Position numbers and translations under genes: made by a program. The notes under the pieces are model-generated. The model made no database searches. It saw only the letters and a program-made list of their open reading frames with translations, and was not told the DNA's origin. From positions 1 to 35,455 of the forward strand of contig JANXZQ010000159.1 in assembly GCA_025355445.1 (NCBI GenBank): DNA of 35,455 nucleotides. Reading direction: 5' to 3'. This document shows positions 1 to 35,455 of this stretch, piece after piece (the stretch's first letter is position 1; every line of letters starts with the position of its first letter). Source of the stretch: Gammaproteobacteria bacterium (GTDB lineage: Bacteria > Pseudomonadota > Gammaproteobacteria > Steroidobacterales > Steroidobacteraceae).

Positions 1-20
1 TATTTGAAGGCATCGGGGCG

Positions 21-48
21 GCGGGGGCGGGGGCGGGGGCGGGGGCGG
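21..48. repeat. GCGGGG hexanucleotide tandem repeat before hpnB
   Basis: About 4.7 copies of GCGGGG lie directly upstream of the ATG at 51, where a ribosome-binding site would normally sit. The reading frame of hpnB is open through the repeat to the window edge, where it would encode alternating Gly-Ala. A change in copy number would therefore keep the frame but alter the spacing or the G-rich leader. Confidence 0.8.
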
Positions 49-50
49 CA

Positions 51-1163
51 ATGATCGTGCTGCTGTCATTGCTCATCTGGATCTATCTGTTGTTTGCTCA
101 CGGAAGATTTTGGCAACGCGGCCCGGAGCTGCCTGCAGCCACACCGCCGCAGTTTCCGCAGGTGGACATCGTGGTTCCGGCGCGCGATGAGGCGCACACC
201 ATCGCTGCCGCCATCGGATCTCTGCTCGGGCAGGATTATCGTGGCGCCTTCCGCGTGATCTTGGTTGACGATAATTCCACCGACGACACGGCGGCATTGG
301 CGGGCAAGGGAGCATCGACGCACATGGCGGCCGGGCTGCACGTCATTTCTCTGCGCTCGAAGCCGCCCGGCTGGTCCGGGAAATTATGGGCATTGAGCCA
401 GGGCGTCGCGGCGGGTCATGCGCCCATTCTGTTGCTCACCGATGCCGACATCGTGCACGACCCGCGTCATCTCTCCTCGCTGGTCGCGAAGCTCCTGCAA
501 TCCGAGGCGCAGATGGTGAGCGAAATGGTGCGCTTGAACTGCTCCAGCCTCGCCGAGCGTGCCCTGGTGCCCGCCTTCGTCTATTTCTTTCAGATGCTGT
601 ATCCGTTCGACCGGGTGAATGACCCGAATTCGCGCGTCGCCGCCGCCGCAGGCGGCACGGTATTGATTCGCCGCGACGCTCTGCAGCACATCGGCGGCAT
701 CGAGGCCATCAAGAACTCCCTGATCGACGATGTTGCGCTGGCCAAAGCCGTCAAAGCCTCCGCTGCGATATTTCTCGGCCACTCGGCGCTCGCCGCGTCC
801 ATTCGCCCCTACGCAAGATTTGCCGATATTTGGCACATGATTTCGCGCACGGCCTTTACTCAGCTGCGGTATTCGGCGGCGCTGTTGTCGCTCACCCTGC
901 TCGGCCTGTCCGTGGTGTGGTTGGTGCCGGCAGCGGCAATATTGTTCGGCCAAGGCTGGACGCGCGCTTGCGGCGTGGCAGCCTTTGCAATGGCGGCGCT
1001 CAGCTATGTGCCCACATTGACCCGCTACGGGCGCAGTCCCGCGTGGGCAATGGCGCTGCCGCTGATCGCGCTGTTTTACATGGCGGCTACCTTGGGCTCA
1101 GCGGTCAACTACTGGCGCGGCCGAGGCGCCCGCTGGAAAAGCCGCGCCTACGGCGCCGACTGA
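51..1163 (+). CDS. hpnB: Hopene-associated glycosyltransferase HpnB (GT2 family)
   Basis: Membrane-bound family 2 glycosyltransferase of the hopanoid-associated HpnB type, thought to act on hopanoid lipids at the inner membrane; the exact sugar transfer is not established. An N-terminal membrane segment (residues 2-16) precedes the GT-A domain. Nucleotide-sugar motifs are visible: VVPARDE near 41-47, DDNSTDDT at 73-80 and the metal-binding DAD at 131-133. The acceptor-side GGTVLIRRDAL follows, and two or three hydrophobic segments end the protein. Its 370 residues are close to the usual family length. The ATG at 51 has no clear Shine-Dalgarno and is preceded by a GCGGGG repeat; the frame stays open upstream to the window edge, so an earlier start cannot be excluded. 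No other hopanoid genes are visible here. It converges on the secreted protein gene that follows. Confidence 0.85.
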   Translation: MIVLLSLLIWIYLLFAHGRFWQRGPELPAATPPQFPQVDIVVPARDEAHTIAAAIGSLLGQDYRGAFRVILVDDNSTDDTAALAGKGASTHMAAGLHVISLRSKPPGWSGKLWALSQGVAAGHAPILLLTDADIVHDPRHLSSLVAKLLQSEAQMVSEMVRLNCSSLAERALVPAFVYFFQMLYPFDRVNDPNSRVAAAAGGTVLIRRDALQHIGGIEAIKNSLIDDVALAKAVKASAAIFLGHSALAASIRPYARFADIWHMISRTAFTQLRYSAALLSLTLLGLSVVWLVPAAAILFGQGWTRACGVAAFAMAALSYVPTLTRYGRSPAWAMALPLIALFYMAATLGSAVNYWRGRGARWKSRAYGAD

Positions 1164-1170
1164 TTCCAGG

Positions 1171-1773
1171 CTAGCCGGGCGCCGCCGACGGCAACACTCT
1201 CAACGCCTCGCCCTTGACGGAGAACCCGTTGAGGGTTGCCTGGTTGGGAAAGCAACTGGTGCGATATTCCACTGCCCGCAGCGTGAAGTTCTTCGTGATG
1301 AAGTCCTTCATGCCTTGAATGAGTTCGCAATCCCCGCCACTCATGAAGTTGGGACGTTGCGGCGTCAGTTCGATCGGAACCCAGTGAGCCTTGAGCGTCT
1401 CCGCTACCGGCGAACCGGCGGACGGCGCGGCGGCGCCCCGCACGAGCGCATAGAAATCCACATTGACAAAGGCGCTACGGCTGGGTGAATTGAACGGGCC
1501 CGGGCAACCGGTGGCGATGACTTTCAGATCCTTGCGGGCGCCGAGATACAAGAGGATCTGCCGAACGTGATCCGCGAGGCCGTCGCAGGTGTAGAGAGTC
1601 GTGAAGCCCTGGTAAGCGAATGTCAGCTTGCGATGCTGCCACTCGCTGCTCAATACATCGGCGGGCGCAGCGGCCGAGGTTTCAGCCGCGGCGATGCCGC
1701 TCGATCCGCACGACCAGGCAAGCACCGCCGTCGCGCCAACAACTGACAGGCAGTCTCGAATCGGGTGTGGCAT
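1171..1773 (-). CDS. Secreted four-cysteine protein of unknown function (paralogue A)
   Basis: A 200-residue protein with a signal-peptide-like N terminus (hydrophobic segment at about 10-30), so probably periplasmic. The ATG at 1773 is chosen because GAGAGGAG precedes it; the frame is open further upstream but would run into maeB. The mature part has four cysteines, in YTCDGLAD, TGCPG, GDCELI and TSCFP, suggesting two disulfides. I recognise no named family. The protein is clearly related to the 196-residue protein at 31548-32138: both have FAY-x-GFTT-x-Y, CDGLAD, GAR-x-D-x-K, a GDCEL block and a final C-x-P-x-Q. It lies 65 bases downstream of maeB on the same strand, so the two may be co-transcribed. 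Function unknown. Confidence 0.8.
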   Translation of the reverse strand: MPHPIRDCLSVVGATAVLAWSCGSSGIAAAETSAAAPADVLSSEWQHRKLTFAYQGFTTLYTCDGLADHVRQILLYLGARKDLKVIATGCPGPFNSPSRSAFVNVDFYALVRGAAAPSAGSPVAETLKAHWVPIELTPQRPNFMSGGDCELIQGMKDFITKNFTLRAVEYRTSCFPNQATLNGFSVKGEALRVLPSAAPG

Positions 1774-1838
1774 GACGTTACTCCTCTCACCATAGACGCA
1801 CCCTCTCCCAAGAAGTTCACCATGCCGATCCGGCGCCC

Positions 1839-4157
1839 TCAGCATTTGCGTGCGGCATCCACCTGTCGGCTGGCTTCCACCACGGTGACGGCCGTCATGT
1901 TGACTATGCGCCGTACCGTAGCCGCCGGAGTCAGAATATGAGCAGGGGCGGCGCACCCTAACAAAATGGGGCCGATGGCGACATTGTGACCGGCCGCAGA
2001 CTTGACCAGATTATACGCAATGTTGGCACTGTCGAGATTGGGGCACACAAGGAGATTCGCACTGCCGTGCAGAGTGCTGCCGGGCAGCACTCTCGAGCGC
2101 GCAGTCTCATCGAGCGCACTGTCGCCGTGCATTTCGCCGTCCACTTCCAAATCAGGCAAACGCTCGTGCAGCAGCGCCAGGGTCGCTCGCATCTTGAGCG
2201 CGGAGGGTGCATCGCTGCTGCCGAAATTGGAATGCGACAGCAGAGCGACCTTGGGCGTGAGGCCAAATGCGCACAGCTGATCCGCCGCCATCCGGGTTAT
2301 TTCCGCGAGCTGCTCGGCACTGGGATCGAGATTAACGTGAGTGTCGACGATGAACACCTGACGCCCAGGCAGGACCAGCCCGCTCATCGCGCCGTATACA
2401 GTGACTCCAGCCCGCCGGCCAATGACTTGATCGATATACTGCAGGTGCCGCGCGGTGGTGCTGATCATGCCGCAGATCAGCCCATCGGCTTCACCCTTTC
2501 TCAGAAGCATCGCGGCAATCAGCGTGGTGCGGCGGCGCATCTCCAGCTTCGCGTATTGCGCGGTCACACCGCTGCGTTCGGTGAGCTTATGATAATCCTG
2601 CCAATACTCGCGAAATCGCGCATCGTGCTCGGGATTCACGACGCTGAAGTGCTCTCCCAGCCGGATGCGTAGCCCGTGACGCTTGATGGCACCTTCGATG
2701 ACCGCCGGACGGCCGACCAGAATGGGAGTGGCGAGCTTCTCGTCCACGGCAATTTGCACGGCGCGAAGCACGCGCTCATCCTCCCCTTCCGCATAGACGA
2801 TACGGCTGCGCTGCGCGGGCAGCGCGCGCGCCGCGGCAAAAAGCGGCTGCATCAACGTGCCGCTGTGGTAGACGAACTGCAGCAGCCGCTGACCATAAGC
2901 CTCCAAATCGGCGATCGGCCGGGTCGCAACCCCCGACAGCATGGCGGCCTCGGCCACCGCCGGCGCAATCTTCACGATCAAGCGCGGGTCGAAGGGTTTG
3001 GGGATGAGGTATTCGGGCCCGAAGGCCAGGTCCTCCATGCCTCCGTACGCCGCCGCCACGACGTCGCTCTGTTCCTGGCGCGCCAGTTCCGCGATGGCAT
3101 GCACGGCGGCGATTTCCATGGGCCGAGTGATGGTGGTCGCGCCAACATCCAACGCGCCACGGAATATGAAGGGAAAACACAGCACATTGTTGACCTGATT
3201 GGGATAGTCGCTGCGCCCCGTGGCGATGACGGCGTCACCACGCACCGCCCTCACCTCCTCCGGCAGGATTTCCGGAGTGGGATTCGCCAGCGCGAGGATC
3301 AATGGCCTGGCCGCCATCATCGCGACCATGGCCTGGGTGAGCACGCCGCCCGCGGATAAGCCGAGGAACACATCCGCCCCGCCGATGATGTCGTTCAAAG
3401 TGCGGGCGGCTGTGGGCTGCGCAAAGCGCGCCTTTTCCGGATCCATCAGCTCCTGCCGGCCTTCGTAGACCACGCCGGCGAGATCCGCCAGCCAGACATT
3501 CTCGCGCACCAGACCTAACTCGAGCAGCAGGTCCACACAGGCCAGCGCCGCCGCGCCGGCGCCGCTCACCACCATTTTAATCGCCTTGATATCCTTGCCC
3601 ACGACTTGCAGCCCGTTGAGGCAGGCCGCACCGACGATGATCGCCGTGCCATGCTGGTCATCGTGGAACACCGGAATCTTCATACGCCGGCGCAATTCGC
3701 GCTCCACGACGAAGCATTCCGGCGCCTTGATATCCTCCAAATTGATGGCGCCGAAGGTGGGCTCGAGGGCCACGATCAGCTCCACGAGTTTGAGCGGATC
3801 GCGCTGCTCGACCTCGATGTCGAACACGTCGATGCCCGCAAATTTCTTGAACAGCACCGCCTTGCCCTCCATGACAGGCTTCGCAGCCAGTGGCCCGATC
3901 GCCCCCAGGCCCAGTACCGCGGTGCCGTTCGTGATCACGCCAACCAAGTTGCCGCGCGCGGTAAAGCGAAACGCATTGAGCGGATCGGCGGCGATGGCCT
4001 CGCAAGCGGCGGCAACCCCCGGCGAATAAGCCAGCGCCAGGTCGCTTTGGTTGAGCAATTGCTTCGTGGCCGTGACCGACAGTTTTCCGGGAGTCGGAAA
4101 CTCGTGATAGTCGAGCGCCGCCTGTCTGCGTGATTCCTTGAGGTCATCGATCTTCAA
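1839..4157 (-). CDS. maeB: NADP-dependent malic enzyme with phosphotransacetylase-like C-terminal domain
   Basis: Converts malate to pyruvate and CO2 while reducing NADP; a cytosolic anaplerotic/NADPH-supplying enzyme. The N-terminal malic domain shows YSPGVAAAC (Tyr44), GKAVLFKKFAG (around 97-107), and the metal-site acids LEDIKAPE and HDDQHGT (about 139-170). A nucleotide-binding domain with GAGAAALAC and TGRSDYPNQVNN follows. The C-terminal 320 residues form a phosphotransacetylase-like domain beginning near IVYAEGEDERVLRA, usually regulatory in MaeB proteins. At 772 residues it matches MaeB length (about 760). I place the start at TTG 4157 because AAGGAA (complement of 4164-4169) lies six bases upstream and the MaeB-like sequence begins there. 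It is divergent from the dioxygenase at 4210, which also appears to start with TTG. Confidence 0.93.
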   Translation of the reverse strand: MKIDDLKESRRQAALDYHEFPTPGKLSVTATKQLLNQSDLALAYSPGVAAACEAIAADPLNAFRFTARGNLVGVITNGTAVLGLGAIGPLAAKPVMEGKAVLFKKFAGIDVFDIEVEQRDPLKLVELIVALEPTFGAINLEDIKAPECFVVERELRRRMKIPVFHDDQHGTAIIVGAACLNGLQVVGKDIKAIKMVVSGAGAAALACVDLLLELGLVRENVWLADLAGVVYEGRQELMDPEKARFAQPTAARTLNDIIGGADVFLGLSAGGVLTQAMVAMMAARPLILALANPTPEILPEEVRAVRGDAVIATGRSDYPNQVNNVLCFPFIFRGALDVGATTITRPMEIAAVHAIAELARQEQSDVVAAAYGGMEDLAFGPEYLIPKPFDPRLIVKIAPAVAEAAMLSGVATRPIADLEAYGQRLLQFVYHSGTLMQPLFAAARALPAQRSRIVYAEGEDERVLRAVQIAVDEKLATPILVGRPAVIEGAIKRHGLRIRLGEHFSVVNPEHDARFREYWQDYHKLTERSGVTAQYAKLEMRRRTTLIAAMLLRKGEADGLICGMISTTARHLQYIDQVIGRRAGVTVYGAMSGLVLPGRQVFIVDTHVNLDPSAEQLAEITRMAADQLCAFGLTPKVALLSHSNFGSSDAPSALKMRATLALLHERLPDLEVDGEMHGDSALDETARSRVLPGSTLHGSANLLVCPNLDSANIAYNLVKSAAGHNVAIGPILLGCAAPAHILTPAATVRRIVNMTAVTVVEASRQVDAARKC

Positions 4158-4163
4158 CGGGTG

Positions 4164-4169
4164 TTCCTT
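4164..4169 (-). promoter_or_regulatory. Ribosome-binding site fixing the TTG start of maeB
   Basis: The complement reads AAGGAA, six bases before the TTG at 4157. It decides that start over the longer open frame, which would run into the divergent gene. Confidence 0.6.
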
Positions 4170-4209
4170 GGGGGCGCCGCGCACGATCGCCCCATTGTAA
4201 GGGCGCAAT

Positions 4210-5136
4210 TTGGCAAATGGGACTAAACTGCAACACATCATGCAGGATCTGGTTGCCGAGCTTCGCAGCAATGGGTTCGCCGTCGTGCGCGGTTTCCTCT
4301 CGCGCGAGGAAATCGCGGAAATCAGCGCAGAAGCGGATCGCATGTACCAGGAAGGCCTCCGCCACCATGCGACCTATCGGGACAAGAACCTGCTGTTCGA
4401 GGTGCTGAACGACCCGAAGGCTGGCCGGCGCGTGGTATTGCAGGCGCATTGGACCGCGTGGCTGAGCCCATTGTTGGAGCGGATGCGCCGCAGCCCGCAG
4501 TACCTTGCCGTGCTCGAGCCCTTCCTGGGGAAAGACATCAAGCAGATTTCGCATCAAATCCACTGGAAACCGCCGGGCGCGAAATATACCTCGTATCGAT
4601 TTCACCAGGACGCCCGCTTCCGGCAAGGCAATATCAAAGACTTCGACTATCTACAGAGCACCTTGACGACAGGCCTCGCCATCGATCGGCAAACCGTCGA
4701 GAACGGCGCGTTGCGGGTCATGCCCGGGAGCCATCGGCTGGGCTACTTGGGGCTCTCGGACGACGGACCCATCATGGTCGGTCAAACACAGGAGGAGGAA
4801 CTGCGCCGCGCAGGACTTGATCCGTCCAACATCCGCACCTGCGTGATGGAGCCCGGCGATCTTTTGCTTTGGACTTTATTCACCGTGCACGGCTCGGCGC
4901 CCAACGTCAGCGACTACGATCGGCGTTTCATGATCAACAGTTATGTGCGGGCGAGTGACAGCGAGCGCGGCGAGTGGGCGTTTCGCAGCGGAGTTTCAAC
5001 TTCGCTCGGCGCGGAACCGGAAGTTTGCAAGTACGAGCAGCTTCGCGAGCGTCCCGGTCCGTTCTATGTCGAGTCCGACTGGACCGAGGAGGCCGCTATG
5101 AGTGCCTTGGCAATGCCCAGCGAGGCCAGCAAGTAA
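4210..5136 (+). CDS. Phytanoyl-CoA dioxygenase (PhyH) family protein
   Basis: Probable Fe(II)/2-oxoglutarate-dependent oxygenase. The iron triad is visible as HQD (His132, Asp134) and the distal His227 in VHGSAPN. An arginine near 238-239 in YDRRFMINSY would bind the 2-oxoglutarate carboxylate. VENGALRVMPGSH is the conserved core-strand motif of the family. Its 308 residues are a normal length. The start is uncertain: TTG at 4210 has AAGGG (4199-4203) six bases upstream, whereas the next ATG (4240, giving 298 residues) has no clear site. The 3' end overlaps the convergent MFS gene by 73 bases. Substrate unknown; family members hydroxylate lipids, small metabolites or natural products. Its place beside a transporter hints at small-molecule metabolism, but that is inference. 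Confidence 0.83.
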   Translation: MANGTKLQHIMQDLVAELRSNGFAVVRGFLSREEIAEISAEADRMYQEGLRHHATYRDKNLLFEVLNDPKAGRRVVLQAHWTAWLSPLLERMRRSPQYLAVLEPFLGKDIKQISHQIHWKPPGAKYTSYRFHQDARFRQGNIKDFDYLQSTLTTGLAIDRQTVENGALRVMPGSHRLGYLGLSDDGPIMVGQTQEEELRRAGLDPSNIRTCVMEPGDLLLWTLFTVHGSAPNVSDYDRRFMINSYVRASDSERGEWAFRSGVSTSLGAEPEVCKYEQLRERPGPFYVESDWTEEAAMSALAMPSEASK

Positions 5137-6563
5137 TGCCCCGCTGCCCAGGCGAAAAAGAACAAAGTCACCAGCATTCCGCGCCTGGTTGCCTGCGCCA
5201 AGATTGAGCGGCACTGAATTTGTACTTCGGGGCCGGCCGTCGGCAGCGCGCTACCCCCCGGGCAAGAGCGCTTGAAGGTCGCGCCCACCGCGCCCACCGC
5301 GCGCTCCCCACCGCCGCCCATTGCGCGCACCGCACCGCCGCCCGCTTGACCATTGAATTGCGCGGCGAAGCCGGTTTCCGCGAAATGATCGATGACCCAG
5401 CCCGTGAATAAGGGTCCTCCGCCCAACGCAAATACATTCAAGCAGATATACAGAAAAGCCGTGGCCGTGGCGCGTCGCCTTGGACCGACCACATTCTGCA
5501 CCACTCCGAATGTGGGCCCGAGGGAGGCGTACTGGAAGAACCCTGCCATCGACAACAGGCAGGTGGCCGCCGGCCAGCGGGGCTGCAACAGCGCGAGCAC
5601 GTACAAAGGCACCGCGATGGCGCCGCCGAGGCCCGGAACCAGCGCATACCAGCGCGCATTGCGCGTAGCCAGCGCATCGGCTACGAATCCGCCGGCGACG
5701 ATGCCGATGCCCACCGCCACTCCCGCGGAAAGACCGGCGATCACGCCGATCGTGGTGTAGTCGAGGCCAAAACCGCGGCTGAGGTAGGGAGGGAGAAAGG
5801 CGTAGAAACCATAGGCCGCAAATCCGCCGACGGTGACGCCGAGCACCATGTGAAGCACCGGCCTGTCGGTCAGGAGTGCGCTGCCGACATTGCGCAGTTC
5901 GCGCACTTCGGCGCGCCAAGAGAACCGAGCCAGCGCTGCACGGTCTCGCAACGCGGCCGCCGGTTCCGAATTGCCGCGCGGCGGTTCGCGAACGAAGGTC
6001 TTGATCAGAACGGCGATTACGAGCCCCGGCAAGCCCACCATGGCACATGCCGCACGCCATCCCCAATGCTGTGCCACGTAGCCGCCCGCCAACGCGGCCA
6101 ACAGATACCCGAGCGATATACCGCAGGTATAAATCGACAGCGCCGAGGTGCGCCGCGACGGCTCGAAATAATCCGAAATCAACGAGTGCGCGGGCGGCGA
6201 GCAGCCGGCCTCTGCAAAGCCCACGCCGGCTCTGATCAGGAGCAGCTGCGGGAAGCTCAGCGCCGCGCCGCATAGCGTACTCAAACTCGACCAGACGATG
6301 AGCGCGACGGTGATGATATTGACCCTGCTGATTCGCTCAGCGAGGCGCGCAATCGGAATTCCGCCGAACGCATACAGCAGGGCGAACGCCGTGCCGCCGA
6401 GTAATCCCAATTCCGTGTCGGTCAGCTTCAGATCAAGCTTCATCGACTGCCCAATGATCGAAATAATCGTCCGATCCATGGCGTTGAAGGCATAGGCGGT
6501 CATGAGCAGCAATACCACGAGGCGTTTGTATGCCGCGCTGTACAGAGGAGGTTCGGTCGACAT
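5064..6563 (-). CDS. MFS transporter, spinster-like
   Basis: Inner-membrane major facilitator permease of 499 residues with about twelve hydrophobic segments. The first runs from VVLLLMTAYAFNAMDR, with the D-R signature typical of spinster-type MFS proteins. The loop after the first pair carries GGIPIARLAERISR, matching the family's G-x-x-x-D/R-R-x-x-R motif. An extended Gly/Ala-rich loop with two cysteines (CPGG and IQCRS) lies between the last two membrane segments; the DNA there is highly repetitive (5270-5345), but the frame continues into a clean final helix. The ATG at 6563 begins MSTEPPLYS; upstream signal is weak (AGGTCAG). The gene overlaps the convergent PhyH-like gene by 73 bases. 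Substrate unknown; organic anions or aromatic acids are plausible from context only. Confidence 0.85.
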   Translation of the reverse strand: MSTEPPLYSAAYKRLVVLLLMTAYAFNAMDRTIISIIGQSMKLDLKLTDTELGLLGGTAFALLYAFGGIPIARLAERISRVNIITVALIVWSSLSTLCGAALSFPQLLLIRAGVGFAEAGCSPPAHSLISDYFEPSRRTSALSIYTCGISLGYLLAALAGGYVAQHWGWRAACAMVGLPGLVIAVLIKTFVREPPRGNSEPAAALRDRAALARFSWRAEVRELRNVGSALLTDRPVLHMVLGVTVGGFAAYGFYAFLPPYLSRGFGLDYTTIGVIAGLSAGVAVGIGIVAGGFVADALATRNARWYALVPGLGGAIAVPLYVLALLQPRWPAATCLLSMAGFFQYASLGPTFGVVQNVVGPRRRATATAFLYICLNVFALGGGPLFTGWVIDHFAETGFAAQFNGQAGGGAVRAMGGGGERAVGAVGATFKRSCPGGSALPTAGPEVQIQCRSILAQATRRGMLVTLFFFAWAAGHYLLASLGIAKALIAASSVQSDST

Positions 6564-6656
6564 GCAGTCATTCTGACCTATGTAGGCCATCCGCCGACAG
6601 ACTTCATCGAACCTATGGGCGGATACTGGCGACCTGACCCTCGCGAGGATTACACG

Positions 6657-6854
6657 ATGTCCGAGATCCCTGAATTGCCCGTGCCACCCACCACCGGCAC
6701 CGAAGATGACTATGACGATAGAGACGACGAGCATGCCGGCGAAAATGAAGCCAGTATCCGTGAGGTCGATGAGAACACAGAGACTCCCGAGGAATTCGAG
6801 GTCGATGACGAGGACGATTTACCTCATCCGGAGGACGACGCGAACGAGGTCTAG
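6657..6854 (+). CDS. Very acidic small protein of unknown function
   Basis: A 65-residue protein in which roughly two residues in five are Asp or Glu, including runs such as EDDYDDRDDEH and EVDDEDDLPH. No signal peptide or membrane segment is visible, and it is probably disordered. ATG at 6657 is preferred over an earlier in-frame ATG at 6615 because GAGGA (6645-6649) lies seven bases upstream. It is divergent from the MFS gene (93-base gap) and its TAG stop interlocks with the stop of the convergent SnoaL-like gene at CTAG 6851-6854. I do not recognise a family. The acidic composition could reflect binding of a basic protein or metal, but nothing in the sequence proves it. Confidence 0.6.
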   Translation: MSEIPELPVPPTTGTEDDYDDRDDEHAGENEASIREVDENTETPEEFEVDDEDDLPHPEDDANEV

Positions 6855-7372
6855 CGCTTGACGCGGTTCTTGGGGTCGAACACCTGTCCCATCACCTTGA
6901 TGAGCTCGGGATCGGAGAAATCGAACAAGCCACCGTTGCCTGACACCCACTGATAGGTGTGAAGCAAACGGGTGATCTTCCATTCACCGCCAATGCGCGC
7001 AAAGCTGTTCTCGTACCAGCCGTTCTGGGTGTATTCCGCGGCTCCGCTGTCGGTGGACTTCCAGTGGCGCGCCACCATATAAATGACGGCTGTGGCATTG
7101 TCGCCGTCGATGCTCGCGGAGAAATTCGAATATTGATGATGGCGCCGCACCGGGCTTAGGATCACTTCCGCAAAACGCGTCCACAGTTCGGCATCGACAT
7201 ACACTTCCGGCTGACCGGTCAGTCTCTCGAAATTGACCAGGAAGCGATCGGGGAAGCAGCTGCGATACAGTTTCCAGTCCCCGAGATCGAGCGCGCGGCC
7301 GAAATTCAGCATTACGCGCTCGATCTCTGAACGGGTCCACAGCGTTTCGATCATCTGAGCCTCGGAAGGCAT
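6851..7372 (-). CDS. SnoaL-like (NTF2-fold) protein
   Basis: A 173-residue cytosolic protein of the SnoaL-like/NTF2 fold. It opens with the usual helix IERVMLNFGRALDLGDWKLYRSCFPD and ends with ENSFARIGGEWKITRLLHTYQWV, both typical of SnoaL_4-type proteins found beside ring-modifying oxygenases. Members act as cyclases, dehydratases or small oxygenase-like subunits; no specific catalytic set can be assigned here. Its ATG overlaps the stop of the TonB receptor by one base (TGATG), so the two are translationally coupled. It shares an interlocking stop with the convergent acidic small protein. Context suggests handling of a polycyclic or phenolic compound imported by the receptor, as inference. 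Confidence 0.8.
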   Translation of the reverse strand: MPSEAQMIETLWTRSEIERVMLNFGRALDLGDWKLYRSCFPDRFLVNFERLTGQPEVYVDAELWTRFAEVILSPVRRHHQYSNFSASIDGDNATAVIYMVARHWKSTDSGAAEYTQNGWYENSFARIGGEWKITRLLHTYQWVSGNGGLFDFSDPELIKVMGQVFDPKNRVKR

Positions 7373-9477
7373 CAGTACTTGACCGAGAAACGGGCGCCGA
7401 ATGTCCTAGGATCCTCCAGATAGGCGGTCGCAGGGCCCGGAATGCCAGCTGCCGCGGTTGCCGCGATGACGGCCTTGTTCGTCATGTTCTTGATCCACAG
7501 CCCTGCGCTCCACCAGTCGGCATCGTAGGTGAGCGAGGCATCACCCTTGTTCGACGGTGCCTGCTCCGTGCCCTTGTTGTGCACGTAGTCAGCCCACCAT
7601 TTGCTTTCGAAGCGCCAGTCGATGTGCGCACGCAAGGTTGCCGCGCCAATGGGCGTATTGTGCGTGTAGCCGGTCTCGATTACCCAATCCGGCGCATAAG
7701 CGGTCGCCAACCCGTCGTAGCTGACTCCGCCCGTATCGACCACATCGACGTTGCGCGCATGCGAATAGGCGATATTCACATTGGCCTGATCGTCGGTGAA
7801 TACTTTGGTGAGTATGTCGAGCTGCGTGCCCTTGATGGCCACTTTATTGCCGTTAAAAATGGAATTGTACGGCGCGGAAATATCGTAGGACTGAATGATG
7901 AGATTATGGAAATCGTAATAATAGATCTCGTCGTTGATTTGCAGCCGGTCGTCCAACCAACGTGACTTGATGCCCACAGTGTAGGACTTGAGCTCCTCCG
8001 GCTTGACTTCGTTGCTGTAGGTGGCAGTGTTGGGCAGCGCGTTGAACGTGCCCGTCTGAAAGCCGGTCTGCACGACTCCGTATACCATCACCTTCGGGGT
8101 CAAATCCTTTTCCAGGCCGACTTTCCAGTCGAAGTGATTGTAGGTCTTGTCAAAGTCATAGGGCCGCCCTCCGAGCGCGACCACTTCAAAGCCGTGGGCG
8201 GTTCGCTGGGTGGAACTACCGCGCCCTCCGCCCGTAATCCGCAACGTATCAGTGATGCTGTAGGTCAACTGACTGAAGGCCGAGTATCCCTGCAAGCGGT
8301 CGCCGTCGACATTGGTCTGATAGAAACTGAAAGGCTGATTGAGGAACAGGAATTCAGAACCGCTGTTGCGCGAATTATAGTAGTACAGGCCGCCGAGCCA
8401 CTTGAACGGCCCGTCACCCGTGCTCGCGAGCCTGAGTTCCTGCGTCAGCTGGTTATAGTGCGCCGTATTGGTCGACAGGATGGCGCTCAGCCAGTACTGT
8501 GGCCGTGCATCCAGATACAAGTACGACGGTATGTAGCTCAACATCATGTTGTCGAATTTGTAATCGATCTGTCCACCGATGGTGTCGGTCTTGTAGTGGT
8601 TGCGCTGCGCGTCGGTGGCGCCGAAGGGCGCGGCATAGGGACCAGTGCGCGTGTCGTTCCAGACATTGCCGTAGAAATAGCACATCTCGCAGTAGCTGCC
8701 GTTGATCGGACTCGATCCCTTGTTGACCAGGTTCTCCGTAAAGCCGCGCTTTTCGGCGCCTTGCGCCCACAGATAGATCGACAGCCGGTCATTGGGATTG
8801 ATGAGGGTCGACAGACGCAGGCTTATGTCGTCCTTGGAGAAGGCGCCGGTTTCCTCATAGCCGGTGTTATAGGCATAGTCCACCGCGGCCCGCACCGCTA
8901 CGGTGTCGGACGCCTTGATGTTTTGCGTTGTCGTGACGTGCACGGAGGAGTGATTGCCGACCTCGAGTACCGTCTGGCCATCGTTGTTGAAGCCGGGTTT
9001 CGCGGGTGTCAGGTTGATGGTGCCGCCGATGGCGCTGCGGCCATACAAGGTGCCTTGGGACCCGGGCAGCACTTCGAGCTGCTGCACATCGAAGAACGCC
9101 GCGCTGGTCGCTTCCCGGGGAAGATAAATACCGGCGAAGTTAAATGCCACATTGGGCTCGACGTTCGGAAAATCCAGATTGGCGCCGACGCCGCGGACGA
9201 ATACCTGGGTGTTGTTGCCTTCCGCCTGAAAGCGCACCGACGGCACCACCATTTGCGCCTGCCGCAAATCCGTGATGCCGGCGTCGATCAGTATGTCGGC
9301 GGGTATGGCCGTGACCTGGGCCGCGGTCTTCTGCAGGTTCTGCGTTTGTTTCTCCGCCGTGACGGTGATCTCCGCCAGTGCGTCGTTGGCCGCCGGCGCC
9401 TCTGCGCGCGCCGGCATCGCAGCGACGCCGGTCAGCATCGCCGACAACACGCCGCTGTAAAGAATAGTGCGAACCAT
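7372..9477 (-). CDS. TonB-dependent outer-membrane receptor
   Basis: A 701-residue beta-barrel receptor for active uptake across the outer membrane, energised by TonB. A signal peptide (about 1-25, ending ARAEA) is followed by a TonB-box-like EITVTAEKQ and a plug domain with VFVRGVGANLD, QQLEVLPGSQGTLYGRSAIGGTIN and related motifs. The remainder is a Tyr/Asn-rich barrel ending in YLEDPRTFGARFSVKY, the typical C-terminal signature, although it ends in Tyr instead of Phe. The family of sphingomonad-style receptors is often linked to aromatic and plant-polymer catabolism. It lies 41 bases after the deacetylase-fold gene and is coupled to the SnoaL-like gene. An 18-residue remnant resembling its C terminus is present at 28228-28281. 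Ligand unknown; the surrounding catabolic genes suggest an aromatic compound. Confidence 0.92.
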   Translation of the reverse strand: MVRTILYSGVLSAMLTGVAAMPARAEAPAANDALAEITVTAEKQTQNLQKTAAQVTAIPADILIDAGITDLRQAQMVVPSVRFQAEGNNTQVFVRGVGANLDFPNVEPNVAFNFAGIYLPREATSAAFFDVQQLEVLPGSQGTLYGRSAIGGTINLTPAKPGFNNDGQTVLEVGNHSSVHVTTTQNIKASDTVAVRAAVDYAYNTGYEETGAFSKDDISLRLSTLINPNDRLSIYLWAQGAEKRGFTENLVNKGSSPINGSYCEMCYFYGNVWNDTRTGPYAAPFGATDAQRNHYKTDTIGGQIDYKFDNMMLSYIPSYLYLDARPQYWLSAILSTNTAHYNQLTQELRLASTGDGPFKWLGGLYYYNSRNSGSEFLFLNQPFSFYQTNVDGDRLQGYSAFSQLTYSITDTLRITGGGRGSSTQRTAHGFEVVALGGRPYDFDKTYNHFDWKVGLEKDLTPKVMVYGVVQTGFQTGTFNALPNTATYSNEVKPEELKSYTVGIKSRWLDDRLQINDEIYYYDFHNLIIQSYDISAPYNSIFNGNKVAIKGTQLDILTKVFTDDQANVNIAYSHARNVDVVDTGGVSYDGLATAYAPDWVIETGYTHNTPIGAATLRAHIDWRFESKWWADYVHNKGTEQAPSNKGDASLTYDADWWSAGLWIKNMTNKAVIAATAAAGIPGPATAYLEDPRTFGARFSVKY

Positions 9478-9518
9478 TGAACTCCCTTATCGATAATCGG
9501 ATTGAATTGGCGCCTGCC

Positions 9519-10421
9519 TCAAGTCAGATAGTGAGCGCGATACCAGTCGTTGATGTCGGCGCCCGTCGTCAGCCAGACGTCTGCGTGAGATGCGATGTAC
9601 TTGAGCGCCGGCTCGATGTGCTTCATGCGAAACGGATGACCGGAAATGAACGGATGCACCGAAATCGACATGATTCGGGGCCGCTCCTTGCCTTCCTCGT
9701 ACAGCACGTCGAATTGATCCTTGATCATTCGGCCGAACACCTCCGCCGAGGTGCCCTTGACCATGATGGCCGGCACATCGTTGATCTCGAGCGTGTACGG
9801 CATGGTGAGCAGCGAGCCGTGCTTGACACGCATGGGAACCGGCAGTTCGTCGTGCGTGTAGTTCGACACGTACTCGATACCCGCCTCCGCGAGCAGATCA
9901 GGGGTGTGGAAGCTCTCCGCCAGCGCCCAGCTCAGCCACCCCTTGGGATGCATTCCGGTGGCATCCTCGATGATGCGCACGTTTTTCTGGATGAACGCCC
10001 GTTCCTGATCTTCAGACATCAATGTGGTGACGCTGGTGTTGTTGTCGCCCTGAGCGCCCCACTCCCACTTGCGATCGTTGCCCTCGCGAATGATCAGCGG
10101 ATATTCACGGCACACGTCGCTCTGCAGATTCACGGTGCCGCGATAGCCGTGCCGATCCATGGCGTCCATGATCCGCCATAGGCCGACTCGATTGCCGTAA
10201 TCGCGCCAGCCGTGATTCAGGATATCCGGACTGAACTGCATGGTTCCCGGATAGACGGCGTGTGCCGGAGCGGTCGAGCCGAAAGGAGCATGCTCGATGT
10301 TGACGTAGATCATCACCGCCAGGCGCTCGCCCTTCGGGAAACGCACCGGCTTGCGGTGCACAATGGGCAGAAAATCGTAGCGCGGCGACTGCGTCGATGT
10401 TGTCTTAGTGTCTTGAGCCAC
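9519..10421 (-). CDS. Polysaccharide deacetylase/PuuE-like (NodB fold) hydrolase
   Basis: A cytosolic NodB-fold hydrolase of about 300 residues, related to the PuuE allantoinase/HpPgdA group that attacks cyclic amides or N-acyl groups. Visible family motifs are DYGNRVGLWRIMDAMDRHG, GMHPKGWLSWALAES, a Y-THDELP segment and SISVHPFISGHPFRM. In the segment where relatives often carry a His-Gly pair (EWGAQGDNN), this protein has Gln-Gly, so one usual metal-region histidine appears missing. I chose GTG 10421 because GGGGGCGGA precedes it; an ATG at 10451 would add ten residues but has no obvious site. It begins a minus-strand operon with the TonB receptor and the SnoaL-like gene, 169 bases downstream of the flavin reductase. 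Substrate unknown. Confidence 0.8.
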   Translation of the reverse strand: MAQDTKTTSTQSPRYDFLPIVHRKPVRFPKGERLAVMIYVNIEHAPFGSTAPAHAVYPGTMQFSPDILNHGWRDYGNRVGLWRIMDAMDRHGYRGTVNLQSDVCREYPLIIREGNDRKWEWGAQGDNNTSVTTLMSEDQERAFIQKNVRIIEDATGMHPKGWLSWALAESFHTPDLLAEAGIEYVSNYTHDELPVPMRVKHGSLLTMPYTLEINDVPAIMVKGTSAEVFGRMIKDQFDVLYEEGKERPRIMSISVHPFISGHPFRMKHIEPALKYIASHADVWLTTGADINDWYRAHYLT

Positions 10422-10451
10422 GGATCCGCCCCCACAAGTCGTTCTTCTCAT

Positions 10452-10620
10452 TGCGCCGCATGCTCTGTTATTGAGCGTGCGTTTTATCTGGGGAGACTTT
10501 AGCGTGGCGCGGCCGCTGCGACGAATAACTAGTGGAAATGGAGCGTATTGCCTGGTGAATATGACGTGCTGCGCGAGGCCACCGCTATGCGCATGCCGTT
10601 GAGGCTGCGGTCAGCGCTGT
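10452..10620. other. 169-base intergenic stretch with no recognised element
   Basis: It separates the flavin reductase gene from the deacetylase-TonB receptor operon. I looked for the TATGTC repeat element found before three nearby operons and did not find it, and I see no strong terminator. Confidence 0.5.
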
Positions 10621-11172
10621 CTATCTTGTCCGCGCGGTGCGTGCGGTTTCCGCAAGATCCAGTAGCGAGCCCATTTCTCCCATATGAAGGACCAAGGGCA
10701 GCGCTGCCGTCTTGCCATGGCGCTCGACCCTACCCAACAGAATGGTGTGATCTCCCTCCTGATATCGGGAATATGTCGTGCACTCGAAGGTCGCGACACA
10801 GTCCCGAAGGCGTGGACAGCCGCCGATGCCTTCCTCGAATTCATGCTCCCAGCCGGAGAACTTATCCGCGGCGGAGCGCGCAAAGTGCCTCGCCATCGGG
10901 CGCTGCACGGCGCCCAGGACGCTCAGGACGAAATGAGGGCCGCAGATGAATGCATCGGCGCTGCGCGCATCATCCCGGATGCTCCACAGAATCAACGGAG
11001 GTGCCAGCGACACCGACGCGAAGGAATTGATGGTCATCCCTTCGCGCTTGCCCTGCTCCGACAGAGTCGTGACGAGGCAAACCCCCGTGGGAAATGTCGC
11101 CAGCGATTGACGAAACGCCCGCGCGTCCGAGGTGTGGGGAATGTCGCCTGTGATGAGCGTCCAGGAATACAT
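10621..11172 (-). CDS. Flavin reductase component of a two-component monooxygenase (HpaC/HsaB type)
   Basis: Supplies reduced FMN or FAD to the partner oxygenase encoded just upstream. The 183-residue sequence is a flavin-reductase-like domain: FRQSLATFPTGVCLVTT is the classic N-terminal motif, followed by GMTINSFASVSLAPPLILWSI, which forms the flavin pocket, and a late GDHTILLGRVE strand. There is no signal peptide. The gene begins 15 bases after the oxygenase stop, so the two form a transcription unit behind the promoter element at 12505-12550. No strong ribosome-binding site precedes ATG 11172, consistent with translation following the upstream gene. The pairing reductase plus class D oxygenase is diagnostic of phenol ortho-hydroxylation systems such as 4-hydroxyphenylacetate 3-hydroxylase and HsaAB. 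The actual substrate is not known. Confidence 0.88.
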   Translation of the reverse strand: MYSWTLITGDIPHTSDARAFRQSLATFPTGVCLVTTLSEQGKREGMTINSFASVSLAPPLILWSIRDDARSADAFICGPHFVLSVLGAVQRPMARHFARSAADKFSGWEHEFEEGIGGCPRLRDCVATFECTTYSRYQEGDHTILLGRVERHGKTAALPLVLHMGEMGSLLDLAETARTARTR

Positions 11173-11187
11173 GGGTTGCCGGAAGGT

Positions 11188-12450
11188 TCAGTACTGGCCC
11201 TTGGGGGTTAGTCCCAGCAGATGCTGTCCGACCATGGCCGAGACGGCGTCCCAGTTCAAGGTGATGTGGCGGGCGATGGCGTTCGCATCGCGCCACATCC
11301 TTTGAATGGGCTGATTGAGTGCCAGGCCGTTGCCGCCGACGGCGGAGAACACGGTATCGACCGCCTCTCGGGCCAAGCGCGCGGCAAAGGCGTGGTCTCT
11401 GCGGTTGCGTATGCGTTGATCGACGCTTAAGTCCAGTCCTTGCAGGGTCGCCCGCTCGACTTCGGCGGTGTCGCGGTTGATCAGCAATCGCGCCGCGTCG
11501 GCCAGGGCCGACGCCTCCGCGACCCGCGATTGCACGGGATAAAACTCGCTGACCCGGTTGCCGCTGCCGCCCATTCCGCCGCGCGTGACGCGGGTGCCGC
11601 ATAGGTTCACGAACTCTTCGACCGCGCCCTGCGCGGTGCCGAGCAACGGCGACACCAGGGCCACGGGCAGTGCGGACAGGAAAGGAATTCGATAGATCCG
11701 GTTCGTATTCACGGCCGACCCCGGCGGTGAGCCCGACGCCGCCTGCGCGATAGTGATCTTGCGGTGCCTGGGAACGAAGATCGGCTTTTCGATGGCCACG
11801 GTCTTCGAACCCGTGCCCACCTGCCCCGCGACATACCAAGTATCTTCTATGATCCATTCGCTTCTTGGAACAAGCACAAAGCCGGGCTCGGCCGGCATGC
11901 CCTTGTCCGCCGCCGGAAATTGCGCGCCCAAGATTATCCAAGCGGAGTTGTCAACGTTTGAGACGTACTGCCAGCGGCCGGAAATCAGGTAGCCGCCGTC
12001 GACGGCCTCGGTGGCGCCGGTAGGCGAATAGGAGACGCAGGCGAAGGCGTCGGGACTGCTCTTCCAGACATCATCCTGCGCCTGCTCGGAAAACAGTGCC
12101 ATCATCCATTGGTGGATTGCACCGATGGCACAGCACCAGGCGGAGGAGGTGCAACCGCGGCCCAATTCAGAGACGACGTCGATGAAGGCGGTGAAGCCAT
12201 ATTCATAGCCGCCATAACGGGCGGGCTGCATCAGCCGGAAGAATCCCGCCTCTCTAAATGCCTCGGTGGTCTCGGCCGAAACCCGGCGCGCGGCCTCGGT
12301 GGCCTGCGCCCGCTCGCGCAGCACGGGCACCAGCGCGCTTGCGGCCGCCACGATGCCGGCCAACTTTGGTGCATTTGCTACCGGCGAGAAGCGCCCGGGA
12401 GCCGACTCGTCGACCGGACTCACATTGATGAATTGCGTGGCTTGCGACAT
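11188..12450 (-). CDS. Flavin-dependent monooxygenase oxygenase component (acyl-CoA dehydrogenase fold, HsaA/HpaB-C2 type)
   Basis: Probable aromatic hydroxylase that turns a phenol into a catechol using reduced flavin from the next gene's reductase. The 420-residue protein has the acyl-CoA dehydrogenase fold of class D flavin monooxygenases. Features include the helical N terminus with FREAGFFRLMQPARYGGYE, the SSAWCCAIGAIHQWMMALF segment, a beta domain with GGYLISGRWQYVSNVDNSAW, and the C-terminal FSAVGGNGLALNQPIQRMWRDANAIARH motif. ATG 12450 is chosen over a GTG one codon earlier because AAGGA (complement of 12457-12461) is six bases upstream. About 75 bases upstream lies one of three copies of the shared LysR-type promoter element. 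It probably performs the first committed ring activation of the meta-cleavage route; which phenol is used is inference. Confidence 0.88.
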   Translation of the reverse strand: MSQATQFINVSPVDESAPGRFSPVANAPKLAGIVAAASALVPVLRERAQATEAARRVSAETTEAFREAGFFRLMQPARYGGYEYGFTAFIDVVSELGRGCTSSAWCCAIGAIHQWMMALFSEQAQDDVWKSSPDAFACVSYSPTGATEAVDGGYLISGRWQYVSNVDNSAWIILGAQFPAADKGMPAEPGFVLVPRSEWIIEDTWYVAGQVGTGSKTVAIEKPIFVPRHRKITIAQAASGSPPGSAVNTNRIYRIPFLSALPVALVSPLLGTAQGAVEEFVNLCGTRVTRGGMGGSGNRVSEFYPVQSRVAEASALADAARLLINRDTAEVERATLQGLDLSVDQRIRNRRDHAFAARLAREAVDTVFSAVGGNGLALNQPIQRMWRDANAIARHITLNWDAVSAMVGQHLLGLTPKGQY

Positions 12451-12504
12451 CACAGATCCTTATGCAAATCCCATTGCCGGGGAAAGTTACGTGGCGGCGC
12501 TTGT

Positions 12505-12550
12505 AGGGTCTAATGAAAACTCGACATACCTTCAATACACGGCTGACATA
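12505..12550 (-). promoter_or_regulatory. LysR-type two-part box before the hydroxylase operon
   Basis: On the minus strand TATGTC occurs at 12545-12550 and again at 12523-12528, exactly 22 bases apart. The downstream copy continues into an ATG-N9-CAT dyad (also a T-N11-A LysR core). The 24 bases at 12505-12528 are identical to 16563-16586. TTGAAG lies 17 bases before TAGACC and could be the -35/-10 pair. The box is about 75 bases before the hydroxylase ATG. Confidence 0.75.
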
Positions 12551-12677
12551 CAGCGCCGGTCGCGCAGCCGGGCGCCATCGGCGCTAACATCTCTCTGGGG
12601 GACGGGCGAAGCTCCAACCGGCATTGGCTGGACCTTGCCGCGGGATCGGGCCTAGTCTCGGGCCCTAGCGGAATCGA

Positions 12678-13772
12678 TTAGTGACTTTCGGCGGCCTTTG
12701 CTTCCTGGCGCAGGAACGCCAGCACCAGAGATTCCGCTCTGCGCGGGGCCGCGAGACTCAGACTGCCGTTGAATACCCTGTGGATGAGTCCTGACCGCCA
12801 CGAATCGAAAACCGCCGGATTGATATAGGACTTGCGGCAAACCGCCGGGGTGTTGCGCAATTTGGCGGCTACTTGCTTGACCACATTGGCGATCTCGCCT
12901 TTCAATGCCCGCTCGCTGCCGTTTTCCGGAAGCGCCGTGCGCGCGAGCAAGGTGATGGCATGCAGGGTTGCACCCCAGGTGCGAAAATCCTTCGCCGTGA
13001 AGTCCTCGCCCATCGCTTCGCGCAGATAATCGTTGACCTGGCCGGAATCGATTGGGCAGCGCTGGCCGTCGTCGCTCACATATTGGAATAAATGCTGGCC
13101 GGGGATTTCCTGGCAGTGCCGCACGATCTGCACAATCCGCTTGTCATCAATGTGAACTTCGTGTTGCACGCCGCCTTTGCCGCGAAAATTCAACACCGCG
13201 CGCCCGTCGCGAATGAAGCTGACGTGGCGATTGCGCAGGGTGGTAAGGCCGAAGCTCTTGTTGTCGCGGGCATATTCGGTGTTGCCGATGCGCACCCGGG
13301 TTGCATCGAGAATGCCGACGACCACTGCGAGAACTTTTTCGCGCGGCAGTCCGGGTAAGCTCATGTCCCGCTTCAGCTTGCGCCGCAGCTTCGGCAGGGC
13401 CTCGCCGAAAGCCACCATGCGGTCGAACTTTGCGCTGTCGCGCACCTGTCGCCATTCGGGGTGGTAGCGGTATTGCTTGCGGCCGCGCGCATCCCTGCCG
13501 GTCGCCTGCAGATGTCCGCGCGGCTGGACGGAAATCCACACGTCCCGGTAAGCAGGCGGGATGGCCAGGCCGGCGATGCGCTTGAGTTCCTTGGCCGCCG
13601 CTAGTCTACGGTTCTCCGGCGTGAGATAACAAAACCCCTTGCCCGCGCGCAGGCGGCGAATGCCGGGCTCGGCGTCCGACACGTAGATCAAGCCTGCCTC
13701 CACCGCCATCTGCGCCGCTTCGGCGGCGACGCCGGTGAGATTGACAGCCGCGTTTGAATACTTAAGGGTCAT
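12678..13772 (-). CDS. DNA topoisomerase IB (poxvirus-like)
   Basis: Relaxes supercoiled DNA by transient 3'-phosphotyrosine linkage. The 364-residue protein has the N-terminal topoisomerase IB domain (IRRLRAGKGFCYL, IPPAYRDVWI, ATGRDARGRKQYRYHP) and a catalytic domain. The active-site pentad can be followed: Arg in ATRVRIGNTEYARDN, Lys in RGKGGVQHEVH, Arg in TAKDFRTWGAT, and the nucleophile Tyr316 in CRKSYINPAVF. Length is normal for bacterial homologues. ATG 13772 fits the family N terminus. It is a housekeeping-type gene sitting between two operons of the same catabolic regulon, with 242 bases before it and 227 after, so it is probably transcribed independently. A GGGCC/GGCCC hairpin at about 12648-12668 without a T-run could be a weak terminator. 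Confidence 0.92.
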   Translation of the reverse strand: MTLKYSNAAVNLTGVAAEAAQMAVEAGLIYVSDAEPGIRRLRAGKGFCYLTPENRRLAAAKELKRIAGLAIPPAYRDVWISVQPRGHLQATGRDARGRKQYRYHPEWRQVRDSAKFDRMVAFGEALPKLRRKLKRDMSLPGLPREKVLAVVVGILDATRVRIGNTEYARDNKSFGLTTLRNRHVSFIRDGRAVLNFRGKGGVQHEVHIDDKRIVQIVRHCQEIPGQHLFQYVSDDGQRCPIDSGQVNDYLREAMGEDFTAKDFRTWGATLHAITLLARTALPENGSERALKGEIANVVKQVAAKLRNTPAVCRKSYINPAVFDSWRSGLIHRVFNGSLSLAAPRRAESLVLAFLRQEAKAAESH

Positions 13773-14014
13773 GGCGTCGGATTGTTAGCGATTCCAAAGT
13801 CCTTGCGCTAGAGACAATTGCTGACGAGCGTGTAGGACAACACCATATCCGATCGTTTAGGCGAGTAGCTTTTTGACCTGCGGATTATGTGACGCAATTC
13901 TGTGACGCAATAGCGAGAACCCGCCGCTCCGGCACTCAGCCGGCGTGGCCGCCCACCGGAAAACCCCAATTACGTAGGCAACGCCGGGTAACTGCGTCCG
14001 GGTTCCATTGGAAT

Positions 14015-15025
14015 TCAACTGCCGAAGTCGCTGATCAGCGTGCCCAAGCTGTCGACGCTGATTGTCACCCGGTCACCGGACTTCAGGAAGATACCGCGTG
14101 CGGCGCCGCAGCCGGCTGGAGTGCCCGTCGCGATGACATCGCCGGGCTGCAGCGTGAGACGAGTGCTCAAGTGGGCTATCTGTTCCGCGATCGAGAAAAT
14201 CATGTTCGAACTCGAGGAGTCCTGCATCAGCTCCTCATTGACCCAAAGCCGAATTCCGAGATTGCCTATGTCATCGATATCGTCGAGGGGGCAAATCCAA
14301 GGACCGAATGGAAGCGCGCCATCGAAACACTTCTGGCTCACCCAATCGAAGTGAAAGGGGGAGTCGATAGCCACTCCGGGGCGCCTCAGGTGATCGCGAG
14401 CCGATAGGTCATTCACGATACTCAGCCCGGCAACAAATCCCATGGCCTGTTCCATACTGACGTTGCGGCATTCTCGGCCGATGATGACTGCAATTTCGGC
14501 CTCCCAGTCCACCTTCTTCGAATAGGCCGGCAGTCGAATGAGTTCGCCGCTTCCACGCACGCATGCCGCTCCGGCCTTGATGAAATGCCAAGGCTTGAGA
14601 CCGGCTTCATGGGGATCCGGCTCCGCCGGAAGGTTCATCGCCTTCGACATTTCGGCGACGTGATCGCGGTAATTGGCGCCGGCACAGAAAATTGTACCCG
14701 GATACAAAATAGGCGCCAACAATCGGACGTCACGCAGAGGCGGGGCCGCGACACCGGCCTTGCCGCGGCGGCCGGTGCCGCGACGCTGGTCGCGCGCCGC
14801 CTGCTCGAGAATTGGGTTAACTGACGGCCATTTTTCGAGGATCTGCAGCACCTGGGTGGGCAATGTGCTCGAGGACAATGTGCTCGAGAATTTTACGCCG
14901 CTCGTCGCCATGACGGTGGTCACATCCAGCAGCGAATCGTCTACCAAGATTCCGGCGCGCGGCACTTCGTTGCCGCGAACATAGGTGGCCAATCGGTAGG
15001 ACTGTTCTCGCATCGGTGGCGCCAT
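14015..15025 (-). CDS. Fumarylacetoacetate hydrolase (FAH) family protein, HpaG-like
   Basis: FAH-fold enzyme acting on a 2-keto or 2-hydroxymuconate-type ring-cleavage product, by hydrolysis, decarboxylation or isomerisation. In the homoprotocatechuate route HpaG is the matching step, and this cluster also has HpaH- and HpaI-like genes. The 336-residue protein has a variable N-terminal domain (1-105), then the FAH core: CAGANYRDHVAEM at 114-126, the metal ligands Glu175 and Glu177 in DWEAEIAVIIG, and Asp206 in SIVNDLSARD. The late IATGTPAGCG motif is also present. It starts 39 bases after the semialdehyde dehydrogenase stop, so the two genes form an operon controlled from 16563-16608. Start choice between ATG 15025 and ATG 15013 is uncertain. 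Whether it is a hydrolase or a decarboxylase/isomerase cannot be told from sequence. Confidence 0.87.
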   Translation of the reverse strand: MAPPMREQSYRLATYVRGNEVPRAGILVDDSLLDVTTVMATSGVKFSSTLSSSTLPTQVLQILEKWPSVNPILEQAARDQRRGTGRRGKAGVAAPPLRDVRLLAPILYPGTIFCAGANYRDHVAEMSKAMNLPAEPDPHEAGLKPWHFIKAGAACVRGSGELIRLPAYSKKVDWEAEIAVIIGRECRNVSMEQAMGFVAGLSIVNDLSARDHLRRPGVAIDSPFHFDWVSQKCFDGALPFGPWICPLDDIDDIGNLGIRLWVNEELMQDSSSSNMIFSIAEQIAHLSTRLTLQPGDVIATGTPAGCGAARGIFLKSGDRVTISVDSLGTLISDFGS

Positions 15026-15064
15026 AGGTCTAGTTGGTATTGCTAACCGGGGGCTGATGGGTCT

Positions 15065-16531
15065 TTAAGTTGCGACGCAGACATTGCGCAGTTCGGTATA
15101 GAACTCCAGCGAATGTATGCCGCCTTCGCGCCCAATGCCCGATTGCTTCGAGCCACCGAAGGGCGTTCTCAAATCTCGCAAAAACCAAGAATTAATCCAG
15201 ATGATGCCGGCCGTGATCGAAGTCCCCAGTCGAAACGAGCGGCCCACATCGCGGGTCCATATGGTCGCCGCCAATCCATAGGGCGTGTCGTTCGCGAGGC
15301 TGACCACCTCCTCCTCACTATCGAACGGGCGAATGTGACAGCAGGGCCCGAATATTTCCTCGCGCACAACCGCTGAATCCTCGGCCAATCCGGTCCAGAT
15401 GGTCGGTTGGATCCATGCGCCACCGGCCAACGAGTCCGGCACCTGCGGTATGCCGCCGCCGCAGATCAACGTTGCGCCATCTTCAATGGCGTGTTTGTAG
15501 TAACGCAAGACCTTGTCACGGTGCGCCAAGCTGATCAGCGGTCCTATGCCAGTGGTCTTGTCGGATGGGTGACCGGGCCGCAACGCCTCCGCCTTCACTT
15601 TGAGCGCCGCGACAAACTTATCGAAAATCGGCCGCTCTACGTAGACACGCTCGGTGCCCAGACAGATTTGACCGGTGTTCAAAAAGGATGCGCGCGCGAT
15701 GCCGCCCACGGCGGCGTCGAAATCACAGTCTGCGAATACGATGCCCGGATTCTTGCCGCCGAGTTCCAGAGACACCGGCCGGACTCCGTCCGCCGCAACT
15801 TTCATGATGGCAGAGCCGGTGGCGCTTTCACCGGTAAAGGTGATTGCATCGACCCCGGCATGCCGGGTCAGGTGTTCGCCCGCCGAATCCGCGCCAAAGC
15901 CGTGCACCACGTTATAGACGCCCGCCGGCACGCCAACAGTTTGCATGACTTCGCCCAACAGAGTCGCCGTTCCGGGAGTCTCCTCCGAGGGCTTGACGAC
16001 TACGGTGTTGCCGCACGCGAGCGCCGGAGCAACCTTCCAGGTCATCAGCAATAATGGCAGATTCCATGGGCAGATGACCGCGATCACGCCTTTCGGCGCG
16101 CGTACCGAGTAATTGAAGGCTTTACGTCCTTCCGGGGTGGTCATCTCGAAGAATTCGGTGGGTACATTCTTAACGGCGTCCGCAAACACGCGGAAATTAG
16201 CCGCGCCCCGCGGGATGTCGACATGCGAGGCGGCGGACCGGGGCTTTCCGGTGTCGGCAACCTCGGCGTCGAGGAAATCATCGAAACGGCGGTCGATTTC
16301 CCGGGCAACGGCGTACAACATCTCGGTCCGCTGCGCCAGGCTCATGCGCCCCCACGAACCTTGCAATGCCGCGCGAGCAGCCCGCACTGCCGAATCGACC
16401 TCAGCCGCCCCGCCCTCCGCGATGCTGCCGAGTAAACTGCCATCGACGGGGGAGCGTTTATCGAAGTACCTGTCGGTTGCCGAGGGTACGAAGGAGTTAT
16501 CGATAAAATGCAGGAATGTGGCGCCGCTCAT
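15065..16531 (-). CDS. 2-hydroxymuconic semialdehyde dehydrogenase-type aldehyde dehydrogenase (XylG/DmpC/HpaE-like)
   Basis: NAD-dependent oxidation of a meta-cleavage semialdehyde to the 2-hydroxymuconate-type acid. The 488-residue protein is a complete aldehyde dehydrogenase: Asn157 in CPWNLP, Glu256 in LELGGKNPG and the nucleophile Cys290 in NTGQICLGTE. The C-terminal NSWFLRDLRTPFGG and GREGGIHSLEFYTELRNVCV stretch is characteristic of the XylG/DmpC group. In HpaE the aldehyde carries a carboxymethyl group; the downstream hydratase and aldolase homologies fit that variant, so both substrates remain possible. ATG 16531 lacks a strong ribosome-binding site. The gene opens a minus-strand operon with the FAH enzyme and is divergent from the LysR gene. 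The shared box sits about 32 bases upstream of its start. Confidence 0.9.
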   Translation of the reverse strand: MSGATFLHFIDNSFVPSATDRYFDKRSPVDGSLLGSIAEGGAAEVDSAVRAARAALQGSWGRMSLAQRTEMLYAVAREIDRRFDDFLDAEVADTGKPRSAASHVDIPRGAANFRVFADAVKNVPTEFFEMTTPEGRKAFNYSVRAPKGVIAVICPWNLPLLLMTWKVAPALACGNTVVVKPSEETPGTATLLGEVMQTVGVPAGVYNVVHGFGADSAGEHLTRHAGVDAITFTGESATGSAIMKVAADGVRPVSLELGGKNPGIVFADCDFDAAVGGIARASFLNTGQICLGTERVYVERPIFDKFVAALKVKAEALRPGHPSDKTTGIGPLISLAHRDKVLRYYKHAIEDGATLICGGGIPQVPDSLAGGAWIQPTIWTGLAEDSAVVREEIFGPCCHIRPFDSEEEVVSLANDTPYGLAATIWTRDVGRSFRLGTSITAGIIWINSWFLRDLRTPFGGSKQSGIGREGGIHSLEFYTELRNVCVAT

Positions 16532-16562
16532 CTGGTGAGTGACATTACGTTGGCCAACCGAG

Positions 16563-16608
16563 AGGGTCTAATGAAAACTCGACATATCGGCAATTCAGAA
16601 TCGACATA
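16563..16608 (-). promoter_or_regulatory. LysR-type two-part box between the dehydrogenase operon and the LysR gene
   Basis: On the minus strand TATGTC occurs at 16603-16608 and 16581-16586, 22 bases apart; the downstream copy forms ATG-N9-CAT. Bases 16563-16586 repeat 12505-12528 exactly. It lies in the divergent intergenic region next to the LysR gene, the classic place for a LysR recognition plus activation site. TTGCCG and TAGACC, 17 bases apart, could be the promoter hexamers for the dehydrogenase operon. Confidence 0.75.
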
Positions 16609-16691
16609 ATGTGCATAGGTCCAAAGCGAAATTGCCGCTTTGACAGTGCCCTGCACGCGCCTTGGCGGTACTATGCCGGAAGGGGTAAGTA

Positions 16692-17660
16692 ATGAGCTTT
16701 AATCGGCTGGATCTCAATCTATTGCATGTGTTCAATGCGATTTACCATACGCGCAGCGTGACCGTGGCCGCGTCCAACTTGCATCTCACTCAGCCGGCGG
16801 TGAGCAAGCAGCTCAATCGACTGCGTGAGTTATTGAATGATCCGTTGTTTGTGCGTACCAATGAGGGGATGGCACCGACGCCTCGCGCCGAGGCGCTGGC
16901 AGGCCCCATTCACCGGGCACTGAGTGAAGTGCACCACGCGATCGAGCGACAGCTGGGCTTCGATCCGCTGACGTCGGATCGAACTTTTCGCATCTACCTC
17001 AACGACCTTGGGCAGATGGTGTTCTTACCTAAACTGCTTGACTTGATCGCCCGCGAGGCACCCTCGGTGAATATCCATACCGTCCAAGTGCCGCCTTCGC
17101 GGATGCGGGGCGTCGCGCTTGAATCCGGTGACGTGGATCTGGCAGTGGGATATTTTGACGATTTCGAAGGGTCCATCCACCAACAAGTATTGTTCGAAGA
17201 ACACTACGTGGGCATGGTGCGGGCCAATCATCCCACCATCCGCGAAAGGCTGTCGTTCGAGCAGTTTCTAGCGACGCCGCATTTGGTGTATCAACCCTCG
17301 GGTGGCGGCCACAGCTCTCAAGAAAGCGTGGTGGACAAGGCCTTCTGGTCGGCGGGAGTCGAGCGACGCGTTGCCGTACGCGTCGCGCACACCATGGGCG
17401 TGACCTCCATAGTGTCGCATACCGATCTTTTGGTGGTGGTGCCGCACCGGCTGGCACTCGCCTGCGTGGCCCTCGTCGATGTCAACGTGCTTGAGCTACC
17501 CATTGAAATCCCTCGCTTTTCCATTGCCCAGTACTGGCACGATCGGTTTCACGCCGACCCTGCAAATCGCTGGCTGCGCAGTGTCTTCTCACGCCTCTAC
17601 GGCAGCGCGTCGAGCCCCGTCGCCCGCTTTGCTCCCCGTGCACTGGACGTCAGCAACTAG
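16692..17660 (+). CDS. LysR-family transcriptional regulator
   Basis: A 322-residue DNA-binding activator/repressor. The N-terminal winged helix-turn-helix is clear: LDLNLLHVFNAIYHTRSVTVAASNL followed by LTQPAVSKQLNRLRELLNDPLFVRT. The substrate-binding domain (about 90-300) resembles the NodD/LinR/PcpR subgroup, which responds to phenolic or aromatic signals. AAGGGG precedes ATG 16692. It is divergent from the semialdehyde dehydrogenase operon, and the two-part box at 16563-16608 lies between them. The same box precedes two further catabolic operons, so I infer that this protein controls all three and perhaps itself. The inducer is not known; the pathway substrate or its ring-cleavage product would be usual. 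Confidence 0.9.
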   Translation: MSFNRLDLNLLHVFNAIYHTRSVTVAASNLHLTQPAVSKQLNRLRELLNDPLFVRTNEGMAPTPRAEALAGPIHRALSEVHHAIERQLGFDPLTSDRTFRIYLNDLGQMVFLPKLLDLIAREAPSVNIHTVQVPPSRMRGVALESGDVDLAVGYFDDFEGSIHQQVLFEEHYVGMVRANHPTIRERLSFEQFLATPHLVYQPSGGGHSSQESVVDKAFWSAGVERRVAVRVAHTMGVTSIVSHTDLLVVVPHRLALACVALVDVNVLELPIEIPRFSIAQYWHDRFHADPANRWLRSVFSRLYGSASSPVARFAPRALDVSN

Positions 17661-17810
17661 GAGCCGGTTCGCCATGCCTGCCGGATATGCCGCTCATTTC
17701 GAGAGGTGATTTGACCCCGATTCCATACGCCACTATCGTCCGATCGCGCGGTAAGCAAGGTTGCCGCAATCACCGTGCGCTCGCGTGAGTGCGAAAGTCG
17801 AGAACAAGAC

Positions 17811-18578
17811 ATGGCTGGAATTCTTCAGGGTAAGTCGCTCATTGTAACAGGGGCAGGCGGCGGGATTGGTCGGGCGACCTGTCTCGTCCTGTCCGCTGCC
17901 GGCGCCAAGGTGATCGTCACTGACATCAACGAGGAAGCCGGAAAGGCCACCGTCGAGGCGGTAGCCTCCAGCGGCGGCACAGCGGCCTTCGTCAAGGCCG
18001 ATATGTCTCGCGAGGACGAAGTGAAGGCACTCGTTACGCAGACCGTATCCACGTACGGCCGGTTGGACGGCGCATTCAACAATGCCGGCCTCGAACAGTG
18101 CGCGGTCCCCCTGCATGAACTGACCACCGAGCAATGGGAGCGGGCGCTCAAGGTCGATTTGACCAGCGTGTTCTGGTGCATCAAGTATCAAGTGATCGCC
18201 ATGCTCTCAACCGGCGGAGGTTCCATCGTCAACACGGCTTCCTCTCTCGGACAAGTCGCCATCAAGAACGCTGGGGAATACATCTCCGCCAAGCACGGGG
18301 TCGTTGGGCTGACGCGTGCCGCGGCCGCGGACTACGGCGCCCAGGGCATCAGAGTCAATGCCGTGTTGCCGGGCATTACGCTAACGCCGATGATTTCTCG
18401 CTTGGTGAGCGATGAAAACTTCAAACCCATTTTTGATAGGATTTTGGAACGTCATCCGATCGGCCGTTTCGGCCAGCCTTCTGAAATCGGAGAGGCGGTT
18501 AAGTGGTTGCTCTCCACGGATGCCTCATTCATGAATGGGGCCGCCTTGGCCGTGGATGGCGGATACCTTGCAACCTGA
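17811..18578 (+). CDS. Short-chain dehydrogenase/reductase (SDR)
   Basis: NAD(P)-dependent classical SDR of 255 residues. TGAGGGIG (13-20) is the nucleotide-binding motif and NNAG (90-93) the structural motif. The catalytic Ser144/Ser145, Tyr157 and Lys161 (YISAK) are all present, and VLPGITLTPM follows in the usual substrate-loop position. The acidic residue at the end of the second strand (VIVTDIN) favours NAD over NADP. ATG 17811 matches the family N terminus; a longer frame begins at 17775. It opens a plus-strand unit with the AtaL-SnoaL fusion, gamma-resorcylate decarboxylase and intradiol dioxygenase homologue, 150 bases after the LysR gene. No shared TATGTC box is present before it. 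Substrate unknown; oxidation of an alcohol side chain or a dihydrodiol on the aromatic ring is plausible. Confidence 0.87.
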   Translation: MAGILQGKSLIVTGAGGGIGRATCLVLSAAGAKVIVTDINEEAGKATVEAVASSGGTAAFVKADMSREDEVKALVTQTVSTYGRLDGAFNNAGLEQCAVPLHELTTEQWERALKVDLTSVFWCIKYQVIAMLSTGGGSIVNTASSLGQVAIKNAGEYISAKHGVVGLTRAAAADYGAQGIRVNAVLPGITLTPMISRLVSDENFKPIFDRILERHPIGRFGQPSEIGEAVKWLLSTDASFMNGAALAVDGGYLAT

Positions 18579-18626
18579 TACGAATCGCGCCGCCGTGTCC
18601 GCGGCAACTACTACCGAGGTAAACCC

Positions 18627-19478
18627 GTGTATCGATTAAGCCGAACCATCCCCGTGAACGAAGCTGGAAAGGTCTACCTGAGCCGGCACGATGTTTGGAC
18701 GGGCTTGATGATGAAAGCCCAAAACGCCCTGCCCTACGTTCCCCAGATGCAGAAATGCGAGGTGCTCGAAGAGGGAGAGGGTTGGCTGCTGCGCGATATT
18801 ATCTTCAACAACACGGCGCTGCGTGAGCGGGTGACTTTTGAGCCGGAAGCCCGCGTCGTATTCGACCGCGTCGGCGGCCCGGAACTGGGACGCATCGAAA
18901 ATATCATCGGCGAGGACGAACACGGCAATCTTACGCTGACATTTGCATTCGGACTCACGAAGGACGGCATAGCAGAGAACACCGACGCTGAGCGCGCACA
19001 CTTCGCACCGATGGAAGGCGCCTATATGGGAGCAGTCGCTGCCACCCTCGGCGCAGTCCGGCGCACTGTGGCCGAACAGGGCCGCGATAAAATGCCCTCG
19101 GCGAGCCCCGACGATGTGTCGGGGGACAACAAGTGGGTGTACGATTTCTTTAAAGTTGCCGATAGCCTGCAAATGGAACCATTTTTGCAGATGTTTGCCG
19201 ATGACGTGCAGCTGACCTTCGCCAACTATCCTACCAGCACCGGCAAAGCGGCGCTGCAAGGGGCCATTGGCGGACTGTGGAGCCGGATTTCCGGCATGTC
19301 ACACAGCCTCTCCGGCGCCTGGTCGCTACACGACGGCCGTGTTGGGATCGCCGAGAGCACGGTCATGTACACCCGGCTGGACGGGTCGCTGTACATAGCG
19401 CGACCCGCCACCATGCTTCGCCGGCGCGGCGGCAAGATTTCACACCTGCGCATTCATGTGGACGTCAACGGGCTGTGA
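18627..19478 (+). CDS. AtaL-like (DUF1857) plus SnoaL-like two-domain fusion protein
   Basis: A 283-residue soluble protein made of two small-molecule-binding folds. Residues about 1-155 look like the AtaL/DUF1857 group of the START/Bet v1 superfamily: SRTIPVNEAG, DVWTGLMMKAQNALPYVPQM, LLRDIIF and RERVTFEPEARVVFDRVGG. Residues about 165-283 look like a SnoaL/NTF2 domain, with YDFFKVADSLQMEPFLQMFADDVQLTFAN and a C-terminal beta-rich part. GTG 18627 is supported by GAGGT (18616-18620). AtaL-like and SnoaL-like proteins separately occur in aromatic polyketide and ring-modifying pathways. I have no recollection of a characterised fusion. It sits directly before the gamma-resorcylate decarboxylase (10-base gap). 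It may bind or isomerise the aromatic acid or a ring product; that is inference. Confidence 0.78.
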   Translation: MYRLSRTIPVNEAGKVYLSRHDVWTGLMMKAQNALPYVPQMQKCEVLEEGEGWLLRDIIFNNTALRERVTFEPEARVVFDRVGGPELGRIENIIGEDEHGNLTLTFAFGLTKDGIAENTDAERAHFAPMEGAYMGAVAATLGAVRRTVAEQGRDKMPSASPDDVSGDNKWVYDFFKVADSLQMEPFLQMFADDVQLTFANYPTSTGKAALQGAIGGLWSRISGMSHSLSGAWSLHDGRVGIAESTVMYTRLDGSLYIARPATMLRRRGGKISHLRIHVDVNGL

Positions 19479-19488
19479 ACGTGGACTC

Positions 19489-20469
19489 ATGATCGGCAAA
19501 GTAGGGCTGGAAGAACACTTCGCGATCCCCGAGACGCTGCAAGATTCAGCCGGCTTTGTCCCAGGCGAGTACTGGATTGAACTGTGCCGCAGGCTGCTGG
19601 ATATCCAAGACGACCGATTGCGCCAGATGGACGACAACGGAATGGAAATGATGGTGTTGTCGCTGAATGCGCCCGCCGTGCAGGCCATTGCGTCACCCAC
19701 TCAGGCCAATTCGATTGCCGTGCGTGCCAACGATTTTCTGGCCGAGCAGGTTGCCAGGCGGCCGGATCGATTTCAGGCGTTTGCAGCGCTGCCGCTGCAG
19801 GACCCCGATATGGCTGCAGCGGAGTTCGAGCGTTGCGTGAAGCAACTCGGCTTCAAAGGGGCTCTGGTCAACGGTTTCTCGCAGATAGGTTCAGCCGAGA
19901 ACTGCGTCTATTACGATGCCCCTCAATACGCGGATTTTTGGGGTGTGGTCGAAAAGCTGGACGTGCCGTTCTACTTGCATCCTCGTAACCCCATCCCCTC
20001 GTGGGCGCAAATCTATGGCGGGCATCCATGGTTGATGGGTCCTACCTGGGCCTTTGGCCAAGAGACGGCAGTGCACGCGCTTCGCCTCATCGCGAGCGGT
20101 CTATTTGATCGGCATCCAGATCTTAAGATCGTATTGGGCCACATGGGAGAAGGACTCCCGTATAGCATGTGGAGGATCGATAATCGAAACGCCTGGGTAA
20201 AGGCGCCAAAGACCTACCCCGCCAAGAAAACCTTCGGCGAGTACTTTCAGAATAATTTCTATCTCACCACGTCAGGCAATTTTCGCACGCAAACCCTGAT
20301 AGATGCCTTGCTGGAAGTGGGCTCCGATCGGATCTTATTTTCCACCGACTGGCCCTTTGAAAATGTCGACCACGCAGCGCAATGGTTCGATACCGCCTCC
20401 ATCAGCGAAGCCGATCGCTTGAAGATTGGAAGAACCAACGCCGTCAATCTTTTCAATTTGGACCTTTAA
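19489..20469 (+). CDS. graF: Gamma-resorcylate (2,6-dihydroxybenzoate) decarboxylase
   Basis: Non-oxidative, metal-dependent decarboxylase of the amidohydrolase-2 superfamily that converts 2,6-dihydroxybenzoate to resorcinol, reversibly. The 326-residue protein follows the known enzymes nearly residue for residue from memory: KVGLEEHFAIPETLQDSAGF at the start, LSLNAPAVQAI, PFYLHPRNP, GPTWAFGQETAVHALRLIASG, GHMGEGLPY and LFSTDWPFENVDHA. Metal and catalytic positions Glu8, His10, His164, His218 and Asp287 fall at the family numbers. ATG 19489 gives the exact family N terminus. It lies between the fusion protein and the intradiol dioxygenase homologue in the same orientation. The pathway normally continues through a resorcinol hydroxylase and hydroxyquinol 1,2-dioxygenase. 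The symbol varies between species (graF, tsdA, rdc). A related dihydroxybenzoate substrate cannot be excluded. Confidence 0.9.
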   Translation: MIGKVGLEEHFAIPETLQDSAGFVPGEYWIELCRRLLDIQDDRLRQMDDNGMEMMVLSLNAPAVQAIASPTQANSIAVRANDFLAEQVARRPDRFQAFAALPLQDPDMAAAEFERCVKQLGFKGALVNGFSQIGSAENCVYYDAPQYADFWGVVEKLDVPFYLHPRNPIPSWAQIYGGHPWLMGPTWAFGQETAVHALRLIASGLFDRHPDLKIVLGHMGEGLPYSMWRIDNRNAWVKAPKTYPAKKTFGEYFQNNFYLTTSGNFRTQTLIDALLEVGSDRILFSTDWPFENVDHAAQWFDTASISEADRLKIGRTNAVNLFNLDL

Positions 20470-20492
20470 GCCCGCTGCATTCGGCGCCTGGC

Positions 20493-20499
20493 AAGGAGG
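20493..20499 (+). promoter_or_regulatory. Strong ribosome-binding site for the intradiol dioxygenase homologue
   Basis: AAGGAGG lies five bases before GTG 20505. It fixes this start over the longer open frame that begins inside the decarboxylase gene. Confidence 0.75.
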
Positions 20500-20504
20500 C
20501 GATC

Positions 20505-21395
20505 GTGGTCAACATCGACGAGTGGACAATTACCAAGGCGGTGCTCGACGCACAACGAGGGTGCACTGATCCGCGGCTGAAGACCCTCTTGGATAGCCTG
20601 GTAACTCACCTCCATGACTTTGCGCGCGAAGTGCGGTTGTCCGAGAGTGAATGGCGTGCGGGCATTCAATTTCTCACCGAGGTCGGGCGCTTTACCGACA
20701 GTAAGCGCCAGGAATTCATTCTTCTTTCCGACACTCTGGGCCTCTCCACGCTCGTCACGGCGCAAAACAACTGCAAGCCTGAAGGCTTTACGGAGTCCAC
20801 GGTGTTCGGCCCGTTTTTTGTCAAGGATGCGCCCTGGTACGACAATGGCGAGGACATCGCAAATGGCGCGCATGGTGAACCCTGTTTCGTCAATGGGACC
20901 GTCAAAGACAACGAGGGCGAACCCATCTCGGATGCTCACATCGCGGTGTGGCAATCGGATAAGGATGGGTTCTACGATGTGCAGCGGCCGGAATTGAGCC
21001 GTCTGCAAGCTCGCGGCAATCTGCGCAGCCTCGTCGACGGACGTTTTTATTTCAAATCCATTGTTGCAGCGCCTAACCCGATTCCGAACGATGGCCCGGT
21101 GGGCAGGATGCTGTCGGCCGCGGGTAGACATCCGTGGCGCCCTGCTCACCTGCATTTCATGATCACTGCGCCGGGTTACGAACCCCTCATAACCCATATT
21201 TTTCGAGACAAGGGCCCTTACCTTGACTCGGATGCGGTGTTCGGCGTTCGATCATCCTTGATTGCGGATTGGGAGCGACATGATGCCGGCTCGGCGCTGG
21301 CGAACGGTACGCCGTCAAGCATCCCCTATTACACGTTGCGCTACGACTTCAAATTGTTCCGTGCGCGTCCACTCGCGAGGGCGCAAACCCCCTAA
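20505..21395 (+). CDS. Intradiol ring-cleavage dioxygenase homologue (hydroxyquinol/catechol 1,2-dioxygenase family) with an altered iron site
   Basis: By family it would cleave a catechol or hydroxyquinol between the two hydroxyls using non-haem Fe(III). The 296-residue protein has the N-terminal helical dimerisation domain (about 1-95) and the beta-sandwich core: TVFGPFFVKDAP, then SDKDGFYDVQ containing the first ligand Tyr157. GPVGRML, GRHPWRPAHLHF (His215 and His217) and PGYEPLITHIF complete it. In known enzymes the second Tyr ligand lies 24 residues before the first His, in a P-Y-P-I-P context. Here that position is Asn191 (APNPIPNDG, codon AAC at 21076-21078). Activity is therefore uncertain. 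The GTG start is fixed by AAGGAGG. It closes the gamma-resorcylate unit, where a working hydroxyquinol dioxygenase would be expected. Confidence 0.88.
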   Translation: MVNIDEWTITKAVLDAQRGCTDPRLKTLLDSLVTHLHDFAREVRLSESEWRAGIQFLTEVGRFTDSKRQEFILLSDTLGLSTLVTAQNNCKPEGFTESTVFGPFFVKDAPWYDNGEDIANGAHGEPCFVNGTVKDNEGEPISDAHIAVWQSDKDGFYDVQRPELSRLQARGNLRSLVDGRFYFKSIVAAPNPIPNDGPVGRMLSAAGRHPWRPAHLHFMITAPGYEPLITHIFRDKGPYLDSDAVFGVRSSLIADWERHDAGSALANGTPSSIPYYTLRYDFKLFRARPLARAQTP

Positions 21396-21435
21396 TGCTG
21401 CACCGCAACAGCGTTCGGGCTGCGCGCTCACGCCG

Positions 21436-21480
21436 TATGTCGGTAGTGGATTAAAGGTATGTCCAGTTTTCATTCGACGC
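21436..21480 (+). promoter_or_regulatory. LysR-type two-part box before the meta-cleavage operon
   Basis: TATGTC occurs at 21436-21441 and 21458-21463, 22 bases apart, reading towards the downstream genes. The second copy runs into AGTTTTCATT and forms ATG-N9-CAT, as in the boxes at 12505 and 16563. TTAAAG and TCGACG, 17 bases apart, align with the promoter hexamers proposed there. The extradiol dioxygenase starts about 115 bases downstream of the second repeat. Confidence 0.72.
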
Positions 21481-21577
21481 TGGTATTTACAAGCCCGTAA
21501 TGTCGCGGAAGTGCCTGCGGTATCTGATACTGGAGAGCGCGGACATCAGGGACCAAGGGCGGCAAGGAGCGAGAACG

Positions 21578-22465
21578 ATGATTTCTCTTAAAGATATTCG
21601 CTATGTGCGCTTGGGCACTACGAATCTCGACGATGCGGCGCGCTACGCCACCAAGGTATTGGGCTTGGAATTGGTACGCCGCGACCGCGGCGGCGCCTAT
21701 ATGCGCTCCGACAGCCGCGACCATACATTGGTGTACACCGCAGGCGACCCTCGCGAACATGTGGTGGCGTTTGAAGTAGGATCGCTGGCGGAGCTCGATG
21801 CCGCCGGCTCGGAGCTGGACAATTCCGGCTACATCGTCAAAGCAGTGACGCGTGGCGAGTGCGAGCAGCGCTGGGTGGATGCAGCTGTCGTGTTCAACGA
21901 CCCGAGTGGCAATACCATCGAACTGATCGCGCGGCCGGCCCACAGTGGCCGCCGTTATTTTCCGACCCGGGATGCGGGCATCACGGGCTTTTCGCATATC
22001 GGATTGCACTCCCTATCGCCGAGCAAGGATGAAGCATTCTGGACCACGTTATGCAACGCGCGCGTCAGCGACTGGATCGGCGAGGCGCCGCTTCTACGGA
22101 TCGATCCCGTGCATCACAGAATGGCATTGTTCCCGTCGAAACTGACGGGTGTCCAACACATCAATCATCAAGTCGAAAGCATCGACGACATCATGCGTTC
22201 TTACTACTTCCTGCGTGAGCAAAACGTCAAAGTCCGATTTGGGCCCGGTCGACATCCCACTTCCGGCGCCATGTTTCTTTATTTCGACGGCCCCGATGGA
22301 ATGATTTACGAATATTCCTCCGGGGTCAGTCACATCACAGATGAAGCAGGCCATCGACCCCGGCAGTTCCCTGCCGCCAATTCGTCATTTTGCGCGTGGG
22401 GCTCCAAGCCGGATATACCCGAATTCGAGGGCGCCATAAGCTTTGCCGAAACAGTCGATGCCTGA
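21578..22465 (+). CDS. Type I extradiol ring-cleavage dioxygenase (two-domain VOC, BphC-like)
   Basis: Fe(II)-dependent meta-cleavage of a catecholic ring next to the hydroxyl pair. The 295-residue protein has two VOC domains. The N-terminal one runs from about 5 to 120 (RYVRLGTTNLDDAARYATKVLGLEL, ending SGNTIELIARP). The catalytic C-terminal one runs from about 135 to 265. The ligand triad is His140 in GFSHIGLH, His194 in GVQHINHQV and Glu245 in IYEYSSG. A further His197 may assist. ATG 21578 is chosen because AAGGAG (21564-21569) lies eight bases upstream; a longer frame starts at 21500. It opens the operon behind the box at 21436-21480 and overlaps the next gene by eight bases. The substrate is presumably the catechol made by the flavin hydroxylase at 11188, as inference. 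Confidence 0.88.
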   Translation: MISLKDIRYVRLGTTNLDDAARYATKVLGLELVRRDRGGAYMRSDSRDHTLVYTAGDPREHVVAFEVGSLAELDAAGSELDNSGYIVKAVTRGECEQRWVDAAVVFNDPSGNTIELIARPAHSGRRYFPTRDAGITGFSHIGLHSLSPSKDEAFWTTLCNARVSDWIGEAPLLRIDPVHHRMALFPSKLTGVQHINHQVESIDDIMRSYYFLREQNVKVRFGPGRHPTSGAMFLYFDGPDGMIYEYSSGVSHITDEAGHRPRQFPAANSSFCAWGSKPDIPEFEGAISFAETVDA

Positions 22466-23144
22466 TGTGGTGACCAACAATTCGAACGCCATGGAATCGC
22501 GAATTAGGGTGGCGGCCCGTACGCTTGCCAAAGCCGGGCTCGTACACGCGTACGGCCATTGCAGCGCGCGCTTAGGGGAGCACCAGTTTCTGGTGAGCCC
22601 GCCCAAGCCTCTGGGGCTGGTTGCGAAGGACGACGCTCCGGTTATCGTTTCGACCACAGGTTCGCTGCCGGTGGGCGCCTTGCCTGAGGTCATCGCGCAT
22701 CAACACATCTATTGGCGACGGGCGGAAGTGGGGGGAGTCGTTAGATTTCAATCGCCGCACGTCATGGCGCTTTCCGTATTGGGACGAACGCCGCGCGCAT
22801 TACATGGCCTCGGCGCCTATTTTGCACCCTGCCCTCCGCTGCACCCGGACCCGCGCCTGGTACGCGACGACAAAAGTGCCGCTGCCTTGGCTGAGCGCAT
22901 GGGCGAGGCACGCGCAATAGTACTGCGGGGCAACGGCGCCATCACAGCGGGCGCCTCGATTGAGGAGGCCGTGGCGCTCGCCTGGTATCTCGAGGATGCG
23001 GCGCGGGTCGAGTTGGCGGTGCTGAGCACCGGTCTGGAGCCGCAAGTATTCACCACGGAAGAAGTGCGGGATCGAGCCATCGACGCCGGATCAATGCTGA
23101 TGCGAATGTGGAATTGGATGTCCGCGAACGATCCGGAATTATGA
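22458..23144 (+). CDS. Class II aldolase/adducin-fold protein with non-canonical metal site
   Basis: A 228-residue protein of the class II aldolase fold. The nearest functional idea is decarboxylation of a carboxylated ring-cleavage product, as done by CmtD-type HCOMODA decarboxylases, which share this fold. GHCSARL (33-39), FLVSPP, LPEVIAHQHIYWRR (Glu77) and EEAVALAWYLEDAARVE follow the fold's landmarks. The three usual metal histidines are all different: the H-x-H pair corresponds to Arg96 and Gln98 (VVRFQS), and the HG motif to Asn159 (LRGNGAITAG). The mechanism must therefore differ, or metal is not used. ATG 22458 overlaps the dioxygenase gene by eight bases; ATG 22491 is an alternative. 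Genes on both sides are meta-cleavage enzymes, so it probably acts directly after ring opening. Function not established. Confidence 0.78.
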   Translation: MPDVVTNNSNAMESRIRVAARTLAKAGLVHAYGHCSARLGEHQFLVSPPKPLGLVAKDDAPVIVSTTGSLPVGALPEVIAHQHIYWRRAEVGGVVRFQSPHVMALSVLGRTPRALHGLGAYFAPCPPLHPDPRLVRDDKSAAALAERMGEARAIVLRGNGAITAGASIEEAVALAWYLEDAARVELAVLSTGLEPQVFTTEEVRDRAIDAGSMLMRMWNWMSANDPEL

Positions 23145-23163
23145 ACAAGTTACGGGGTCTCTT

Positions 23164-23685
23164 ATGAACGAAGCTACGACCGACACGGGCAAGAAATCGA
23201 CACTGAATCTCAAGTTCCTATCGCATGGGACGCTCGAGAGCAAGGATCTGGAATTTACACGCAGATTTTATGAAGACTTTATGGGCTTCGAGGTCATACA
23301 ACCTGCCAAGATCGCGCTCTGGATCAGGCTGGGCGGAAACAATATTTACGCTGTCGTGCAGACGATGCCGGGCCGGAAGGGAGAAATGACCTTTCTCAAC
23401 CACAATGGCGTCGACGTCGAAACAGAGGACGATGTCGATGAGGCTCATCGGCTCGTAATGCGCGACGCCGAGAAGTGGAAACTTCACAAAATCAGCAAGC
23501 CGGCCGTGCAGCATGGCACGTACAGTTTCTACTTCTGGGACTGCGACGATAATGCTTGGGAGATCCTGGCCAATCCACCGGGGGGTTATAGTTGGCTGTT
23601 CGAGAAGGGAGATCAGGAAGGCCTGGGACACATGAGCCGCAAATTCGAGCGGCCGGAATCGACCCGGCGCAAAAAATCCCCATAG
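23164..23685 (+). CDS. Single-domain VOC (glyoxalase/extradiol-type) protein
   Basis: A 173-residue vicinal-oxygen-chelate protein of unknown reaction. The fold is recognisable from FLSHGTLESKDLEFTRRFYEDFMGFEV at the start and YSFYFWDCDDNAWEILANPPGG at the end. A possible metal triad is His21, His80 and Glu133, the H-H-E arrangement of extradiol dioxygenases and some isomerases. Only one VOC domain pair is present, so activity would need a dimer. It lies between the class II aldolase-fold gene (19-base gap) and the hydratase in the meta-cleavage operon. Either a second ring-cleavage enzyme or an isomerase of the ring-fission product is possible; no 4-oxalocrotonate tautomerase or HpaF-type isomerase is otherwise visible in the window, so the isomerase role is attractive but unproven. 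Confidence 0.78.
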   Translation: MNEATTDTGKKSTLNLKFLSHGTLESKDLEFTRRFYEDFMGFEVIQPAKIALWIRLGGNNIYAVVQTMPGRKGEMTFLNHNGVDVETEDDVDEAHRLVMRDAEKWKLHKISKPAVQHGTYSFYFWDCDDNAWEILANPPGGYSWLFEKGDQEGLGHMSRKFERPESTRRKKSP

Positions 23686-23748
23686 GCGTCGCGAGCACGG
23701 CGCTCGGTACGATTTATTTCCCAACAATCCAATGTCGAGGATCGCTCT

Positions 23749-24531
23749 ATGTTGACTGAAGAACAGCGCAGCCAGGCTATTGCCGGCCTGGTTGAGGCAC
23801 ACCGCACAAAGAAGCCATGCGTGCAGCTTTCGACCACGTTCCCGTCGATCGAGATCGCCGATGCTTACGCGATCTCCTCCGCCATGGCTCAGCTCAAGAT
23901 CGCGAAAGGCTCCAGGCTAATAGGTCACAAGATTGGATTGACCTCCAAGGCGATGCAGGCATCCTCGCAAATCGACGAACCGGATTATGGGCACTTGTTC
24001 GATGACATGTTGATTCAGGACGGGGCCAAGGTGCGGCACGCGGATTTCTGCGTGCCCCGGGTGGAACCGGAGTTGACCTTCATTTTAAAAGAGCCTTTGA
24101 AGGGGCCCAATGTCGGCCTGATCGATGTGCTGCGTGCCACCGACTATATTGTGCCGTCCATCGAAATCATCGATGCACGCGTGCAGAACCCGCGAAAGAT
24201 TTTCGATACCGTCGCCGACAATGGCGCAGCTGCGAGTTTGGTGCTTGGCGGACGGCCGGTGCGGCCCCAGGACATTGATCTGCGGTGGATCGGTGTATTG
24301 TTTTACCGAAATGGGGAAATCGAGGAGACTGGGCTCGCGGCGGGCGTCCTGGGCAACCCAGCCCTGGCCATCGCTTGGCTGGCTAATAAGCTGGCGCCTT
24401 TCGATGTCACACTGGAGCCGGGACATATGATGTTGTCAGGATCGTTTACCCGGCCATTGTGGGCGCAGAAAGGCGACACGCTACATGCCGATTTTGGCCC
24501 GCTTGGCGGCGTTGCCGTGCAGTTCGTCTGA
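23749..24531 (+). CDS. hpaH: 2-oxo-hept-4-ene-1,7-dioate hydratase (HpaH/HpcG-like)
   Basis: Adds water to the 2-oxo-4-enoate formed after ring cleavage and decarboxylation, giving a 4-hydroxy-2-oxo acid. The 260-residue protein closely follows E. coli HpaH/HpcG as I remember it: LIGHKIGLTSKAMQASSQI, EPDYGHLFDDM, VPRVEPELTFIL (metal-site Glu pair), VPSIEIIDARV, and IEETGLAAGVLGNPALAIAW with ANKLAPFDV. A GSFTRPLWAQKGDT motif closes the protein. Relatives include MhpD and DmpE hydratases and 4-oxalocrotonate decarboxylase, but the KAMQASSQI-DEPDYG sequence is strongly HpaH-like. It is followed after five bases by the HpaI-like aldolase, the same order as the homoprotocatechuate pathway. This suggests a dicarboxylic intermediate with a side-chain carboxylate. 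Confidence 0.9.
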   Translation: MLTEEQRSQAIAGLVEAHRTKKPCVQLSTTFPSIEIADAYAISSAMAQLKIAKGSRLIGHKIGLTSKAMQASSQIDEPDYGHLFDDMLIQDGAKVRHADFCVPRVEPELTFILKEPLKGPNVGLIDVLRATDYIVPSIEIIDARVQNPRKIFDTVADNGAAASLVLGGRPVRPQDIDLRWIGVLFYRNGEIEETGLAAGVLGNPALAIAWLANKLAPFDVTLEPGHMMLSGSFTRPLWAQKGDTLHADFGPLGGVAVQFV

Positions 24532-24536
24532 ACGCC

Positions 24537-25307
24537 ATGTCGTTGCCTGAAAATTCATTCAAGAGCGCATTGCGCGAGGGCCGCCAACAACTCGGCATCT
24601 GGAGCACGTTTTGCAGTCCCATAGTCGCAGAGATTCTAGGGAAATCCGGATTCGATTGGATCCTGTTCGACGCGGAGCACTCTCCTGTGGAAATTGCGGG
24701 GCTGTTGCCTCTGCTGCAGGCGGCGAGTTGTGGACCAGCCACCTCCGTGGTGCGGCCGGCATGGAACGACCCCGTACTCATCAAACGTATATTGGATATA
24801 GGGGCCCAAACAGTATTGCTGCCCTTCGTGCAAACCTCCGAGGAAGCCCATCGAGCCGTGCAAAGTTGTCACTACCCTCCCGATGGCCGGCGGGGTGTTT
24901 CGGGAACGACGCGTGCCAGCGATTTCGGGCGGACAAGCAATTATCTAAAGACCGCCGCGGAGCAGATATGCGTGTTGGTGCAGGTGGAGACTGGAGAGGC
25001 GCTAGGACAACTTGAGCAGATCGCGGGCGTGCCCGGCGTCGATGGTGTATTTATTGGGCCTTCGGACTTGTCGGCCTCCATGGGATATCTCGGCAATCCC
25101 GGCCATGCCGATGTGCAGGCAGCCATCAAGGCGGCGCTTGGACCCATACGAGCTGCCGGCAAGGCCGCCGGCATTCTTGCGACTTCAGCTCCCGATGCCA
25201 AACGCTATCTTGACTGGGGCTATCAATTCGTCGCCTGCAATGTCGATGTGCGCATCTTCGTGCAAGGCCTCGATGCGTTGCGAACCGAGATGAGCAGCCG
25301 CGCGTGA
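24537..25307 (+). CDS. hpaI: 4-hydroxy-2-oxoheptanedioate aldolase (HpaI-like)
   Basis: Class II pyruvate aldolase of the HpcH/HpaI family that splits the hydrated 2-oxo acid into pyruvate and a semialdehyde (succinic semialdehyde in the classical pathway). The 256-residue protein has the family landmarks: DWILFDAEHSPVE (catalytic His in AEH), VVRPAWNDPVLIKRILDIGAQTVLLPFVQ, YPPDGRRGV, the metal-site VQVETGEAL and VFIGPSDLSASMGYLGNPGH. ATG 24537 gives the exact HpaI N terminus (ENSFKSALREGR) and lies five bases after the hydratase stop. It ends the meta-cleavage operon and converges on the MmsA-type dehydrogenase 17 bases away. That dehydrogenase could oxidise the aldehyde product to a CoA ester; this is inference. 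The aldehyde released depends on the unknown substrate. Confidence 0.9.
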   Translation: MSLPENSFKSALREGRQQLGIWSTFCSPIVAEILGKSGFDWILFDAEHSPVEIAGLLPLLQAASCGPATSVVRPAWNDPVLIKRILDIGAQTVLLPFVQTSEEAHRAVQSCHYPPDGRRGVSGTTRASDFGRTSNYLKTAAEQICVLVQVETGEALGQLEQIAGVPGVDGVFIGPSDLSASMGYLGNPGHADVQAAIKAALGPIRAAGKAAGILATSAPDAKRYLDWGYQFVACNVDVRIFVQGLDALRTEMSSRA

Positions 25308-25324
25308 GGCCGCGCGGGTGATGG

Positions 25325-26851
25325 CTATTTCAAGCTGATCGTCGTATTGACGCCGCCGGACAGTGTGCTGTCGTCGAACCAGCGTGCGGTCACGGTTTTG
25401 GTCTGTGTATAGAATTGAATGACTTGCTTGCCGTAGGGTCCCAGATCGCCCAGTTTCGAGCCTCGGGAACCGGTAAAACTGAAGAACGGCACGGGCACGG
25501 GAATGGGTACATTGATGCCAACCTGGCCCACGTCGATTTCACTCTGAAATCGACGAGCGGCCGCGCCGCTCTGGGTAAAAATGGCAGTGCCGTTGCCGAA
25601 AGGGTTGTCATTCACGAGATCGATTGCGTCCTTCAACGTTTGCACGCCGAGGATCACCATCACCGGGCCGAATATTTCCGTCGTGTAGATTTTCATGCGG
25701 GGCGTCACGCCGGAAAATATCGTCGGGCCGATGAAATTGCCTTTCTCGAAGCCGGCGACCCGGATGGGTCGACCATCCAATTCCAGTGTGGCACCTTCGC
25801 GCGCGCCCTCTTCGATCAAATCCAAAATACGATGCTTGGCGTTCTTGGAGATCACGGGACCTAAGTCCACACCTTTCTCCATCCCCGCATTGACCTTCAA
25901 TGTCTTTGCCTTGGCGACGATGTCCGGGATCCAGCGCTGGGCCTCGCCCACCAGAACCGTCACCGAAGTCGCCATACAACGTTGGCCCGCAGCGCCAAAT
26001 GTGGCCCCTACCAATGCATTCAGCGATTTTTCCTTGTTCGCGTCCGGCATGACAACGGCGTGATTCTTGGCGCCCATCATGGCCTGCACGCGTTTCCCAT
26101 GCTGGGAGCCCAAGTTGTAAACATGGGTGCCGACCGCGGTTGACCCAACGAAGGAAATCGCCACGATGTCGGGATGGGTGCATATCGCATCGACGGCGCG
26201 CTTGCCGCCGTGAATGATGTTCAGGACGCCGGGTGGTATTCCAGCCTCGAGAGCCAATTCCGCCAACAGCATTGGCGTCAATGGATCTTGCTCGGATGGC
26301 TTGAGCACGAAAGTATTTCCACAGACGATGGCCATTGGGAACATCCACAATGGAATCATTGCCGGAAAATTGAACGGAGAGATGCCGGCGCACACACCGA
26401 TGGGTTGGTGGATGGTGTAGGTGTCCACTCCTCTTGCGACGTTCTCGGCAAATTCACCCAGCTGCAGGCTGCCGATGGAGCAGGCGTGCTCGACAACCTC
26501 GAGACCGCGAAACACATCTCCTTCGGCATCGGCGAAAGTCTTGCCTTGTTCCGCACTCAGGGTCTGCGCGATGCGGCTCATATGCTGGCGCACCAGAGCC
26601 TGAAACTTCAGCATGATCCGAGCGCGCGCGGCCAAGGGCGTGAACCGCCAAGTCTTGAAGGCCTCCTTTGCAGAGGCAATAGCGGCCTCTATCTCCGCAT
26701 CCGTGGCAAAAGGGACTGCGGCCAGTACCTCCTGAGTGGCGGGATTGACCACCCCCTGCCACTCGGTGGTCTTCGAGTCGACAAAACGACCATTGATCAA
26801 AAGCTTTACGGTTTCCGCGACGCTTCGCTGCAGTGAAGGCTGGGGTTCCAC
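25325..26851 (-). CDS. mmsA: CoA-acylating methylmalonate-semialdehyde dehydrogenase (MmsA)
   Basis: Oxidises methylmalonate or malonate semialdehyde with CoA and NAD, giving propionyl-CoA or acetyl-CoA plus CO2. The 508-residue protein begins at GTG 26851: GAGGG (complement of 26860-26864) is eight bases upstream and the start is four bases after the P450 stop, so translation is coupled. A longer open frame upstream would overlap the P450 gene and lacks similarity. Visible features are [26 protein letters not shown] (Asn161), [12 protein letters not shown], and the nucleophile Cys292 in [21 protein letters not shown] replaces the Glu of ordinary aldehyde dehydrogenases, as is normal for MmsA. 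Pairing with a P450 and the nearby aldolase suggests that it removes a semialdehyde end product. Its 3' end faces the aldolase gene. Confidence 0.92.
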
Positions 26852-26855
26852 CGGC

Positions 26856-28037
26856 TTATCCCTCGCGTATGCCGGCAGGGAAAGCGACCTCAAGAGCCGG
26901 TAGATAGGAGTAGTCGCCTCCGCCAAATACATAAGCCGGCGCGTCGGTCGGAACTTTTAAATCAGGCGTGCGACGCAGCAACTCCTCCAGCAAGACGCGC
27001 AGTTCCATGCGCGCGAGCGCCGAACCCGGGCAGGAATGAATGCCGTATCCGAAGGTTAAATGACGGTTTTGCGGCCTCTGCAGTTTGAATTCAGCAGGCA
27101 CCTCGAATGCCGTCGGGTCCCGATTGGCAGCGGCCCACCCCATGTAGACGTCACACCCCTGTGGTATATCAGTGCTCGAGATGGACACCTGCTTCGTGGC
27201 TCGCCTAAAAAATCCAAAAAACGGCGGCCGCAGCCTGAGCGTCTCCTCGACCGCGAGCGGAATCTTCCCGGGCTCGCTTCGAAGCAAGTCGCGTACCGCC
27301 GGTCTGGAGAATACTTCGTTGATCAAGCTGGCCATGGCCGAGGTGGTGCTGTGATGCCCCGCCCCGAGGAACGCTGCCAGTAGGACCACAAAATCGTTGT
27401 CGTCAAGGCGCCGGCCCTCGACTTCCGCATTGGCCAGCCTGGTGAGGTAATCCTCCCGGGGGTGCGCACGCCGATCATGTATTTCAGGCACAGTCACTGC
27501 AGCAAAAGCCGCCTGCTTGCGTCCGAATTCGTCAGGATTGCCCTGCGCTGCGAACATTTCGATGGCGGCGCGTCGCACCGCTGGAACGAGCGCGTCATCG
27601 ATGCCGACGAGCCGGCAAATGGTTTCGGCGGGCACCGGTTCCGCCAGTTCGGCCACAATGTCACACGTACCCTTTTCGATAAAGGCGTCGATGTGGGAAT
27701 TGATGTCTGAACGAACGAACGGTTCCATCTCCCGTGGCGTCTTCGCCGTGATCGCGGCGCTGAAGAGAGCACGCCAGGTGCCGTGCCGTGGAGGATCCAT
27801 CTCGAGCGCCGGAATCGGTTTGCGAGGCAGCATGGGGCGCAACACCTGCGGCTCCGAGGAAAATGTCTGGTTGTCCGCCATGGCGCTCTTGACGTCGGCG
27901 TATTTCAGAAACATGTAAAAGCCGTCGTGCTCGCTGCTGTGCGCCATCGGGCAGCGTGGCCGCGCGTCTTCGAATATTTCAAGCGAACGCGCCGGCGTCG
28001 TCGTATAGCAACTCCAATGACGGGTGTCTTCGCTCAA
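26856..28037 (-). CDS. Cytochrome P450 monooxygenase
   Basis: Soluble bacterial haem monooxygenase of 393 residues; substrate unknown. The haem-binding loop [14 protein letters not shown] carries the ligand Cys336, the K-helix E-x-x-R is Glu265-Arg268 and the meander region NRHLTFG is present. In the I-helix the usual A/G-G-x-D/E-T-T reads AGHHSTT (226-232), placing His229 where the oxygen-activating acid normally stands. The start is TTG 28037, with AGGAAA a few bases upstream; no ATG is nearby. No ferredoxin or ferredoxin reductase gene is visible in the window, so redox partners must be elsewhere. It forms a coupled pair with mmsA. A degenerate TATGTC box (28056-28076) lies about 20-40 bases upstream. 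Demethylation or side-chain hydroxylation of an aromatic is a reasonable guess. Confidence 0.92.
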
Positions 28038-28055
28038 AGAATGTTTTCCTGTTTT

Positions 28056-28076
28056 GGCAATTCAACGCTAGACATA
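28056..28076 (-). promoter_or_regulatory. Possible variant of the TATGTC box before the P450 gene
   Basis: The complement reads TATGTC followed by a segment ending GAATTGCC, like the upstream half of the 16563-16608 box (shared GGCAATTCA and GACATA on the plus strand). It has one extra base between the two parts, lacks the second TATGTC at 22 bases, and lacks ATG-N9-CAT, so it is a weak candidate. Confidence 0.35.
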
Positions 28077-28187
28077 TCAAAAGCATATCCAGCGACGAGC
28101 GGCTTTAACAGCGTACGTCGGGGAATGGGCTGTATTCTCGAACGCCCGCTTATGCGCACCAGGAAAAGGCTCCATTCCCGTTAGTCA

Positions 28188-28215
28188 TTGGGCGTTGAGA
28201 ATGCAACGCTATAGT
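28188..28215 (+). promoter_or_regulatory. Candidate promoter with a perfect palindrome in its spacer
   Basis: TTGGGC (28188-28193) and TATAGT (28210-28215) are 16 bases apart. Between them GCGTTG-N6-CAACGC (28192-28209) is a perfect inverted repeat, positioned as an operator. It would drive the SDR at 28287. No LysR-type box is present on this strand. Confidence 0.4.
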
Positions 28216-28227
28216 ATTAAAAGTACA

Positions 28228-28281
28228 ACCGCCTTCCTGGAGGATCCCAGGACCTTTGGCGCCATGTTTTCAATGAGGTAC
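28228..28281 (+). pseudogene. Remnant of a TonB-dependent receptor C terminus
   Basis: These 18 codons read TAFLEDPRTFGAMFSMRY, matching TAYLEDPRTFGARFSVKY at the end of the receptor at 7372-9477 in 14 of 18 positions. The motif is the standard last beta-strand of this receptor family. No receptor-like sequence is visible before it, and a stop codon interrupts the frame at 28195. The remnant now carries the ribosome-binding site (GAGG, 28275-28278) of the SDR gene. Confidence 0.7.
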
Positions 28282-28286
28282 CAGTC

Positions 28287-29057
28287 ATGTCCAAGGGCGG
28301 ACGATTACAGGACAAGGTCTGCGTCATCACCGGGACCGGCAGCGGCATGGGGCGCGCCGCCGCGATGCTGTTTGCCGCCGAGGGCGCCAACATTGTGGGC
28401 TGCGACGTCAACAGCGATACCGCGCAATCGACGCTCGAGGCGGTCAAGGCAAAGGGCGGCAACATGGTGTCGTTGCATCCTTGCGATATGACGATTCGCT
28501 CGAATGTGGACCGCCTGATGAGTCTGGCGGACAGCACGTTCGGGGGGATAGATGTTCTCTATAACAACGGTTCGATGGCATATTTTGCGTGGCTTGCGGA
28601 CATGACGTATGAGCAATGGAGCAATACGCTGAGGGAGGAACTCGACCTGGTGTTCCATGCCTGCCAGGCCGTCCTGCCCTATATGATCCGTCGCGGCAAG
28701 GGCTCCATCATCAACGTGGGGTCCGTATCGGCGCACATTGCTTACAAAGTCTTGCCGGCAGTCGCACACATGGCGGCCAAAGGCGGCGTCGTCGCCATGA
28801 GCAAGCAGATCGCGATGGAAGGCGGCAAGCATAAGATCCGCTGCAATACCATCTCCCCGGGATTGGTGGAGACAGCGCAGACGCGCGCGTTCATAAACAC
28901 CCCAGAATGGTTCGGACCCATGAGCGATAAGCTGATGCTGGGTAGGGTGGGACAACCCGAGGACATTGCACCTCTCGCCGTATATCTGGCCTCCGACGAA
29001 TCCTCTTGGGTGACAGCGGCGGATTTTTCAATTGACGGAGGAAGCACGGGGTGGTGA
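28287..29057 (+). CDS. Short-chain dehydrogenase/reductase with His in place of the catalytic Tyr
   Basis: A 256-residue SDR. TGTGSGMG (15-22) binds the cofactor, Asp40 (VGCDVN) favours NAD, and the catalytic Ser is near 146 (NVGSVSAH). The usual Y-x-x-x-K is H-M-A-A-K here (His161, Lys165), and NNAG is NNGS. I recall an SDR subgroup with this His, often with the following AMEGGKHKIRCNTISPG sequence, so it may be active with a modified mechanism. ATG 28287 is preceded by GAGG eight bases away, located in the TonB receptor remnant. It stands alone on the plus strand between the P450 gene (divergent) and the permease (convergent, 10 bases apart). Substrate unknown. Confidence 0.86.
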   Translation: MSKGGRLQDKVCVITGTGSGMGRAAAMLFAAEGANIVGCDVNSDTAQSTLEAVKAKGGNMVSLHPCDMTIRSNVDRLMSLADSTFGGIDVLYNNGSMAYFAWLADMTYEQWSNTLREELDLVFHACQAVLPYMIRRGKGSIINVGSVSAHIAYKVLPAVAHMAAKGGVVAMSKQIAMEGGKHKIRCNTISPGLVETAQTRAFINTPEWFGPMSDKLMLGRVGQPEDIAPLAVYLASDESSWVTAADFSIDGGSTGW

Positions 29058-29067
29058 TGAGAATCAA

Positions 29068-30399
29068 TCACGCGACGCCCGGCTTCTTCGATCGCAGCGC
29101 GAGTACCGCATAGTACACAATGCCGATGCCGATCCAGCAGGCGCCAAGTGTTTTGGCAGCGCGATCCATTTCGTACAACACGTATAGGATGATGACCATA
29201 CCCGTCAGCGGAAAAATAAAATGCCGCAGCCAGTCGCCGCTGCGGCGGCGCACGAGATAGTGATTGATTACCGACAGATGCAACAGCACGAAGCCGGTGA
29301 GCGCGCCAAAATTCACGACTTGGGTGAGATCATCGACGCGCGCCGCAAAGAACAGTCCCACCAGAAGCGACACCAGTGCTACCGCGAGCGTGCCTACGTA
29401 AGGAGTCTTGTAACGAGGGTGCACCTTGGCGAAGATCGCGGGCAGCTTGCCGTCGCGGGCCATCGCAAACAGTATTCGCGATACCGCCGCCTGCGCAGCC
29501 ATGGCGTTTGCAATCGCCTGGGCAATCACGATGGCCAAAATAGTAATCAGCCGCAGCCACACCCCACCGGCCCGTTCCGCCACTTCGTAGAACGCCGTGT
29601 CGGGCGAGGAAAAACGCATGCCTTGAGCCAAATCGGTGGCGATCCAGGTTTGCAGCATGAACAGTGCGCCGACCAGCAGTAGCGACCACACCGTGGCCCG
29701 GCCGATGGCATTCAGATTGCCGCGGCTCTCTTCGGACAGCGTCGATATACCGTCGAAGCCGAGAAACGAAAACACCGCAATCGACGTGGCTCCCGCCACT
29801 GTCGACCATGAAAAGACCTGCGGATTGTAAATGGGCTTGAGAGTCAGACCGCCGGCGCCCACGCCATGGTACAAGGCGTTCAGTCCCAGGCCGACGAATA
29901 ACGCCAACGTCGACAGTTCCATCACCAGCATGTACCGATTGACTCGAGCGGTAAACTCGATGCCGAGCAAGTTGACGATGGCGTTGAAGGAAATGAACCC
30001 CGTCAGCCAAACCCACGCGGGCACAGCGGGGAAAATCGGCCGCAGCGCCACAGCGCTGAACAGATACAGCAGCGAAGGCACCAGAATATAGTCGAGCAGA
30101 ATCAGCCAACCGGAAAAGAATCCGGCGGTCTCGTGCAATCCGCGCTGCGCGTAGGTATATACGGACCCGGCCAGCGGAAACGCGCGCGACATGGCCGCGT
30201 AACTCAACGCGGTGAAGAACATGCCGGCGAGGCCCACCAAATAGGCCAGCGGCACCATGCCCTTGGATGCTTCCCACACTAGTCCGAAGACAGCGTAGGG
30301 CGCGATCGGCAGCATGAAGATCATCCCATAGATGATCAAATCCCGGGTGGTCAGGGCGCGGTGCAGCTGTTCTTTGTAACCGAAATCTTGAAGCGACAT
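29068..30399 (-). CDS. APC-superfamily amino acid/amine permease
   Basis: Inner-membrane transporter of 443 residues with about twelve hydrophobic segments. The sequence starts MSLQDFGYKEQLHRALTTRDLIIYGMIFM, typical of APC permeases, with the unwound first helix GMIFMLPIAPYAVFG. The FSFLGFDGISTLSEES segment in helix 6 is the consensus substrate-site motif of the family (F-x-GFD). ATG 30399 matches the family start; the frame is open further upstream but would overlap the divergent gene. It is divergent from an acetamidase/formamidase-like gene (85-base gap), suggesting import of an amide or amine that the hydrolase then degrades. The substrate cannot be read from sequence; putrescine, amino acids or amides are possible. 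Confidence 0.88.
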   Translation of the reverse strand: MSLQDFGYKEQLHRALTTRDLIIYGMIFMLPIAPYAVFGLVWEASKGMVPLAYLVGLAGMFFTALSYAAMSRAFPLAGSVYTYAQRGLHETAGFFSGWLILLDYILVPSLLYLFSAVALRPIFPAVPAWVWLTGFISFNAIVNLLGIEFTARVNRYMLVMELSTLALFVGLGLNALYHGVGAGGLTLKPIYNPQVFSWSTVAGATSIAVFSFLGFDGISTLSEESRGNLNAIGRATVWSLLLVGALFMLQTWIATDLAQGMRFSSPDTAFYEVAERAGGVWLRLITILAIVIAQAIANAMAAQAAVSRILFAMARDGKLPAIFAKVHPRYKTPYVGTLAVALVSLLVGLFFAARVDDLTQVVNFGALTGFVLLHLSVINHYLVRRRSGDWLRHFIFPLTGMVIILYVLYEMDRAAKTLGACWIGIGIVYYAVLALRSKKPGVA

Positions 30400-30484
30400 T
30401 CGCGGCAGTCTAGCGCAAGATCCAGCGGTCGAATGTCCACATGATTGGCGCGTGCACTTCGCCGGGGATTTCGTACAATGAGTC

Positions 30485-31423
30485 ATGCTCAAGGCGCCAC
30501 ACCACACCATCCATCAATGCCACTACGGCTGGGACAATAGTCTCGCTCCGGTCGCGCGACTCGCACCGGGTGAATCACTGGAATTCGATGTGTCCGACGC
30601 GTCCGCGGGCCAGCTCTGCTCAACCTCGACGGTAGCCGATGTCGGCCGGCTGGACTTCAGCAAGGTCAATCCCATCGCGGGTCCCGTGTTCATCGACGGC
30701 GCCGAGCCTGGCGATGTCCTGAAGGTAACCCTGCTGTCCTTCGTCCCCTCCGGATGGGGATGGACCGCGAATATTCCCGGCTTCGGATTATTGGCCGACG
30801 AATTCAAGGAGCCTGCGTTGCACTTGTGGCGCTACGATCCGACGACGCTGGCGCCCGCGTTGTTTGGCCGTTGGGGCAAAGTGCCGCTGAAGCCTTTCAC
30901 CGGAACCATCGGCGTGGCCCCCGCCGCAGCGGGCGTCCACAGCGTGGTGCCGCCGCGCCGCGTCGGCGGCAATATGGACGTGCGCGACATTGCGCTTGGC
31001 ACCGAGCTGTTTCTGCCCGTAGAAGTCACGGGTGCGCTATTTTCCGTAGGCGATACGCACGCCGCCCAGGGCGACGGCGAAGTATGCGGTACGGCCATCG
31101 AAAGTCCGATGCGCGTGGCGCTGCAATTCGACTTGCTGAAACGCGAGCCGCTCGCCTTCCCGCGCTTCAGGACCAAGGGACCCGTGACGCGGCATGTCGA
31201 TGGGTCAGGGTACGAGGCAACCACCGGCATCGGCCCTGATTTAATGGAGGCCGCGCGCGCCGCAGTCAGATCGATGATCGATTTGCTGGGCCGCCAGCGC
31301 GGTATGCCCGCTGTCGACGCCTACTTGCTGTGCAGCGTGTGCGGGGATCTGCGCATCAGCGAAATCGTCGATATTCCGAACTGGACGGTGTCTTTTTACC
31401 TGCCGCGGATCGTCTTCGACTAA
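30485..31423 (+). CDS. Acetamidase/formamidase family protein
   Basis: Cytosolic amidase of the FmdA/AmdA fold, which releases ammonia from short amides. The 312-residue protein has the family landmarks: HHTIHQCHYGWDN at the start, VFIDGAEPGDVLKVTLLSF, VPPRRVGGNMDVRDIALGTELFLPVEV, and the metal-region GDTHAAQGDGEVCGTAIE. The C-terminal AYLLCSVCGDLRISEIVD is also typical. A TACAAT hexamer at 30474-30479 lies very close to the ATG, so a short leader or leaderless transcript is possible. It is divergent from the APC permease, making a transport-plus-hydrolysis pair. Specific substrate unknown. About 125 bases follow before the secreted protein gene, containing a TATAAT promoter candidate. Confidence 0.88.
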   Translation: MLKAPHHTIHQCHYGWDNSLAPVARLAPGESLEFDVSDASAGQLCSTSTVADVGRLDFSKVNPIAGPVFIDGAEPGDVLKVTLLSFVPSGWGWTANIPGFGLLADEFKEPALHLWRYDPTTLAPALFGRWGKVPLKPFTGTIGVAPAAAGVHSVVPPRRVGGNMDVRDIALGTELFLPVEVTGALFSVGDTHAAQGDGEVCGTAIESPMRVALQFDLLKREPLAFPRFRTKGPVTRHVDGSGYEATTGIGPDLMEAARAAVRSMIDLLGRQRGMPAVDAYLLCSVCGDLRISEIVDIPNWTVSFYLPRIVFD

Positions 31424-31500
31424 CCACCTGTCGGCGCCATTGCCGCGTGCTGCGCCAAATACCGACGCCGGCCGGTCAACCAAGGCGGCAGCTACCCCGT

Positions 31501-31506
31501 TATAAT
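31501..31506 (+). promoter_or_regulatory. TATAAT -10 candidate for the secreted protein gene
   Basis: A perfect TATAAT stands 41 bases before ATG 31548. No good -35 hexamer is seen at 17 bases. The hexamer lies inside an imperfect inverted repeat with GCAGC and GCTGC arms (31487-31518). Confidence 0.35.
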
Positions 31507-31547
31507 GGGAGCGGCTGCTACCGCGGCAACTTAGTGGAGTACGTAGC

Positions 31548-32138
31548 ATGAATACATGGCGGAAATCGTCAGCTATCGTGGGCTCGAGCCTGTTCCTAAC
31601 CGTCCTAACATCGGCCGCCGACGCGCCGGCCGTAGCAATGCGCGATCAAGGAGTTTGGCAGAAGCATGAGTACTCCTTTGCCTATATGGGCTTTACCACG
31701 ACGTATTCCTGCGACGGTCTCGCCGACAAGGTCAAGCTGCTGCTGGTCGCAGCCGGCGCGCGACAGGATGCGAAATCGCGTGCGGGCGCCTGCGCCTCCG
31801 GCTTCGGACGGCCGGACAAATTCGCACGGGCGTCATTGACTTTCTACACCCTCGCACCCGCCGGCGGCGGCGCGCCCTCGGACGGCACGCCGGTCGATGC
31901 CGTGTGGCGCACCGTGTCATTCGCCTATCGCTCGCCTCGCGAACTAACTACCGGAGACTGCGAACTCGTCGAGCAGTTTCGCAACAACGTGCTGCCCATG
32001 TTCACCACGCGCAATGTCGACAATCACACGACTTGCGTGCCGCACCAGGAGTCGGGCTCGAACATCGCCCTACGCTTCGAGTCTCTTGCCGCCGCGCCTA
32101 AAGGAGCGGGCGCGCCGATTCAGCCCGGCGGCGGCTAA
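31548..32138 (+). CDS. Secreted four-cysteine protein of unknown function (paralogue B)
   Basis: A 196-residue protein with a hydrophobic N-terminal signal segment (about 8-24), so probably periplasmic. It is the paralogue of the protein at 1171-1773: shared blocks include FAYMGFTTTYSCDGLADKVK, GAR-x-D-x-K, FYTLA, GDCELVEQF and TTCVPHQ. Four cysteines align between the two. The N-terminal third and C-terminal tails differ most. A good GGAG ribosome-binding site precedes ATG 31548. The TAA stop interlocks with the stop of the convergent SPOR-like gene (CTAA at 32135-32138). I recognise no named family; the conserved cysteines and secretion suggest a structured, disulfide-bonded domain. Function unknown. 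Confidence 0.82.
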   Translation: MNTWRKSSAIVGSSLFLTVLTSAADAPAVAMRDQGVWQKHEYSFAYMGFTTTYSCDGLADKVKLLLVAAGARQDAKSRAGACASGFGRPDKFARASLTFYTLAPAGGGAPSDGTPVDAVWRTVSFAYRSPRELTTGDCELVEQFRNNVLPMFTTRNVDNHTTCVPHQESGSNIALRFESLAAAPKGAGAPIQPGGG

Positions 32139-33388
32139 GTAGAGGTATTGCGCTTCCCGCGGACATACCGCTCGGCGGTAATCTCTATGACCGCATGCTT
32201 GCCGGTCGCGCCGACATCCTTGCGTGGCTGGAAGCGCTGGGCAGCGAAACGTTCGCGCTCGGCGGAGCTCACGCGTTTGACCGTCGGCTTATCATAGTAG
32301 GCGGACAAGTAGCTCGCGACGGCGGCCGCCGCACTGCCCTCGGCGAAAAAGCCCAGGCGCAAGGCATGCACGATGCGGCCTTGATCGATACCCGCCACCG
32401 AGTACAGACGGTACACGCTGAAGATATCGAGGTTCGGCACCGCCTCGGAGTCGAAAGCCTGCTCTGACAACGACAGCTGGATCACGAACCATTGCGACGC
32501 TTGGCCGCCTTCCAGCTCCAGCTGACTCAACGCACGCACGGTCTGCGTTGATTCGACATTAAGGGAAGGTTTCTTCGGGTCCAGGGCTACGTTTGCAGCA
32601 GTCGCGTTGGGTTTGGGTGCCGGGGGCGCCGGCTTCGCAGGAGACAGCGGCTTCGTACCTGGCACAGCCTTCGTTACCGGCCCGGCCTTCGTAGCTGGCG
32701 CTGGCTTCATGTGTGGCGTCGGCGTAGCGACGCGCGCCGGCGTGGCGACGCCCGGCGTGGCGACGCGCGGCGCAACCACGCGATCAAGCAACACGGGCGG
32801 CGCTGCGCGCGGATCATCCAGCAAGGACAAAACCAGTGACGTAGGCGCAGCCAGCTTGGGCAGCGGGGCCGGTTCCTCCACCAACGACAAGACCATTGCC
32901 TCCGGAGGCGGCACGGCAACCGTCACCGGCGCAGCGGCGTTCGGCGCGGGCGGCGCAGCGGCATTCGTCGTGGAAGCGCGCTCGGCGGCCTTGGCAGCCG
33001 CCCGTGCCCGCTGCGCTCCCGTTTTTGACTGCAATGCCGCTATCGCCCGAAGGTCATCGGCGTCCGCGGTGGCCGTCAACGCGGCGGGATAGCTATTGCG
33101 AACCTTCTCAAGAACGGCATCCGCATCGTCTTCGTTGGCGAAAGTGCCGAGCCGCAGGCGATAGCGCAACCGCCGGTCTTCGCTGCGCTGTACCTGGTAT
33201 ACGTAGGCGTCGCGGCCCGCGTCGAAGCTCTTGAGCGGCAAGTCGATCGGTGCGGTCGATACGGCGAGATTGATGACGAAGGGCCCGGGACCACTGAGGC
33301 GAGTTTTCTCCGGCAGTGGCGCGAGCAAATCGTCGACACTGAGTTGTCCGATTGCTGCGATCACTGGTCTATCTATCGGCCCTGCCAT
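32135..33388 (-). CDS. SPOR-like repeat protein with low-complexity linker
   Basis: A 417-residue protein without an obvious N-terminal membrane segment. Two SPOR-like modules are visible: about 50-110 (YVYQVQRSED, then YRLRLGTFANEDDADAVLEKVRNSY) and about 300-375 (WFVIQLSLSEQ, then HALRLGFFAEGSAAAAVASYL). SPOR domains bind denuded peptidoglycan at division sites in known proteins. Between them lies a roughly 150-residue Ala/Pro/Thr/Val-rich linker with repeats such as RVATPGVATPARVATPTP and PATKAGPVTKAVPGTKP. A periplasmic location would be expected, but no signal peptide is evident. ATG 33388 is the only reasonable start nearby. Its stop interlocks with the convergent secreted protein gene. 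Role in the cell envelope is plausible but unproven. Confidence 0.75.
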   Translation of the reverse strand: MAGPIDRPVIAAIGQLSVDDLLAPLPEKTRLSGPGPFVINLAVSTAPIDLPLKSFDAGRDAYVYQVQRSEDRRLRYRLRLGTFANEDDADAVLEKVRNSYPAALTATADADDLRAIAALQSKTGAQRARAAAKAAERASTTNAAAPPAPNAAAPVTVAVPPPEAMVLSLVEEPAPLPKLAAPTSLVLSLLDDPRAAPPVLLDRVVAPRVATPGVATPARVATPTPHMKPAPATKAGPVTKAVPGTKPLSPAKPAPPAPKPNATAANVALDPKKPSLNVESTQTVRALSQLELEGGQASQWFVIQLSLSEQAFDSEAVPNLDIFSVYRLYSVAGIDQGRIVHALRLGFFAEGSAAAAVASYLSAYYDKPTVKRVSSAERERFAAQRFQPRKDVGATGKHAVIEITAERYVRGKRNTST

Positions 33389-33474
33389 AAATTATTTTCC
33401 ACCGACGTTCCGGACGCGGTGAAGATAGTGGCTAAGCGCGCGAAGTGAAACCGTGATCGGCGTCTCCGCGCGGC

Positions 33475-33503
33475 GACATATCCGGCGATTGCCGATATAT
33501 GTC
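33475..33503. promoter_or_regulatory. Imperfect dyad upstream of the SPOR-like gene
   Basis: GACATAT at 33475-33481 and ATATGTC at 33497-33503 form a 29-base dyad with CCGGC/GCCG inner arms. It lies between the amidohydrolase gene and the SPOR-like gene and could be an operator or transcript hairpin. No T-run follows. Confidence 0.35.
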
Positions 33504-33603
33504 AAGGAGGTGCGCGCGCAATGCAGCGCGTTATGTCATCGCTGCGCGCAAAGTCAAATGCGAAGCGGCGATGAGTGGACCGCGCCGCTAAAATCGGCGG
33601 CAC

Positions 33604-35364
33604 TCATTTTTTCGGCATCGCGTAAACCTCGCGCCCATCGAGATACGTGGCCGCTACCCGAGTGTCGTGCAAGTCGAATGGATCGAGGGAAAAGATGTCA
33701 CGGTCGAGCACGATAAAATCGCCGCGCTTGCCGGCCTCGATGCTGCCGGTGGTGCGCTCCTGCTTCAATGCGAAGGCCGCATTGATGGTATAGGCGTCGA
33801 CCATGTCCTGCAGCGAGAGGCTTTGTTCCGGCAGCAGCGCGGCCAGGCCGCGATGCTCGGAGCGGGTGATGCCATGTTCCATCGCGATGAACGGATCGAA
33901 ACTGCTGACGCCCCAGTCGCTGCCGCCGGCGATGATGGCGCCTGCGTCGCGCAGTGAGCGCGCCGGGTAAAGGTAACGCGAGCGCTGCGGGCCAAGATAG
34001 GGAATGGCCGCCTTATCAATATAGTCGCCCCCCTCGGCCCACAACAGCTGGAAATTGGCGATCACGCCCAATTGCTTGAAGCGCGGAAAATCTGCCGGAT
34101 TGATCAGTTCCAAGTGCGCGATCTGGCCGCGGTTGTCCAGCATCCCGTTGCTGCGACGGGCCGCCGCGAACGCATCCAGCGCGGAGCGGACCGCTCGGTC
34201 ACCGATGGCGTGAAAATGCACCGTCAGGCCGGCCGCATCCGCCGCGGCAACGATTTTATCGAGGTTGTCCTGCACGAAGTAGGAAGGTCCCCGATCCACG
34301 GTTGGGCGTCCTTGGCCGTCGAGATACGGCTCGAGCATAGCCGCCGTGTGCGAGGGATATTCAATGACGCCGTCGGCAAAGATTTTTACCGCATCGGCGC
34401 GCAGAAAATCCGCATCGACAGCCCATTTCGCGCGAAACTTAACCGCGTCGCCGATCAACACGGCGGCGGTTTCGTGAAGATTCTTCAGATAAAAAGAAGC
34501 GCGCACCCGCATGTTCAATCGGTGGGCATCATAGAGGTACTTGTAAATCTGCATGCCGTGGTCATCGATGGCCGCGTCCTGCACCGAGGTGATCCCCACG
34601 GCGCGCATCGACTCCAAGGCCTTGGCGAGTTGCGCAGCCTCATGCTCGAGGCTCGCTGCCGGCACCGCCGCCTGCGCGATCTCCGCGGCGGTATCGCGCA
34701 GCGTGCCCGTGGGCTCGCCTGACCGGTCGCGTTCGATGTGCCCGCCGGCGGGATCCTTGGTGCCGGCGCTGATGTGGGCGAGTTTCAACGCGGCCGAATT
34801 GGCCCACGCCGTATGGCCGTCCGAACCGGTGAGCAGCAAGGGCCTGCCCGGCAGCATGGCGTCCAGATCCGCTCGAGTCAGCGTCAAGCCGGAGGGGTCC
34901 ACCATGATCACTTCGAACCACCGGGCGAGGTCTCCCGGACTATCCTTCAGGCACTGCGCAACCCGCGTCTTGACCTCAATAGGTGTCACTGGCTTGTCAT
35001 CGAGGCTGCACTTGCCCATATCCTGCGCACTTTGCGCCGGATGAGTGTGCGCATCGATGATGCCGGGCAACACCACCCGGCCCGCAAGATCCACTGACCG
35101 GGTGCCGGGGCCGACGAAGGCGCCGATCGCCTCATCAGTGCCAACCCCCACGATGATGTTGCCGCGCACCGCCAAGGCCTGCCGCACGCTGCGACTGCCA
35201 TCTTCGGTATGTATCCTGCCGTGCAGCAGCACGAGGTCGGCCGGCGCAGGTGCACCGGAGGGCGCCGCGCATGCGGGCGCCGCGCATGCGGCTGCGACGG
35301 CCATTGCCAGCAGGGTCATCGAACACGCGGTCAATATCGAGCGGCAGGCATACCTGTGAAGCAT
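33604..35364 (-). CDS. Secreted amidohydrolase (YtcJ-like, amidohydrolase-3 family)
   Basis: A 586-residue metal-dependent hydrolase, probably periplasmic: residues 1-33 are a signal peptide ending in Ala-rich sequence (ACAAPACAAPS). The TIM-barrel core has the H-x-H metal pair in PGIIDAHTHPAQS, a later VHFHAIGDRAV histidine motif, and the catalytic Asp in AGGSDWGVSSFDPF. The flanking beta domain begins LVLLHGRIHTEDGS and ends GKRGDFIVLDRDIF with VAATYLDGREVY. Length is typical of YtcJ-like exoenzymes. ATG 35364 has GGGGAA upstream. It starts 12 bases after a coding frame running off the window, so it is probably in an operon with that gene. Substrate unknown; cyclic amides or N-acyl compounds are usual for the family. 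Confidence 0.9.
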   Translation of the reverse strand: MLHRYACRSILTACSMTLLAMAVAAACAAPACAAPSGAPAPADLVLLHGRIHTEDGSRSVRQALAVRGNIIVGVGTDEAIGAFVGPGTRSVDLAGRVVLPGIIDAHTHPAQSAQDMGKCSLDDKPVTPIEVKTRVAQCLKDSPGDLARWFEVIMVDPSGLTLTRADLDAMLPGRPLLLTGSDGHTAWANSAALKLAHISAGTKDPAGGHIERDRSGEPTGTLRDTAAEIAQAAVPAASLEHEAAQLAKALESMRAVGITSVQDAAIDDHGMQIYKYLYDAHRLNMRVRASFYLKNLHETAAVLIGDAVKFRAKWAVDADFLRADAVKIFADGVIEYPSHTAAMLEPYLDGQGRPTVDRGPSYFVQDNLDKIVAAADAAGLTVHFHAIGDRAVRSALDAFAAARRSNGMLDNRGQIAHLELINPADFPRFKQLGVIANFQLLWAEGGDYIDKAAIPYLGPQRSRYLYPARSLRDAGAIIAGGSDWGVSSFDPFIAMEHGITRSEHRGLAALLPEQSLSLQDMVDAYTINAAFALKQERTTGSIEAGKRGDFIVLDRDIFSLDPFDLHDTRVAATYLDGREVYAMPKK

Positions 35365-35376
35365 ATTTTTATTCCC

Positions 35377-35455
35377 CTATCGCGGCCGCGTGAAGCTCAT
35401 CACTTCACCGGCGATGAGATCGAGCATCTGCGCAACCCGCGGCACCAGACACCTG
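35377..35455 (-). CDS. Partial CDS: C-terminal end of a protein running off the window
   Basis: The minus strand reads from the window edge to a TAG stop at 35377-35379 with 25 uninterrupted codons ending AQMLDLIAGEVMSFTRPR. The spacing of 12 bases to the amidohydrolase ATG fits an operon. Too short to assign a family, and a chance open frame cannot be excluded. Confidence 0.4.
   Translation of the reverse strand, partial: RCLVPRVAQMLDLIAGEVMSFTRPR

Follow-up and report, generated by a model that had tools for sequence, protein, structure and literature searches.

Scattered groups of aromatic-breakdown genes in a Steroidobacteraceae genome appear to be switched on together through a common two-part site of one regulator. 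The window, i.e., the whole stretch of 35,455 nucleotides that was analysed, has four strong copies of this element, which on the sequence evidence very probably serves a LysR-type activator regulon as both operator and core promoter. A LysR regulon had been proposed in an earlier note on this DNA, and it is now supported by the placement of the boxes, by sites kept within diverged flanks, by sites that head rearranged gene runs, by co-occurrence with the regulator in the family and by the same spacing before other LysR genes. Site structure, conservation, position before differently arranged units and co-occurrence were all computed directly.

TATGTC-N16-TATGTC occurs three times in the window, at 12523-12550 (-), 16581-16608 (-) and 21436-21463 (+), as the earlier note had reported, and no copy is expected by chance (100 shuffles). 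These three are also the only copies in the genome (4.87 Mb in 548 contigs, 84% complete; 4,870,549 bases searched), where a reversed control pattern has no match, and 368 other genomes drawn from the class have no copy of the element at three or fewer mismatches. Single TATGTC is enriched in the window as well (21 versus 8.0 expected), and 6 of the 21 are part of the element. Direct reading of the sequence agrees that positions 12505-12528 and 16563-16586 are identical over 24 bases and that the downstream TATGTC forms ATG-N9-CAT in all three copies. The T-N11-A core attributed to this downstream copy is there, but the upstream copy has one too (ATG-N9-nAT), and so the element consists of two like boxes.

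The element heads a promoter of about 67 bp, in which box 1 (AT-N11-AT) is followed 22 bp on by box 2 and then by the -35 and -10; conservation extends past the boxes through TTTTCATTnGAC up to the -10. The second AT-N11-AT box, the predicted activation site, abuts the -35 in all nine strong sites. The same nine have TNGACS as -35, a spacer of 17-18 bp and TAnnnT as -10, the -10 and its N17/N18 spacing having been picked after inspection of the sites. Relative to this inferred -10, the box centres lie near -65 (the T-N11-A recognition site) and -43 in 9/9 strong sites. This placement is the geometry of a LysR promoter. A symmetry scan did not settle where the box centres lie (30.0 and 8.0 are outscored by offsets 27.5 and 19.0), and the dyads are thus defined by their AT-N11-AT core. 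The conservation of TNGAC and TAnnnT at nearly fixed spacing might also indicate a mere core promoter read by an alternative sigma factor, with no activator. However, this would leave unexplained the two like upstream boxes, whose ATs are invariant in both boxes of 8/8 aligned sites, as well as the same spacing before LysR-type genes described below, and we consider it highly improbable.

The earlier note had counted three operons. Their sites, P1 to P3, are confirmed, but the regulon is larger than claimed and has four strong sites in the window, including the previously missed P4 (Table 1). P4 is the next-best match of a matrix trained without it and is also recovered when one class of sites is left out of training; when training is limited to P1-P3 and the dehydrogenase sites, however, its score of 2.2 does not stand out from the maxima of shuffled sequence, which reach 7.2. 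P5, at 10520-10562 (-) within the stretch given in Table 1, is a weak candidate, whose box 1 has no T-N11-A core and which the profile search did not report at E ≤ 10.

Table 1. Sites, regulator and gene units in the window.
Feature	Positions	Strand	Details
P5, weak candidate, before PuuE-like/TonB/SnoaL/MFS genes	10496..10562	-	-35-like TCGTCG, -10-like TAAAGT at N17; score 7.2, about 5e-6 per position
Flavin reductase partner	10621..11172	-	Protein-family matches
Flavin-dependent hydroxylase (first gene behind P1), resembling HsaA and p-hydroxyphenylacetate hydroxylase C2	11188..12450	-	Protein-family matches
P1, hydroxylase unit promoter	12484..12550	-	Box 1 12549-12535, box 2 12527-12513, -35 TAGACC 12512-12507, -10 TAACTT 12489-12484; profile E=1.7e-14, training site
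Fumarylacetoacetate-hydrolase-family enzyme; second gene behind P2	14015..15025	-	Protein-family matches
2-Hydroxymuconic semialdehyde dehydrogenase; first gene behind P2	15065..16531	-	TIGR03216, 860 bits, cut-off 693
P2, aldehyde dehydrogenase unit promoter, divergent from LysR gene	16542..16608	-	Box 1 16607-16593, box 2 16585-16571, -35 TAGACC 16570-16565, -10 TAATGT 16547-16542; profile E=1.9e-13, training site; kept in both orthologous loci
LysR-type regulator, predicted to bind P1-P4	16692..17660	+	About 41% to NahR; PDB match E=1e-63
P4, diverged fourth copy, SDR unit	17673..17739	+	Box 1 17674-17688, box 2 17696-17710, -35 TTGACC 17711-17716, -10 TATCGT 17734-17739
Short-chain dehydrogenase SDR1; first gene behind P4	17811..18578	+	Start set by match to ortholog
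SRPBCC/SnoaL protein, amidohydrolase, intradiol dioxygenase; downstream of SDR1	18627..21395	+	Protein-family matches
P3, ring-cleavage unit promoter	21436..21503	+	Box 1 21437-21451, box 2 21459-21473, -35 TCGACG 21474-21479, -10 TAATGT 21498-21503; profile E=1.7e-12, training site
Extradiol (VOC-fold) dioxygenase; first gene behind P3	21578..22465	+	Protein-family matches
Class II aldolase-family protein, second VOC protein, HpaH-type hydratase, HpaI-type aldolase	22443..25307	+	Protein-family matches

Judged from their enzyme families, the marked operons plausibly encode one coherent route, as had been suggested. The HpaH-type hydratase scores 353 bits against a cut-off of 351.5, and the best named match of the class II aldolase-family protein is a decarboxylase, below cut-off. 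An extradiol dioxygenase start at 21500 was rejected in favor of 21578.

The regulator has a LysR helix-turn-helix and a substrate-binding domain (PF00126 and PF03466, both above cut-off). Its top PDB matches, at E=1e-63, are chains that we take to be DntR, and nahR is among its best plasmid matches, with about 41% identity. The best NCBIfam model is BsrA, followed by LeuO, both below cut-off.

Two other genomes of the family carry orthologs (85% and 78%), and both keep the promoter before the dehydrogenase gene, which is divergent from the LysR gene in 3/3 genomes. In both relatives the orthologous dehydrogenase sites form blocks of invariant bases inside diverged flanks, and the P4 type of site before the SDR operon is preserved at orthologous places in all three genomes. 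These observations bear on the idea that the copies are recent functionless DNA duplications, such as mobile-element remnants, which the 24-bp identity of P1 and P2 might favor. The flanks of P1 and P2 are unrelated (7/19 identities upstream and 5/15 in the spacer), other genomes show the same conserved columns, and even the diverged P4 copies have stayed in place, all of which make such an origin highly improbable.

The sites head gene runs in spite of a gene order that differs among the three genomes. In each relative a single strong site precedes a co-directional run that includes both the dehydrogenase and the ring-cleavage genes, whereas in the window these genes are split, each unit having its own site. 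P1 and P3 may have originated in the splitting of a single ancestral operon. The literature search found nothing related on LysR with operon splitting and promoter duplication, and no paper that brings LysR, a class II aldolase and an extradiol dioxygenase together with three other search terms.

Of 217 family genomes, the same three, and no others, have sites (E below 1e-5), a close match to the regulator (E ≤ 1e-80) and one to the ring-cleavage gene (E ≤ 1e-60). This match is not independent evidence, because the regulator and genes were inherited together and those three genomes also supplied the training sites of the profile. The profile also finds a site on which it was not trained (E=2.9e-6), before an unlinked P450 ortholog (70% identical) that lies on another contig; no convincing site stands upstream of the P450 genes in the window or in relative L033. 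At E ≤ 10 the profile did not report the L033 TonB site or the first TonB site of genome G549; the second TonB site of G549 came up only at E=1.19. A 43-mer search of G549 at three or fewer mismatches found no match; the dehydrogenase site there is six mismatches away, came from a relaxed scan and then entered profile training. A weak match in another family genome (E=0.006) lies inside an ORF and was taken as chance among the 217.

The spacing of the boxes is also found before more distant LysR genes. AT-N11-AT-N7-AT-N11-AT stands before 32 of 84 distant LysR homologs (shuffles: mean 1.5, maximum 6). For the 48 loci with flanks, the double spacing is found 21/48 times upstream, 0/48 inside the gene and 1/47 downstream, and the strict ATG-type double box in 0/48 upstream regions. 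A second spacing, AT-N7-AT-N2-AT-N7-AT, equals or exceeds the first (11, 13 and 11 versus 9, 12 and 11 in three sets of upstream regions; 35/84 overall) and is present in 0/9 strong sites. The double pattern is absent (0/6) from the upstream regions of six further LysR homologs outside the 84, three of them in L024 and one each in L025, L034 and L064, NahR of pDTG1 being among the six. One reading would be that much of the NahR-related branch follows a common rule, by which the activation site, rather than being free-form, repeats the AT-N11-AT dyad at a fixed 22 bp from the recognition site, and that each fragment of an ancestral catabolic operon broken up in this clade received its own copy of the whole cassette. 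We offer it tentatively, as somewhat short of probable, because the second spacing does as well, the six homologs are without the pattern and the 84 genes need not all belong to that branch.

A different kind of activator also has to be weighed. AraC/XylS-type activators typically have two direct half-sites about 21-22 bp apart beside the -35, and TATGTC-N16-TATGTC is a direct repeat that could be the site of such a protein encoded elsewhere in the genome. The indecisive symmetry scan would fit this, as would the AraC-family gene annotated near the cluster in a Caballeronia pathway relative, and PMC6449761 gives the sites of BenR, a member of this family, as repeats (TGCA-N6-GGNTA). However, none of the 22 proteins of the window that were scanned with Pfam or NCBIfam is of AraC type, and the LysR gene adjoins a site in all three genomes, which bears out the adjacency claimed for the gene at 16692. 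The invariant AT-N11-AT of both boxes and the same spacing before other LysR genes also speak for LysR, and an AraC/XylS activator seems improbable.

From the LysR reading we infer that this protein binds the sites and activates rather than represses, and likewise infer an inducer and the transcription starts. The NahR-like regulator would bind as a tetramer, with one dimer on box 1 (centre about -65) and one on box 2 (about -43), the latter abutting what is presumably a weak -35. An aromatic inducer would make the regulator shift or tighten on box 2, bringing RNA polymerase to TNGACS-N17/18-TAnnnT. The regulator may also control its own gene through the copy that separates this gene from the dehydrogenase gene.

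The analysis ties at least four gene units to one regulator and to a complete promoter grammar, so that an inducer screen can use a single reporter. No conserved motif had been deduced for the LysR activation site, according to the available parts of two papers (PMC5603801, PMC4730206). Because box 2 has the core of box 1, abuts the -35 and keeps a spacing shared with those 32 LysR genes, the activation-site question can be tested by mutation. The split units of the window, compared to the one long run of the relatives, are a clear example of operators following genes.

Several known systems come close to this one. Plasmids of Cupriavidus necator C39, Caballeronia zhejiangensis and Paraburkholderia caribensis have ring-cleavage genes 59-65% identical to that of the window, and the C. 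necator dehydrogenase is 71% identical, whereas LysR genes in the C. necator stretch reach only 38-43% identity to the window regulator. Neither the annotated LysR of Caballeronia nor the whole Paraburkholderia stretch gave a LysR match at E ≤ 1e-15, and a strict pattern search found no ATG-type double box in the three plasmid stretches (L024-L026). The NahR/DntR activators of naphthalene, salicylate and dinitrotoluene pathways are alike in regulator sequence and in having aromatic catabolic targets. However, at that level of identity to NahR the inducer may differ, the target enzymes do differ, and the region upstream of pDTG1 nahR is without the double-box pattern. CatR/BenM/ClcR-type systems share a regulator divergent from its operon, T-N11-A sites, aromatic catabolism and a regulon reconstructed comparatively, but have an AkACC-N5-GGTAT motif and belong to another subfamily and other catechol pathways (PMC6449761). 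PnpR of Pseudomonas sp. WBC-3 resembles the window in that a single LysR regulator serves several separate catabolic operons through T-N11-A-type sites, and a relative with a single operon is noted for that system too; its motif is GTT-N11-AAC, a second regulator participates, and no second box of the same sequence is noted in the excerpts available (PMC5603801). Thus, LysR control of this kind is already known, and the window is a well-supported further case.

The earlier note had read a doubled TATGTC before three catabolic operons as the mark of a LysR-type regulon, and direct inspection of the sequence bears out its details: the coordinates of the three pairs, the 24 bases identical between 12505-12528 and 16563-16586, and the ATG-N9-CAT formed by the downstream copy. 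TATGTC-N16-TATGTC had no matches across 100 shuffles of the window, and a search of the whole genome to which the window belongs returned only the three pairs listed in the table. A 43-base pattern derived from these sites, with up to three mismatches permitted, returned the same three; it was absent from the other 368 of the 369 class genomes drawn, and one match was present in a relative outside this draw. We consider the observation to be real, and the sequences support a LysR regulon, extended here to four strong sites plus a weak candidate.

Coordinates of the sites, genes and frames discussed
Feature	Stretch	Positions	Strand	TATGTC pair
P1, strong site before hydroxylase unit	Window	12484-12550	-	12523-12550
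P2, strong site before dehydrogenase unit	Window	16542-16608	-	16581-16608
P3, strong site before ring-cleavage unit	Window	21436-21503	+	21436-21463
P4, strong site before SDR unit	Window	17673-17739	+	
P5, weak candidate site	Window	10496-10562	-	
LysR regulator gene	Window	16692-17660	+	
Topoisomerase IB-like gene	Window	12678-13772	-	
Part of SDR unit with intradiol dioxygenase	Window	18627-21395	+	
TonB C-terminus-like frame	Window	28195-28290	+	
Tautomerase-like frame	L033	6598-6785	-	
Weak double-box match	L033	1399-1446	-	
MarR-like frame	L033	20186-20749	-	
Inferred -10 to dehydrogenase ATG	Window	16542-16531		
Inferred -10 to dehydrogenase ATG	L033	9867-9857		
Inferred -10 to dehydrogenase ATG	L038	18311-18301		
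Inferred -10 to P450 ATG	L057 (G549)	8446-8455		

The strong sites number nine: the window has four, L033 (a stretch of a relative's genome) two and the genome of another relative, G549, three. All nine have the same order: box 1 (AT-N11-AT), box 2 (AT-N11-AT) 22 bp further on, and a -35 box, T-N-G-A-C-S, abutting box 2. The gap from -35 to -10 is 17 bp in six sites and 18 bp in three, and the -10 hexamer, which was picked after inspection of the sites, begins with TA and ends with T in every one (TAACTT, TAGCGT and TATTGT once each; TAATGT, TATCGT and TAACGT twice each). An eight-site alignment shows no variation in the AT pairs of either box, the -35 GAC or the -10 TA. Counted back from the inferred -10, the box centres lie at about -65 and -43; the parts consulted of two papers place LysR-type recognition sites near -65 and activation sites near -35 (PMC5603801) or near -35 and also -10 (PMC4730206). 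A symmetry scan ranked the box centres only fourth and sixth, which leaves the AT-N11-AT core as the basis of the dyad claim. The inferred -10 is 8-10 nt from the dehydrogenase ATG in all three genomes, and likewise from the P450 ATG in G549; therefore, near-leaderless mRNAs are predicted for both genes.

The dehydrogenase intergenic region keeps ATG, ATTG, TAT-TC, TTTTCATT, GAC and CGTAA in place in the three genomes, and the remainder is mostly diverged. When up to 11 mismatches were allowed, each of the three genomes also showed a diverged site ahead of the SDR gene that lies downstream of the regulator, and this too aligns as a conserved block. When only P1-P3 and the two dehydrogenase ortholog sites are used to train a weight matrix, this SDR site ranks directly after the training sites in the window, L033 and the G549 contig. 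Its window score (2.2) falls among the maxima of eight shuffles (up to 7.2), so the shared location is the stronger evidence for it. On leaving out one class at a time, each of the nine strong sites scored higher than every one of 2 million random-sequence positions, with either of two models.

A sequence-only profile built on eight sites was run over the three genomes; in each genome, 150 of the 361-449 initial candidates were scored. It recovered its own eight sites (E<=4.6e-10) and one that was new (E=2.9e-6), and a further eight matches had E>=0.458. The new site is on another G549 contig, immediately ahead of an ortholog of the window P450 (70% identical). This ortholog is divergent from a TonB receptor gene (64% identical to that of the window), toward which one of the eight further matches, a weak site (E=1.19), is directed on the opposite strand. 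By eye, a short window frame adjoining the P450 gene resembles a TonB receptor C-terminus; in G549 a full-length TonB paralog is divergent from the P450 ortholog. Under stricter filters, sites with E below 1e-5 are present only in the three regulator-bearing genomes of 217 in the family, and the ring-cleavage gene (E<=1e-60) is restricted to the same three; since the profile was trained on those genomes, the co-occurrence indicates absence elsewhere, not independent association. A fourth family genome had a single match (E=0.006), but inside an ORF.

The regulator has LysR HTH and effector domains, and the solved structures that match it best are LysR-type chains, which we take to be DntR. NahR (~41%) is among its best plasmid matches, and the best NCBIfam models, BsrA and LeuO, are both below cut-off. 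A GTDB contig scan, able to detect only close relatives, turned up a single ortholog at 85% identity in PLAH01000077.1 (Gammaproteobacteria bacterium isolate bog_1204, which is L033), and one 33% relative. Matches at E<=1e-80 among the 217 family genomes are limited to its own genome, G561 and G549 (78%); G561 and G704, which contains L033, have identical contig coordinates and were counted as one. Identity among the three genomes is 88-90% in the DNA-binding part and 78-84% in the effector part.

The spacing AT-N11-AT-N7-AT-N11-AT (N11/N7) was sought in 300-bp regions upstream of 84 LysR homologs at large, not sorted by subfamily and 28-40% identical to the regulator (22 loci, 26 loci and 36 further regions, L005-L023, L027-L029 and L065-L126). 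It was present in 32 of the 84 (shuffled mean 1.5, maximum 6 in 300 rounds), or 9/22, 12/26 and 11/36 by set, counts that are partly non-independent as several loci share a genus, and it ranked second, second and tied first among 108 spacings. An N7/N2 spacing equals or exceeds it (11, 13 and 11 by set; 35/84 versus a shuffled mean of 1.4), and 25 regions carry both; the strong sites have N7/N2 in 0/9 and N11/N7 in 9/9. For 48 loci with flanks, the N11/N7 element is upstream in 21/48, inside the gene in 0/48 and downstream in 1/47, and it was absent (0/6) upstream of six further homologs (three of L024, a Cupriavidus necator plasmid stretch; L025; L034; NahR of plasmid pDTG1). As judged from sequence, the geometry ties to LysR-type rather than AraC-type regulators. 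Offsets 4-5 and 31-32 of the 32 elements are often occupied by additional T/A, with T at offset 5 in 28, which suggests that the double box has a 37-bp palindromic form before distant LysR genes.

The genes behind these sites are arranged differently in each genome. L033 has one co-directional run headed by just one strong site: dehydrogenase, two hydratase-family genes, a small tautomerase-like frame (by eye), ring-cleavage, class II aldolase-like, a second VOC, FAH, acetaldehyde dehydrogenase-like and hydroxy-oxovalerate aldolase-like genes (both by eye), and then hydroxylase. Its weak double-box match (score 10.1) falls in the last part of the aldolase-like gene, immediately ahead of the hydroxylase. 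G549 has a dehydrogenase-to-FAH run with one site and a second run, TonB-SnoaL-hydroxylase-reductase, whose TonB gene is preceded by a moderate site (score 19.8). The window distributes the shared genes over three units, hydroxylase, dehydrogenase-FAH and ring-cleavage, each behind a strong site. We infer that P1 and P3 would be copies of P2; P1-P3 share 33-36 of 43 bases among themselves and 29-34 with the relatives' dehydrogenase sites, a small difference. The topoisomerase IB-like gene (by eye) separates the hydroxylase unit from the dehydrogenase unit, a position that looks like an interruption of the catabolic run. L033 also has, by eye, a MarR-like frame 9 kb from the LysR gene, and another regulator besides LysR may be active in that genome.

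The enzyme set would fit hydroxylation of a phenolic compound by an HsaA-like hydroxylase and reductase, followed by extradiol cleavage, semialdehyde oxidation (TIGR03216 above cut-off), hydratase/aldolase steps and possibly decarboxylation by the class II aldolase-family protein, whose best named model, dihydroxyphthalate decarboxylase, is below cut-off. The scan of window proteins showed no counterparts of the L033 tautomerase or aldolase-acetaldehyde dehydrogenase genes; the window carries HpaH/HpaI-type genes instead. The SDR unit has an intradiol dioxygenase beside the extradiol unit; with both types of ring cleavage present, there may be two substrates or two branches.

This type of regulon is already known, since multi-operon LysR regulons such as PnpR, described in the part consulted of PMC5603801, precede it; the broader interest is in the fixed second box.
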